Assembly: GCA_024398595.1 (NCBI GenBank) | Contig: JAKSIX010000011.1 | Span: 1-48,802 of the forward strand | Length of the DNA stretch: 48,802 nt | From: Bacteroidaceae bacterium | GTDB lineage: Bacteria > Bacteroidota > Bacteroidia > Bacteroidales > Bacteroidaceae | Direction of reading: 5' to 3' | In this document: positions 1 to 48,802 of the stretch, piece after piece | Position numbering within the stretch: position 1 is the first letter of the stretch | Layout of the letters: the number at the start of each line of letters is the position of its first letter | Notes under the pieces: generated by a model | What the model saw: the letters and a program-made list of their open reading frames with translations, nothing else | Told to the model about the DNA's origin: nothing | Database searches by the model: none | Position numbers and translations under genes: made by a program

Positions 1-2
1 GT

Positions 3-266
3 TTCCATTTCAGATATGACAGCGGGTATATGGGACGGGAGGATGCCCTTCCCCTAAGCCCGACAATGCCTTTAACCGAAGACGAGTATGAAAAGGAAAT
101 GATGTTCCCGGTGTTCGACGGCCTGATCCCGGAAGGATGGCTGCTGGATATTGCAAGTGAATCCTGGAAGATTGACAGGAGGGACAGGATGCTTCTGCTG
201 ATGAGCTGCTGCAAGGACTGCATAGGAGACATCAGTGTTTTACCAATGGAGAATGGAAATGTGTAA
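3..266 (+). CDS. HipA N-terminal subdomain protein (HipS-like), 5' partial
   Basis: The reading frame is open from the left edge, so the start codon lies outside the window; 87 codons are visible. The pattern PLSPTMP, then FDGLIPEGWLLD and a late CCKDCIGDISVLP matches the small N-terminal subdomain of HipA kinases, here encoded as a separate protein. In the HipBST systems of enterobacteria the equivalent protein, HipS, is the antitoxin that binds and blocks the HipT kinase; that role is inferred here from architecture only. The TAA overlaps the likely start of the downstream kinase gene by eight bases, indicating translational coupling. A HipB-like DNA-binding protein would be expected just upstream, outside the window. 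Confidence 0.75.
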   Translation, partial: FHFRYDSGYMGREDALPLSPTMPLTEDEYEKEMMFPVFDGLIPEGWLLDIASESWKIDRRDRMLLLMSCCKDCIGDISVLPMENGNV

Positions 267-1215
267 GTGCCTGTATTGTTATAAGGAACTGGAACCCGGC
301 CAGAAAGATTTTCATCCGAGGTGTGCTAAAAAGTTCTTCGGGGCGGAAACCGCCCCTGAACTCCCCTACACACGGGAGAATATGCACGAACTTGCAAGTC
401 AGGTCATCCGGTCAAGCACATCCGTGACCGGTGTGCAGGCGAAGATGTCATTGGATGTTGACAGAGGTGGGAAAAACGAACCTGCAAAATTCACTGTAGT
501 CGGTTTGTGGGGGCGCTACATCTTTAAGCCGGAAAGCCCGATCTTCCGCTCCATGCCGCAGCTGGAAGACCTCACCATGAAGATGGCAGAAGTCGCCGGC
601 ATCAATGTGGTACAGCATACGCTTATCCGCCTTGCCGATGGCGAACTGGGATACCTGACGAAAAGAGTGGATCGTGGCAGCAGAGGCGAGAGATATTCTA
701 TGCTGGACATGTGCCAGCTCACCAACAGGCTCACGGAACATAAATATTATGGGACATATTCACAGCTTGCCCAAACGATAGGAAAGTATTCTTCGGTTTC
801 CGGAATCGATGTTCAGCGATATTGGGAGATCGTGCTGTTCTCCTGGATTACAGGCAACTCTGATATGCACTGCAAGAACTTTTCTCTTCTATCAACCAAC
901 GGCCATGAATACAGACTGGCACCCGCATATGACCTGATTTCAGTAAAGTTGACCTTCCCTCGGGACACTGAAGAGATGGCCATGGCATTTGAAGTCGGTG
1001 CCGGGAAGACAGGATTTGGCAGAGATACGTTCATCAAGGCTTTCACTGAATCAGGAATGAACGCAAAGGCCTCGGAGAGGCTCATATCAAGAATATGCGA
1101 TTGTGAAAGCACCTGGAAGAATCTCATATCAGAATCCTTCCTTCCGGAAGAACTGAAACTTGAATACAACGCACTGCTCGACAGCAGGCTGGACATCCTG
1201 CACAGCAGATCATAG
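259..1215 (+). CDS. HipA/HipT-like serine/threonine kinase (toxin), core domain only
   Basis: A 318-residue protein counted from the ATG at 259, which has a GGAG motif about 7 bases upstream and overlaps the previous stop; in-frame GTG 235 and ATG 253 are alternatives. An N-terminal CKCLYC...HPRC zinc-knuckle-like segment (residues 2-22) is typical of Bacteroidota HipA relatives. Kinase marks: ATP loop STSVTGVQAK (53-62), probable ATP lysine K90 in YIFKPES, catalytic loop SDMHCKN (D202, N207) and metal-binding APAYD (D225). The family phosphorylates aminoacyl-tRNA synthetases (GltX for HipA, TrpS for HipT), halting translation. The length fits a kinase lacking the N-subdomain, which is supplied by the gene before it. 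The target cannot be read from sequence. Confidence 0.85.
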   Translation: MCKCLYCYKELEPGQKDFHPRCAKKFFGAETAPELPYTRENMHELASQVIRSSTSVTGVQAKMSLDVDRGGKNEPAKFTVVGLWGRYIFKPESPIFRSMPQLEDLTMKMAEVAGINVVQHTLIRLADGELGYLTKRVDRGSRGERYSMLDMCQLTNRLTEHKYYGTYSQLAQTIGKYSSVSGIDVQRYWEIVLFSWITGNSDMHCKNFSLLSTNGHEYRLAPAYDLISVKLTFPRDTEEMAMAFEVGAGKTGFGRDTFIKAFTESGMNAKASERLISRICDCESTWKNLISESFLPEELKLEYNALLDSRLDILHSRS

Positions 1216-1241
1216 CTGGTAATTATTAGTGTTATGAATTT

Positions 1242-1308
1242 TGTTGCATTTGTTGCACCATGTTGCATTTGTTGCAGAATGTTGCACTTTGGGCTCTATT
1301 TTGTTGCG
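1242..1308. repeat. Iterated TGTTGCA direct repeat
   Basis: Five exact copies of TGTTGCA start at 1242, 1251, 1261, 1270 and 1280, with steps of 9, 10, 9 and 10 bases, and a sixth copy with one change (TGTTGCG) starts at 1302. The near-helical period would put all copies on roughly one face of the DNA. They lie directly behind the kinase stop codon in a non-coding gap. This could be a binding array for a regulator or simply a short tandem expansion. Confidence 0.6.
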
Positions 1309-1388
1309 TTGAAAATACGGTGCAAATATATACTGAAAAATCAATAACACAAAAACTACACGTTGTTATATCAGAATACAACAAAAGC

Positions 1389-1411
1389 GGTGTAAATCAA
1401 TGACTTACACC
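1389..1411. terminator. Hairpin between hipT-like gene and dnaK
   Basis: GGTGTAA (1389-1395) and TTACACC (1405-1411) form a 7-bp stem with a 9-base loop, between two convergent genes. On the plus strand it is followed by CACCTTTATTTAT, and on the minus strand by GCTTTTGTTG. A weak bidirectional terminator is the simplest reading. Confidence 0.5.
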
Positions 1412-1449
1412 ACCTTTATTTATGGATATTATATATTTATTTGGTAAAA

Positions 1450-3390
1450 TTATTTCACCTCCTCGTAGTCGGCGTCCTGGACGTTGTCGGAGGACTGGTT
1501 GCCGCCGTTGTCCTGCGGGCCCTGCTGACCGCCACCAAAGCCGGCACCTGCGCCCGGACCGGCCTGAGCGCCACCCTGTGCGCCGCTCTGGGCGTACATC
1601 TCAGCACTGGCGGCCTGGAATGCGGTCTGGAGTTCTGCCATGGCCTTGTCGATAGCATCCAAATCCTGAGCCTTGTGAGCGTCCTTCAGCTTACTGAGAG
1701 CATCCTCAATTGGGGCTTTCTTGTCGGCAGGAAGCTTGTCGCCAAGCTCTGAGAGCTGCTGCTCGGTGGTGAAGATCAGGGAGTCGGCCTGATTGAGCTT
1801 GTCAATCTTCTCGCGCTCCTTCTTGTCGGCCTCAGCATTGGCCTCTGCCTCTGCCTTCATACGGTCAATCTCCTCCTTGCTCAGGCCTGAACTGGCCTCA
1901 ATGCGGATAGCCTGCTCCTTGCCGGTAGCCTTATCCTTGGCACTTACCTTCAGAATACCGTTGGCATCGATATCGAATGTCACCTCAATCTGTGGAACGC
2001 CACGGCGTGCCGGAGCAATTCCCTCCAGATTGAACTGGCCTATTGACTTGTTCTGTGCGGCCATAGGACGCTCGCCCTGCAGCACGTGGATGGTCACTGC
2101 GGTCTGGTTGTCGGCTGCAGTTGAGAATGTCTCGCTCTTCTTGCACGGAATTGTGGTGTTGGCCTCAATCAGCTTGGTCATCACACCGCCAAGAGTCTCA
2201 ATACCCATAGTCAGCGGAGTCACGTCAAGCAGGACGATGTCACCTACTCCACCCTCCTTGTTCAGGATAGCGCCCTGAATGCAGGCACCTACTGCCACTA
2301 CCTCGTCAGGGTTGACACCCTTTGAAGGCACCTTGCCGAAGAAGTCCTCAACCAGCTTCTGGACAGCCGGAATACGGCTTGAACCGCCGACCAGGATAAC
2401 CTCGTCAATATCGGAATTGCTCAGACCGGCATCGTTCATAGCCTTGCGGCACGGCTCCAGACAAGCCTGGATCAGGCCATTGGCAAGTTGCTCGAACTTG
2501 GCACGTGTCAGAGTCTTGACAAGGTGACGCGGGACACCTGCTACAGGCATGATGTACGGCAGGTTGATTTCTGTCGATGTTGATGATGACAGCTCAATCT
2601 TAGCCTTCTCGGCAGCCTCCTTCAGGCGCTGCAGGGCCATCGGGTCTGCTGTAAGATCAGCACCTTCGTCCTTCTTGAACTCCTCGACGAGCCAGTTGAT
2701 GATTACCTGGTCAAAGTCGTCACCGCCCAGATGGGTATCGCCATTGGTTGCGAGAACTTCGAACACACCGCCACCGAACTCAAGGATTGAAATATCGAAT
2801 GTACCGCCACCCAGATCGAAGACTGCAATCTTCATATCCTTGTTGGCCTTATCCACGCCGTATGCCAGAGCAGCGGCTGTCGGCTCATTGACGATACGCT
2901 TCACATCGAGACCGGCAATCTGACCAGCCTCCTTGGTAGCCTGACGCTGTGAGTCGCTGAAGTATGCCGGAACCGTAATGACAGCTTCGGTAACCTCCTG
3001 ACCAAGATAATCCTCGGCAGTCTTCTTCATCTTCTGAAGAACCATTGCCGAAATCTCCTGAGCTGTATAGAGACGGCCGTCAATATCCACGCGCGGCATA
3101 TTGTTGTCGCCCTTTGTAACCTTATAGGGAACACGCGACACCTCTTTCTGGACCTGATCCCAGTTCTCGCCCATAAAGCGCTTGATTGAGAATACGGTAC
3201 GCTGCGGATTGGTGATAGCCTGACGCTTGGCAGGATCACCCACCTTACGTTCACCGCCATCCACGAATGCCACTACTGACGGAGTTGTACGCTTGCCCTC
3301 AGAGTTGGCGATAACGGTCGGTTCGTTACCCTCGAATACTGCTACACACGAGTTGGTTGTTCCAAGATCGATTCCAATGATTTTACCCAT
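1450..3390 (-). CDS. dnaK: Molecular chaperone DnaK (Hsp70)
   Basis: A 646-residue ATP-dependent cytoplasmic chaperone that binds exposed hydrophobic peptides with DnaJ and GrpE. The start [15 protein letters not shown] carries the phosphate-1 motif; phosphate 2 is [12 protein letters not shown], and the substrate domain follows the linker [12 protein letters not shown] Gly/Gln-rich tail ends in DADYEEVK, the family's C-terminal signature. Length is normal and no key residue is missing. grpE and dnaJ are not adjacent, so the gene appears monocistronic. The 118-base gap upstream holds a sigma-54-like promoter and an inverted repeat rather than a clear TAnnTTTG box (see separate entries). Confidence 0.98.
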
Positions 3391-3425
3391 ATCTGTATTG
3401 TTTTTTAGTTTATACTCAAAATAAT

Positions 3426-3440
3426 GTGCGGAACCGCACG
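3426..3440 (-). promoter_or_regulatory. Small hairpin in the dnaK 5' leader
   Basis: On the minus strand GTGCG-GTTC-CGCAC forms a 5-bp GC-rich stem with a 4-base loop. It sits between the predicted transcription start (about 3451) and the dnaK ATG. It may stabilise the leader or tune translation; no function is demonstrated. Confidence 0.35.
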
Positions 3441-3461
3441 AAACAGCTCCGCATATTCAGG

Positions 3462-3476
3462 ACAAACTCTGTGCCA
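3462..3476 (-). promoter_or_regulatory. Sigma-54-like -24/-12 promoter of dnaK
   Basis: On the minus strand TGGCAC, five bases, then TTGT matches the RpoN consensus TGGCAC-N5-TTGC with exact spacing and one mismatch at the last base. It predicts a transcript start near 3451, about 60 bases before the dnaK ATG. An RpoN-dependent activator gene lies in the same window at 9.9-11.2 kb. Use of this promoter is inferred only. Confidence 0.5.
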
Positions 3477-3488
3477 CAGGCTCACAAT

Positions 3489-3508
3489 ATCTGCCAGATA
3501 CGGCAGAT
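3489..3508. promoter_or_regulatory. Inverted repeat upstream of the dnaK promoter
   Basis: ATCTGCC and GGCAGAT, separated by six bases, form a perfect 7-bp dyad centred about 24 bases upstream of the -24 GG. It overlaps the stop codon of the upstream hydrolase gene. Plausible as an activator or repressor site; too short and interrupted to be a convincing terminator because no T-run follows. Confidence 0.4.
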
Positions 3509-4496
3509 TATGACACAGTGTGACTTTTTGTCATATTTTTGACCTTGTCTATAAACTTTATGACACGTGATGTATATTCCTCTGTATGTCTCAGGTACAT
3601 AAATGCATGTTCCGGGGTGTCCGGTTCAACCCAAATCTCCTTGTAGCCTTTTGTCTTGGCATTATAGCACTCATAGACAAAATCGACCGAGACGAATCTG
3701 TCAGGCTGCCCGTGAATGAATAACATCGGCCTGTCACTCTTAGCAAGCTGATCCACAGACGATGCCTCCTTGAAATCCCAGCCGTAGTTTCTGTAGCAGT
3801 AATCGCTGGCCTTCTGAAGAGCCTTCTCATTAAGAATCGTATGCTGCCTGCGCAGATTGTCATACTGTTCCCACACCGACGCATAGCCGCAGTCTTCAAT
3901 GAAACACCTTAGATTCTCCGGCAGATCCGGCTCACCGCTCAACATCATAGTGGTGGCAGCACCCATCGACACGCCGTGCACCACCATAAAATCATCGTTC
4001 CAGAGTCCGCAGGCCACATCTACCCAACGGCGTGCATCAAGTCTGTCATACCAGCCCATACGCACCACGCCCTCACTCAGGCCGTGATATTGCAGATCAG
4101 GCACCAGAACATTGAAATGCAGGGAATCGCGGTACATACGCGCCAGATGCAGCATACCTATATGATTGGAGCAGTAGCCGTGTAGCACGATGGCCGTACC
4201 CTCCGACTGCGGCAGACCGGCATATACGGCGTGTATCCGGACACCTGTCTCACCCATTATGACAGTGTCCTTGAAAACACCGTCCGCACGAAGGCTGTCA
4301 TACCACGGTATCAGCCCCGGATAACGTTCCTCTGCTATATCACGCGCCTCGTCTATGTCGCGATATACGGTCTTGGGCGTCAGCGCGACATCGCATATCA
4401 TACGCCCTATGCTGCAACTGTCAAGGACAGCCGATGACAGCAGCACCAACAGGGCATACCTTATCCGCAAATGCATTGGGCGATGCAAAAGATACA

Positions 4497-4497
<1 letters not shown>
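3508..4497 (-). CDS. Alpha/beta hydrolase, predicted lipoprotein
   Basis: A serine hydrolase of the alpha/beta fold, about 329 residues. The ATG at 4497 shares its A with the recA stop (TGATG), suggesting translational coupling; an internal ATG at 4476 is an alternative that still keeps the signal peptide. A basic, hydrophobic N-terminus ends in AVLDSC, so C28 is a likely lipid-attachment cysteine (Asp at -2 is unusual). The oxyanion segment is IVLHGY; the catalytic triad is probably S177 in GVSMGA, D266 in GQPDR and H297 in PEHAF. Likely periplasm-facing and membrane-anchored. Substrate unknown; relatives are annotated as esterases or peptidases. It is read behind recA, before the separate dnaK promoter. 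Confidence 0.8.
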
Positions 4498-5558
<1,061 letters not shown>

Positions 5559-5616
5559 ATTACTGATTTTTTTTATTATCCAAGACTCTAACCATGGTAT
5601 TAGAAGTCCTTTCACG

Positions 5617-5624
5617 CAAAGTTA
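5617..5624 (-). promoter_or_regulatory. recA promoter -7 box
   Basis: Minus-strand TAACTTTG fits the Bacteroidota primary-sigma -7 consensus TAnnTTTG and lies about 59 bases before the recA ATG. TTG triplets about 23-26 bases further upstream could serve as the -33 element, slightly beyond the usual spacing. Confidence 0.6.
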
Positions 5625-5667
5625 GTATTTCTACGCTCACGTGAACACAACAAACACAATATTTTTA

Positions 5668-5715
5668 AGAATCTGTCTTGAAATGTCCGATTAAAAACAT
5701 TTCAAAACAGATTCT
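5668..5715. repeat. 19-bp imperfect inverted repeat between recA and tkt
   Basis: Arms 5668-5686 and 5697-5715 are complementary at 18 of 19 positions around a 10-base spacer. The element sits between the divergent promoters of recA and tkt and ends just before the tkt -7 box. It could be an operator for either gene or a remnant palindromic element. The string AACAGATTCTAAA in the right arm recurs downstream of rpiB near 8289. Confidence 0.6.
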
Positions 5716-5736
5716 AAACAGCTTCTATATTTTTAT

Positions 5737-5744
5737 TACCTTTG
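5737..5744 (+). promoter_or_regulatory. tkt-rpiB promoter -7 box
   Basis: TACCTTTG matches TAnnTTTG, about 66 bases before the first tkt ATG. A convincing -33 TTG is not seen; the expected position falls at the edge of the inverted repeat. Confidence 0.55.
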
Positions 5745-5809
5745 CATTTATGCCTGTATACCGCAGTGCGACTGCAATTGATGATAATACACAAACAATT
5801 AATAATTAA

Positions 5810-7837
5810 ATGGTTATGAACAGCAAAGAATTGATGAACAGGGCGGCTGACAACATCCGCATCCTGGCAGCCTCAATGGTAGAGAAAGCAAAATCAGGTC
5901 ACCCGGGCGGCGCAATGGGCGGCGCAGACTTTATCAACGTACTCTTCTCAGAGTTCCTGCAGTACGACCCGAAGAACCCAAGCTGGGTAGGCCGTGACCG
6001 TTTCTTCCTTGACCCGGGGCATATGGCTCCAATGCTTTACTCAGAGCTTGCCCTTGTCGGCAAATTCTCTCTTGACGAGTTGGCACAGCTCCGTCAGTGG
6101 GGTTCACCTACAACCGGCCACCCTGAATTTGACATAGCACGCGGCATCGAAAACACATCAGGTCCTCTCGGCCAGGGTCATTCCTACGCCGTAGGAGCAG
6201 CCATCGCAGCCAAGTTCCTCGCAGCGCACACAGGCAACCCCACATTTGAGAAGGAGACCATCTACGCATACATATCCGACGGTGGAGTCCAGGAGGAAAT
6301 CTCACAGGGAAGCGCACGTATTGCAGGCGTGCTCGGCCTGGACAACCTCATCATGTTCTATGACTCAAACGACATACAGCTGTCTACAAAGACAAAGGAG
6401 GTGATGAACGAGGATACCGCTGCCAAATATCAGGCTCTCGGTTGGGAAGTCAGAGTCATCAAGGGCAATGACTGCGAGGAGATACGCAAGGCTCTCGCCT
6501 GGGCAAAGGGTGTCAGAAACAAACCGGCTCTCATCATAGGCAAGTGCATCATGGGCAAGGGTGCCCTCAGATCTGACGGGACTTCATACGAGGCAGACTG
6601 CAAGACCCACGGTGCGCCTATCGGTGGTCAGGCCTACATCAATACTATAAATTATCTCGGCGGCAATCCGGAAAAGCCGTTCCAGATATTCCCGGAGGTC
6701 AAGAAACTGTATGCAGAGCGTGCCAAAGAGCTGAAAGATATCTGCGCAGAGCGCTACAAGGAGGAGAAAGCCTGGGCAAAGGCCAATCCGGAAAAGGCAG
6801 CCGCACAGGACGAGTGGTTCAGCGGCAATGCCCCGAAAATCAACTGGCGGAAATGCGTACAGAAGGACAACGATGCAACACGTTCAGCATCGGCAGCCTG
6901 TCTGTCAATACTGGCAGAGCAGGTTCCGAACATGATTTGCGCAAGTGCCGACCTCAGCAACTCAGACAAGACCGACGGTTTCCTGAAGAAGACCCACGCT
7001 TTCACGAAAGGCGACTTCAGCGGTGCATTCCTTCAGGCCGGTGTGGCAGAGCTGACAATGGCATGCTGCTGCATAGGTATGTCTCTGCACGGCGGTGTCA
7101 TCCCGGCTTGCGGTACATTCTTCGTATTCTCAGACTACATGAAGCCTGCAGTACGTATGGCAGCCCTTATGGAACTTCCTGTCAAGTTCATCTGGACTCA
7201 CGATGCATTCCGCGTAGGTGAGGACGGTCCTACACACGAGCCTGTTGAGCAGGAGGCACAGATCCGTCTGATGGAGAAGCTGAAGAACCACAGTGGCAGA
7301 CCGTCAATGCTGGTGCTCCGTCCGGCAGATGCCAAGGAAACCACGGCAGCCTGGTCAATGGCAATGAAGAACACCAAAACCCCGACTGCGCTGATACTGT
7401 CACGTCAGAACATCCAGAACCTGCCTGCCGGCAATGACTACAAGCTCGCTGCAAAGGGCGGCTATATTGTAGCCGGCTCAGACGAAAACCCGGATGTAAT
7501 CCTCGTAGCTACAGGTTCTGAGGTATCCACACTGGTGGCAGGCGCAGAGCTGCTCCGCAAGAAGCACATCAAGGTTCGCATCGTAAGCGTTCCTTCCGAG
7601 GGTCTGTTCCGCAGCCAGAGCAAGGAATACCAGCAGAGCGTACTTCCTACAGGTGTCAGGAAGTTCGGTATGACAGCCGGCCTGCCAGTCAACCTGCTCG
7701 GACTTGTTCCGGAAGCAGAGGGCAAAATCTGGGGTCTGGAGAGCTTCGGTTTCTCAGCTCCTTACAAGGTGCTTGACGAGAAGCTCGGTTACACGGCAAA
7801 GAACGTCTATAAGCAGGTAATGAGCCTTCTGAAATGA
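5810..7837 (+). CDS. tkt: Transketolase
   Basis: Thiamine-diphosphate enzyme of the non-oxidative pentose phosphate pathway, moving two-carbon ketol units between sugar phosphates; 675 residues, a full-length TK. ATG 5816 (MNSKELMNRAA) is an equally good start. Seen: the N-terminal KSGHPGGAMGGADF, the ThDP/Mg motif in the form SDGGVQEE (S156 where the family usually has Gly of GDG), GPLGQGHSYAVGAA, and in the Pyr domain EDGPTHEPVEQ with the catalytic Glu region. The Asn residues after GGVQEE (YDSNDIQLS) fit the Mg-binding part. It overlaps rpiB by ATGA, so the two pentose phosphate enzymes are co-translated. Confidence 0.97.
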   Translation: MVMNSKELMNRAADNIRILAASMVEKAKSGHPGGAMGGADFINVLFSEFLQYDPKNPSWVGRDRFFLDPGHMAPMLYSELALVGKFSLDELAQLRQWGSPTTGHPEFDIARGIENTSGPLGQGHSYAVGAAIAAKFLAAHTGNPTFEKETIYAYISDGGVQEEISQGSARIAGVLGLDNLIMFYDSNDIQLSTKTKEVMNEDTAAKYQALGWEVRVIKGNDCEEIRKALAWAKGVRNKPALIIGKCIMGKGALRSDGTSYEADCKTHGAPIGGQAYINTINYLGGNPEKPFQIFPEVKKLYAERAKELKDICAERYKEEKAWAKANPEKAAAQDEWFSGNAPKINWRKCVQKDNDATRSASAACLSILAEQVPNMICASADLSNSDKTDGFLKKTHAFTKGDFSGAFLQAGVAELTMACCCIGMSLHGGVIPACGTFFVFSDYMKPAVRMAALMELPVKFIWTHDAFRVGEDGPTHEPVEQEAQIRLMEKLKNHSGRPSMLVLRPADAKETTAAWSMAMKNTKTPTALILSRQNIQNLPAGNDYKLAAKGGYIVAGSDENPDVILVATGSEVSTLVAGAELLRKKHIKVRIVSVPSEGLFRSQSKEYQQSVLPTGVRKFGMTAGLPVNLLGLVPEAEGKIWGLESFGFSAPYKVLDEKLGYTAKNVYKQVMSLLK

Positions 7838-8265
7838 TGATTGGAATAGCAAGTGATCATGCTGCTTTCCCATTGAAGCAGTTCGTAAAACAATATCTCG
7901 AGGAGAAAGGGTTGCCGTACAAGGACTACGGCACCTACTCCGAAGAGAGTTGCAACTACGCCGAGTTCGGCCACAAGCTGGCCGAAGGCATAGAGAATGG
8001 AGAGGTTGAGAAAGGCATTGCCATGTGCGGCAGCGGCGAAGGTATATCAATGACCCTGAACAAGCATCAGGGCATACGTGCCGGACTGTGCTGGATTCCT
8101 GAAATTGCACATCTGATACGCCAGCACAACAATGCCAACGTACTGGTAATGCCAGGACGTTTCATTGACAATGATATGGCACGCAGGATTATGGACGAAT
8201 ACCTGAGCACTCCGTTCGAGGGTGGCAGGCACCAGACCCGCATCGACAGCATTCCTCTGAAATGA
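7834..8265 (+). CDS. rpiB: Ribose-5-phosphate isomerase B
   Basis: 143-residue RpiB/LacAB-type isomerase interconverting ribose 5-phosphate and ribulose 5-phosphate, supplying the substrates of the transketolase before it. Signature SDHAAFPLK near the N-terminus; catalytic cysteine in AMCGSGEGISMTLNK (the family usually has CGTGxGxSIAANK); RIRAGLCW-like GIRAGLCW and H in RQHNNANVLVMPGRF follow. The start ATG lies inside the tkt stop region (ATGATGATT), so ATG 7837 is an alternative. Followed by a very strong hairpin terminator. Confidence 0.95.
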   Translation: MMIGIASDHAAFPLKQFVKQYLEEKGLPYKDYGTYSEESCNYAEFGHKLAEGIENGEVEKGIAMCGSGEGISMTLNKHQGIRAGLCWIPEIAHLIRQHNNANVLVMPGRFIDNDMARRIMDEYLSTPFEGGRHQTRIDSIPLK

Positions 8266-8297
8266 TGGCTCAGGATTGAAATCGCAGAAACAGATTC

Positions 8298-8347
8298 TAA
8301 ATAAACAATGAAGGACCGTTGATTCGCGGTCCTTCATTGTTTATTTA
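8298..8347. terminator. Strong bidirectional terminator
   Basis: A perfect 21-bp stem (8298-8318 with 8327-8347) and an 8-base loop, GC-rich at its tip and A/T-rich at both bases, so each strand reads out into a T-rich tract. It lies between the convergent rpiB and secG genes and should terminate both. Confidence 0.9.
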
Positions 8348-8362
8348 TGTAACAAATTCAAA

Positions 8363-8713
8363 TCACTCGTTCTCTGCCGGTAATGCAGGAATCTCTGTGG
8401 CCGGAACATCATATACCGGAGTAGATTCAGGATTAACCATCATTTCCTCTGTGGCAGACTGCATCATGACAGGGCCGGACGTGGAAACGCCGGACTTGCC
8501 GACAAAAGCCGTTGCTATGCTCATCACTACGATAAGCGCAATCAAAGTCCACGTTGATTTTTCCAGAAAATCCGTAGTCTTACGGACACCCATAATCTGA
8601 TTTGAAGATGAGAAGCCTGCTGCCAGACCACCACCCTTTGAATTCTGTATCGTTACGATGAAACAAAGCAACACCGCACATATAACAATCAAAATGAGCA
8701 GAAGTGAATACAT
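8363..8713 (-). CDS. secG: Preprotein translocase subunit SecG
   Basis: Small inner-membrane subunit of the SecYEG channel, 116 residues. A hydrophobic segment at 1-20, the conserved cytoplasmic loop SKGGGLAAGF...SNQIMGVRKTTDFLEK (about 25-53), and a second membrane segment at about 54-72 are seen. An extra 40-residue acidic, Pro-rich tail is common in this phylum. It starts one base after the stop of the TPR-like gene and is the last gene of the operon begun by the sigma-54 activator. Confidence 0.95.
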   Translation of the reverse strand: MYSLLLILIVICAVLLCFIVTIQNSKGGGLAAGFSSSNQIMGVRKTTDFLEKSTWTLIALIVVMSIATAFVGKSGVSTSGPVMMQSATEEMMVNPESTPVYDVPATEIPALPAENE

Positions 8714-8714
8714 A

Positions 8715-9422
8715 TTATTTGTCTTTTTGTTTATTAAACTTCAATAATGTTTCCAAGAAACGTATTTGGTCTGCAAAATAACAGCTTTTATTTGGAAAAT
8801 TCAAGTATAAGTAACGAATAATTTCAATTGCCTCCTCATATCTGTGCTGACGGATGTAGATGTCCGCCAATGTTTCCGTGAACAGATTCTCGCCGACAGG
8901 CTGAGAGTCATCAGTCCCATCATTCTGCTCAGGTTCGGATTCCGGCAGTCTTCGTGCAATTTTCCCGGCATTCTCATCGGACAGGAAAGAAACGATACTC
9001 CTGTCGCACTCCGACAAATCCGCATCATCCACTTCGGAAGGGGCATCAAGACCGACAGCTGACAGATAGTCGGAAGTCTCAGGCACATCCGGAAGCAGTA
9101 TTCCGTCGTCCGGCATTTCGCCGAGAAAACCATTCAAGGCACACATAGTCCTGTCCGACTGCATACGAGCCAGCTCCCGTGCAGACAGTACAGCATCAAC
9201 CGACTTCTGTATATTTTCAGGATTGGAGAGGAAGAGCGCAGCTTTACCGGATTCTGAATCATAGTCAGACGAGCCGGCACACTTCAAGGCCGCAAGATAC
9301 AGAATCCTGGCGGCACCGAAATACGGATAGCGCGCCACCATATCACGCAACTGTTCCTGCGCACTGCCATCCAGTGTTTCCGGCTCCGTTAAAAAATCCA
9401 TTATGGAAGTGGTGTCCGACAT
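8715..9422 (-). CDS. Hypothetical TPR-like cytoplasmic protein
   Basis: 235 residues from the ATG at 9422, two bases behind the lptE stop; an upstream extension is unlikely because it lies inside lptE. No signal peptide. The middle is acidic and low in structure; the C-terminal 60 residues (ENLFTETLADIYIRQHRYEEAIEIIRYL) look like one or two tetratricopeptide helices, a protein-protein interaction surface. The gene is regularly found, as I recall, between lptE and secG in Bacteroidales. Function unknown; its place suggests a link to envelope biogenesis or secretion. Confidence 0.75.
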   Translation of the reverse strand: MSDTTSIMDFLTEPETLDGSAQEQLRDMVARYPYFGAARILYLAALKCAGSSDYDSESGKAALFLSNPENIQKSVDAVLSARELARMQSDRTMCALNGFLGEMPDDGILLPDVPETSDYLSAVGLDAPSEVDDADLSECDRSIVSFLSDENAGKIARRLPESEPEQNDGTDDSQPVGENLFTETLADIYIRQHRYEEAIEIIRYLYLNFPNKSCYFADQIRFLETLLKFNKQKDK

Positions 9423-9423
9423 A

Positions 9424-9936
9424 TTACCAGTTCGCAACAGTGGCATTGAATATCTGGTCATTAATCTCGTCTATCATCTGCTGTACCAGTTCTTCCTGAA
9501 CCGATGACAGCTGCTGCTTGGAATTATACTCACGCGCAGCGGAGAAACTTCGTTCAAAATCGTCCTTGTGGTTTGTATTGTTGACGAACCTCACCTTTAC
9601 TGTCATTTTAAGTTCTATCATTGAGGAGAATCCGTCCGCAGATATGGATTTGTTTATCTGGTCATAGCCTGTTATCTCCCCCGATATGACAAGATCGCCG
9701 TTACTCTTTACCTGTTTCAGCTTGGTCTGCCTGACATACAAGTCACTTATAGACTCATTGAACATAGCAGTCATCGGAGCCCATTGATATGCGGCACGGT
9801 TTGCGAAAGGATCTATCATTATGGTCTTGACCGTATTGTAGTCGATTGACGCACCATTCAACTTGTAGGAAACCATACAGGATGCCAGCAGACACAGTGC
9901 TGTCAACAGCAGGAAAAACTTTCTGAAAAAGCACAT
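9424..9936 (-). CDS. lptE: LptE-like lipopolysaccharide assembly lipoprotein
   Basis: 170 residues with a clear lipoprotein signal: KFFLLLTALCLLASC, lipid cysteine C20. The following SYKLNGASIDYNTVKT, FANRA and ISDLYVRQTKLKQV...GDLVISGEITGYD are the pattern of the LptE family in Bacteroidota. LptE plugs and supports the LptD barrel that delivers LPS to the outer leaflet. lptD is not in the window. It begins 8 bases after the sigma-54 activator and is tightly followed by the TPR-like gene and secG. Confidence 0.88.
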   Translation of the reverse strand: MCFFRKFFLLLTALCLLASCMVSYKLNGASIDYNTVKTIMIDPFANRAAYQWAPMTAMFNESISDLYVRQTKLKQVKSNGDLVISGEITGYDQINKSISADGFSSMIELKMTVKVRFVNNTNHKDDFERSFSAAREYNSKQQLSSVQEELVQQMIDEINDQIFNATVANW

Positions 9937-9944
9937 AGCACAAG

Positions 9945-11159
9945 TTATTCGAGATTATACTCCTTTATTTTTCTATAAAGAGTGCGCTCCGATATATTGA
10001 GATCCTTCGCGGCATTCTTACGCCGACCGTTATGTTTTGCAAGCGCACGCTTTATCATATCCTTCTCCACCTCATCAAGTGACAGCGTCTCCTCCACATA
10101 TACCTCCGTATCCTGAATGTCATCATCGGCATTATTCTGCTGAATATGCACAGGAGTATCTACACCCGGCTGGGTCGTGATTATTGAGACCGGTTGCTGG
10201 GACTGCGACGGTCTGCTCTGCTGGGGCGACATGGAACTCAGCCGTTCCTTCAGGTCTGTCACATCACGCCTCAGGTCAAACAACACCTTATATAATATCT
10301 CCCGCTCATTCTCAAACGAGTGGGACTGCGAAGCCCCTCCACCCATTGCCACCGGCAGCATGGACTCACGTCTGTCCGGCAGATAAGCGGCAAGTTCCGA
10401 TGCTGACACTATACGTTGGGGAGCCATAATGGACATCTGCTCTGTGATATTCTTCAACTGGCGGACATTGCCCGGCCAATGATATGCCATCAGCATCTGT
10501 TTGGCATCATCGTCAAGCTGCAGAGCCGGCACGTGGTATTTCTCGGAACAGTCCGCGGCGAACTTACGGAACAGCAGCAGTATATCCAGACCGCGTTCAC
10601 GCAATGGCGGAACCTTGACAGGAATGGTATTGAGTCTGTAAAACAAATCCTCGCGGAAACGTCCCTGTTCTATTGCCGCTGGCAAATCCACATTTGTGGC
10701 CGCCACAATGCGTACATCCGTCTTCTCAACTTTGGATGAACCGACTTTAATAAACTCTCCCGTCTCAAGCACACGCAGAAGACGTGCCTGCGTAGCCATC
10801 GGAAGTTCAGCTACCTCGTCCAGAAATATCGTTCCACCATCAGCTTCATCGAAATACCCCTTACGTTCATTGACAGCCCCAGTAAAGGCACCCTTCTCGT
10901 GTCCGAACAATTCGGAATCGACTGTTCCCTCAGGTATCGATCCACAGTTCACGGCAATGTACTGCTTGGATTTACGGAGACTGTTGGCATGTATTATTTT
11001 GGGAATATTCTCCTTTCCGGAGCCGCTCTCACCCGTAATCAGTACGGAAAGATCCGTCGGTGCCACCTGAATGGCGACATCTATCGCTCTGTTCAGTTCA
11101 GGGCAGTTTCCAACTATCTGGAAACGCTGTTTCATTCTGGACACATCCTCGCTGTTCAT
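9945..11159 (-). CDS. Sigma-54-dependent activator without sensor domain
   Basis: 404 residues: an AAA+ sigma-54 interaction domain starting almost at the N-terminus, then a Fis-type helix-turn-helix (about 360-402, ending SERTLYRKIKEYNLE). Walker A GESGSGKE (43-50), sigma-54 contact loop GAFTGA (90-95), Walker B GTIFLDE (109-115), arginine-finger region FREDLFYRL and sensor WPGNVRQL are intact. There is no receiver, GAF or PAS domain, so activity must be set by level, a partner protein or be constitutive, as with PspF. Residues about 280-350 form a Gln/Ser/Pro-rich linker. First gene of the lptE-secG operon. It is a candidate activator of the sigma-54-like dnaK promoter in this window. Confidence 0.93.
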   Translation of the reverse strand: MNSEDVSRMKQRFQIVGNCPELNRAIDVAIQVAPTDLSVLITGESGSGKENIPKIIHANSLRKSKQYIAVNCGSIPEGTVDSELFGHEKGAFTGAVNERKGYFDEADGGTIFLDEVAELPMATQARLLRVLETGEFIKVGSSKVEKTDVRIVAATNVDLPAAIEQGRFREDLFYRLNTIPVKVPPLRERGLDILLLFRKFAADCSEKYHVPALQLDDDAKQMLMAYHWPGNVRQLKNITEQMSIMAPQRIVSASELAAYLPDRRESMLPVAMGGGASQSHSFENEREILYKVLFDLRRDVTDLKERLSSMSPQQSRPSQSQQPVSIITTQPGVDTPVHIQQNNADDDIQDTEVYVEETLSLDEVEKDMIKRALAKHNGRRKNAAKDLNISERTLYRKIKEYNLE

Positions 11160-11243
11160 ATCGCACTAATTATATCCGTCTGACAAAAATACACATTTTA
11201 CGGCAAGAATCAGCAATTTTGGCAGAATCTGCTTCTAAATTGC

Positions 11244-11251
11244 TATCTTCG
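11244..11251 (+). promoter_or_regulatory. Promoter -7 box of the peptidase gene
   Basis: TATCTTCG is one base from TAnnTTTG and lies 25 bases before the ATG; a TTG at 11219-11221 is 22 bases upstream, an acceptable -33 element. Between them GCAGA-A-TCTGC (11222-11232) forms a small dyad that could be an operator. Confidence 0.5.
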
Positions 11252-11275
11252 CGAACATATTCAAGCACAGAAGAT

Positions 11276-13252
11276 ATGAGAAACAGACTAATTGCAATTG
11301 CGGTCATTATGCTGCCGCTCTGTATATGCGCACAGGACATGCGTTTGTTGTCAATGGAGGAGGCCGTCTTGGGGACAGGTCTCAGGATAGCAGACATAAA
11401 GCCTTTCTGGAGCGACGACGGCAAATGCCTGACATACCGCTATGAAGGCAATGTCAACACAATCAATCTGGCTACAGGGGTTTCGACTTCAACGCCCGAA
11501 AGCCAGGAAGAAGCAACGGGCAGCGGCAATACAGAAGGATATGAGTCATGGGCATACACAAAAGGCGACAATATCTACACAAAGGATAATTACGGCAACG
11601 AAATTGCCATCACATCATATCAGGATAGCAATATAGTATGCGGTCAGGCTGTCAGCCGCAATGAGTTCGGCATAGAGGAAGGTATGTTCATGGCACCTGA
11701 CGGCAACAAACTGGCATTCTACCGTAAGGACGAAAGCCGTGTCAGCTCATTTCCGCTTCTTGACATCACTACCCGCACGGGCTCGCTGCGGCAGGTCAAA
11801 TATCCCATGAACGGAATGGACTCCGAAACAATCTCACTCGGAGTTTATGACAGGATAAGCAGGGAGACAGTATGGATGGACGTAACCGACTTCACGGAAG
11901 AGCGGTATCTGACAAACATATCCTGGAGTCCGGACAGCCGCACGATATACATTCAGGTATTGGATCGGAAGCAGAAGAATATGCACCTCAATGCATACGA
12001 TGCAGCAACCGGTAAATTTCTGTGCACACTGTTCACTGAGCACGATGACAGATATGTGGAGCCATTGCACAAGCTGGTGTTCATAGACTCCGACCCGGAC
12101 CGCTTCATATACTCCACAAACGTACGCGACGGCTATAGGAACCTTTATCTCGGCAATGTCAGCGGAGGTGAGCCCCAACGTCTTACAGTTTGCAATGGCG
12201 ATGTAGAATATCTATGTCAGAGAGGTAACTATATCTATTACTACTCCACAGCAGTATCGCCCGTAGAACAGCATCTGTTTCGCGTGAACCTGAAAAACAG
12301 GAAACAGACCAGGCTGACAAAGGAGCCCGGATGGCACAAATGCAGCGTAAGTCCTGACGGGAAATGGTTCACCGACAACTGGTCATCGCTGGATGTACCG
12401 CGCAAGGTCGCCTACGGCAGTACCGACGGGAAGATTTTCCGTACATTCTTTGAGCCTGCCGATCCTGCCGACGCACTCAACTACGGCAGCATTGAAATGG
12501 GCACAATCAAGAGTGCGGATGGTCTCTACGACAACTGGTACCGGCTCATCAAGCCTCACAATTTTGATCCGACACAAAAATACCCTGTAATACTGTACGT
12601 GTATGGAGGGCCTCACATCCAGCTTGTTACCAACAGCTATCAGGCACAGCTCAGACGTTGGGAAATGTATATGGCGCAACACGGCTACATCGTATTCGTA
12701 ATGGACGGGCGGGGAACTCCCGGACACGGCGCGGAATACGAGAAAGCCATACACCGCCAATGCGGGAAAGCCGAGATGTCCGACCAGATGGAAGGTATCA
12801 GATGGCTGATGCAGAACGAATGGGTTGACCGGGAACGCATCGGCGTACACGGTTGGAGCTACGGAGGCTTCATGACCATCTCGCTTATGGTCAACTACCC
12901 GGACATTTTCAAGGTTGGTGTAGCCGGAGGACCCGTCATTGACTGGAAATGGTACGAGGTAATGTACGGTGAGCGTTATATGGAAACCGAGGCCACAAAC
13001 CCGGAAGGATTCGCGGCCACCTCACTCATATCACGAGCCAAGAATCTGAAAGGCAAACTGCTGATATGTCAGGGAGCCATAGATGAAACTGTCGTATGGG
13101 AACACAGCCTGAGTTTTATTGAAGCATGCATCAGGAACGGGGTTCAGGTTGATTATTTCCCCTATCCTACCCATCCGCACAATGTCAGTGGCAAAGACCG
13201 TGTACACCTGATGACGAAAGTCACAGATTATTTCGAGGACTATCTGAAGTGA
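11276..13252 (+). CDS. Dipeptidyl-peptidase IV-like serine peptidase (S9)
   Basis: 658 residues from the ATG at 11276; upstream in-frame codons overlap the divergent gene and lack a signal. The start MRNRLIAIAVIMLPLCICAQ is a good type I signal peptide, so the enzyme is periplasmic or outer-membrane facing. A DPPIV_N beta-propeller (about 20-420) is followed by an alpha/beta hydrolase domain with S528 in GWSYGGF, D603 in GAIDE and H635 in HPHNV. Members release Xaa-Pro or Xaa-Ala dipeptides; gut Bacteroidales carry several. It is somewhat shorter than typical DPP IV (about 720 residues). Its last 32 bases overlap the convergent HAD gene. Confidence 0.9.
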   Translation: MRNRLIAIAVIMLPLCICAQDMRLLSMEEAVLGTGLRIADIKPFWSDDGKCLTYRYEGNVNTINLATGVSTSTPESQEEATGSGNTEGYESWAYTKGDNIYTKDNYGNEIAITSYQDSNIVCGQAVSRNEFGIEEGMFMAPDGNKLAFYRKDESRVSSFPLLDITTRTGSLRQVKYPMNGMDSETISLGVYDRISRETVWMDVTDFTEERYLTNISWSPDSRTIYIQVLDRKQKNMHLNAYDAATGKFLCTLFTEHDDRYVEPLHKLVFIDSDPDRFIYSTNVRDGYRNLYLGNVSGGEPQRLTVCNGDVEYLCQRGNYIYYYSTAVSPVEQHLFRVNLKNRKQTRLTKEPGWHKCSVSPDGKWFTDNWSSLDVPRKVAYGSTDGKIFRTFFEPADPADALNYGSIEMGTIKSADGLYDNWYRLIKPHNFDPTQKYPVILYVYGGPHIQLVTNSYQAQLRRWEMYMAQHGYIVFVMDGRGTPGHGAEYEKAIHRQCGKAEMSDQMEGIRWLMQNEWVDRERIGVHGWSYGGFMTISLMVNYPDIFKVGVAGGPVIDWKWYEVMYGERYMETEATNPEGFAATSLISRAKNLKGKLLICQGAIDETVVWEHSLSFIEACIRNGVQVDYFPYPTHPHNVSGKDRVHLMTKVTDYFEDYLK

Positions 13253-13916
13253 GCTTCATTCCGGGCAGTTCTGCCAGGGAGTGGATTGTATAGTCGGCAG
13301 CACATACGGCACCATCTGCCCAACCGGCACCTGACAGCCATACTGTCCTGCAACCGGCAGTCGCAGCCGGTATCATATCCTTGTCAGGCGAATCTCCTAT
13401 CGCGACAGTCTCACCGGCCGGAAGTCCAAGCGACTTTACCCCAAGAGTGAATATCTCCGAATCAGGCTTCCGCACGCCGACTACGGACGATTCTATAACA
13501 TCCTTAAAAAAACGGTCTATGCCGAATTCACGCAGCACCGTCCGCATATTCCCGTAGAAATTACTCACTATAACCAGCGGGATTCGTTCTGACAGCATCT
13601 GCAAAGCTGGGGCGGACACAGTACCGATATTACGTACGACATAGCTGTAGCAGAAATCAAGTATCGCCTCGGGGGCTGCATTGATATGCATATACTCCAA
13701 CTGAAGATGTATCTTACGTCTGAGAGTTTCCCGGAATGTAAAATCCGGTCCGATAACGGCATTTCTGCCAAGATAGCGTTCAGCATATATGTAGGCTTCG
13801 CGCAGCCCATCCACAGGCAGTCCGCATGACCGGTATGCCATACTGAACATTTGCATCCAATGAATGCCGTCAGTATCAATTGTTCCACCGAAATCAACAA
13901 GGGCACCTTTTATCAT
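13221..13916 (-). CDS. HAD-superfamily hydrolase (putative lipid-phosphate phosphatase)
   Basis: 231 residues, HAD fold with a helical cap. Motif I is DFGGTID: nucleophile D8 is present but the usual acid/base Asp two residues later is Gly. Motif II is VSNF, motif III RKPDSEIF, motif IV IGDSPDKD. A phosphatase lacking the second Asp is slower in many HAD enzymes, so phosphate transfer or a different proton donor is possible. It is the last gene of an operon with a CDP-alcohol phosphatidyltransferase, so dephosphorylation of a phosphatidyl-polyol phosphate is a reasonable role. The order resembles, from memory, the inositol-lipid locus BT_1526 to BT_1522 of B. thetaiotaomicron. Its 3' end overlaps the peptidase gene on the other strand. 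Confidence 0.8.
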   Translation of the reverse strand: MIKGALVDFGGTIDTDGIHWMQMFSMAYRSCGLPVDGLREAYIYAERYLGRNAVIGPDFTFRETLRRKIHLQLEYMHINAAPEAILDFCYSYVVRNIGTVSAPALQMLSERIPLVIVSNFYGNMRTVLREFGIDRFFKDVIESSVVGVRKPDSEIFTLGVKSLGLPAGETVAIGDSPDKDMIPAATAGCRTVWLSGAGWADGAVCAADYTIHSLAELPGMKLTSDSPRNNL

Positions 13917-13922
13917 TACGAA

Positions 13923-14855
13923 TCAGGACTCGCGTTCAGCCATCGAGCGGCAAATGCTCTCGTGGGTATGACGCATATTGAAACAGATCGCACTCATCAC
14001 AGTCATCTCAAAGACTATATATGCCCAAGGACATCCGCAGAGCATAGACACATACAGGACAATGGCACGGGTATTGAACGTGGATATGTTAGCCCATTTC
14101 AGCAGAGGATACATCTGTCTGCACAATGTTTCCCGTATCGTTGCGGGAATATTCTCTCCGTATTTGGCATTGAGTATTGAGCGCATACGCTGAAACTCGG
14201 GAGTATATCGCTCCTGACGCATAGTGTAGTGCCCGTAGAAGAACAATGCGACCTTCAATAACCACCCTCTGCCCCAGGGTATAGTTTTTTTTTCTTCCAG
14301 TATTTTTTCACTGTCCGTCAGTTCGGAGTTCCCAGACTGATAATACATATATATGTTACGGTAATAATCCGCAAGACATGCCTGTCTGCTATGCAGTACG
14401 AATCCGGAAAAAGCGCACAATATCCATATCCATATTCCCCAATTGCGAGGCAGGCCGAACGGCATAGGCTGGGAAGTCAGGCGCAGACTTATGAAAAAAT
14501 AGATACAGAAGAACCACACATCGCCGGCAAATCCGTCAAGCAGCCTGCCGATTTTCGTCTTTTTCCCGGTCATACGTGCCAACTGCCCGTCGGCACTGTC
14601 CAGTATGTCAGCCCATACCAGCATAAGGATTCCAAGCACAGTCCAGGCCATAGACTCGTAATAGAAGCAATAGCCTGCGAACGCGCCTATTACCATCGAA
14701 ATCAACGTAACGGTATTCGGATGAAGTCCGAGTCTCTCACATTGCACAGCCCACCAGTAGCCTGCCGGACGTGTGAATTTTATATCCAACCACTCTTCCG
14801 TATCCTTGGCCTTGTATGTAGCCTCAAGCTGTTTTTTTCTGTCGGCACTGCTCAT
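13923..14855 (-). CDS. CDP-alcohol phosphatidyltransferase family enzyme
   Basis: An integral membrane enzyme of about 310 residues. The ATG at 14855 overlaps the previous stop as ATGA and is preferred to the ATG at 14864. The family motif is readable as DSADGQLAR, eight residues, G, three residues, D, then D after four residues rather than the usual three. Several hydrophobic segments flank it. Such enzymes condense a CDP-activated alcohol with a second alcohol, giving phosphatidylinositol phosphate, cardiolipin-like or di-inositol compounds. With a nucleotidyltransferase two genes upstream and a phosphatase downstream, synthesis of an inositol-type or other polar lipid is inferred. The substrate is not determined by the sequence. 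Confidence 0.85.
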   Translation of the reverse strand: MSSADRKKQLEATYKAKDTEEWLDIKFTRPAGYWWAVQCERLGLHPNTVTLISMVIGAFAGYCFYYESMAWTVLGILMLVWADILDSADGQLARMTGKKTKIGRLLDGFAGDVWFFCIYFFISLRLTSQPMPFGLPRNWGIWIWILCAFSGFVLHSRQACLADYYRNIYMYYQSGNSELTDSEKILEEKKTIPWGRGWLLKVALFFYGHYTMRQERYTPEFQRMRSILNAKYGENIPATIRETLCRQMYPLLKWANISTFNTRAIVLYVSMLCGCPWAYIVFEMTVMSAICFNMRHTHESICRSMAERES

Positions 14856-15697
14856 CTTGCACATTTTTCCCTGACAAGTTCCGATATGGCCTCAGCTGCA
14901 TCCTCGCGGCACATAAAGAACGATGGCCAGTCATTGAAATCCACAATTACGGCTTTTCCCTGCGGAGTGACTATCGCATCTCCTCCGTATATGTCAATAC
15001 CAAGCATTGAGGCTATCCGCATTACATCAGACCGGAATGTCTCCTCGTCCAATGGCGTGCAGCCAAGCTTATTATATGCCTCCAGACCGAATTTTCCATC
15101 GGACACGTTCTCCAAGAAACGATACCGGAACAGCCTGCCCTGTCCCACACCATAAAACTTCACTATATGGCCTTCCACATGTTCCTGAATCACGGCACTG
15201 CCTGCGCCTTTTTCCGAAATCCTGCGCATTACAGCATCCGCCTCTTCCCTACTGTGCACATAGCACACGTCATCAGCTTCCAGAGCGTGCGTGTCACCGC
15301 GCTTTATCCAGCAGGGAAACACATTCCAGTCTGACGGGAAAGAAGCGGAATCAACGATGGCACTCTTTACGAAGGGAAGTCCTGCACCCATAAGGAGGCG
15401 CACTTCCTCTGTTCTCCGGCAATTCACTACAGCATCCGGATTGTTGATTACCGGCACTCCGCCATCCATTATATTTCTTAGACGCGACAGAGCCTTATCA
15501 GAACGGCAGGAATGGAACACGGCATCGAACACCGAAGCATCATCTATGCCTTCGGCGGCAAACTCATCCTCGTGCATTCTGAAAAGCATATCCTCCGGTG
15601 TCTTGAGTTTCTTGCACACGGCATTGAATATCGCCCTGTCATCACTGATTCTGTTCGGAGAATACCTGTCCTCCCTTAAAATTCCAAGATACAGCAT
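14852..15697 (-). CDS. ATP-grasp-like protein of unknown specificity
   Basis: 281 residues. The C-terminal half reads as an ATP-grasp fold: CWIKRGDTHALEADD for the ATP-lysine region, VIQEHVEGHIVKFYGV for the hinge, and IYGGDAIVTPQGKAVIVDFNDWPSF with the metal-binding Asp/Asn pair. The last segment recalls inositol phosphate kinases of the ITPK type (DxN before a Pro), but D-Ala ligase-like peptide ligases also share this. It sits between the nucleotidyltransferase (1-base gap) and the phosphatidyltransferase (ATGA overlap), so it must act in the same pathway, perhaps as a kinase or ligase for the head group. I do not recognise a named family. Confidence 0.7.
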   Translation of the reverse strand: MLYLGILREDRYSPNRISDDRAIFNAVCKKLKTPEDMLFRMHEDEFAAEGIDDASVFDAVFHSCRSDKALSRLRNIMDGGVPVINNPDAVVNCRRTEEVRLLMGAGLPFVKSAIVDSASFPSDWNVFPCWIKRGDTHALEADDVCYVHSREEADAVMRRISEKGAGSAVIQEHVEGHIVKFYGVGQGRLFRYRFLENVSDGKFGLEAYNKLGCTPLDEETFRSDVMRIASMLGIDIYGGDAIVTPQGKAVIVDFNDWPSFFMCREDAAEAISELVREKCAR

Positions 15698-15698
15698 A

Positions 15699-16391
15699 TC
15701 ATTTTTCTATCAGTTTCTCCGCCTTTGCAATATCGGAGATGTGATCCACATCTATTATCTGTCCGAACCTGTATGCTTCAAGCCGCAATCCGTCAGCCAC
15801 CATCTGTCTCTGGAAAGCACGCATACGTGACTGTCCGGCCGCCACGCAACGCTCAAGCGTGCCGAACGATTTTTCCGTAAGTCCGTAAATACCGCCGGAC
15901 ACACAATGACAGCCGGACTTTCCATCATAGAATCCGTTTATCATACAATGTTCATCCACACCGACATACAAAGGTTTCTCATCATCCACAAAATCAGTCA
16001 CGCCCATTACCCCGTCTGCCTCACTAAGGTTGAAATAATCAACATAACCACGGAACTCTTCCTCCCTGAATATCGTATCAACAGTTGTGACGCACGATTT
16101 ACAACCTCTAAGCCAAGGACTGAGTTCATACAGGCTGTGCATTGAACTCTCTGTTGCCTTGACAACCAGATGCAGATTATAAGTACCGCTGACAGATTCC
16201 AGATAATCTATAGTCCGGGTGTTTGCAGGATTGACTATGACAGATATGCCATCAGCACCGCAGCCGCGCAATATTCCAAGGAGGCGGCCTATCATAGGCT
16301 CGCCGCATACCGTTACGAGCGGCTTCGGTACAGACATCCCCTCGTCTGCGAGACGGCTGCCTGCACCGGCTGCAATGACGGCAAACTTCAT
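15699..16391 (-). CDS. Nucleotidyltransferase (sugar/polyol-phosphate type)
   Basis: 230 residues. The N-terminal AAGAGSRLADEGMSVPKPL is the nucleotide-binding loop of NTP_transferase enzymes (GlmU/RmlA/IspD-like), with the catalytic Lys in PKPL. TTVDTIF supplies a metal-binding Asp, and VDVDHISDIAKAE near the end another. The protein is a single Rossmann-like domain with no C-terminal hexapeptide repeat. Given the CDP-alcohol enzyme in the operon, a cytidylyltransferase making CDP-inositol or another CDP-polyol is a fair guess, but UDP or GDP chemistry is not excluded. It begins 3 bases after pdxA. Confidence 0.82.
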   Translation of the reverse strand: MKFAVIAAGAGSRLADEGMSVPKPLVTVCGEPMIGRLLGILRGCGADGISVIVNPANTRTIDYLESVSGTYNLHLVVKATESSMHSLYELSPWLRGCKSCVTTVDTIFREEEFRGYVDYFNLSEADGVMGVTDFVDDEKPLYVGVDEHCMINGFYDGKSGCHCVSGGIYGLTEKSFGTLERCVAAGQSRMRAFQRQMVADGLRLEAYRFGQIIDVDHISDIAKAEKLIEK

Positions 16392-16394
16392 AGA

Positions 16395-17480
16395 TTAATC
16401 CTCCGGGTTATCCAGCTTCAGTTTGTCACTGTCATCCCTGCGGTCGTAATACAGTTTGCGCAAAGGATTGCGGTGAATGAGTTCCTCATTGCGACGTGAG
16501 CGTACAATGTCTATGGCCGCATACACAGCCTGACGGAATGGGTGTTCAGATGCAACGCCCTTGCCTGCAAGGTCAAAGGCAGTACCGTGACCGGGTGATG
16601 TTCGCACCACAGGAAGTCCTGCCGTGAAGTTCACGCCGCCTTCCATATCGACAGTCTTCAGAGGGATAATTCCCTGATCGTGATACATAGCAAGAACTGC
16701 ATCGAATTTCTTATAATCCGCCGAACCGAAGAAACCGTCAGCCGGGAACGGTCCGAAGCACTTTACCCCTTCTGCCGACATTTCCTTTATGGCAGGAATT
16801 ATCTGTTCCTGTTCCTCCCTGCCGAGCAGACCCCCGTCACCGGCATGGGGATTCAAGGCCAGCACGGCAATTCTCGGTATCTCTATACCGAAATCATTTT
16901 TCAAAGAGTCATTCAGGATAGTGATTTTCTCCTTTATATTCTCCGTAGTAATCAATGAAGCGACCTTGGATATAGGCTCATGTACAGTGACAAGAGCCAC
17001 GCGCAGACTTTCGTTCATAAGTATCATCAAGGCCTTCCTGCCCTCGCCAAGTTCATGTTCAAAATACTCAGTATGTCCCGGGAACGGGAACTTATCTGAA
17101 TGTATGGTGTTCTTGCATATAGGAGCCGTAACTATCGCATCAACCAATCCTTTTTTATATTCATCCACAGCACGTTCAAGCGCCTGGTATGCCGCCAGTC
17201 CGCCCTCTGCGCTCTCTGTTCCAAGTTCCACCTTGACCTCATCGGCATTGCAGTTGACAAGATTCAATCTGTCAGGCTGTGCGTCCGCCGCAGAATCGAC
17301 AATAGTGAAATTTGTCTGTGAATCAATGGCCTTACGGTGATATGCAGCCACCTTGGGCGAGCCATATATGACAGGCGTACACAGTTCCATCATCTCGGCA
17401 TCGGCAAAAGTTTTGAGAATCACCTCATAGCCTACACCATTTACATCACCCTGGGTTATACCTATTTTCAATCTCTCCAT
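16395..17480 (-). CDS. pdxA: 4-hydroxythreonine-4-phosphate dehydrogenase PdxA
   Basis: 361 residues from the ATG at 17480 (MERLKIGITQGD), five bases after the upstream stop. PdxA oxidises 4-phosphohydroxy-L-threonine in DXP-dependent pyridoxal phosphate synthesis, in the cytoplasm, as a metal-dependent dimer. Signatures: GITQGDVNGVGYEV, TAPICK, the metal histidines in FPGHTEYFEH, NPHAGDGG and YHDQGIIPLK. It is encoded with DUF4837 and rlmN, an arrangement common in Bacteroidales. The lipid head-group cluster is read behind it. A nearby pdxJ is not present. Confidence 0.95.
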   Translation of the reverse strand: MERLKIGITQGDVNGVGYEVILKTFADAEMMELCTPVIYGSPKVAAYHRKAIDSQTNFTIVDSAADAQPDRLNLVNCNADEVKVELGTESAEGGLAAYQALERAVDEYKKGLVDAIVTAPICKNTIHSDKFPFPGHTEYFEHELGEGRKALMILMNESLRVALVTVHEPISKVASLITTENIKEKITILNDSLKNDFGIEIPRIAVLALNPHAGDGGLLGREEQEQIIPAIKEMSAEGVKCFGPFPADGFFGSADYKKFDAVLAMYHDQGIIPLKTVDMEGGVNFTAGLPVVRTSPGHGTAFDLAGKGVASEHPFRQAVYAAIDIVRSRRNEELIHRNPLRKLYYDRRDDSDKLKLDNPED

Positions 17481-17485
17481 TTCAA

Positions 17486-18532
17486 TCAATCATTATCAGG
17501 TTCCACAACAACTTCCTCTACCACGAATGAGAATCTGCGCTCGTCTATCTCGTCCGGCAGCTGCAACGAATATACGGCAGCCTCCATCCTGCGCATCAGA
17601 TTTTTCTTCTCCTCGCCGGGAGCATACACAAATGCCTCGGCCACTACGACCCTGCCGTTCTTCTCATCGACACGGCTCACCGATACGAACGGGCCACCCA
17701 TATCATAGTTCTTCATCTCCCATAATCCTCTGGCTATCTGGGCATAGCGTCCGCGAAGCTCACTGTCAGTCACATCCACGTATGGCCTTGCGGTCTGCAT
17801 ATACTGTCCGTCTTTAGGTCCCGGTATGTTCACCTTCATCACAGAGTCGCGCTTGTTCAGGCAGTATTCCCCGGTAAATGTCTCCGGATCCGTGTATGGG
17901 TATGAATAAACCACGAAACTCATGTCACGGTAGCCTCGGTCGGTTGATGCCCAGAAGAAATCCTTTGCGGTCTTGGTCTTGGTGAGTTCAACCGGCACCC
18001 AAACGTCACAACCGAACTGATTCTGAACCTTCTCCTGCACGAAATCGCTGTGTTTCTCCTTGAGCAGGTCAATCTCCCAGTTCATATCAGCCCTCGTGAA
18101 GAAATCCACCACGTTCTGACCATACTCGCCAAGATACTCCTTCAGAGACTCCGAATCCGGAGCCTGAAGCGTCATTATCATCTGCGGAGCTGCATACACA
18201 TTGCGCGAGAACTTAATCTTGGGGGCAGTGAAGGTCCTGTCAATATTGACAATGATTATGTTGCGGCAATAGCGCAGTGTACTGCCGTACGACTGGCTTG
18301 CAATCTTCGAGACCTCGAACGACTCCTCCACCTGCGGCAGTCCGGGTACAGGCTGTTCCAGCAATGCAGTCAATGAATCCACCAGCCCGTCCTGAAAATA
18401 CTCCGTATCCGCCACAAGCAGAATCTCGTAAGGCTTGCCGGACGATGTAGGCTTCATTGAGCCTCCTTTTCCGTTACCTCCACAGGCACCCATAATGAGA
18501 GCAGTGGCTAAAATCAAGAAATACCTGTTCAT
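17486..18532 (-). CDS. DUF4837 family lipoprotein
   Basis: 348 residues with lipoprotein signal MNRYFLILATALIMGAC (C17), followed by a Gly/Ser-rich tether. The rest is soluble and matches the Bacteroidota-only DUF4837 family (YEILLVADTEYFQDGLVDSL near the start; a second related half near DFFWASTDRGYRDMSFVVYS). Function is unknown; it is conserved next to rlmN and pdxA, so it is probably a core envelope protein. Its start is 28 bases after the rlmN stop. Confidence 0.85.
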   Translation of the reverse strand: MNRYFLILATALIMGACGGNGKGGSMKPTSSGKPYEILLVADTEYFQDGLVDSLTALLEQPVPGLPQVEESFEVSKIASQSYGSTLRYCRNIIIVNIDRTFTAPKIKFSRNVYAAPQMIMTLQAPDSESLKEYLGEYGQNVVDFFTRADMNWEIDLLKEKHSDFVQEKVQNQFGCDVWVPVELTKTKTAKDFFWASTDRGYRDMSFVVYSYPYTDPETFTGEYCLNKRDSVMKVNIPGPKDGQYMQTARPYVDVTDSELRGRYAQIARGLWEMKNYDMGGPFVSVSRVDEKNGRVVVAEAFVYAPGEEKKNLMRRMEAAVYSLQLPDEIDERRFSFVVEEVVVEPDND

Positions 18533-18560
18533 ATTGTTCTTCTATTATATTATATTATAT

Positions 18561-19592
18561 TTATTGATTTTTCCCGGCGGTGTTGAGCATTCCGCAGGCA
18601 GCCCATACATCTTCGCCACGCGATGCACGTATCGAGGCGAACACTCCGTGTCCTGTCAGACAGTCGCGGAAAACCAGCATATTCTCATCGGGCGATGTCC
18701 TGAGCGGGCTGTCCGGTATGGCGTGAAAGCGTATCAGATTGACGCGGCAGCTCAAGCCTTCGAGCGCACGCACAAGTTTCTTCGCATCAGCCTCCGTATC
18801 GTTCACATTCTGGAACATCGTGTATTCAAATGACAGTCTGCGCTGATGGCTGAAGTCATAGCCGCGCAGAACCTCCAGCATTTCGGTCATCGAAAACGCC
18901 TTCTCGGCTGGTACCAGCTGTACACGCTGCTCCGGTGTAGGCGCGTGCAGGCTCACAGCCACGTGGCATTCGCAGCCCTCCACCAGCTGCTTCAATTCAC
19001 GGCGCAGCCCGACAGTCGATATCGTTATCCTGTGCGGACTCCATCCGAAGCCCCATTTTGATGTCAATATCTCCACCACAGTCAGCACGTTCTGCAGGTT
19101 GTCCAGAGGCTCACCCATTCCCATAAAAACGATATTGGTAAGTCGCTGCTTCTCCGGCAATGACAGAATCTGGTTCAATATCTCACCTGCCGTCAGGCTG
19201 TAGGCATATTTCTGACGGCCTGTCATACAGAACACACATCCCATCTTGCAACCGACCTGCGATGATATGCAGAGCGTCGCCCTATCCCCTTCGGGAATGA
19301 ATACGGCCTCAACACTGCGGCCTCCATCCACAGGAAACAGATACTTCTTCGTGCCGTCAGCCGACTCCACGAATGTGAGCGGGGCAGCCAGCCCGATGTC
19401 ATATCTCTCAGCCAGTGCCGAGCGGAACTTCAGTGATATGTTGCTCATTGCATCTATTGACGCAACCTGCTTTCCATAGAGCCAGCCAGCCATCTGCCCG
19501 GCAGCAAAACCCGGCATTCCGACAGAGGCCGCAACCTCCTTCAGCTGCGTCAGAGTCATTCCAACAAGAGACATTCTACCACTCATAACCAT
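18561..19592 (-). CDS. rlmN: Dual-specificity RNA methyltransferase RlmN
   Basis: Radical SAM enzyme that methylates C2 of A2503 in 23S rRNA and A37 of some tRNAs; 343 residues. The 4Fe-4S motif is [16 protein letters not shown] follows, and the methyl-carrying cysteine is in AACGML near the C-terminus. The N-terminal helical part ([28 protein letters not shown]) is the usual accessory domain. The first 6-12 residues are uncertain, since ATGs at 19586 and 19574 are alternatives. First gene of the rlmN-DUF4837-pdxA-lipid operon. Confidence 0.95.
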
Positions 19593-19704
19593 TTAACTTT
19601 GCTAAGTTACGCAATAGATTCTATAATCGGGAATACTGCTGGTCTTTTTTGTCTTTTCAAAGACTTCTGCAGGATTCCGTACTGTCTGATATGCAGATAT
19701 TGTG

Positions 19705-19712
19705 TATATTTG
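19705..19712 (+). promoter_or_regulatory. Promoter -7 box of the glycosyltransferase gene
   Basis: TATATTTG fits TAnnTTTG and is 18 bases before the ATG at 19731. A second box, TAACTTTG, lies at 19594-19601, so two start sites are possible. Confidence 0.5.
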
Positions 19713-19730
19713 TTTCAATACGACAATACG

Positions 19731-21068
19731 ATGGAAGGAATTGATTACATAAGGATTTCCAAATACGGAAAAACAGCGGAGATACGGGAGTTGTTATCCC
19801 AGTATAAATCCGACTACATAATATTTGTCGCAGGAGACTTTTCAGGAAGCGACTGTGAGGAAGAACTGATAAAGGCTATGGAAGAGACCGGTGCAGGAAT
19901 AGTCTATTCGGATTTGTGGCGCAATACCGACGGAAAGGCCGTACTCCATCCGCTATGCGACTGGCAGAAAGGCAGTCTGCGCGATGACTTCGATTTCGGG
20001 GAGATGATGCTCGTGTCGCGCGATGCCGTTAACTGGTATCTTGCACAGTCATTGCAGGAATTCCGGTTCGCCGGATTCTACCAGTTCTGGCTCACCGTTT
20101 CGGAAAAGTTCGCCATCAGACATATCAGCAAGGCACTTTACACTGTGACCGAGACCGACACGCGCGCGTCCGGCCAGAAGCAGTTCGACTACGTGAATCC
20201 GCGCAACCGCGAGGTACAGATTGAGATGGAAGCCGCCTGCACGGAGCACCTGCACCGCATCGGTGCGCTGGTATCGCCGGAGAATCTGAAAAGTGTCGAT
20301 TTCAGCGCTTCCGAAACGGATTTCGCCAACACCGCATCCGTGATAATACCCGTCCGCAACCGTGTCCGCACCATACGCGATGCCGTGGAGTCCGCATTAT
20401 CGCAGCAGACCGCTTTTCCGTTCAATGTAATCGTGGTAGATAACCACTCCACCGACGGAACGACAGATATTCTGAAAGAACTGCGGGAGACCGACACCCG
20501 CGTAGTCCATATCATCCCGGAGCGCGATGACCTCGGCATTGGCGGCTGCTGGGATCTGGCCATACGCGACAGCCGCTGCGGACGTTTCGCAGTGCAGCTT
20601 GACAGCGACGACCTGTATAGCAGTCCGGCCACTCTCCAGACAATAATAGACAAATTCTACGCTGAGCAGTGTGCAATGGTGATAGGCAGCTACCGTATGT
20701 GCGATTTCGACCTCAACACACTTCCGCCCGGAATCATCGACCACCGCGAATGGACTGACAGCAACGGTATGAACAATGCCCTGAGGATAAACGGTCTGGG
20801 TGCGCCACGTGCGTTCTACACCCCTGTAGTACGTCAGATAGGCTTCCCCAATGTAAGCTATGGTGAGGACTATGCTGTCGGCATCACCATCAGCGGCCAA
20901 TACCGCATAGGCCGCATCTTCGATGAGCTGTACCTGTGCCGCCGCTGGGAAGGCAACAGCGATGCCGCCCTCAGTCCGGAGAAAATCTGTGCGAACAACA
21001 CCTACAAGGACTCGCTCCGCACCGCCGAACTCACCCGGCGAGCCCCAGCTGCTCCGCCTTCCCGCTGA
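19731..21068 (+). CDS. Two-part family 2 glycosyltransferase
   Basis: 445 residues from the ATG at 19731. Residues about 1-190 look like a degenerate GT-A half ([10 protein letters not shown]...GIVYSDLW). The C-terminal half is a full GT2 domain: [30 protein letters not shown], the DxD-type LDSDD, and SYGEDYAVG. Such enzymes transfer an activated sugar, usually to lipid or polysaccharide, on the cytoplasmic membrane face. No transmembrane segment is seen. As I recall, Bacteroidales relatives of this gene sit next to a DUF4922 gene and a SpoIID gene; here that fusion is 13.6 kb downstream. The tail is Ala/Pro/Arg-rich and short. Confidence 0.85.
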
Positions 21069-21116
21069 AGCAATTCACGTTTTTGTTGACAGACCTGAAA
21101 CTTTCAACATTTTGCA

Positions 21117-21147
21117 TTGGCAGTCCCGTTTTCTGCCCGTACTTTTG
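21117..21147 (+). promoter_or_regulatory. Promoter of the Rpn-family gene
   Basis: TTG (21117-21119), 20 bases, then TACTTTTG (21140-21147) is a near-perfect Bacteroidota promoter, 33 bases before the ATG at 21181. Confidence 0.65.
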
Positions 21148-21180
21148 CGAATCTATTAACCATCAAAAATTTCGGATACT

Positions 21181-22344
21181 ATGACAGACACAGAAAGCGA
21201 ATTGGCAATAGGACGCTATTGCGACTTGACGAACGATGTTGCGTTCCAATGGATTTTCGGACGCGAGGAGAACAAAGACCTGCTCATAGCACTGCTCAGC
21301 GGGCTGATTACGGACAGGAGAATCAGGGATTTGAAATTCTACAAGCAGAGGCAGATGCCGTTCTCCAAGGAGCTGAAGAAGAGCGTGTTCGATGTGTCGT
21401 GCAGGACTGACGACGGTTCGTACATTGACGTGGAGGTGCAGGTGAGGAAGCAGGACAGGTTCGAGGACAGATGCCTCTACTACTCGACATTCAACATCCA
21501 GGGCCAGATCAGAGAGTCGGCGGAGGAATACAGGCTGAAGCCTGTGTATGTGGTGTCGATAGACGGCTTCACGCGCAACCACGGAGACGGATGGGACGGA
21601 AGGGTGATTTCTCACTACGTGATAGAGGAAAGTGAGGTGCACGAGATGATGACGGACAGCCTGCACTTCATATATGTGGAGCTGCCTGCATTCAACAAAG
21701 GCTGGGAGGAGATAGACAACGACAAGGACAGGTTTCTGTACTGCATAAAGCACCTGCACGAGATGGACGAGCTGCCGGAGGGTTTCACCGACGGTATATG
21801 GGAAAGGTTCACGAGACAGTGCGAGCTGGCGGAGATGCCTGCGGAAATAAAGGAAGAATATATCAACACTATGACAACAGAAATAGACAGAAGGGCGCAG
21901 GATTTATACGCAAAAAGAGAAGCACGTAAGCTTCGCGAAGAAATACGTAAGGAACGCGAAGAAATGCTCAAAGAAAAAAGTCAGCTTCGTGAGGAGAAAA
22001 GTCAGCTTCGTGAGGAGAAAAGTCAGCTTCGTGAGGAGAAAAGTCAACTTTGCAAAGAGAAAAGTCAACTTTGCAAAGAGAAAAGTCAACTTCACGAAGA
22101 AGAAAACAAACTTCACGAAGAAGAAAACAAACTTCGCGAAGAAGAAAACAAACTTCGCGAAGAAGAAAACGAACTTCGCGAAGAGAAAAGAACCGCACGT
22201 GCAGAAGGCCGTGCGGAAGGTCGCGAAGAAGGAGAGCTCAAAGCGAAACTTGATGATGCAGGCAAACTGAAAGCAGCCGGCATTCCAATTGATATAATTT
22301 GTCAGTGTACGGGTTTAAGCCCGGAGCAGGTATCAGAATTGTAA
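21181..22344 (+). CDS. Rpn-family PD-(D/E)XK nuclease/putative transposase with heptad repeats
   Basis: 387 residues. The N-terminal domain (LTNDVAFQWIFG; SVFDVSCRTDDGSYIDVEVQ; YYSTFNIQGQI) is the PD-(D/E)XK nuclease of the Rpn/PDDEXK transposase family, with Asp and the EVQ form of the ExK motif. These proteins promote RecA-independent recombination and have been linked to phage defence. From about residue 240 a charged coiled coil runs through ten seven-residue repeats (EKSQLRE/EENKLRE type). The C-terminus, IDIICQCTGLSPEQVSEL, is the family tail. The coiled coil is much longer than usual because of DNA-level duplication. It overlaps the convergent dehydrogenase gene by 12 bases. A second member lies at the right edge of the window. 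Confidence 0.85.
   Translation: MTDTESELAIGRYCDLTNDVAFQWIFGREENKDLLIALLSGLITDRRIRDLKFYKQRQMPFSKELKKSVFDVSCRTDDGSYIDVEVQVRKQDRFEDRCLYYSTFNIQGQIRESAEEYRLKPVYVVSIDGFTRNHGDGWDGRVISHYVIEESEVHEMMTDSLHFIYVELPAFNKGWEEIDNDKDRFLYCIKHLHEMDELPEGFTDGIWERFTRQCELAEMPAEIKEEYINTMTTEIDRRAQDLYAKREARKLREEIRKEREEMLKEKSQLREEKSQLREEKSQLREEKSQLCKEKSQLCKEKSQLHEEENKLHEEENKLREEENKLREEENELREEKRTARAEGRAEGREEGELKAKLDDAGKLKAAGIPIDIICQCTGLSPEQVSEL
21973..22182 (+). repeat. 21-bp minisatellite inside the Rpn gene
   Basis: Ten tandem 21-bp units in frame, each coding seven residues. Identical or near-identical units occur in runs: three EKSQLRE, two EKSQLCK, one EKSQLHE, one EENKLHE, two EENKLRE, one EENELRE. This indicates recent stepwise duplication by slippage. 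Gain or loss of units keeps the frame and changes coiled-coil length by one heptad. Confidence 0.92.
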
Positions 22345-23358
22345 GAACTGCACAAGGATGCGGAACACCTTGCCGGGAGCCTGATTCCAGCGCTCCATAG
22401 CATCGGCTGCGGTCTCCGGAGTCTCTACGCTGCTGATAAATTCGGAGGCAGGGAAATCAGATGTCTGCATATAATGTATCACGGCACGGAAATCCGCCGG
22501 TTTGGCATTGCGCGAGCCACGGATGTCAAGTTCCTTCTGGACAAACAGCTTCGTAAGCAGTTCGGTAGTACCAGGGGCGTAACCGATAAGCGTGACACGT
22601 CCGGTAAACGACACATTCTCAATGGCCTGTTGCTGGGTCATAGAATTTCCTACAGCCTCTATCACAACATCAGGGCCGAGATTGGAGGTCAGTTCCATCA
22701 GCCTGTCGTGAATGTTCTCCTTCAGCGTATTGATTGTATAGGCGGCACCTACACGATGAGCCAGTTCCAGCTTTCTGTCATCAATATCCGACGCTATGAC
22801 TGTGGCTCCGCGCAAAGACGCACGGACGATGGCACCCATACCGACCATTCCGCAACCTATTACCCAGACTATGTCCGTATCCGTCACCGCCGCACGGTTC
22901 ACGGCGTGGAATCCCACGCTCATAGGCTCAATCAGGGCTATGCTCTTCGGAGAAAGCCCGGGAGCCTGTATTATCTTACCCCATGGAACGGCAATGTATT
23001 CGCGCATTGCGCCGTCGCGCTGCACGCCCATAGTCTCGTTATGCTCACAGGCATTGCTGCGCTCGTTGAGGCAAGCCTTGCAATGACCGCAACCGGTATA
23101 TGGATTGACAGTGACCCTCATTCCGGGCAGGACTGCAGCCGGCACATTGTTGCCGGTTTTCACGACTGTAGCACTTACCTCATGACCGGGAATGACCTGA
23201 GGCTTGGCCATAGCATTGCGCCCGCGATAGGTATTCAGGTCACTTCCGCAGAAGCCCACATAATCGATTCTCAACAGCACCTCATCATCGCCCATATCAG
23301 GCTCCGGCAGGGAAATAACCTTGATGCATCCCTGTTCGGCAATTTGCAAAGCTTTCAT
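22333..23358 (-). CDS. Zinc-dependent alcohol (polyol/sugar-acid) dehydrogenase
   Basis: 341 residues, medium-chain dehydrogenase. Catalytic zinc ligands C37, H59-E60 and E144; structural zinc cysteines C90, C93, C96 and C104; Rossmann VIGCGMVGMG followed by an Asp (ASDID) pointing to NAD. The segment RGSRNAKPADF recalls sorbitol/L-galactonate 5-dehydrogenase relatives (LgoD type). Last gene of a minus-strand operon with FucP, an amidohydrolase and an aldo/keto reductase. A role in oxidising L-fuconate or a related acid is inferred. The last three codons are antisense to the end of the Rpn gene, so the C-terminus may have been altered by that neighbour. Confidence 0.85.
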   Translation of the reverse strand: MKALQIAEQGCIKVISLPEPDMGDDEVLLRIDYVGFCGSDLNTYRGRNAMAKPQVIPGHEVSATVVKTGNNVPAAVLPGMRVTVNPYTGCGHCKACLNERSNACEHNETMGVQRDGAMREYIAVPWGKIIQAPGLSPKSIALIEPMSVGFHAVNRAAVTDTDIVWVIGCGMVGMGAIVRASLRGATVIASDIDDRKLELAHRVGAAYTINTLKENIHDRLMELTSNLGPDVVIEAVGNSMTQQQAIENVSFTGRVTLIGYAPGTTELLTKLFVQKELDIRGSRNAKPADFRAVIHYMQTSDFPASEFISSVETPETAADAMERWNQAPGKVFRILVQFLQF

Positions 23359-23360
23359 TG

Positions 23361-24617
23361 TCAGTCTGTAATTTTATGTCCTTTCCAACCGTAGAATGCG
23401 CACACCGCGAAACATATCATCGGCACGATGTATGCGATATGATAAATCTGCTCCGAGGAGTGCATTATGTATGCCGTGAATTGAGGCACGCAGGCATTGC
23501 CCACGATTGCCATCACCAGGAATGCCGATGCGCTCTTGGTCTGCTCGCCAAGACCTGCGATGGCCAGTGAGAACTGCGTAGGATACATTATCGACATAAA
23601 GAACGATACGGCCAGCATCGCATATATTCCCACCATTCCGCCGAACACGGTGATTATCACGCACAGCAGCACGTTGACAATGGCGTAGAGGCAGAGAAGT
23701 TTCTGCGGAGCTATCCTGACCATAAGCATAGTGCCTATCCAACGGCCCAGCAGGAAGCAGAGCATATAGATTCCGAAAAATGTGGTGGCCACGGACTCAC
23801 TCAGTCCGGCGTATGTACAACAATATACAAGGAACAGGCTGTTCACGGCAGTCTGGCCTCCGTTATAGAAAAACTGTGCGATGACGCCCCATTTTACGTG
23901 GTGACGGCGTAGCACGGAGAAGTCTATCAGCTTCTGCCCTGCACGTGCGGAATTGTCATTGTTCTCATCGCCTATCTTCGGAAGCTTGACTATGATGAAG
24001 CATACGGCAACAATCAGCAGAACTGCGGCCAGTATCAGATACGGCAGCTTCATTGACTCCGTCTCAACATTGACAAAGCCGTCCCAGCCACCCGGATAGT
24101 CTGCAGGAAGAGTCTCGCGTGTATAGTCGTTCCCGCTCAGAACCAGCTTGCTCAGGAACATCGCCGAGATGAATGCGCCGAGACCGTTGAACGACTGCGC
24201 CAGGTTCAGGCGGCGCGGAGCGGTATCAGGATTGCCCAATGCCGTAACGTAGGGATTGGCCGATGTCTCTAAGAAACACATACCCGTTGCAATCACGAAG
24301 AATACGCAGAGATATGCCCAGTATTCTTTAACCATAGCCGCAGGAATGAACAGCAGACCGCCAATGCCCGCAATCAGCAGACCGCACACAACGCCGAACT
24401 TGTAGGAATAGCGCTTCATCAGCATAGCGATAGGTATCGGGAAGATGAAGTAGGCCAGCCAGTAGGCCGACTCGGTGAACGATGCCTCGAACGTGTTGAG
24501 TTCGCAGGTCTTCATCAGCTGGCGTATCATCGTAGGCAACAGGTTACTGCTTATCGCCCACATAAAGAACAACGAGAACACAAGTGCCAACGGCAGGATA
24601 TTCTTTTTCTCTTTCAT
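23361..24617 (-). CDS. fucP: Fucose permease-like MFS transporter (FucP family)
   Basis: 418 residues with about 12 membrane segments. Family hallmarks: FFMWAISSNLLPTMIRQL in helix 1, FLETSANPYVTALG, LNLAQSFNGLGAF, and SIMYPTQFSLAI. FucP imports L-fucose (also L-galactose or D-arabinose) with protons across the inner membrane. It starts 12 bases after the amidohydrolase stop and ends 2 bases before the dehydrogenase start, so the four genes are one operon. Substrate assignment rests on family and neighbours. Confidence 0.88.
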   Translation of the reverse strand: MKEKKNILPLALVFSLFFMWAISSNLLPTMIRQLMKTCELNTFEASFTESAYWLAYFIFPIPIAMLMKRYSYKFGVVCGLLIAGIGGLLFIPAAMVKEYWAYLCVFFVIATGMCFLETSANPYVTALGNPDTAPRRLNLAQSFNGLGAFISAMFLSKLVLSGNDYTRETLPADYPGGWDGFVNVETESMKLPYLILAAVLLIVAVCFIIVKLPKIGDENNDNSARAGQKLIDFSVLRRHHVKWGVIAQFFYNGGQTAVNSLFLVYCCTYAGLSESVATTFFGIYMLCFLLGRWIGTMLMVRIAPQKLLCLYAIVNVLLCVIITVFGGMVGIYAMLAVSFFMSIMYPTQFSLAIAGLGEQTKSASAFLVMAIVGNACVPQFTAYIMHSSEQIYHIAYIVPMICFAVCAFYGWKGHKITD

Positions 24618-24629
24618 AATTATGGAATT

Positions 24630-25547
24630 TTATTCGGACATATTCTTAATGTAAGGAAGTTCCACAAGGTCGTGGAATCCGTAGAATCGCGCGGCATTGC
24701 CGCCGAGGAACATTTCTTTCTCTGTATCAGCCAGATCCTTTGACTTGACAATGAAGTCGTACGACATCTTGTAGGTTATGGCACAGATGGTACGCGGATA
24801 GTCCGAGCCCCACATCAGTTTGTCAATGCCCACCAGGTCGATGGCCTCACGTATGGCACGCACCGCCGACGGATACGGATAGAACTCCGCATTGAAAAGC
24901 CAGGTGATGCCACCGCTCTCCACCATCACATTCGGATTCCGGGCAAGCTTTATCTGCTCCTGCCAGCCATCGCGCGTGACAAAGCCGAAATGGCCTATGG
25001 CAATTTTCAGATTCGGACACTCTGCAATGACTTCGCGCATTTCCGCGAGCTGGGTCTCACCCTCCGCAAGATCAATCAGCAGAATCACTCCCCGCGATTC
25101 CATCAGGCGGAACATACGCATCATCTCGTCAGAATTCAGCATTATGCGTCCGTGAGAAGTTTCCAGCCTGTGGGCAGGTATCTTCAACGCCTTGAATCCC
25201 TGCCCGATATATTTGCTTGCCTCCGCAAGGAAGCCCGGCTCATACGAGCTGCACATTGCCGACACCAGAAAACGGTCCGGCCACTGTTTCTGAACAGTTC
25301 CCAGATATTCAGTCTGATTACCGTCAATGAACTCCTGTGTTATGACGGCCGCGCTGACCTGCGCATAGTCCATATTTGCGAGGAAAACCTCTGCGGAATT
25401 ACGGCCGTCTATCATAAACGGCGGCAGCATCTGCACTTCCCCGTCCAGGAAAAACGAGCGGCCACGTGTGGTAGTGCGTATCGGCTTGCCGTCCCAGACC
25501 GTGTCCTGACGGAGCCACAGATGCGCGTGTGCATCGACAATCTGCAT
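24630..25547 (-). CDS. Amidohydrolase family 2 protein (probable L-fuconolactonase)
   Basis: 305 residues, TIM-barrel metal hydrolase. Metal ligands H7 and H9 in VDAHAHLW, later His in AIGHFGF and Asp in MWGSDYPRT. Close in pattern to sugar-acid lactonases of the L-fucono- or L-rhamnono-lactonase group, which open the lactone produced by a sugar 1-dehydrogenase. The gene is five bases behind the aldo/keto reductase that would make such a lactone and just before a fucose-type permease. Decarboxylase members of the family are the main alternative. Confidence 0.82.
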   Translation of the reverse strand: MQIVDAHAHLWLRQDTVWDGKPIRTTTRGRSFFLDGEVQMLPPFMIDGRNSAEVFLANMDYAQVSAAVITQEFIDGNQTEYLGTVQKQWPDRFLVSAMCSSYEPGFLAEASKYIGQGFKALKIPAHRLETSHGRIMLNSDEMMRMFRLMESRGVILLIDLAEGETQLAEMREVIAECPNLKIAIGHFGFVTRDGWQEQIKLARNPNVMVESGGITWLFNAEFYPYPSAVRAIREAIDLVGIDKLMWGSDYPRTICAITYKMSYDFIVKSKDLADTEKEMFLGGNAARFYGFHDLVELPYIKNMSE

Positions 25548-25552
25548 ATCCG

Positions 25553-26488
25553 TCAGGAGTTCTTCCAGCGTGAATACATCTGGTCGCCTATAATCTCGCG
25601 CACCTTCGCCACCAGCTGCTCATCCAAAGGCTCACCCACCCAATCAATGTTTTTCTTCACATTCTCAGGATTGGCCGATGAGAAAAGTGTCGTGGTGATA
25701 CGCGGATTGTTCGATGTAGAATACTGCATGGCCAGTTTCTCAATCGGATAGCCTACGCTCTCGCAATACTCTGCGGCACGCTTGCAGGCAGCCTGCAGAG
25801 CCGGTACAGCCGGATGCCAGTCAGGAGCTCCGCGCTTGGTCAGCAGTCCCATAGCGACAGGCGAAGCATTGATCACACCTATTCCGCGTTCCTCGAAGAA
25901 GGGCAGATATTTCAGTATGAGGTCATCGTTCAGGCAATAGTGGCAGAAGCAAAGAATGCTCTCCACAGTACCTGCCGGCACGTGTTCAATCACCCACGTG
26001 ATGTTCTCCGGCTGAAGGTCTGTGATACCCACATGGCTGACCACGCCCTCATCGCGCAGCTCCGCCAGTGCCGGCAGAGTCTCCTCCGCCACCTGATGCA
26101 GGTCAGCGAACTCAATGTCGTGAACATTTATCAGATCAATATGGTCAATGTTCAGGCGTTCCATACTCTCATAGACACTCTCTTTGGCACGCTTCGCAGA
26201 GTAGTCCCAGGTATTCACGCCGTCCTTTCCGTAGCGTCCGACCTTCGTTGACAGATAGTATTTGTCACGCGGAATTTCCTTCAGCGCCTTGCCCAGCACG
26301 GTCTCTGCCTTATAATGTCCGTAATACGGAGACACGTCAATGAAGTTGATGCCGTTATCCACCGCAGTATGCACGGCCCTGATGCCTTCCTGCTCCTTGA
26401 TGTCGTGAAACACGCCTCCCAGAGAAGAGGCACCGAAACTCAGATTGGAGACCTTCATACCGGTCTTGCCCAGCTCATTATATACCAT
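25553..26488 (-). CDS. Aldo/keto reductase (probable L-fucose/L-galactose 1-dehydrogenase)
   Basis: 311 residues, (beta/alpha)8 barrel. Catalytic Asp-Tyr-Lys set: D and Y in DVSPYYGHY, Lys in STKVGRYGKD, and His in NVHDIE. The pattern LGKTGMKVSNLSFGASSLGG is that of D-threo-aldose/L-galactose dehydrogenases, which oxidise C1 of L-fucose or L-galactose to the lactone with NAD(P). First gene of the operon, followed by lactonase, permease and a second dehydrogenase. A reductase role on another aldehyde cannot be excluded. Confidence 0.85.
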   Translation of the reverse strand: MVYNELGKTGMKVSNLSFGASSLGGVFHDIKEQEGIRAVHTAVDNGINFIDVSPYYGHYKAETVLGKALKEIPRDKYYLSTKVGRYGKDGVNTWDYSAKRAKESVYESMERLNIDHIDLINVHDIEFADLHQVAEETLPALAELRDEGVVSHVGITDLQPENITWVIEHVPAGTVESILCFCHYCLNDDLILKYLPFFEERGIGVINASPVAMGLLTKRGAPDWHPAVPALQAACKRAAEYCESVGYPIEKLAMQYSTSNNPRITTTLFSSANPENVKKNIDWVGEPLDEQLVAKVREIIGDQMYSRWKNS

Positions 26489-26515
26489 ATCTTTACTTTT
26501 TAGAAATATCAGTCA

Positions 26516-26523
26516 CGAAGATA
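26516..26523 (-). promoter_or_regulatory. Possible promoter -7 box of the fucose-type operon
   Basis: Minus-strand TATCTTCG is one base from TAnnTTTG and about 28 bases before the reductase ATG. No clear -33 TTG is seen. No regulator gene is adjacent. Confidence 0.4.
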
Positions 26524-26567
26524 CGCAAACTATTTCTTATACAGCACCTTTTTTTCACTATTTGGTA

Positions 26568-26598
26568 TTGGCAAAAATGAAGGAAGATACTATTTTTG
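26568..26598 (+). promoter_or_regulatory. hsdR promoter
   Basis: TTG (26568-26570), 20 bases, TATTTTTG (26591-26598) is a consensus Bacteroidota promoter, 50 bases before the hsdR ATG at 26648 and divergent from the fucose-type operon. Confidence 0.65.
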
Positions 26599-26647
26599 CA
26601 TAAAATGGCTGTTCAGCTAAATTCAAAGCAATAGATGTTGTCACCGC

Positions 26648-29600
26648 ATGATTAAAGAGAAACAAATTGAGGATCACTTCATAAGCAGACTCGTAGATTT
26701 AAAATACACATTGCGGGAGGACATCTGCGACAGGAACACGTTGGAAAGGAACTTCCGCAACAAGTTCGAGCAGCTTAATCACGTACATCTGACCGATGCG
26801 GAGTTCACCCGTTTATTGGAAGAAATTACTGACTCCGACGTATATTCTGCCTCAAAAAGGCTGAGGGAACGTGACACATTCATCCGCGAAGATGGCACCC
26901 CACTCCAATATATGCTGGTAAACATCAAGGATTGGTGCAAAAACGACTACGAGGTTATTCACCAACTTCGTATGAATACCCGCAACAGTTTCCAGCGTTA
27001 TGACGTGATAATCCTAATCAATGGTCTGCCCATTGTACAAGTTGAACTGAAAACTCTTGAGGTCAGCCCACGCCGTGCAATGCAGCAGATTGTCGATTAC
27101 AAGAACGATGCAGGTAACGGATACACAAATTCATTGCTTTGTTTCGTACAAATGTTCATCGTAAGCAACCGGACAAACACATACTACTTTGCAAACAACA
27201 ACAATCAGCATTTCAATTTCAATGCCGACGAGCACTACCTTCCCGTATATCAGTGGGCCGATACAGCCAACAGGAAAATACCGAATCTGGATGATTTCTC
27301 AGATGTTTTCCTGCCTAAATGCAAGCTCGGTGAAATGATAAGCCGCTATATGGTTCTCGTTGCCAGTGAGCAGAAAATCCTGATGATGAGACCATATCAG
27401 ATTTATGCCGTAAAAGCCATAGTGCAATGCATTGAAGAGAATCGTGGCAACGGATATATCTGGCATACCACCGGCAGCGGTAAAACATTGACATCATTCA
27501 AGGCGGCCACATTGTTGAAAGACAACCCCGACATCGCCAAGTGTCTGTTTGTGGTAGATCGCAAAGATCTGGACCGCCAGACCCGCGAAGAATTCAATAA
27601 GTTCCAGCCGGGGTGCGTTGAAGAGAACACGAACACAGACACTTTGGTACAGAGAATGTTGTCAGAGGACTACGCAGACAAGATTATCGTCACCACAATT
27701 CAAAAATTAGGCATAGCATTAGACCCGCATAACCGCAACAATTATCAGCAGTTGTTATTGCCATTGAAAGACGAAAGAATGGTATTCATCTTTGATGAGT
27801 GCCACCGTTCCCAGTTCGGTGAAAACCATAAAGCCATCAAGGAATTCTTTCCCAAAGCACAGCTGTTCGGATTTACAGGTACGCCCATTTTTGACGAGAA
27901 CGCCACATATACCCAGGCCACAGGCGAGACTGGACAATACAAGACGACTGCGGATGTATTCCAGAATCCGCTTCATTCATATACTATCACGAATGCCATT
28001 GACGACAAGAATGTTCTGCGTTTTCACGTTGACTATTTCAAGCCGGACGATGCAACCGTTACATCCACATCGGAGAAAGTCAGGAAACAGGCTATTGTTG
28101 AAAGTATATTGGGCAACCACAAAGCCGCCACCAATGATATGCGTTTCAATGCCCTGTTCGCCACAGCATCAATCAATGACGCCATTGAGTACTACGGCCT
28201 GTTCAAAAGGGAACAGGAGAAGCGTATAAATACGGAAGGTGGTTATGAGCCATTGAATATTACCTGTGTATTCTCACCACCTGCAGAAGGCAACAAAGAC
28301 ATCATGCAGATTCAGGAGGATTTGCAGCAGGAACGTATTGACAATGAGCAGGAACCCGACAAGAAGAAAAAGGCTCTTCAGACAATCATTGGTGAGTATA
28401 ATGTCCGATATGGCACCAATCATACCATTGAGGAATTTGACGCATATTATCAGGATGTACAGAAAAGGATAAAAGACCAGAAATACACCAACAAGGATTA
28501 TCCGCACAGGAACAAGATTGATATTACTATTGTTGTGGATATGCTTTTGACAGGATTTGATTCAAAATACCTGAATACGCTTTACGTTGACAAGAATTTG
28601 AAATATCACAACTTGGTACAGGCATTCTCACGCACAAACCGTATTCTTAACGACACGAAACCATACGGCAACATTTATGATTTCCGCAGTCAGCAGGACG
28701 ATGTGGACGAAGCAATTGCAATGTTCTCGGGTGAAAAGACTGACCAAGAGACGGCCCGCCTTGTATGGCTTGTCGAACCTGTTGAGACTATCAGACAGAA
28801 GTTCAATGATGCAGTCAGGAATTTACGTGACTTTATGGCACTGCACAGCCTGGAATTCAATGCCTCAGAAGTTTCGAATTTCAAAGGCGATGAAGCCAAG
28901 GCTGGTTTCATCAACTACTTCAAGGAAGTCCAAAGATACAACACGCAACTCAATCAATATACAGATATAAACAAGGTCTGCGACACCCAAAGCAGTATAA
29001 GCGAGCCTTCAATACAGTATGGCTTTGCATTATCAGAAGATGATATGAACGCATTCCGAGGCGCATATCTTGACATCGCAAAGGAACTGAAGACGAAACG
29101 TGAGAAGAAAGATGTTGAAGTGTCAGAAGAAGTTGAAGAGCTTGATTTCGAGTTCATACTGTTTGCCTCGGCACTGATTGACTATGACTATATAATGGGA
29201 CTGATAGCCAGATATGTCGGTACACCGACTGTCAACAAGATGACCAAAGACCAGCTTATCAGCCTCATTATGTCAAGCTCGACAATGATTGACGAGCGCG
29301 AGGACATAATTGCATACATCAACGCATTAGACCCAAATATCGTAAACGGAAAGACCGAACAGCAAATCAAGGATGAATACGAGGTTTTCAAGACTGAGAA
29401 GTTCGCCAAGGAGCTGACTGACATTGCCAATAAGCATCAGTTGGATATCACCTTACTTGAACAGTTCACCCACCATATTGTTGAGCGCAAGATATTCGAT
29501 GGCGAGGAACTGAGCAATCTCCTTGAACCTCTTGAATTAGGCTGGCGTGACCGCATCAGCAAGGAAGAGGAACTGATGAGTGACCTCATACCGCTTATGA

Positions 29601-29653
29601 AGCGAATGACAGGAGGCCAGCAGATATCCGGACTTGATGCGTACGAGGAATAA
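26648..29653 (+). CDS. hsdR: Type I restriction enzyme subunit R (HsdR)
   Basis: 1001 residues: the motor and nuclease subunit that translocates DNA and cuts unmodified molecules. An N-terminal PD-(D/E)XK nuclease carries D119 in RYDVIIL and E133-L-K135 in VQVELKT. Helicase motif I is TTGSGKT (about 276-282), motif II DECH (about 384-387) in FIFDECHRSQFGE, then FTGTPIF. The later helicase part holds DMLLTGFDSKYLNTLYVDK and QAFSRTNRI. The C-terminus, for assembly with HsdM/HsdS, is helical. Intact length for the EcoR124-like branch. First gene of the locus, unlike the usual R-M-S or M-S-R order. Confidence 0.95.
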   Translation: MIKEKQIEDHFISRLVDLKYTLREDICDRNTLERNFRNKFEQLNHVHLTDAEFTRLLEEITDSDVYSASKRLRERDTFIREDGTPLQYMLVNIKDWCKNDYEVIHQLRMNTRNSFQRYDVIILINGLPIVQVELKTLEVSPRRAMQQIVDYKNDAGNGYTNSLLCFVQMFIVSNRTNTYYFANNNNQHFNFNADEHYLPVYQWADTANRKIPNLDDFSDVFLPKCKLGEMISRYMVLVASEQKILMMRPYQIYAVKAIVQCIEENRGNGYIWHTTGSGKTLTSFKAATLLKDNPDIAKCLFVVDRKDLDRQTREEFNKFQPGCVEENTNTDTLVQRMLSEDYADKIIVTTIQKLGIALDPHNRNNYQQLLLPLKDERMVFIFDECHRSQFGENHKAIKEFFPKAQLFGFTGTPIFDENATYTQATGETGQYKTTADVFQNPLHSYTITNAIDDKNVLRFHVDYFKPDDATVTSTSEKVRKQAIVESILGNHKAATNDMRFNALFATASINDAIEYYGLFKREQEKRINTEGGYEPLNITCVFSPPAEGNKDIMQIQEDLQQERIDNEQEPDKKKKALQTIIGEYNVRYGTNHTIEEFDAYYQDVQKRIKDQKYTNKDYPHRNKIDITIVVDMLLTGFDSKYLNTLYVDKNLKYHNLVQAFSRTNRILNDTKPYGNIYDFRSQQDDVDEAIAMFSGEKTDQETARLVWLVEPVETIRQKFNDAVRNLRDFMALHSLEFNASEVSNFKGDEAKAGFINYFKEVQRYNTQLNQYTDINKVCDTQSSISEPSIQYGFALSEDDMNAFRGAYLDIAKELKTKREKKDVEVSEEVEELDFEFILFASALIDYDYIMGLIARYVGTPTVNKMTKDQLISLIMSSSTMIDEREDIIAYINALDPNIVNGKTEQQIKDEYEVFKTEKFAKELTDIANKHQLDITLLEQFTHHIVERKIFDGEELSNLLEPLELGWRDRISKEEELMSDLIPLMKRMTGGQQISGLDAYEE

Positions 29654-29669
29654 ACTTTTGCAACATATT

Positions 29670-30668
29670 ATGGAAGATATACTGAAAAACAACAATTTCA
29701 TCGACGACATCCGTGCTTTGATAAACGAAGCAAGGACACAGGTCGTGCACACTGTGAACACCGTAATGGTTGCCACTTATTGGGAAATAGGCAGACGAAT
29801 TGTAGAAGAAGAGCAAAACGGCAAAGAACGCGCAGAATATGGCAAATATCTGATTAAGAACCTTGCAGAAGCACTTACGGCTGATTTCGGGAAAGGTTTT
29901 GGAGAAACTAACTTGAAATATTTCAGGCAGTTTTACCAAACATTTCCAATTCGTCACACACTGCGTGACGGATTAAGTTGGTCGCATTATCGGCTTTTGA
30001 TGCGAGTGGAAAACGAAGAGACTAGAACATTTTATCTGAATGAAGCAATAGAATGTGCTTGGAGTGTAAGGCAATTGGAACGGCAAATCAGTTCTTTCTA
30101 CTACCAGCGTTTGCTTGCCAGTCAAAACAAAGGTATTGTCAAAAAGGAAGCAGAACAAAATAACGCACCCATTACACCATCAGAAGTCCTGAAAGACCCA
30201 TACATTCTTGAATTTCTAGACTTGAGCGAGCGCAAAGACTATCTTGAAGCTGATTTGGAAAGTTCATTGATAAGTCATTTGCAGAGTTTTCTGCTTGAAT
30301 TAGGCAAAGGATTCTCATTTGTAGCCCGCCAGCAGCGTATCACTACCGAAGCAGGGAAACACTATTACATTGATTTGGTTTTTTACAACTACCTGCTCAA
30401 ATGCTTTGTACTGATAGATTTGAAAATCGGCACTCTTACACCTCAGGATGTAGGGCAAATGGATTTGTATGTACGCCTATACGAAAAGCAGAAACGCACT
30501 TCCACCGACAATCCGACCCTCGGCATCATCCTTTGTTCCCAGAATGATGGAACCGTAGTGAAGTATTCAATGCTATCCGAAAGCAAACAGCTTTTCGCCT
30601 CACAATACAAGCTCTATCTGCCAACAGATGAAGAATTTAAGCAGATTATGAGTAGAAAAGAATTTTAA
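29670..30668 (+). CDS. DUF1016 (YhcG-type) PD-(D/E)XK nuclease
   Basis: 332 residues from the ATG at 29670, 16 bases after hsdR; ATGs further upstream overlap hsdR. The N-terminal half is the helical DUF1016_N DNA-binding-like domain (ARTQVVHTVNTVMVATYWEIGRRI; LSWSHYRLLMRV). The C-terminal half is the nuclease (HYYIDLVFYN...VLIDLKIG with D and DLK). YhcG proteins are frequent guests in type I RM loci, where their role is not settled; a Holliday-junction or structure-specific nuclease activity is suggested by the fold. It ends three bases before hsdS. Confidence 0.88.
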   Translation: MEDILKNNNFIDDIRALINEARTQVVHTVNTVMVATYWEIGRRIVEEEQNGKERAEYGKYLIKNLAEALTADFGKGFGETNLKYFRQFYQTFPIRHTLRDGLSWSHYRLLMRVENEETRTFYLNEAIECAWSVRQLERQISSFYYQRLLASQNKGIVKKEAEQNNAPITPSEVLKDPYILEFLDLSERKDYLEADLESSLISHLQSFLLELGKGFSFVARQQRITTEAGKHYYIDLVFYNYLLKCFVLIDLKIGTLTPQDVGQMDLYVRLYEKQKRTSTDNPTLGIILCSQNDGTVVKYSMLSESKQLFASQYKLYLPTDEEFKQIMSRKEF

Positions 30669-30671
30669 GCA

Positions 30672-31919
30672 ATGGCTGACACGACCAAAATACTCCCCAA
30701 GCTCCGCTTCCCCGAATTTGCCAATGATGGGGAATGGGAAAAAGTAAAGTTGGGAGAGGTTGTAACATTTTGCAACAGTAAATGCAACAGAAGCGAGTTA
30801 AGAATCGACACTTACATTAGTACAGAAAACATACGGCAGGATTTCTTAGGTATAAAGCGAGCAGTTAATCTGCCGCAAAATGGCTCTTTCACAAAATTTA
30901 GAATAGGTGATATTTTGGTTTCCAATATTCGCCCATATTTGAAAAAGATATGGCAAGCAAATTTTGATGGTGCAGCATCTAATGACGTTTTGGTTTTTCG
31001 GACAAAAAATCAAAACTACGATGAATATGTTGCTCATCTAATCAAAAGTGATGCGTTTGTAAATTATTGTATGGAAGGGGCAAAAGGGGTTAAAATGCCT
31101 CGCGGTGATAAATCAACGATGTTGGAATATAGTATTCCACTTCCTTCTCTACCCGAGCAGCAGAAAATTGCTTCGTTACTCACCTCGTTAGACGAGCAGA
31201 TTTCCGCCAACACGAAAAAACTGGAGGCTCTGAAAGCCCACAAGAAAAGCCTTATGCAGCAGCTTTTCCCCGCCAACGGCGAAAAAACGCCCAAACTGAG
31301 ATTCCCGGAATTTAAGAACACCGGAGAATGGAAAGTCGTGAAGTTGGGAGAAATAGCCAAACGAATAACTTTAAAGAACAAAGACAAAAAGTCTTTGCCT
31401 GTATTAACCAACTCTGCTTCAGGGGGAATTGTAAAACAAGAAGATTATTTTGACAGGGAAATTGTCAGCAAAGATAATCTCATAAACTATTACATTGTTT
31501 CTGATGATGATTTCGTTTATAACCCTCGCATTTCTACAATTGCACCTGTAGGGCCTATTTCAAGAAATAAAATCGGAGAAGGTGTTATGTCGCCTTTATA
31601 TACTGTATTTAGATTTGTTGAAGGCGATGTCGATTTTTTTGAGCATTATTTTAAGACGAACAATTGGCATCAATATCTTAAAGACAAGGCAAATTTTGGT
31701 GCTCGATTTGACAGAATGAATATTTCCACAGAAGATTTTATGGGATTGCCAATACCATTTCCCCCTCTTACCGAACAACAGAAAATCGCCTCATTTCTAT
31801 CCTCCCTTGATGATATAATTCAGGCGCAGGACAATAAAATACAGAAATTGGAAACATATAAAAACGGATTGATGCAACAGCTGTTTGCTAATACTATTGA
31901 TTGTCAACCCACATATTAA
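30672..31919 (+). CDS. hsdS: Type I restriction specificity subunit (HsdS)
   Basis: 415 residues with two target-recognition domains (about 20-160 and 215-345), each opened by KLRFPEF...GEW..VKLGE and closed by a helix beginning EQQKIAS and ending LMQQLF. The two halves are clearly internal duplicates, as usual in HsdS, so the enzyme should read a bipartite target. Only one hsdS and no site-specific recombinase is present here, so shuffling of specificity genes is not supported in this window. Base composition is A/T-rich compared with the flanking core genes. Confidence 0.92.
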   Translation: MADTTKILPKLRFPEFANDGEWEKVKLGEVVTFCNSKCNRSELRIDTYISTENIRQDFLGIKRAVNLPQNGSFTKFRIGDILVSNIRPYLKKIWQANFDGAASNDVLVFRTKNQNYDEYVAHLIKSDAFVNYCMEGAKGVKMPRGDKSTMLEYSIPLPSLPEQQKIASLLTSLDEQISANTKKLEALKAHKKSLMQQLFPANGEKTPKLRFPEFKNTGEWKVVKLGEIAKRITLKNKDKKSLPVLTNSASGGIVKQEDYFDREIVSKDNLINYYIVSDDDFVYNPRISTIAPVGPISRNKIGEGVMSPLYTVFRFVEGDVDFFEHYFKTNNWHQYLKDKANFGARFDRMNISTEDFMGLPIPFPPLTEQQKIASFLSSLDDIIQAQDNKIQKLETYKNGLMQQLFANTIDCQPTY

Positions 31920-31927
31920 TATCTTTG
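31897..31927 (+). promoter_or_regulatory. Internal promoter before the protease-hsdM genes
   Basis: TTG (31897-31899), 20 bases, TATCTTTG (31920-31927) is a consensus promoter that begins in the last hsdS codons and lies 24 bases before the protease ATG. It would let the protease, the small protein and hsdM be made independently of hsdR-hsdS. Confidence 0.6.
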
Positions 31928-31951
31928 TAACAACTATAAAATCATATTACG

Positions 31952-32809
31952 ATGGAAAATTTGATAGACAAGGCTCTAAAAGGGCTAATGAGACAGACTT
32001 TAGTGGAACTTGAGTCCAAGACCAGTAGCGACGTACTAAACTATTTTGGTCCAATTGCTGATGGTAATGAAAACGCCTTTCTCGGAATAATAGAGGATTT
32101 GGCAAATGATCCTGACAAGAAAAATCGTCTTACAGTTATATTAACGACTACAGGCGGAAGTGCATTGGCAGTTGAAAGATATGTGAATATCATCCGTAAA
32201 CATTATGAAACAGTCCATTTTATTGTACCTGATTACGCATACAGCGCTGGAACAATTTTCTGTATGAGCGGAGACGAAATATGGATGGATTATTTCTCTG
32301 TTCTTGGCCCAATTGACCCTCAAGTCAAGAACAAGGAAGGTAAATTCGTCCCAGCATTAGGATATTTGGATAAGGTGAACAGTTTGTTGGAAAAAGCAAA
32401 AAATGGAACTCTGACAAACGCGGAATTTCTGATTCTGAAAGATTTTGATTTAGCCGAACTAAGAGGTTACGAACAGGCAAAAGAATTAACCATCTCACTA
32501 TTGAAAGAATGGCTTGTAAAATATAAATTCAAAAATTGGGATAAGCACAGAAACGGCAATTCTGTAACGCCAGCAGAGAAGTCCGCTCGCGCAGAAGAAA
32601 TCGCAGACAAATTGGGAGACAATAATATATGGAAAACTCACGCACGCCCCATACGCATCGATGAATTGGAAGAACTGAAACTCAAAATAAGAGACTACAG
32701 TGATGACACAGAGTTAAGGTCAATCATCAGAAAATATTACAATCTATTGACAGATTTAACAAACAAGTACGGTATGAATATCTTTATTCAGACTCGTAAA
32801 TACATATAA
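31952..32809 (+). CDS. SDH/SppA-like Clp-fold serine protease
   Basis: 285 residues, no signal peptide, so cytoplasmic. VILTTTGGSALAVERYVNII, VPDYAYSAGT and DEIWMDYFSVLGPIDPQV are the pattern of the serine-dehydrogenase-proteinase (SDH) branch of the ClpP/crotonase fold; S98 in YSAGT is the expected nucleophile. The C-terminal SARAEEIADKLGDN..WKTHARPI segment is also typical of that family. It lies between hsdS and hsdM, which is not part of a canonical type I system. It may process or degrade a partner (for example the small protein directly behind it, or HsdR, as ClpXP does in enterobacteria); this is inference. Confidence 0.85.
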   Translation: MENLIDKALKGLMRQTLVELESKTSSDVLNYFGPIADGNENAFLGIIEDLANDPDKKNRLTVILTTTGGSALAVERYVNIIRKHYETVHFIVPDYAYSAGTIFCMSGDEIWMDYFSVLGPIDPQVKNKEGKFVPALGYLDKVNSLLEKAKNGTLTNAEFLILKDFDLAELRGYEQAKELTISLLKEWLVKYKFKNWDKHRNGNSVTPAEKSARAEEIADKLGDNNIWKTHARPIRIDELEELKLKIRDYSDDTELRSIIRKYYNLLTDLTNKYGMNIFIQTRKYI

Positions 32810-32811
32810 TT

Positions 32812-33018
32812 ATGGGAGAAACAGAGAAAAGGATCACTGATTTGATGAACAATGTAGAAAAATTGCATTACGACACGACAACTTTAGAAACATTCGAAAA
32901 ATCTTCTAAAGAATTTCAGAATTTGATAGAACAGGGTTTGGCTAAATCTCGAGGCTATAATCTGCAAACTATAGAAGATAGAATGACATTCGCATTTAAT
33001 GCTACCTCCTCTCTATAA
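32812..33018 (+). CDS. Small hypothetical protein in the RM locus
   Basis: 68 residues starting two bases after the protease stop, ending 30 bases before hsdM. Charged, helical and without cysteines apart from none; a predicted short coiled coil (ITDLMNNVEKL; LETFEKSSKEFQNLIEQGL). Codon use and spacing look genuine. No family recognised. It could be a cofactor or substrate of the protease, or a small regulator of the methyltransferase. Confidence 0.65.
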   Translation: MGETEKRITDLMNNVEKLHYDTTTLETFEKSSKEFQNLIEQGLAKSRGYNLQTIEDRMTFAFNATSSL

Positions 33019-33048
33019 CTGCTTCGCAACAACGAATAGTTACGAAAT

Positions 33049-34674
33049 ATGACCACCCATAACCAGCAAGAATTAGGCAAGACCCTTTGGAACATCGCAA
33101 ACAATCTGCGGGGGGCTATGATGGCGGACGATTTCCGCGATTATATGCTGTCTTTCCTTTTTTGGAAATATTTGTCCGACAGTTACATTGCCGCAGCTAA
33201 AAAAGAACTTGGCAGCGATTACGAAGAATTGAAGGAATGCAATGATTCATCGCAAAAAGGAAGTCCTCTGCAATTGTGGTATAAGAAGAATCCGGACGAT
33301 GCACAATTGTTTGAGAAACAGATGCGCAGAAAGATTCATTATGTAATAAAGCCGGAGTATCTATGGGATAATATTGCAGAACTGGCAAGAATCCAAAGCG
33401 GCGAATTGCTTACCACTATAGAAAAAGGTTTCAAATACATTGAGGAACAATCATTTGGCAGTTCATTCAAAGGATTGTTCTCTGAAATAAACCTCAACTC
33501 GGAAAAGTTAGGCAAAAGCTATCAGGAAAGAAATACTCTGCTTGCAAAAGTAATAACCACAATAGCAGCAGGTCTTGCGGAACTTTCTTCCGATTCCGAT
33601 TCTTTGGGCGATGCCTACGAATATCTGATCGGACAGTTTGCAGCAGGTTCCGGGCAAAAAGCCGGAGAGTTCTACACGCCGCAGAAAATTTCCACCATTC
33701 TTTCAAAGATAGTCACACTTGATTGCCAGGATCCGAAAAGCGGAAAAAAGAAGCAGATTAACCGCGTACTTGATTTTGCCTGTGGCTCAGGATCATTGTT
33801 GCTGAATGTCAAGAAAGAGACTGGAGCCAATGGCATAGGCAAAATCTATGGCCAGGAGAAGAACATCACCACATACAATCTGGCGCGAATGAATATGCTG
33901 CTGCACGGTGTGAAAGACACTGAATTTGAGATTCATCACGGCGATTCTCTTGCCAATGACTGGGATATTCTTAACGACCCTAACCCTGCCAACAAAATTT
34001 CATTCGATGCAGTTGTGGCAAATCCGCCGTTCTCACTCAGATGGGATCCAACTGAAGATACTGCCAACGATTTCCGCTTCAGCCGGTACGGCATTGCTCC
34101 CAAATCTGCAGCCGATTTTGCATTTCTGCTTCACGGTTTCCATTATCTGAGCAATGACGGCACTATGGCCATTATACTGCCTCACGGAGTTCTGTTCCGT
34201 GGAGGCAAAGAATTGGCCATTCGAAAGAAATTGCTTGAAGATGACAACATTGACGCTGTTATAGGATTACCGGCAAACCTGTTCTACTCTACCGGCATTC
34301 CTGTCTGCATAATTGTATTGAAGAAATGTCGCAAGAACGATAAGATTCTTTTCATCAACGCCAGTTCTGACGAACATTACGAAAAGGGCAAACGGCAGAA
34401 CTATCTGCGTGATGAGGACGTTGATAAAATTGTCACAAGATACCAGGACAGAGAGTACGAGCCACGCTACTCACGTCAGGTATCACTACAGGAAATACGT
34501 GACAATGACTACAACCTGAACATCACACGTTACGTAAACCTTTCAAAGGAAGAGGAAGAAATTGACCTGTATGAAGTCAACAGGCAACTGCAGGACATAG
34601 AAAAGAAAATCATTGAGTCTCGCGACAGGCACAATGCTTTTCTCAGGGAATTGGGCCTGCCGGAACTCCCATAG
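33049..34674 (+). CDS. hsdM: Type I restriction methyltransferase subunit (HsdM)
   Basis: 541-residue N6-adenine methyltransferase, partner of HsdS and HsdR. An N-terminal helical HsdM_N domain (LGKTLWNIANNLRGAMMADDFRDYML) is followed by the SAM motif DFACGSGS (about 242) after QFAAGSGQKAGEFYTP, and the catalytic NPPF (325-328). The C-terminal helix binds HsdS. Intact length. It stands last in the locus, behind the protease and small protein, and ends 20 bases before the DUF4922-SpoIID gene, which has a different base composition. Confidence 0.95.
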   Translation: MTTHNQQELGKTLWNIANNLRGAMMADDFRDYMLSFLFWKYLSDSYIAAAKKELGSDYEELKECNDSSQKGSPLQLWYKKNPDDAQLFEKQMRRKIHYVIKPEYLWDNIAELARIQSGELLTTIEKGFKYIEEQSFGSSFKGLFSEINLNSEKLGKSYQERNTLLAKVITTIAAGLAELSSDSDSLGDAYEYLIGQFAAGSGQKAGEFYTPQKISTILSKIVTLDCQDPKSGKKKQINRVLDFACGSGSLLLNVKKETGANGIGKIYGQEKNITTYNLARMNMLLHGVKDTEFEIHHGDSLANDWDILNDPNPANKISFDAVVANPPFSLRWDPTEDTANDFRFSRYGIAPKSAADFAFLLHGFHYLSNDGTMAIILPHGVLFRGGKELAIRKKLLEDDNIDAVIGLPANLFYSTGIPVCIIVLKKCRKNDKILFINASSDEHYEKGKRQNYLRDEDVDKIVTRYQDREYEPRYSRQVSLQEIRDNDYNLNITRYVNLSKEEEEIDLYEVNRQLQDIEKKIIESRDRHNAFLRELGLPELP

Positions 34675-34694
34675 ACAATATACCTTCACTTGAA

Positions 34695-36872
34695 ATGAAC
34701 GAAGTTCTGTCAAATCTCAGTGGGTGCATCAGAATGCAGCTTGAAGCGTGGCCGGAAGTACGTAAATCCTTCGAGGCACTGGATGCTGTGAGGACGAAGG
34801 TTCTCTCTTCATCCGGGCTTACACTCCAGTTCAATCCGGCAAGAATAGGCTCCACAACAGCCGCAATAAGCAGGGAGGCCATACGGAAAAGGAAATGTTT
34901 CCTGTGCGCGGAGAGCCGCCGGCAGGAGCAGATTTCATTCGATCTGGGCGATGGCTACGAATTGCTGGTCAATCCCTACCCTATATTGAAGGAGCATTTC
35001 ACAGTGACAAGCCGCACACACCGCAGGCAGTCCCTGTCCGACTGCTACGGGAAGATGCTGTCTATCGCCGGTGTACTGCCGTCGGAATACATCATCTTCT
35101 ACAATGGTCCGCGCAGCGGCGCATCGGCACCCGACCACCTGCACCTGCAGATAGGACTGTCCGCCGGCATACCTCTGGTGGACAAGCTCAAATCAAACAT
35201 ACTTCCGGAAAAGGCTCTGTTCACCATCGAGCCGTTCGGATACCCTGTCACCATAATGCGCCATACCACGCCGGAGTCATTCAAGGCATATTACAACACG
35301 CTGGCCATACTTGACGACGAATACGAGCCGCGTCTGAATGTAATGGCTATGAACCTGAACGGCGAGGTGATATGCGTATTCATACCACGCGGCAAGCACC
35401 GCCCCGACTGCTATTATGCCACGGACTCATCCAAGCGTCTGGTCAGTCCGGGAGCCATTGATATGTTCGGCCTCGTAATCACGCCACGCGAGGAGGATTT
35501 CAACACTCTGACAGAAGACGATGTCCTGAAAATCTACAAGGAGGTAACTCCACGGGAACCGCTGCTGAACGTAGGAATAATGCAGTCGCAGCATATACGT
35601 TTCTCTCTTGACACACCATATTCCGACGGAAGGAACATTTACGAAGGGGAAAACGAAGTCTCCGTCAATAACGGCAGAATAATCTGGCAGGGAGAATCCT
35701 ACGGGGAACTGTCCCTGCAGCCGGCATACAGCAAGGGAAAGTTCACCCTGCACGATGTCACCATAGGCCGCGACTTCCACTGGGAGCGCAACGAGGACCA
35801 GTCATTTTCCGGTAGTCTGAAGTTTGTCATTGACGGCGATTCGCTATGGGCTGTGAATACACTTCCGGTAGAGGATTATCTGACGAGCGTGATATCATCG
35901 GAGATGAATCCGTCCGCCCCGAAGGAATTCCTGAAGGCACACGCCGTAATATCGCGCAGCTGGGTGCTGGCACAGCTATCGGCTTCGCGCAGCAAAAAGG
36001 ACGCTGACAGATCCGAAACGGCAGAAAGTAACTGCATCACCACGCCCGACCGCATAATAAAATGGTACGACCACGACCAGCACACACTTTTCGATGTGTG
36101 CGCAGACGACCATTGCCAGCGCTACCAGGGACTCACGCGCATTGACAATCCGAATGCCGTGCTGGCCGTACACGATACTCACGCCGAGACTCTGGTTTAC
36201 GACGGTCACCTGTGCGACGCGCGTTTCAGCAAGTGCTGCGGTGGAATCAGCGAACAGTTCGAGACCTGCTGGCAGGACAGGCACGAAGAGTATCTGACAC
36301 CTGTGCGCGATGCATCATTCACCGACAAGGCCATACCCGACCTGACCAACGAGGCTGAGGCGGAGCAATGGATACGTGCCACGCCACCGTCATTCTGCTC
36401 AAAGCCGTCGGAAAATATACTGAAAAAGGTGTTGAACGGCTATGACAGGGAAACGACAGGTTTCTACAGATGGAAGGTGCAATACAGTGCAGAGGAATTA
36501 TCTGAACTGTTCGCCAGAAAATCCGGCATCAGGATAGGACGCATCACAGCCATGGAACCTGTCCGAAGAGGTCCGTCCGGACGCATATTCGAACTGCGGA
36601 TAAAAGGTACGGAAGGCTGTGTGGCAATAGGCAAGGAACTGGAAATCAGACGTGTATTGTCAGAATCGCACCTGTACAGCAGTGCATTTGTCGTGGATAC
36701 GGAGAAGGATTCCGAAGGCAATATACTTACTTTCACGCTCACAGGAGCAGGATGGGGTCACGGCGTAGGCCTCTGTCAGATAGGTGCTGCGGTAATGGGC
36801 AGCAACGGGTACGGTTATCGGGAAATTCTGTCACACTATTATCCCGGCACGACATTGGGAAAATTCTACTGA
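34695..36872 (+). CDS. DUF4922 (HIT-like phosphorylase) fused to SpoIID/LytB domain
   Basis: 725 residues. Residues 1 to about 270 are DUF4922: a CFLC zinc-like pair, VNPYPILKEHFTVTSRTHRRQ and the histidine motif PDHLHLQ (H148, H150), as in Ap4A or GDP-hexose phosphorylases. From about residue 290 the protein is a SpoIID/LytB domain: LPVEDYLTSVISSEM (about 390 on), KAHAVISRSW, and the end GWGHGVGLCQIGAAVMG. SpoIID proteins cut denuded peptidoglycan glycan strands or stimulate amidases, yet no signal peptide is visible in front of either part. I recall the two domains as separate neighbouring genes in Bacteroides; here they are one frame. The 3' end overlaps the MATE gene by 7 bases. Confidence 0.85.
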   Translation: MNEVLSNLSGCIRMQLEAWPEVRKSFEALDAVRTKVLSSSGLTLQFNPARIGSTTAAISREAIRKRKCFLCAESRRQEQISFDLGDGYELLVNPYPILKEHFTVTSRTHRRQSLSDCYGKMLSIAGVLPSEYIIFYNGPRSGASAPDHLHLQIGLSAGIPLVDKLKSNILPEKALFTIEPFGYPVTIMRHTTPESFKAYYNTLAILDDEYEPRLNVMAMNLNGEVICVFIPRGKHRPDCYYATDSSKRLVSPGAIDMFGLVITPREEDFNTLTEDDVLKIYKEVTPREPLLNVGIMQSQHIRFSLDTPYSDGRNIYEGENEVSVNNGRIIWQGESYGELSLQPAYSKGKFTLHDVTIGRDFHWERNEDQSFSGSLKFVIDGDSLWAVNTLPVEDYLTSVISSEMNPSAPKEFLKAHAVISRSWVLAQLSASRSKKDADRSETAESNCITTPDRIIKWYDHDQHTLFDVCADDHCQRYQGLTRIDNPNAVLAVHDTHAETLVYDGHLCDARFSKCCGGISEQFETCWQDRHEEYLTPVRDASFTDKAIPDLTNEAEAEQWIRATPPSFCSKPSENILKKVLNGYDRETTGFYRWKVQYSAEELSELFARKSGIRIGRITAMEPVRRGPSGRIFELRIKGTEGCVAIGKELEIRRVLSESHLYSSAFVVDTEKDSEGNILTFTLTGAGWGHGVGLCQIGAAVMGSNGYGYREILSHYYPGTTLGKFY

Positions 36873-38269
36873 TTGCCGGATGTTCCGTTCTCGCGCCGGG
36901 TAAGTTCGCGTATTATGCCTATGCAGAACGGCAGCGAAAGAATGAACGTACAGGTATCGGAAATGGCCATAGTAGCCTGAAGTCCACTGAGCCCCCAAAG
37001 ATGAGGAGCTATGAGCAATGCAGGATAGAAGAATATCCCCTGACGGCTGGCCGACATCAGAGTTGCCTTGACAGTACGGCGAATATTCTGCAGCAGCATA
37101 TTCGTAGGCGAAGTGACACCGACAAACGGGAAAGCCACACATTGCCAACGCAATACCGTAGTCCCTATGCGAATGAGTTCCGGATCCTCCGAGCGGAAGA
37201 AAGCAATAATCTGGGGTGCGAAGATGTAGCCGTACACCGACATCAGAATAATTACTGTAGTGCTGGTCTTCATCGTAAAGATATAAGCCTCCCTGACACG
37301 CCCGTATTTGCCCGCACCCCAGTTGAAACCGCAGACAGGCTGGAAGCCCTGACCGAAGCCCAGAATCACTGACATTGCGCAGAGCATCACACGCGATACT
37401 ACCGAGAAGGCGGCTATCGTGGATGCCTCACAGCCCGGCACTGCATACTTCGCTGCAGCCCAGTTCAGGCATATCGTGGAAATGCAGCCTAAGGACTGGC
37501 GCATCAGCGATGGAAGCCCTACCGCTCCAATCTCACTGTAACGCTCTGCCGACGGCGCGAAATTGCGCAGATGTATATGCACATTCCCATGGAACGATGT
37601 GCCCCACAGCAGCATACACCACGAAACGAACTGGCTGACAGCCGTAGCAAGTGACGCACCCGCCACTCCCATATCCATACGGAAAATGAATATCGGGTCG
37701 AGTATCACATTCAGTATGGCACCCGATGCCACGCCTATCATAGCGAAGAACGCATTGCCCTGCATTCTGAGCTGATTGTTCAGGGACATCTGCGAGACAA
37801 GGAAAGGTGTGGCCAGAAACAGATAGCGCAGATAATCCTCGGCGTATGGCAGGACCTCGTCAGTAGCACCCAGAAGTCTCGCCATTGGAGTAAGCGCCGT
37901 CATTCCTGCAACTGCCACGATAATGGCAAGAATCAAAGACGTAAAGAATCCTGTCGCAGCCATCTTCTCCGCACCCCGGATATCCCTCGCACCCAGGGCA
38001 CGCGACAGATAGTTGCCGGAACCGGAGCCGAAGAAGAATCCTATGGCCTGTATGAACGCCTGATACGCGAATGCCACACCGACAGCCGCCGTAGCGCCCG
38101 TGCTGATATGCCCTACAAAATAGGAGTCAACCAGATTGTACATCGCGCTCACCGACATACTTATGATAGTCGGTACAGCCAGACGCAAAACCAGCTTCGG
38201 AACAGGCGTACCTGTCATCTGCTCGTATTTAGCCTGACGTTTCTGTATGTCATCCTGAGCGTCTCTCAT
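36866..38269 (-). CDS. MATE-family multidrug/cation efflux transporter
   Basis: 467 residues, about 12 membrane helices in two related halves. LVLRLAVPTIISMSVSAMYNLVDSYFVGH at the N-terminus and GFGQGFQPVCGFNWGAGK in the second half are MatE signatures. Such inner-membrane pumps export cationic drugs or metabolites using Na+ or H+. Substrate unknown. The start is 47 bases behind the phosphoribosyltransferase gene and has its own -7 box. Confidence 0.92.
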   Translation of the reverse strand: MRDAQDDIQKRQAKYEQMTGTPVPKLVLRLAVPTIISMSVSAMYNLVDSYFVGHISTGATAAVGVAFAYQAFIQAIGFFFGSGSGNYLSRALGARDIRGAEKMAATGFFTSLILAIIVAVAGMTALTPMARLLGATDEVLPYAEDYLRYLFLATPFLVSQMSLNNQLRMQGNAFFAMIGVASGAILNVILDPIFIFRMDMGVAGASLATAVSQFVSWCMLLWGTSFHGNVHIHLRNFAPSAERYSEIGAVGLPSLMRQSLGCISTICLNWAAAKYAVPGCEASTIAAFSVVSRVMLCAMSVILGFGQGFQPVCGFNWGAGKYGRVREAYIFTMKTSTTVIILMSVYGYIFAPQIIAFFRSEDPELIRIGTTVLRWQCVAFPFVGVTSPTNMLLQNIRRTVKATLMSASRQGIFFYPALLIAPHLWGLSGLQATMAISDTCTFILSLPFCIGIIRELTRRENGTSGNQ

Positions 38270-38294
38270 CTGCCGTGCATATACAACCCAATAG

Positions 38295-38302
38295 CAAAGT
38301 TA
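38295..38302 (-). promoter_or_regulatory. MATE gene promoter -7 box
   Basis: Minus-strand TAACTTTG matches TAnnTTTG exactly, 26 bases before the MATE ATG at 38269. The -33 region would lie in the end of the phosphoribosyltransferase gene; no strong TTG is seen. Confidence 0.55.
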
Positions 38303-38316
38303 GACATTAATACGGT

Positions 38317-39003
38317 TCATCTGGCTATGGCAAGGGTAAAAACACTTACGCGGACATCGGCCACCGCACCCATAGTATCGATAAGCGATGTGAGCGTAGC
38401 TCCGGTCGTTATGACATCATCCACCAAAAGCACGTGCCTATCCTGCAAGACAGCACTATCCGACACTCCGAACAGGTTTTCAGCATTTTCCCAACGCTGG
38501 AACAGGCCCTTCATGGCCTGCGCGGAATTACTCAAAGTCCGTTTCACAATATCGTTTCTGATTGGAATTCCCGTCACATCCGATATTCCGGCAGCAATAT
38601 AGTCGCACTGGTTATATCCGCGCTTCCTGTATTTGCGCCGGGACAGAGGTACAGGCACTATCAGGTCAATGCCGTCAAAAAAATGTTCCTTATCCAACAG
38701 ATGCGCCGCATTGCGGGACAGTTGGAATCCGACATCGGGATGGCCGTAATATTTCAAATGATAGAGTATTCTGCTGTAGTTGCTTTCCTTGTAATAGCCC
38801 ATGTACGATGCGGCCCTGACAAGTTCCAGTTCCGACACAAGCAACTGTTCTGTAGCATTGGGTTCTCCCTGCCTGTACCCCATCAGCGGCATCTTGAGGG
38901 TACACGCCACACAGATATCACGCTCACCTATGGACAATCTGCGCCCACAGACCATGCAGAAGCGCGGCATCAGCACATCCGCAACCGATGAAAGCAGTTC
39001 CAT
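38317..39003 (-). CDS. ComF-family phosphoribosyltransferase-like protein
   Basis: 228 residues. N-terminal zinc-ribbon cysteines (FCMVCGRRL...CVACTL), a middle YHLKYYGHPDVG, VPVPLSRRKYRKRGYNQ, and the PRPP loop VLLVDDVITTGAT. ComF proteins support DNA uptake in naturally competent bacteria and bind single-stranded DNA; in Bacteroidota they are often encoded with recX or prmC as here. Starts 3 bases after the recX stop. Enzyme activity is unproven. Confidence 0.9.
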   Translation of the reverse strand: MELLSSVADVLMPRFCMVCGRRLSIGERDICVACTLKMPLMGYRQGEPNATEQLLVSELELVRAASYMGYYKESNYSRILYHLKYYGHPDVGFQLSRNAAHLLDKEHFFDGIDLIVPVPLSRRKYRKRGYNQCDYIAAGISDVTGIPIRNDIVKRTLSNSAQAMKGLFQRWENAENLFGVSDSAVLQDRHVLLVDDVITTGATLTSLIDTMGAVADVRVSVFTLAIAR

Positions 39004-39006
39004 CGG

Positions 39007-39468
39007 CTAGAGTTCGTTGAGTTCCAGAATCCCGGCCACAAGTGAAGGTTCAAATCCCCTCTGTGCCGCAAAACGCATAAGCTTGGCTGAACGCTCATAG
39101 TCTGACGAGAACCTGAGGCCGCGCATCTTCGAGTCAATGACACTCCGCAGCACCTCATTGTACTCACGGCTGTCAATGTCATCAAGAGTCCGCTGTATTA
39201 TATCACGCGGCACACCTTTATTTATCAGCGCAGCCTTTATCTTGATTCTGCCCCATTTGCAGAACCGGAGCTTGTCGTGTACGAATGCAGCCGCATAACG
39301 CGACTCATCCAAAAAACCTTCTTTCACCAAATGCTCCACGATGCCGTCAATACTCTCCGCGCCCAGTCCGTCACGTCCGGAAAGTTTCGCTACGACCTCG
39401 CTCCTGCATCGTTCTGCCGCCGAGCAGTACGCCTCGGCCTTCTTTAATGCTTCCTTATCGTTTATCAT
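39007..39468 (-). CDS. recX: Regulatory protein RecX
   Basis: 153 residues from the ATG at 39468 (MINDKEALKKAEAYCS); longer starts lie inside prmC. Three-helix repeats typical of RecX: LVKEGFLDESRYAAAFVHDKLRF.KWGRIKIKAALINKGV and the last SAKLMRFAAQRGFEPSLVAGIL. RecX modulates RecA filaments. It is far from recA (about 34 kb) and grouped with prmC and comF-like genes; the overlap with prmC (14 bases) implies coupling. Confidence 0.9.
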   Translation of the reverse strand: MINDKEALKKAEAYCSAAERCRSEVVAKLSGRDGLGAESIDGIVEHLVKEGFLDESRYAAAFVHDKLRFCKWGRIKIKAALINKGVPRDIIQRTLDDIDSREYNEVLRSVIDSKMRGLRFSSDYERSAKLMRFAAQRGFEPSLVAGILELNEL

Positions 39469-40297
39469 TGGTATAAGCTTTTGCCATACGACGGCGGCCG
39501 CTGATGTCATTTCTGAAAAGCACCTCATAACCCTGACATTTCAGAAGTTCATCCAAACTGTCCGCGTACAGCGGGTTAATCTCAAAATATATTGCTCCAT
39601 GCGCACTCAGATGGGTACGTCCGAAATCACCTATCGCACGATAGAACACCAGCGGATCGTCATCAGACACGAACAATGCGGTGTGAGGCTCATAGTCAAG
39701 CACATTGTTCTCCATATCCTTTTTTTCCGACAATGCTATGTAGGGAGGATTGGACACAATCACGTCAAATTTCCGTTCATTACCGCACGGACAGAAAATA
39801 TCCTGCCGCTCCAGCTTGACATTTACATTGTTCGCCGCGCAATTCTCACGGGCAAGCGCCAGAGCCTCCCCGCTTATATCCCAGGCACGGACATCCAACG
39901 AAGGATATCGCGATGCCATGGCTATAGCAATGCAACCCGTGCCTGTACCTATGTCTAACAATGAACCATTGCCGTCACACTCAGCCATCATCCACTCAAC
40001 CAGTTCGGTAGTCTCCGGACGGGGTATCAAGGCCCTACTGTCACATTTTATGCGCAACCCGCAGAAATCCGTATAGCCGAGGACATATTGCAAAGGCTCT
40101 CCCGACACGATACGTTCAAGCCACCCATCCACCAGGCCAAGACATCCGTCATCAGGAGCCAGTTCCGGTTCAAGATAAAAATCGCTGTCACTGATGCCCG
40201 GAAGACTGTCACAAACGGCTTTCGTCAGCGCCCTTATCTCCGGGACCTGAAAATGCCCGTCAAGACGCTCCGCAATCCGTCTTTTCAGCCTGCGCAT
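39455..40297 (-). CDS. prmC: Peptide chain release factor glutamine methyltransferase PrmC
   Basis: 280-residue SAM methyltransferase that modifies the GGQ glutamine of release factors. N-terminal helical domain ending in GEPLQYVLGYTDFCGL, then PRPETTELVEW, motif I DIGTGTGCIAIA, and catalytic NPPY in VSNPPYIALSE. Intact. The ATG overlaps the preceding lipoprotein stop (ATGA type), so translation is linked. Confidence 0.95.
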   Translation of the reverse strand: MRRLKRRIAERLDGHFQVPEIRALTKAVCDSLPGISDSDFYLEPELAPDDGCLGLVDGWLERIVSGEPLQYVLGYTDFCGLRIKCDSRALIPRPETTELVEWMMAECDGNGSLLDIGTGTGCIAIAMASRYPSLDVRAWDISGEALALARENCAANNVNVKLERQDIFCPCGNERKFDVIVSNPPYIALSEKKDMENNVLDYEPHTALFVSDDDPLVFYRAIGDFGRTHLSAHGAIYFEINPLYADSLDELLKCQGYEVLFRNDISGRRRMAKAYTNDKR

Positions 40298-40722
40298 CAG
40301 TTCACGGTAAATGTACTGCTCTCAATCATAGGACTGGCGGCTACCTGCCCTGAAGGTAAAGGTGTCTCAGTGTCCAGTTCTACACTACATGATATGCTGT
40401 ATGTACCTTTCTCTGTCAGTACGAACTTGGCATTCTCCAGCACGACAGGAGCATAGCCGGTCGGATCAATGACTTTTACAGTTACAGCTGGAATAATAAC
40501 TTCCGTCCCACCCTTGTATATATGTACATGATAGTAGCCGCGATAAAAACCGCTGCCCTGTTCCTTAACCTGTATCTGAACTTTGAAGTTCTGTCCCGGA
40601 ACCGGACTGGAAGGCGACACACTGACTTTGCCATAGACTGGAATGACCGGATACTCCTTGGAACAGCCGCAAACAGCAAAAACGACTGCCGCGAATGCAG
40701 TCAATATCAGAAAACGCTTCAT
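40297..40722 (-). CDS. Small lipoprotein with Ig-like domain
   Basis: 141 residues. Signal peptide MKRFLILTAFAAVVFAVCGC with lipid cysteine at C20 (C18 possible). The mature part is a beta-rich single domain of immunoglobulin type (VSVSPSSPVPGQNFKVQIQV; KGTYSISCSVEL). Probably an outer-membrane or periplasmic lipoprotein. Function unknown. It sits 23 bases behind deoD and overlaps prmC by one base. Confidence 0.75.
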   Translation of the reverse strand: MKRFLILTAFAAVVFAVCGCSKEYPVIPVYGKVSVSPSSPVPGQNFKVQIQVKEQGSGFYRGYYHVHIYKGGTEVIIPAVTVKVIDPTGYAPVVLENAKFVLTEKGTYSISCSVELDTETPLPSGQVAASPMIESSTFTVN

Positions 40723-40745
40723 ACTATATTGTCACATTAATGTTG

Positions 40746-41456
40746 TCATACTATCTCCAAAGCTATCCGTATCATCTGATCCAGCCCGGTCTGCCGTCCC
40801 TCCACGCTCATCCTTTCGCCTGTAGCAAGATGATCCGTAACGCTCAATATGGTAAGAGCCTTCCTTCCGCTCATAGCGGCATTCAGATATAGACCGCTCG
40901 CCTCCATCTCAACACCCATCACACCGGCACGCGCCCACTCAATCTGCCTCGGATCATCATAGAATGAGTCCGATGACAGGATATTTCCGACACGGTAAGG
41001 TATATCCAGACGCTCGGCAGCCTCTACAGCTCCGCGCAACAGTCCGAAATCGGCAATAGGTGCATACGTTCCGGGGAACTTGTATTTATCAGCAAAATTG
41101 GAATCCGTACATGCTCCCATTGCGAACAGCACATCGCCTAACTGTACATCTGTGGTATATGCGCCACAGGTTCCCACGCGGATTATTTTCTCAACATCGT
41201 AGCAGTTGAACAGTTCGTATGAATATATTCCGATGGACGGTATTCCCATACCGTGCCCCTGTACGGACACCCTCTTCCCTTTATAGATTCCAGTAAAGCC
41301 GAGCATACCCCGTATCTCACTGTAGCATCTGGCGTTGTCCAGATATTTCTCCGCTATGAATTTCGCCCGGAGAGGATCGCCGCACACCAGCACTGTCCGG
41401 GCAATATCATCGTATTCAGCCGCAATATGCGGCGTAGGAGTCTGTTCCCTGCTCAT
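40746..41456 (-). CDS. deoD: Purine-nucleoside phosphorylase DeoD
   Basis: 236 residues, hexameric NP-I family enzyme cleaving purine (deoxy)nucleosides with phosphate to base and (deoxy)ribose 1-phosphate. TPTPHIAAEYDDIARTVLVCGDPLRAK at the start, RVGTCGAY, and purine/ribose-binding GVEMEASGLY; the Asp of SVTDHL is the usual proton donor of the bacterial 6-oxo/6-amino type. Heads an operon with the Ig lipoprotein, prmC, recX and the ComF-type gene. Divergent from the HAD-yhhQ-queH operon. Confidence 0.95.
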   Translation of the reverse strand: MSREQTPTPHIAAEYDDIARTVLVCGDPLRAKFIAEKYLDNARCYSEIRGMLGFTGIYKGKRVSVQGHGMGIPSIGIYSYELFNCYDVEKIIRVGTCGAYTTDVQLGDVLFAMGACTDSNFADKYKFPGTYAPIADFGLLRGAVEAAERLDIPYRVGNILSSDSFYDDPRQIEWARAGVMGVEMEASGLYLNAAMSGRKALTILSVTDHLATGERMSVEGRQTGLDQMIRIALEIV

Positions 41457-41478
41457 ATATTTTCACCTTTTATAATTG

Positions 41479-41486
41479 CAAATCTA
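41479..41486 (-). promoter_or_regulatory. deoD promoter -7 box
   Basis: Minus-strand TAGATTTG matches TAnnTTTG, 22 bases before the deoD ATG at 41456. Confidence 0.55.
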
Positions 41487-41509
41487 CTTATTCTTTGCGA
41501 ATTTACCAC

Positions 41510-41517
41510 TAACTTCG
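41510..41517 (+). promoter_or_regulatory. Promoter -7 box of the HAD-yhhQ-queH operon
   Basis: TAACTTCG is one base from TAnnTTTG and 18 bases before the ATG at 41536. Confidence 0.5.
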
Positions 41518-41535
41518 CACTACAGAATTGCGAAT

Positions 41536-42393
41536 ATGAATCCGACCATAGCACTGATGTACGATTTTGACGGCACATTGTCCCCCGACAATATGCAGGA
41601 GTACGATTTTATGAAAGCCATCAAGGTAGAGGACAAGAACCAGTTCTGGGACGAGACACACAGTATTGCCCGAAGTCAGCAGTCCAGTACCATACTCAGC
41701 TATATGAAGCTGATGATAGACAAGGCCAAGGCCGGAGGCATAAGCATACGCAGGCAGCAGTTCGTAGAGTTCGGCAAAGGAATAGTGCTGTATCCGGGCG
41801 TAGAGCAGTGGTTTGATATGATCAACGGGCAGGGCGCGGAAATGGGTGTCAACATTGAGCATTACATAATCTCATCAGGTCTGAAAGAACTCATTGAGGG
41901 TACATCAATCGCCCGGTATTTCAAGAAAATCTACGCCTGTTCGTTTATGTACGAGAACGATGCCGCTGTATGGCCTGCTGTAGCCGTCGATTTCACATCC
42001 AAGACCCAGTTCATCTTTATGATAAACAAAGGCATATACGATATCTGGGACAACGCGAAAATCAACGACTCGATGCCTGACGACAAGCGCCCCATTCCAT
42101 TCCAGAATATGATTTATCTGGGTGACGGCGAGACCGACATTCCAAGTATGCGCATAGTGAAATCCGAGGGCGGACACTCCATCGCAATATACAAACCGAC
42201 ATCGGAAAACAGCCGTGCCCAGGCACGCAATCTGGTCCGTCGCGGACGCGTGAATTTCGCCTGTGCAGGCGACTACACAGAGGGCAGCGAGCTGCATCGT
42301 GCAATACTCGCTACAATTGCGAAGATAAGGACGGACTCCGATTTCCGCACAATGGAGTCAACCAACCAGCGCAATATGCGCGCCACACAGTAA
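41536..42393 (+). CDS. HAD-family phosphatase
   Basis: 285 residues from the ATG at 41536, which directly follows a promoter; a 20-codon upstream extension would cross that promoter. Motif I DFDGTLSPD with both aspartates, a Ser in ISSGLKE (motif II), and YLGDGETDIPSM (motif IV) show a complete HAD phosphatase, of the phosphoserine-phosphatase-like branch with an N-terminal-inserted cap. It leads an operon with the queuosine transporter and QueH, so removal of phosphate from a queuosine salvage intermediate is a speculative role; a general phosphatase is equally possible. Confidence 0.8.
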   Translation: MNPTIALMYDFDGTLSPDNMQEYDFMKAIKVEDKNQFWDETHSIARSQQSSTILSYMKLMIDKAKAGGISIRRQQFVEFGKGIVLYPGVEQWFDMINGQGAEMGVNIEHYIISSGLKELIEGTSIARYFKKIYACSFMYENDAAVWPAVAVDFTSKTQFIFMINKGIYDIWDNAKINDSMPDDKRPIPFQNMIYLGDGETDIPSMRIVKSEGGHSIAIYKPTSENSRAQARNLVRRGRVNFACAGDYTEGSELHRAILATIAKIRTDSDFRTMESTNQRNMRATQ

Positions 42394-42397
42394 GCTG

Positions 42398-43012
42398 ATG
42401 TCAAAGAGATTCATAGTCATAGCCATTCTGTTCAATGTATGTCTGATAGCCTCAAACCTGTTTGAGACCAAGATATTCACGGCATATTCCATAGTGCTCA
42501 CAGGAGGTCTGCTGATATTTCCCATATCATACATCCTCAATGACTGCATCACCGAGATATGGGGATTCCGCAACGCCCGCTTTGTCATCAGAACTGCATT
42601 CATAATGAACCTGTTTGTGGTCGGAGTGGCACAGCTTGTGAGAATCCTGCCTTCTGCCCCGTTCTGGAACGGACAGGAACATTTTGACTACATCTTCAAT
42701 GCGGACCTGAGAATAACAACAGCTTCAATGCTGGCATTCGTATGCGGTTCACTGGTGAATTCCCTCATTATGGACAGGATGCACAAGGCATCAGCCGAAG
42801 GGAAAGACTTCGGCTGGCGTGCCATTGTATCCACATTGGGTGGAGAAAGCCTTGACTCCATCATTTTCTTTCCGATTGCATTCTGGGGTGTCGGGGTCAG
42901 AAATATGCTGACAATGATGGTAACGCAGATTGTATTGAAGACAATATATGAGATAATCATACTGCCGATAACATCAATGGTCGTGAAAAGGCTAAAAAGA
43001 TATGAGTACTGA
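42398..43012 (+). CDS. yhhQ: Queuosine precursor transporter (YhhQ/VUT family)
   Basis: 204 residues with six predicted membrane segments. The family pattern: IASNLFETKIF, FPISYILNDCITEIWGFRNAR, and GESLDSIIFFPIAF. YhhQ imports preQ0/preQ1 (or queuine) for tRNA modification. It lies 4 bases behind the HAD gene and overlaps queH by 11 bases, a context that supports a Q precursor as substrate. Confidence 0.92.
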   Translation: MSKRFIVIAILFNVCLIASNLFETKIFTAYSIVLTGGLLIFPISYILNDCITEIWGFRNARFVIRTAFIMNLFVVGVAQLVRILPSAPFWNGQEHFDYIFNADLRITTASMLAFVCGSLVNSLIMDRMHKASAEGKDFGWRAIVSTLGGESLDSIIFFPIAFWGVGVRNMLTMMVTQIVLKTIYEIIILPITSMVVKRLKRYEY

Positions 43013-43643
43013 GCAGACGGCATCCAAGCGCAACTATCAGAAAGAACTGGAGCGAAGGATAGAGCAGTTCCAGAGGGAAGACAGAGTCCCGCACCTTCTG
43101 CTGCACAGCTGCTGTGCCCCTTGCAGCAGCTACGTTCTGGAATACCTGTCGGAGTACTTTGACATTACCATATTCTATTATAATCCCAACATCACCGACC
43201 CGAAGGAATATCGCAAGCGGGCGGACGAGGTCAGAAGACTCATTTCGGAGCTTCCGGTCACGCATCCGGTATCATTTCTGGAAGGCGACTACGAACCGCG
43301 TGTCTTCACGGAGGCGTCCAGAGGTCTCGAACACGAGCCGGAAGGTGGTGCACGATGCGGAAGATGTTTCCGCCTGCGTCTTGAAAAAACGGCACAGGCC
43401 GCTGCACGCATAGCCGAAGAATTGAACGAGGAGATACTTTTCACCACTACCCTCACAATCAGTCCTCTGAAGAATGCAGAGCTGATCAACAACATCGGTC
43501 AGGAAGTGGCGGACAAGTATGACGGCGCAGTCTGGCTGAACTCCGACTTCAAAAAGCGCGAAGGATTCAAACGCTCCATAGAACTTTCCCGCCAGTATGA
43601 CCTGTATCGTCAGAACTACTGCGGCTGCGTCTATTCCAGATGA
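43002..43643 (+). CDS. queH: Epoxyqueuosine reductase QueH
   Basis: 213 residues, the non-cobalamin reductase for the last step of queuosine synthesis on tRNA, using an iron-sulphur cluster. Cysteine motifs: HSCCAPCSSY, RCGRCFRLRLEKTA and the C-terminal NYCGCVYS. Complete length. The stop at 43641-43643 coincides with the start of a 17-bp repeat and the beginning of a broken BamA-like reading frame, so the gene ends exactly at a rearrangement junction. Confidence 0.95.
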   Translation: MSTEQTASKRNYQKELERRIEQFQREDRVPHLLLHSCCAPCSSYVLEYLSEYFDITIFYYNPNITDPKEYRKRADEVRRLISELPVTHPVSFLEGDYEPRVFTEASRGLEHEPEGGARCGRCFRLRLEKTAQAAARIAEELNEEILFTTTLTISPLKNAELINNIGQEVADKYDGAVWLNSDFKKREGFKRSIELSRQYDLYRQNYCGCVYSR

Positions 43644-43656
43644 ACAGGGGACAGGT
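43640..43656 (+). repeat. 17-bp repeat, left copy
   Basis: ATGAACAGGGGACAGGT, overlapping the queH stop codon. The same 17 bases occur inverted at 46593-46609. The two copies bracket the BamA-like remnant and feoAB. Confidence 0.85.
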
Positions 43657-44102
43657 ATCGGCTTACAGAAAAGACAAGCCTGGCCACACGTATGCTGCCA
43701 GGCTCGGTTATAAGCTACGGAAATTCCTTCAGTGCCCCTCTGTCCGAAGCATTCTACAGTGGCGGCCCCAACAGCATCCGGGCGTTCCCGTCACGTTCAC
43801 TCGGCCCAGGCAACTATCGCTCTACCAATAAAGGTGATGACCCGTATTTCTTCCACGGAGGCGAGACGCGTATGGAAATCAACTCCGACTTCAGCGGGGG
43901 ATTAAGTCACGATTTTCTCAACGGGACAGCCCTTGGAACCGGATTCGGAGTACGTTTCGTATTCCAGTCACTGGTAGTACGTCTGGATATGGGTATCGCA
44001 CTGCACGCGCCTTACGACACGGGAAAGTCCGGATACTACAATATTCCAAGTTTCTGGAAAGACGGAGTCAGGCTTAATTTCGCCATAGGCTACCCATTCT
44101 GA
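43644..44102 (+). pseudogene. C-terminal fragment of a BamA/TamA-family outer-membrane protein
   Basis: Reading from 43644, directly after the queH stop, the frame encodes LTEKTSLATRMLPGSV, then FYSGGPNSIRAFPSRSLGPG, GGETRMEINSDF, VRLDMGIALHAPYD and a final GVRLNFAIGYPF. This is the last part of the 16-stranded barrel of BamA/TamA-type surface antigens, including the RAFPxRxLGPG loop. The POTRA domains and most of the barrel are missing. The joint INSDF-SGGLSHDFLNGTALGTG appears to lack about 35 residues normally found there. An ATG at 43692 could give a 136-residue peptide but not a working barrel. Probably debris of a duplicated or rearranged gene. Confidence 0.8.
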
Positions 44103-44114
44103 TATAAAAAGCAG

Positions 44115-44122
44115 TACTTTTG
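44115..44122 (+). promoter_or_regulatory. feoAB promoter -7 box
   Basis: TACTTTTG matches TAnnTTTG, 36 bases before the feoAB ATG. No clear -33 element and no recognisable Fur box were seen. Confidence 0.5.
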
Positions 44123-44158
44123 CATCTGTAAACCAAAGAAACCAGCCGTGGACCATTT

Positions 44159-46513
44159 ATGGGCATAAATGACTTGCCGGCAGGACAGACTGCCATTGTT
44201 GACAGCGTAGGGGGAACAGGCGCATTACGCCAGCATTTCCTTGACATGGGCCTTATTCCAGGTACGGAAATAAAAATGTTGGGAGCCGCACCGATGGGGG
44301 ACCCTCTCAAAATATTGGTGCAGGGCTATTCGCTTACGTTGCGTGTGGCTGAAGCCCATCAGATCCAAATCAGGAAATCAGAGAAAAACACGGTTGAGCC
44401 GGATTCGCCGTTGGACGAAGTAGGTTATAACCCGAACGATCACGAGGAAGACCCCCATCCCGGCTTGGGTGAGGAGGGACGGTATCATTCACGCGAGAAT
44501 GAGCAGCCGCTTCCAAAAGACACGGTACTGACGTTCGCACTTGCCGGCCAGCAGAACTGCGGCAAGACAACAATGTTCAATGTTCTGACAGGCTCCAACC
44601 AGCACGTCGGAAACTTCCCTGGAGTTACAATTGACCGCAAGGACGGACAGATAAAGGATTTGCCGGGTACAGTAGTAACGGATTTGCCGGGCATCTACTC
44701 ATTATCGCCATACACCATAGAGGAAACAGTCTCGCGGAACTTCATTCTGAACGAGAAGCCCAAAGGAATAATCAATATCGTCGATGCCAGCAATATAGAG
44801 AGACATCTGTACCTGACAATACAGCTTATGGAACTTGGCATTCCAATGGTGCTGGCATTGAATATGATGGATGAGGTACACGGCAACGGCGGTTCTATCC
44901 GCGTAAACGAGATGGAGAGGATTCTCGGCATACCTGTGGTACCGGTCTCAGCCGCAAAAGGCGAAGGTATAGACGAGGTCGTAAGGCACGCCATTCACGT
45001 GGCAAAGTATCAGGAAGTACCCGTACGACAGGATTTCTGCAGTCCGGAGGACAATGGCGGAGCCGTCCACCGCTGTCTGCACAGCATAATGCACCTTATT
45101 GAAGATCATTGTAACCAGACCGGAATCCCGAGCAGATTCGCCGCAGACAAGATAGTGGAGGGCGATACGGAAATTATCAAGTCATTGGAACTCTCGCAGG
45201 AAGATATTGATGCAATCGAGCACATCGTGGAGCAGATGGAGAAGGAACGCGGACTGGACCGCTCTGCCGCAATTGCCGATATGCGTTTCTCCTTCATAAG
45301 AAAGCTGTGCGCCAAGACTGTTGTCAAACCTCGTGAAAGCCGCGAATATCTTCGCAGCCGTCGTATTGACCGCATTCTCACGGGGAAATGGACAGCACTG
45401 CCCATATTCCTGCTGATTATCGGCCTTATTATCTGGCTTAGCATTGACGTGCTTGGTGCACCGCTCCAGAAATGGATGGAGAACGGCATAGGCTGGATAG
45501 CTGGGATATGCCAGACAGGTATGAGCCGTGTAAACGTAAGTCCAACCATACAGTCACTGGTCATAGATGCCATCTTCGGAGGTGTAGGCGCTGTAGTCAG
45601 TTTCGTACCGGTCATTGTACTGCTGTTTTTCTTCCTGTCAATGCTTGAGGACAGCGGATATATGTCGCGTGTAGCTTTCGTCACAGACAAACTGCTCAGA
45701 AAGATTGGTCTGTCAGGACGAAGCATAGTGCCATTGCTGATAGGTTTCGGATGCTCTGTACCGGCAATTATGTCGGCACGCACCCTGCCCTCCGACAAAG
45801 ACCGCAAGCGTACGATAATGCTCACTCCATTCATCAGCTGCCCCGCAAAGATTCCTATTTACGCCCTTCTGACAAGCACTTTTTTCCCCGGTCACGGTGG
45901 TATCATATTGATAGGTCTGTACCTTGGAGCCATTCTATGCGGCATTCTCGTGGCATTAGTCCGCAAATGGACAACCAGGCATTCCGAGCCTGCCCCATTC
46001 GTAATGGAGCTGCCGAACTACCGTATGCCGAGAATTTCCAATGTAGGACACCTTCTGTGGGACAAGACCCACGACTTCCTGCAAAAGGCTTTTACGGTAA
46101 TATTCCTCGCTACAATCGTCATCTGGTTGCTCCAGACATTCAACTTCCGTTTCAATATGACGGAGAACGGTGAAGGCAGTATGCTGGCCACCGTAGCCGG
46201 CTGGATAACTCCGCTGTTCAAGCCCATAGGACTGGGTGACTGGCGCATAATCACTGCTCTCATCTCCGGCATTATGGCCAAGGAAAGTGTCGTATCAACT
46301 ATGGAAGTCCTCGGTGCCATAGAGATACTGACATCTGCAAGTGCCGTATCAATGCTTGTGTTCTGCCTGCTCTACACTCCCTGTATTGCCGCCCTCAATG
46401 CCGTCAGATATGAGATAAACGGCCGCTGGGCCGCCATAATGGCCGTTTTCCAATGTCTTGTAGCCTGGGTCGCAGCATTCCTCGCATACAACATCGCTAT
46501 CATCCTGCTATAA
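44159..46513 (+). CDS. feoB: Ferrous iron transporter, FeoA-FeoB fusion
   Basis: 784 residues. Residues about 1-75 are FeoA (LDMGLIPGTEIKMLGAAPMGDPL), an SH3-like regulator; after a charged linker the FeoB G domain begins near residue 125. G1 is GQQNCGKT (G130 on; the family norm is GNPNCGKT), then NFPGVTIDRKDG, DLPGIYSL and NMMD. The membrane part has paired gates and the cysteine segments GCSVPAIMSARTLP and FISCPAKIPIYALL. It imports Fe2+ across the inner membrane, driven by nucleotide hydrolysis. The fusion is common in Bacteroidota. It is transcribed alone from the box at 44115 and followed by a hairpin. Confidence 0.96.
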   Translation: MGINDLPAGQTAIVDSVGGTGALRQHFLDMGLIPGTEIKMLGAAPMGDPLKILVQGYSLTLRVAEAHQIQIRKSEKNTVEPDSPLDEVGYNPNDHEEDPHPGLGEEGRYHSRENEQPLPKDTVLTFALAGQQNCGKTTMFNVLTGSNQHVGNFPGVTIDRKDGQIKDLPGTVVTDLPGIYSLSPYTIEETVSRNFILNEKPKGIINIVDASNIERHLYLTIQLMELGIPMVLALNMMDEVHGNGGSIRVNEMERILGIPVVPVSAAKGEGIDEVVRHAIHVAKYQEVPVRQDFCSPEDNGGAVHRCLHSIMHLIEDHCNQTGIPSRFAADKIVEGDTEIIKSLELSQEDIDAIEHIVEQMEKERGLDRSAAIADMRFSFIRKLCAKTVVKPRESREYLRSRRIDRILTGKWTALPIFLLIIGLIIWLSIDVLGAPLQKWMENGIGWIAGICQTGMSRVNVSPTIQSLVIDAIFGGVGAVVSFVPVIVLLFFFLSMLEDSGYMSRVAFVTDKLLRKIGLSGRSIVPLLIGFGCSVPAIMSARTLPSDKDRKRTIMLTPFISCPAKIPIYALLTSTFFPGHGGIILIGLYLGAILCGILVALVRKWTTRHSEPAPFVMELPNYRMPRISNVGHLLWDKTHDFLQKAFTVIFLATIVIWLLQTFNFRFNMTENGEGSMLATVAGWITPLFKPIGLGDWRIITALISGIMAKESVVSTMEVLGAIEILTSASAVSMLVFCLLYTPCIAALNAVRYEINGRWAAIMAVFQCLVAWVAAFLAYNIAIILL

Positions 46514-46573
46514 TTCAAGTTTCGCTGGGTCCCAAATTGCTGTCATTCATGGGCTGTCAAGGCGGAACTTGAA
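46514..46573. terminator. Large hairpin after feoAB
   Basis: TTCAAGTTTCGC (46514-46525) pairs with GCGGAACTTGAA (46562-46573) at 11 of 12 positions plus a G-T pair, starting right at the feoAB stop. The 36-base loop and lack of a T-run make it an imperfect terminator; it may instead be the end of a former mobile element. Confidence 0.4.
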
Positions 46574-46592
46574 TAATATCCTTGTGAACGCA

Positions 46593-46609
46593 ACCTGTCC
46601 CCTGTTCAT
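46593..46609 (-). repeat. 17-bp repeat, right (inverted) copy
   Basis: The complement of 46593-46609 is identical to 43640-43656. It ends three bases before the -33 TTG of the downstream ATPase gene, and is itself part of a small TGAAC...GTTCA dyad. Confidence 0.85.
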
Positions 46610-46612
46610 GAC

Positions 46613-46643
46613 TTGCTCAGATTTAAACAAAATGCTATCTTTG
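46613..46643 (+). promoter_or_regulatory. Promoter of the AAA/DUF4143 gene
   Basis: TTG (46613-46615), 20 bases, TATCTTTG (46636-46643): a consensus Bacteroidota promoter 41 bases before the ATG. Confidence 0.7.
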
Positions 46644-46679
46644 TTACGAAAATCTGGGCCAAATCCCGTTTTTTCGTAA
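46644..46679 (+). promoter_or_regulatory. Leader hairpin directly before the ATPase start
   Basis: TTACGAAAA (46644-46652) and TTTTCGTAA (46671-46679) are perfect inverted repeats, with an inner GGG/CCC pairing. The stem ends five bases before the ATG and starts at the -7 box, so nearly the whole leader would fold, which could limit translation or act as an operator. Confidence 0.5.
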
Positions 46680-46683
46680 TGAA

Positions 46684-47946
46684 ATGAGAAAAAAGATAGA
46701 GAGACCTACTTATCTTCAGCAACTTATCGATTCTCGCGATAATGGCCTGATAAAGATTGTCACCGGTATCAGACGTGTCGGTAAATCATATTTGCTGAAG
46801 ACTTTATTTCGTGATTACTTGTTGGAACAGGACGTTACAACAGACCATATTCTTTTGATTGATTTGGAGGATAAGAAGCAGGCAGCCTTCAAGGATCCGG
46901 ACTATCTTCTTGATTGGGTAAATGAAAAGATGACAGATGATGAGCAGTATTACATCATCATCGATGAGGTTCAAAAAGTAAATGACTTCGTTGATATGCT
47001 CGGGTCGCTAGGGTTGATAGATAATGCGGATATCTACGTGACCGGTTCCAACTCGCACTTCCTCAGCAGTGACATAGCAACCGAATTCCGTGGCCGTGGT
47101 GATGAGATACACGTTTATCCACTGTCATTCAAAGAATTTATGAGCGTATATGAAGGAGATATTGTGGACGGCTGGCAGGAATACTATACTTTCGGAGGGC
47201 TGCCGAAGGTACTTTCAATAAAAGGCGTTGACAAGAAGTCCACCTATCTTAGGAACCTTTACCGTACGGTTTACCTCAAGGATATTTACGACCGCCACGA
47301 TATCGGGAACAAGGCGGAGTTCGAGGAACTTGTCCGCATTCTCGCTTCAAGTATAGGCGGGCTTGTCAATCCTTTGAATCTTGCCAATACGTTCAAATCA
47401 GTCAAGAAGTTGAACAATATCACCGACAAAACCATCAGTACTTACATAGGATATCTCGAAGACGCATATCTGATTGAAAAATCCCAGCGCTATGACATCA
47501 AGGGGAAGAAATACATCGGCTCATCCGACAAGTATTATTTCAAGGATATGGGCCTGAGGAACGCCATTCTTTCTTTCCGCCAAACCGAGGAGAACCATCT
47601 TATGGAGAATATCATCTATAATGAAATGCGCCATCGCGGATTCCTTGTGGATGTCGGTAATGTTGAAATCCGAGTGATCAATTCTGAAGGAAAACGAGAG
47701 CGAGTTACGCTGGAGGTGGATTTTGTATGCAATCTGGGTGCGAAGCGGTATTACCTGCAGTCGGCTTACCGAATTCCAGACGAAGAGAAGATGCAACAGG
47801 AGAAACGTTCGCTCGGGCAGATTCGCGATTCCTTCCGGAAGATAGTCATTATCGGAGAACGCATGCAATTGCGACGAGATGAAAACGGCATCATCCTTAT
47901 GGGAGTATATGAATTCCTAAAGGATGAAAGTATGCTGGATATATAA
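46684..47946 (+). CDS. AAA_14/DUF4143 ATP-binding protein
   Basis: 420 residues. Walker A GIRRVGKS (28-35), Walker B YYIIIDEVQ (about 88-96), sensor TGSNSHFLSSDIATEFRGR, then YPLSFKEFMSVYEG and a C-terminal DUF4143 domain (YYFKDMGLRNAIL; NIIYNEMRHRGF; LEVDFVCN with a PD-(D/E)XK-like Glu/Asp). This very common family is spread horizontally in gut bacteria and archaea; its function is not established, although a link to defence or DNA transactions is often proposed. Stand-alone gene with its own promoter, in an accessory stretch. Confidence 0.9.
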   Translation: MRKKIERPTYLQQLIDSRDNGLIKIVTGIRRVGKSYLLKTLFRDYLLEQDVTTDHILLIDLEDKKQAAFKDPDYLLDWVNEKMTDDEQYYIIIDEVQKVNDFVDMLGSLGLIDNADIYVTGSNSHFLSSDIATEFRGRGDEIHVYPLSFKEFMSVYEGDIVDGWQEYYTFGGLPKVLSIKGVDKKSTYLRNLYRTVYLKDIYDRHDIGNKAEFEELVRILASSIGGLVNPLNLANTFKSVKKLNNITDKTISTYIGYLEDAYLIEKSQRYDIKGKKYIGSSDKYYFKDMGLRNAILSFRQTEENHLMENIIYNEMRHRGFLVDVGNVEIRVINSEGKRERVTLEVDFVCNLGAKRYYLQSAYRIPDEEKMQQEKRSLGQIRDSFRKIVIIGERMQLRRDENGIILMGVYEFLKDESMLDI

Positions 47947-47949
47947 AAA

Positions 47950-48045
47950 GCAAATAAGGCAATCCGGGATGAAAAGATAAAGAACAGCCAGAGAGTAGCC
48001 GTGAGGCTGCTCGAGGCAATCTGCAAGATAGACCTATTGGCTTGA
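47950..48045 (+). pseudogene. Coding-like fragment without start
   Basis: An open frame encoding KIKNSQRVAVRLLEAICK and ending in TGA at 48043-48045, directly behind the ATPase gene. It has protein-like composition but no plausible start or recognised family. Probably debris from a lost gene. Confidence 0.3.
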
Positions 48046-48169
48046 CTCAATGGGACGCAGTGATGCATTCAAGACCAAACTAAAGAGATTGATTACAACA
48101 TACCCATCGGTTGATGCTACTGCTATGGGATTTCCAAGCAACTGGGATTCGCAACCATTATGGACATAA
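48032..48169 (+). pseudogene. C-terminal remnant of an Abi_2 (AbiD/AbiF-like) gene
   Basis: The frame gives LKRLITTYPSVDATAMGF followed by PSNWDSQPLWT and TAA. This matches the end of Abi_2 abortive-infection proteins, where a run of about 20 helical residues is followed by MGFPxxWxxxPLW. Everything upstream of about residue -40 is lost and a TAG stands at 48029. Remnant of a phage-defence gene. Confidence 0.6.
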
Positions 48170-48183
48170 TCACTAACAAGAGA

Positions 48184-48225
48184 GACGTTTTTTCCAACTG
48201 CCAGTGCAGAACAGGAAGAAACGTC
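48184..48225 (+). terminator. Hairpin behind the Abi remnant
   Basis: GACGTTTTTTCC (48184-48195) and GGAAGAAACGTC (48214-48225) pair over 12 positions with one G-T, with an 18-base loop and a following CATTTCTTTT. Likely the old terminator of the Abi gene. Confidence 0.45.
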
Positions 48226-48281
48226 CATTTCTTTTGGCATTATTGGGCAATTTGACTAATATTGCAATTATCATCGCGTGA

Positions 48282-48542
48282 GGCGGTGACAGACATTTTA
48301 TTAAAGGCGTAACTTACGCTTTATCTGCGGTCTGCCGAACTTCGCAAATTCACAGAGACCTCGCCGGTAAAGCAATGGTGATGCCTCATGAAAGAATTAC
48401 ACTGGCTGACGGAACTGTCATTGTCATTCATAACCAGTGGGGCAAGACCAATGGCTTCGACCGATTCCTTGCTGTTGCACGAAAACTGTACGATGTAAAA
48501 TGCAACGAAAACAATGAGAACCAGTTATCTCTTGATTTTTAA
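48282..48542 (+). pseudogene. Short reading frame, probable remnant, family not recognised
   Basis: Open from 48282 to the TAA at 48540-48542. The first ATG is 48375, giving 55 residues with the core LADGTVIVIHNQWGKTNGF and then RFLAVARKL. The composition is clearly protein-like and the sequence before the ATG also reads as protein (ALSAVCRTSQIHRDLAGK), so the gene has probably lost its 5' end. The NQWG...F...A..L pattern recalls small accessory-region proteins, but I cannot name the family. Confidence 0.4.
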
Positions 48543-48596
48543 ACTTTAACTTCTTTTGACTGACCAGTTAGATTCTGACCCAAACAATAATACTGT

Positions 48597-48802
48597 TCAC
48601 AATTCCTGTACCTGCTCAAAAGTCAGTCCTGTACACTGGCATATAATGTCAAGTGCCACACCGGCACTCTTTAATCTGCTGGCAGCCTCAAGATTAGCAG
48701 CAAGCGCGCCCTCCGCTTTTCCCTCTGCTTTTCCTTTTGCAAGGCCCTCCAGCAGGCCTCGCTCCAACGCCTCGGCTGTGGCCTCCTCAATGGCGAGTTC
48801 CT
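48597..48802 (-). CDS. Rpn-family nuclease/putative transposase, C-terminal part
   Basis: The minus strand encodes an uninterrupted frame from the right edge to TGA at 48597-48599. It has an alternating Ala/Glu/Gly/Lys region (GLAKGKAEGKAEGALAAN) followed by LKSAGVALDIICQCTGL and FEQVQEL. The end is nearly the same as the Rpn-family protein at 21-22 kb (IDIICQCTGL, EQVSEL), so this is a second family member. The nuclease domain would lie beyond the window. Confidence 0.85.
   Translation of the reverse strand, partial: ELAIEEATAEALERGLLEGLAKGKAEGKAEGALAANLEAASRLKSAGVALDIICQCTGLTFEQVQEL

Follow-up and report, generated by a model that had tools for sequence, protein, structure and literature searches.

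A serine protease and small-protein gene pair between hsdS and hsdM of a Bacteroidaceae type IC-like restriction operon is a candidate antiviral cassette

Why are a Clp-fold serine protease and a protein of 68 amino acids (aa) encoded between the specificity and methyltransferase genes of a type I restriction-modification (R-M) operon? The arrangement occurs in a 48,802-nt stretch of DNA from a Bacteroidaceae bacterium (here called the window), where the genes run on the forward strand in the order hsdR, DUF1016/YhcG, hsdS, SDH protease, 68-aa open reading frame (ORF), and hsdM:

26591..26598, + strand: TAnnTTTG -7 box before hsdR (exact match), likely operon promoter
26648..29653, + strand: hsdR, type I restriction subunit, type IC-like (HSDR_N, SWI2/SNF2, and EcoR124_C)
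29634..30668, + strand: DUF1016/YhcG PD-(D/E)XK nuclease (DUF1016_N and YhcG_C; PDC-S02)
30672..31919, + strand: hsdS, specificity subunit (Methylase_S, two stretches)
31920..31927, + strand: Bacteroidetes -7 box TATCTTTG (TAnnTTTG), putative cassette promoter, starting 32 nt upstream of the protease's first codon
31952..32809, + strand: SDH-type Clp-fold serine protease, 285 aa (PF01972, phrog_11747; Ser98 codon at 32243-32245)
32812..33018, + strand: 68-aa partner protein (conserved ORF after the protease; omega)
33049..34674, + strand: hsdM, type I methyltransferase subunit (HsdM_N and N6_Mtase)

All six ORFs, and the order in which the original prediction had placed them, are confirmed, and the gaps it gave are exact: 32 bases between hsdS and the protease gene, 2 between the protease gene and the small ORF, and 30 between the small ORF and hsdM. 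The protease and small gene thus occupy the slot directly upstream of hsdM. By its profile matches, the R-M system is type IC-like: HsdR carries EcoR124_C (E = 3.7e-55), HsdM matches TIGR00497 (E = 4.7e-114), and HsdS has two Methylase_S stretches.

The window protease scores 66.7 bits against PF01972 (SDH_protease; cut-off, 31.3) and matches phrog_11747 (E = 1.1e-57; PHROG annotation "unknown function"). It falls outside the NF047768 (Clp_like_SDH) equivalog, scoring 77.5 bits where 250 are required. Ser98 lies, as predicted, in a YSAGT motif, and this serine is invariant in all 40 sequences of the protease alignment. A profile search of the PDB with 40 protease relatives matched ClpP (1y7o, E = 3e-5) over a region that includes the serine, and the NfeD-type protease PH1510 (3bpp, E = 4e-5) over the same region; the single match of a sequence search with the window protease alone (E = 0.29) was taken as chance. 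No PADLOC-DB 2.0.0 model matched either window protein (E ≤ 0.1) or the E. coli version of the protease (E ≤ 0.001), and neither cassette protein matches the PrrC-type family (ABC ATPase with an R-X3-E-X~32-H anticodon nuclease triad). The nearest relatives of the protease (L021 to L024; 79 to 80%) equal it in length, and hsd genes were not detected in the DNA examined around them, from which it follows that no R-M-specific domain has been added to the window protease.

A similar small ORF, of 56 to 90 aa, follows the protease gene in 67 of 74 loci (scored by inspection, with near-duplicates included), and omega for the small ORF is 0.06 to 0.21 in 6 of 12 pairs with computable dS, some dS values exceeding 1. 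Conservation and substitution pattern show the small ORF to be a genuine gene, and protease and small protein form a conserved two-gene cassette, both members being under purifying selection. The 68-aa protein contains a shared decapeptide, GLAKSRGYNL (residues 42 to 51, positions 32935-32964), and the conserved C-terminal segment of the small proteins can be written G-phi-x-K/N-x-R/P-x-Y/F-x-L; the motif is missing from A10, one of the four groups of small proteins. For the window small protein, no Pfam family exceeded its cut-off, NCBIfam and PADLOC gave no match, and PHROG gave none of significance; it lies outside phrog_28875, which the E. coli version does match. When a profile of the small proteins was searched against the PDB, the hits, largely to designed repeat proteins and coiled segments, were judged to be composition artefacts, and a joint alignment of small proteins with protease-small fusions misplaced the small proteins and was discarded.

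The pair is mostly found without hsd genes, which agrees with the original view that its members are not canonical R-M parts. In tblastn searches with the window proteins, 37 of 38 related stretches showed no hsd genes; in the remaining one, L048, the pair adjoins a convergent hsdSMR cluster. Neither the protease nor the window-type hsdM was detected, at the limits applied, in 11 other genomes of the genus. At all 12 E. coli places inspected (of 17), the pair follows a CI/LexA-type repressor and is surrounded by phage genes, with six repressor accessions represented: the repressor is adjacent at eight places, separated by one small gene at three, and separated by an insertion sequence (IS) element at one. 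Among the genes upstream of 18 loci (16 from IMG/VR and 2 from E. coli), HTH_3 was found in 16 and Peptidase_S24 in 13. The E. coli prophage proteins match phrog_11747 (protease) and phrog_28875 (small protein), both of "unknown function", and are annotated as "SDH family Clp fold serine proteinase" and "hypothetical protein". A set of 50,697 phage records held weak relatives only, in seven records, so the link to phages rests on the prophages and the IMG/VR contigs. The position behind cI is that of rexAB in lambda; the likeness of the E. coli pair to these exclusion genes is positional, and no sequence relation is claimed.

What else occupies the position upstream of hsdM was surveyed in the 40 related hsdM loci whose slot could be read: the anticodon nuclease PrrC, a suicide enzyme triggered by phage, in 21, a zeta-toxin-like gene plus small protein in 4, SIR2-HerA in 2, Gabija in 1, and nothing in 4. 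The R-X3-E-X32-H triad is present in all 21 slot PrrC proteins, and the seven that were scanned all match PADLOC PrrC. A PDB sequence search with one slot PrrC gave no match. In this Bacteroidota hsdM clade, second-line effectors are swapped in and out of the slot between hsdS and hsdM. The window-type protease is in none of the 40 readable slots, and the pair occupies an hsdS-hsdM slot in the window genome only. Together with the 37 stretches in which hsd genes were not detected, this means that adjacency to hsdM is nearly confined to this genome, an outcome that the original prediction had itself named as counting against it; the one other case is the pair beside the convergent cluster of L048. 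The more general proposal, that the protease is an effector in a setting of defence, is a reasonable one, since PrrC and other defence effectors take this slot in related operons.

The pair probably brings its own promoter, as suggested by the -7 box in the gap between hsdS and the protease gene. This box was first spotted by eye in the window and then tested on other loci: among 26 relatives, a -7 box starts 28 to 44 nt before the protease start in 13 (14 if one at 80 nt is included), against 1.2 ± 1.06 of 26 in random windows. Within 90 nt upstream of the genes in the hsdM clade's loci, the box precedes hsdR in 11 of 34 cases, hsdS in 0 of 35, and hsdM in 0 of 45; it is also missing upstream of all 21 slot prrC genes. 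The -33 element of the cassette, identified by eye, is a weak one (ATTG, 20 nt before the -7 box), and the strict Bacteroides promoter pattern (-33 TTTG) has three matches in the window, none of them in the hsdS-protease gap. Scans for sigma-70 sites (20 versus 19.7 in shuffles) and terminators (6 versus 7.0) gave no excess over shuffled sequence.

The account that we favour, with moderate confidence, is that the pair is an autonomous two-gene cassette, probably equipped with its own promoter, that is lodged in a slot that in related operons houses second-line anti-phage effectors, most often PrrC. We infer that it moved into the operon. It is probably a toxin-antitoxin-like or abortive-infection protease module in which the small protein restrains the protease. 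The two proteins would be produced together; the small protein would bind and restrain the protease through its G-phi-x-K/N-x-R/P-x-Y/F-x-L segment; infection would remove or outcompete the small protein; and the freed serine protease would then halt the infected cell by cleaving a protein of the host or of the phage, with the R-M enzyme acting as a separate first line. Considered on its sequence features and genomic positions, the pair makes a good candidate for an antiviral module not described before. A broader version, which we rate as rather unlikely and put forward tentatively, would make it a phylum-crossing anti-phage module, composed of a protease toxin and its small-protein restraint, that sits behind cI in lambdoid prophages, replaces PrrC in a type IC operon, and fires when restriction fails. 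If the pair does act in defence, a pair of proteins with only generic annotation in E. coli becomes a defined candidate defence module, singled out independently by its place in two settings (behind cI in E. coli prophages, and in the PrrC slot of a type I operon from Bacteroidota), and the hsdS-hsdM swap site, with its PrrC, SIR2-HerA, Gabija, and zeta-toxin pairs, offers a cheap route to further effectors.

It is unlikely, in our estimation, that the small protein is instead an adaptor, activator, or substrate of the protease and that the pair works in lysogeny control, the stress response, or protein quality control, with its place in the hsd operon due to hitch-hiking. A position behind the CI repressor fits lysogeny functions as well, and stand-alone pairs have few defence neighbours: among 104 neighbour proteins from 33 stand-alone loci, each of the PADLOC families shown (25 of 164) was matched by one to three proteins (E ≤ 1e-20), and enrichment of the kind expected in defence islands was not seen in these raw counts. 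Gene decay favours the reading of a restrained protease, but weakly. The small gene is intact where the protease gene is broken, truncated, or absent in L006, L007, L029, L057, and E. coli CP52E (in the last of which an IS insertion interrupts the protease gene), and two E. coli genomes retain the small gene alone, with the protease absent. No clear case of the reverse stands against these seven; the protease gene, however, has about four times the length of the small gene, the chance of 0 of 7 is about 0.2, and the asymmetry alone is not significant. We therefore rejected protease-first decay as proof that the small gene is an antitoxin, an argument further weakened by L061, in which both genes are broken (and which was not counted), and by L051, L063, and L095, in which the protease is intact and no convincing small ORF was found. 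Against a role outside defence, the slot otherwise holds mainly defence or toxin-antitoxin-like modules, and a small gene persisting without its protease in two E. coli prophages is unexpected of a mere substrate.

More improbable still is a guard coupled to the R-M enzyme, in which the HsdM/HsdS/HsdR complex would hold the protease latent, in the manner of PrrC, until a phage antirestriction protein freed it. The cassette is packed on the same strand as hsdM, and PrrC occupies the identical slot in related operons, but a link that is obligate is hard to square with the persistence of the pair in 37 of 38 stretches where no hsd genes were detected. Nor is the window protease longer than its stand-alone homologues, and its own -7 box contrasts with the absence of such a box from the slot prrC genes. 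Gabija and SIR2-HerA, which this slot also accepts, work autonomously. The model for a guard is PrrC in type IC operons such as EcoprrI, where an extra effector is likewise carried within the hsd operon, directly upstream of hsdM. As the cited passages describe it, PrrC unites an ABC-type ATPase and a HEPN-type nuclease domain in one gene (PMC2610378, PMC3710099), and its orthologues always accompany type Ic R-M and are activated by T4 Stp (PMC2610378). The cassette, unlike PrrC, consists of a serine protease plus a small partner and mostly occurs without hsd genes.

Gene adjacency is all that favours the built-in proteolytic control of restriction first proposed for this locus, in which the protease would act on HsdR or HsdM, trimming or degrading it in the way that ClpXP acts for EcoKI, and we regard it as very improbable, given the absence of the pair from all 40 readable slots of the R-M clade, its presence at many loci without detected hsd genes, and the EcoR124_C domain of HsdR, which marks a type IC-like enzyme, whereas ClpXP-dependent alleviation is described, in the passages cited, for types IA and IB, IC being different (PMC12707154). 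On the same counts of stretches and slots, we rejected the idea that the pair is a subunit of the R-M system or a regulator devoted to it.

Among the matches listed from open-licence papers in PMC (a collection without bioRxiv), there was no paper on the pair as a defence system. The closest precedent for variable cargo is provided by the rlo and mlo ORFs of Campylobacter hsd loci, which likewise lie between hsdR and hsdS and between hsdS and hsdM (PMC5183652, citing Miller 2005); the passages cited concern Campylobacter and mention no SDH protease. In a more distant hsdM group (six loci, L122 to L127), mapped and excluded from the slot census, no matches to the SDH protease or small protein were seen, and some loci have T5orf172, ORF6N, or YhcG-like genes beside hsdM. 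The DUF1016/YhcG gene of the window, which starts with TTG at 29634 and overlaps the end of hsdR, is itself cargo in the slot between hsdR and hsdS, a slot that also holds YhcG in L119 and L176.

The locus is a known kind of restriction-modification (R-M) operon carrying an uncharacterised gene pair that is found in many places. The original prediction described the locus correctly, and its six-ORF layout is borne out, with agreeing positions:

26648–29653, + strand: hsdR, with HSDR_N, SWI2/SNF2 motor, and EcoR124_C domains
29634–30668, + strand: DUF1016/YhcG gene, with DUF1016_N plus YhcG_C
30672–31919, + strand: hsdS, with two Methylase_S stretches
31952–32809, + strand: SDH-type Clp-like serine protease (285 aa), scoring over the cut-off of PF01972 (SDH_protease)
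32812–33018, + strand: 68-aa small partner, for which no family exceeds its own cut-off in the family search
33049–34674, + strand: hsdM, with HsdM_N plus N6_Mtase

PADLOC models match the Hsd proteins and YhcG, and none matches the protease or the small protein; the protease also scores under the NCBIfam Clp_like_SDH equivalog cut-off (77.5 versus 250 bits). In an alignment of 40 relatives (38 to 80% identity to the window protein), Ser98, Ser116, LGPID at 118 to 122, Gln124, Trp187, Lys192, and His230 are invariant in all 40 rows, and the resulting profile matches ClpP (E 3e-5) and the NfeD-type protease PH1510 (E 4e-5) in the PDB, with the match spanning the serine region.

The pair sits in the gap just upstream of hsdM, a slot that we surveyed across the hsdM clade of the window (46 loci from all samples used, 9 + 1 + 29 + 7, at 63 to 73% identity). 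In 40 of the 46, hsdS or hsdR can be seen before hsdM, which makes the slot readable. PrrC occupies it in 21 of the 40, and the SDH pair in none. PADLOC confirms PrrC in all seven slot genes scanned, the other 14 being assigned by BLAST to those seven, and R, E, and H are kept at R-X3-E-X32-H spacing, that of the PrrC triad, in 21/21. PMC2610378 gives the RloC form of the R-E-H triad and, by its account, PrrC is linked to type Ic systems without exception.

Contents of the slot upstream of hsdM in the other 19 readable loci
Empty: 4
Zeta-toxin-like gene plus small protein: 4, three with a PD-(D/E)XK transposase gene
Other small-gene pairs: 2
SIR2-HerA: 2
Gabija: 1
YhcG: 2, one a fragment
KilA-N: 1
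Gene of 214 to 240 aa with at best a sub-threshold Y1 transposase match: 3

Known defence or toxin-like systems occur in full (SIR2-HerA, Gabija, or a zeta-toxin-like gene plus a 70- to 80-aa protein) between hsdS and hsdM in the related loci L183 (5965–8876), L191 (7152–10000), L194 (7113–11028), L175, L176, L181, and L182; in L194 and L182, the system sits between hsdR and hsdM. A second slot, the hsdR-hsdS gap, is occupied in 14 of 31 hsdM-clade loci (L114–L203), by YhcG (twice), ORF6N proteins, and unknown ORFs, and it is the one that holds the YhcG gene of the window. Campylobacter hsd loci are known to carry variable genes, termed rlo and mlo, in the same two gaps (PMC5183652). As a kind, an effector carried as cargo within an hsd operon is already known; for the protease pair as such cargo, we found no description among the matches listed from the open-licence literature. 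In the family sample, the protease (E ≤ 1e-25) and this hsdM (E ≤ 1e-190) are both absent from all 11 other genomes of the window genus.

Outside the window, the pair mostly stands apart from R-M genes. The genome-contig scan returned 38 loci with protease relatives, most taken with ≤9 kb per flank and some much shorter, and tblastn with the window Hsd proteins, which could miss distant hsdS genes, detected hsd genes near the pair in one. That locus, L048 (a Victivallis MAG, 8992–15811), is the sole further instance seen in which type I R-M genes adjoin the pair: hsdM and hsdR lie on the opposite strand and point toward the pair, an HsdS-like gene intervenes, and the pair is convergent with this hsdS-hsdM-hsdR cluster. 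Among 104 neighbouring proteins from 33 of the 38 loci, tallied by PADLOC without a control, the commonest families were RtcR/NtrC-type regulators with three members each, and defence families had one or two (25 of 164 families shown); stand-alone pairs are therefore not clearly in defence islands.

A near-identical pair occurs in 17 of 5,426 complete E. coli genomes (megablast), and in all 12 inspected it lies amid phage genes behind a LexA/CI-family repressor, adjoining it in eight, separated by one small membrane-protein gene in three, and by an IS element in one (CP52E). These repressors represent six accessions, so it is the position that the pair keeps to, and not a single immunity type; in lambda, rexAB occupies this position. 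Viral-contig scans gave 2 loci with the window protease as query and 17 with the E. coli protease. The gene upstream of the pair carries HTH_3 in 16/18 and Peptidase_S24 in 13/18 cases, these being 16 of the 17 viral-contig loci (L099 was excluded because its upstream ORFs are all short) plus two from E. coli. Against the phage link suggested by this position counts the scarcity of the pair among 50,697 phage records, where either query found only weak likeness, in 7 records. Plasmid records yielded 35 matches, all below 60% identity; Methylosinus and Rhizobium plasmids carry the pair, and in the Rhizobium plasmids L061 and L062 a cluster of multiubiquitin and ThiF-family genes precedes the protease gene, with DUF6527 also in L062.

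The 32-base hsdS-protease gap contains TATCTTTG, an exact TAnnTTTG box that starts 32 nt before the start codon; PMC7366714 gives this consensus for the −7 element of Bacteroidetes sigma-ABfr. The box was first noticed by eye in the window and then tested on other loci, where it lies ≤90 nt from the protease start in 14 of 26, 13 of these at 28 to 44 nt (the L041 distance is measured from a non-start-codon position), compared with 1.2 ± 1.06 of 26 in random windows (largest 7) and 51/264 before other ORFs. With the near-duplicates L004, L022, L024, L026, L029, and L032 removed, our recount places it at 28 to 44 nt in 9/20; loci without it are mostly more distant relatives. Before other operon genes, the box occurs in 0/21 (slot prrC), 0/35 (hsdS), 0/45 (hsdM), and 11/34 (hsdR) cases, and slot prrC is packed onto the preceding gene (gap ≤11 bases or overlap) in 20/21. 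By these box counts and this packing, PrrC resembles a genuine part of the operon, and the SDH pair a guest under control of its own through a putative promoter.

A defence role for the pair would rest on analogy of position, namely the PrrC slot in the window and the post-cI slot in E. coli. The pair could guard the R-M system as PrrC does, but an obligate link is less likely, because the pair has its own −7 box and the protease is unchanged in length relative to stand-alone relatives. Built-in proteolytic control of restriction, as first proposed, is unlikely, given an R-M clade without the pair in 40/40 readable slots, a pair without detected R-M genes in 37/38 stretches, and the account in PMC12707154, which assigns ClpXP control to types IA and IB and another mechanism to type IC.

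A downstream ORF search (45 to 100 aa, without a chance control) across 74 loci, a set that includes plasmids, E. coli, IMG/VR, genomes of the same order or family, and near-duplicates, gave by our reading a small partner of 56 to 90 aa in 67, those of L007 and L029 found only on closer inspection. Among the remaining seven, L031, L052, and L129 end too early, L061 is broken, and L051, L063, and L095 have an unconvincing downstream ORF. That the small ORF is a genuine partner rests on within-group likeness and constraint: the small gene has an omega of 0.06 to 0.21 (dS usable in 6 of 12 pairs) and the protease one of 0.03 to 0.05 (5 of 12), with dS above 1 in some cases. When 34 small proteins were sorted into four groups, profiles of the first and second matched (probability 91%, E 1e-6), and at the motif the second also matched the prophage group (66%, E 6e-5); the first and prophage groups matched weakly (2%, E 0.02), and the first and fourth gave no profile match. 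The recurring segment, near the C terminus, reads G-phi-x-K/N-x-R/P-x-Y/F-x-L. A loose expression composed after the alignments were seen, G.{3,6}[YF].[LIF], matches 13/14, 4/6 (one in another stretch), 9/9, and 1/5 members per group, against shuffle means of 2.4, 0.8, 0.5, and 0.3.

A protease-type enzyme whose gene is tightly linked to that of a small, fast-evolving partner bearing a conserved segment suggests a restrained protease, and we propose with moderate confidence that the small protein is its inhibitor; the rival is an adaptor or activator. The protease is broken, truncated, or absent with the small gene intact in L006, L007, L029, L057, E. coli CP52E (by IS insertion), and two E. 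coli genomes in which the small gene stands alone behind the repressor. The examined loci include no clear instance of an intact protease with the small gene lost (three are unclear, and L061 lost both). This asymmetry is suggestive only, given a protease gene about four times as long as the small gene (chance of about 0.2, or more if the two E. coli genomes are counted once).

The aligner placed the RGYNL segment of the small protein (within 32935–32964) onto the protease segment around invariant His230 (32630–32660), which may be chance or a partner mimicking the protease. SDH relatives in L053 to L056, L058, and L096, with ORFs of up to ~390 aa or more, have a small partner of another kind, whose terminal residues are YTSS/YTTT or similar, and may represent a second version of this module. 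Elsewhere in the window, a 387-aa ORF (21181–22344) that by eye looks Rpn/PD-(D/E)XK-transposase-like has a C-terminal half made of a near-identical heptad run (REEKSQL, REEENKL), whose repeats also create spurious ORFs on the opposite strand.
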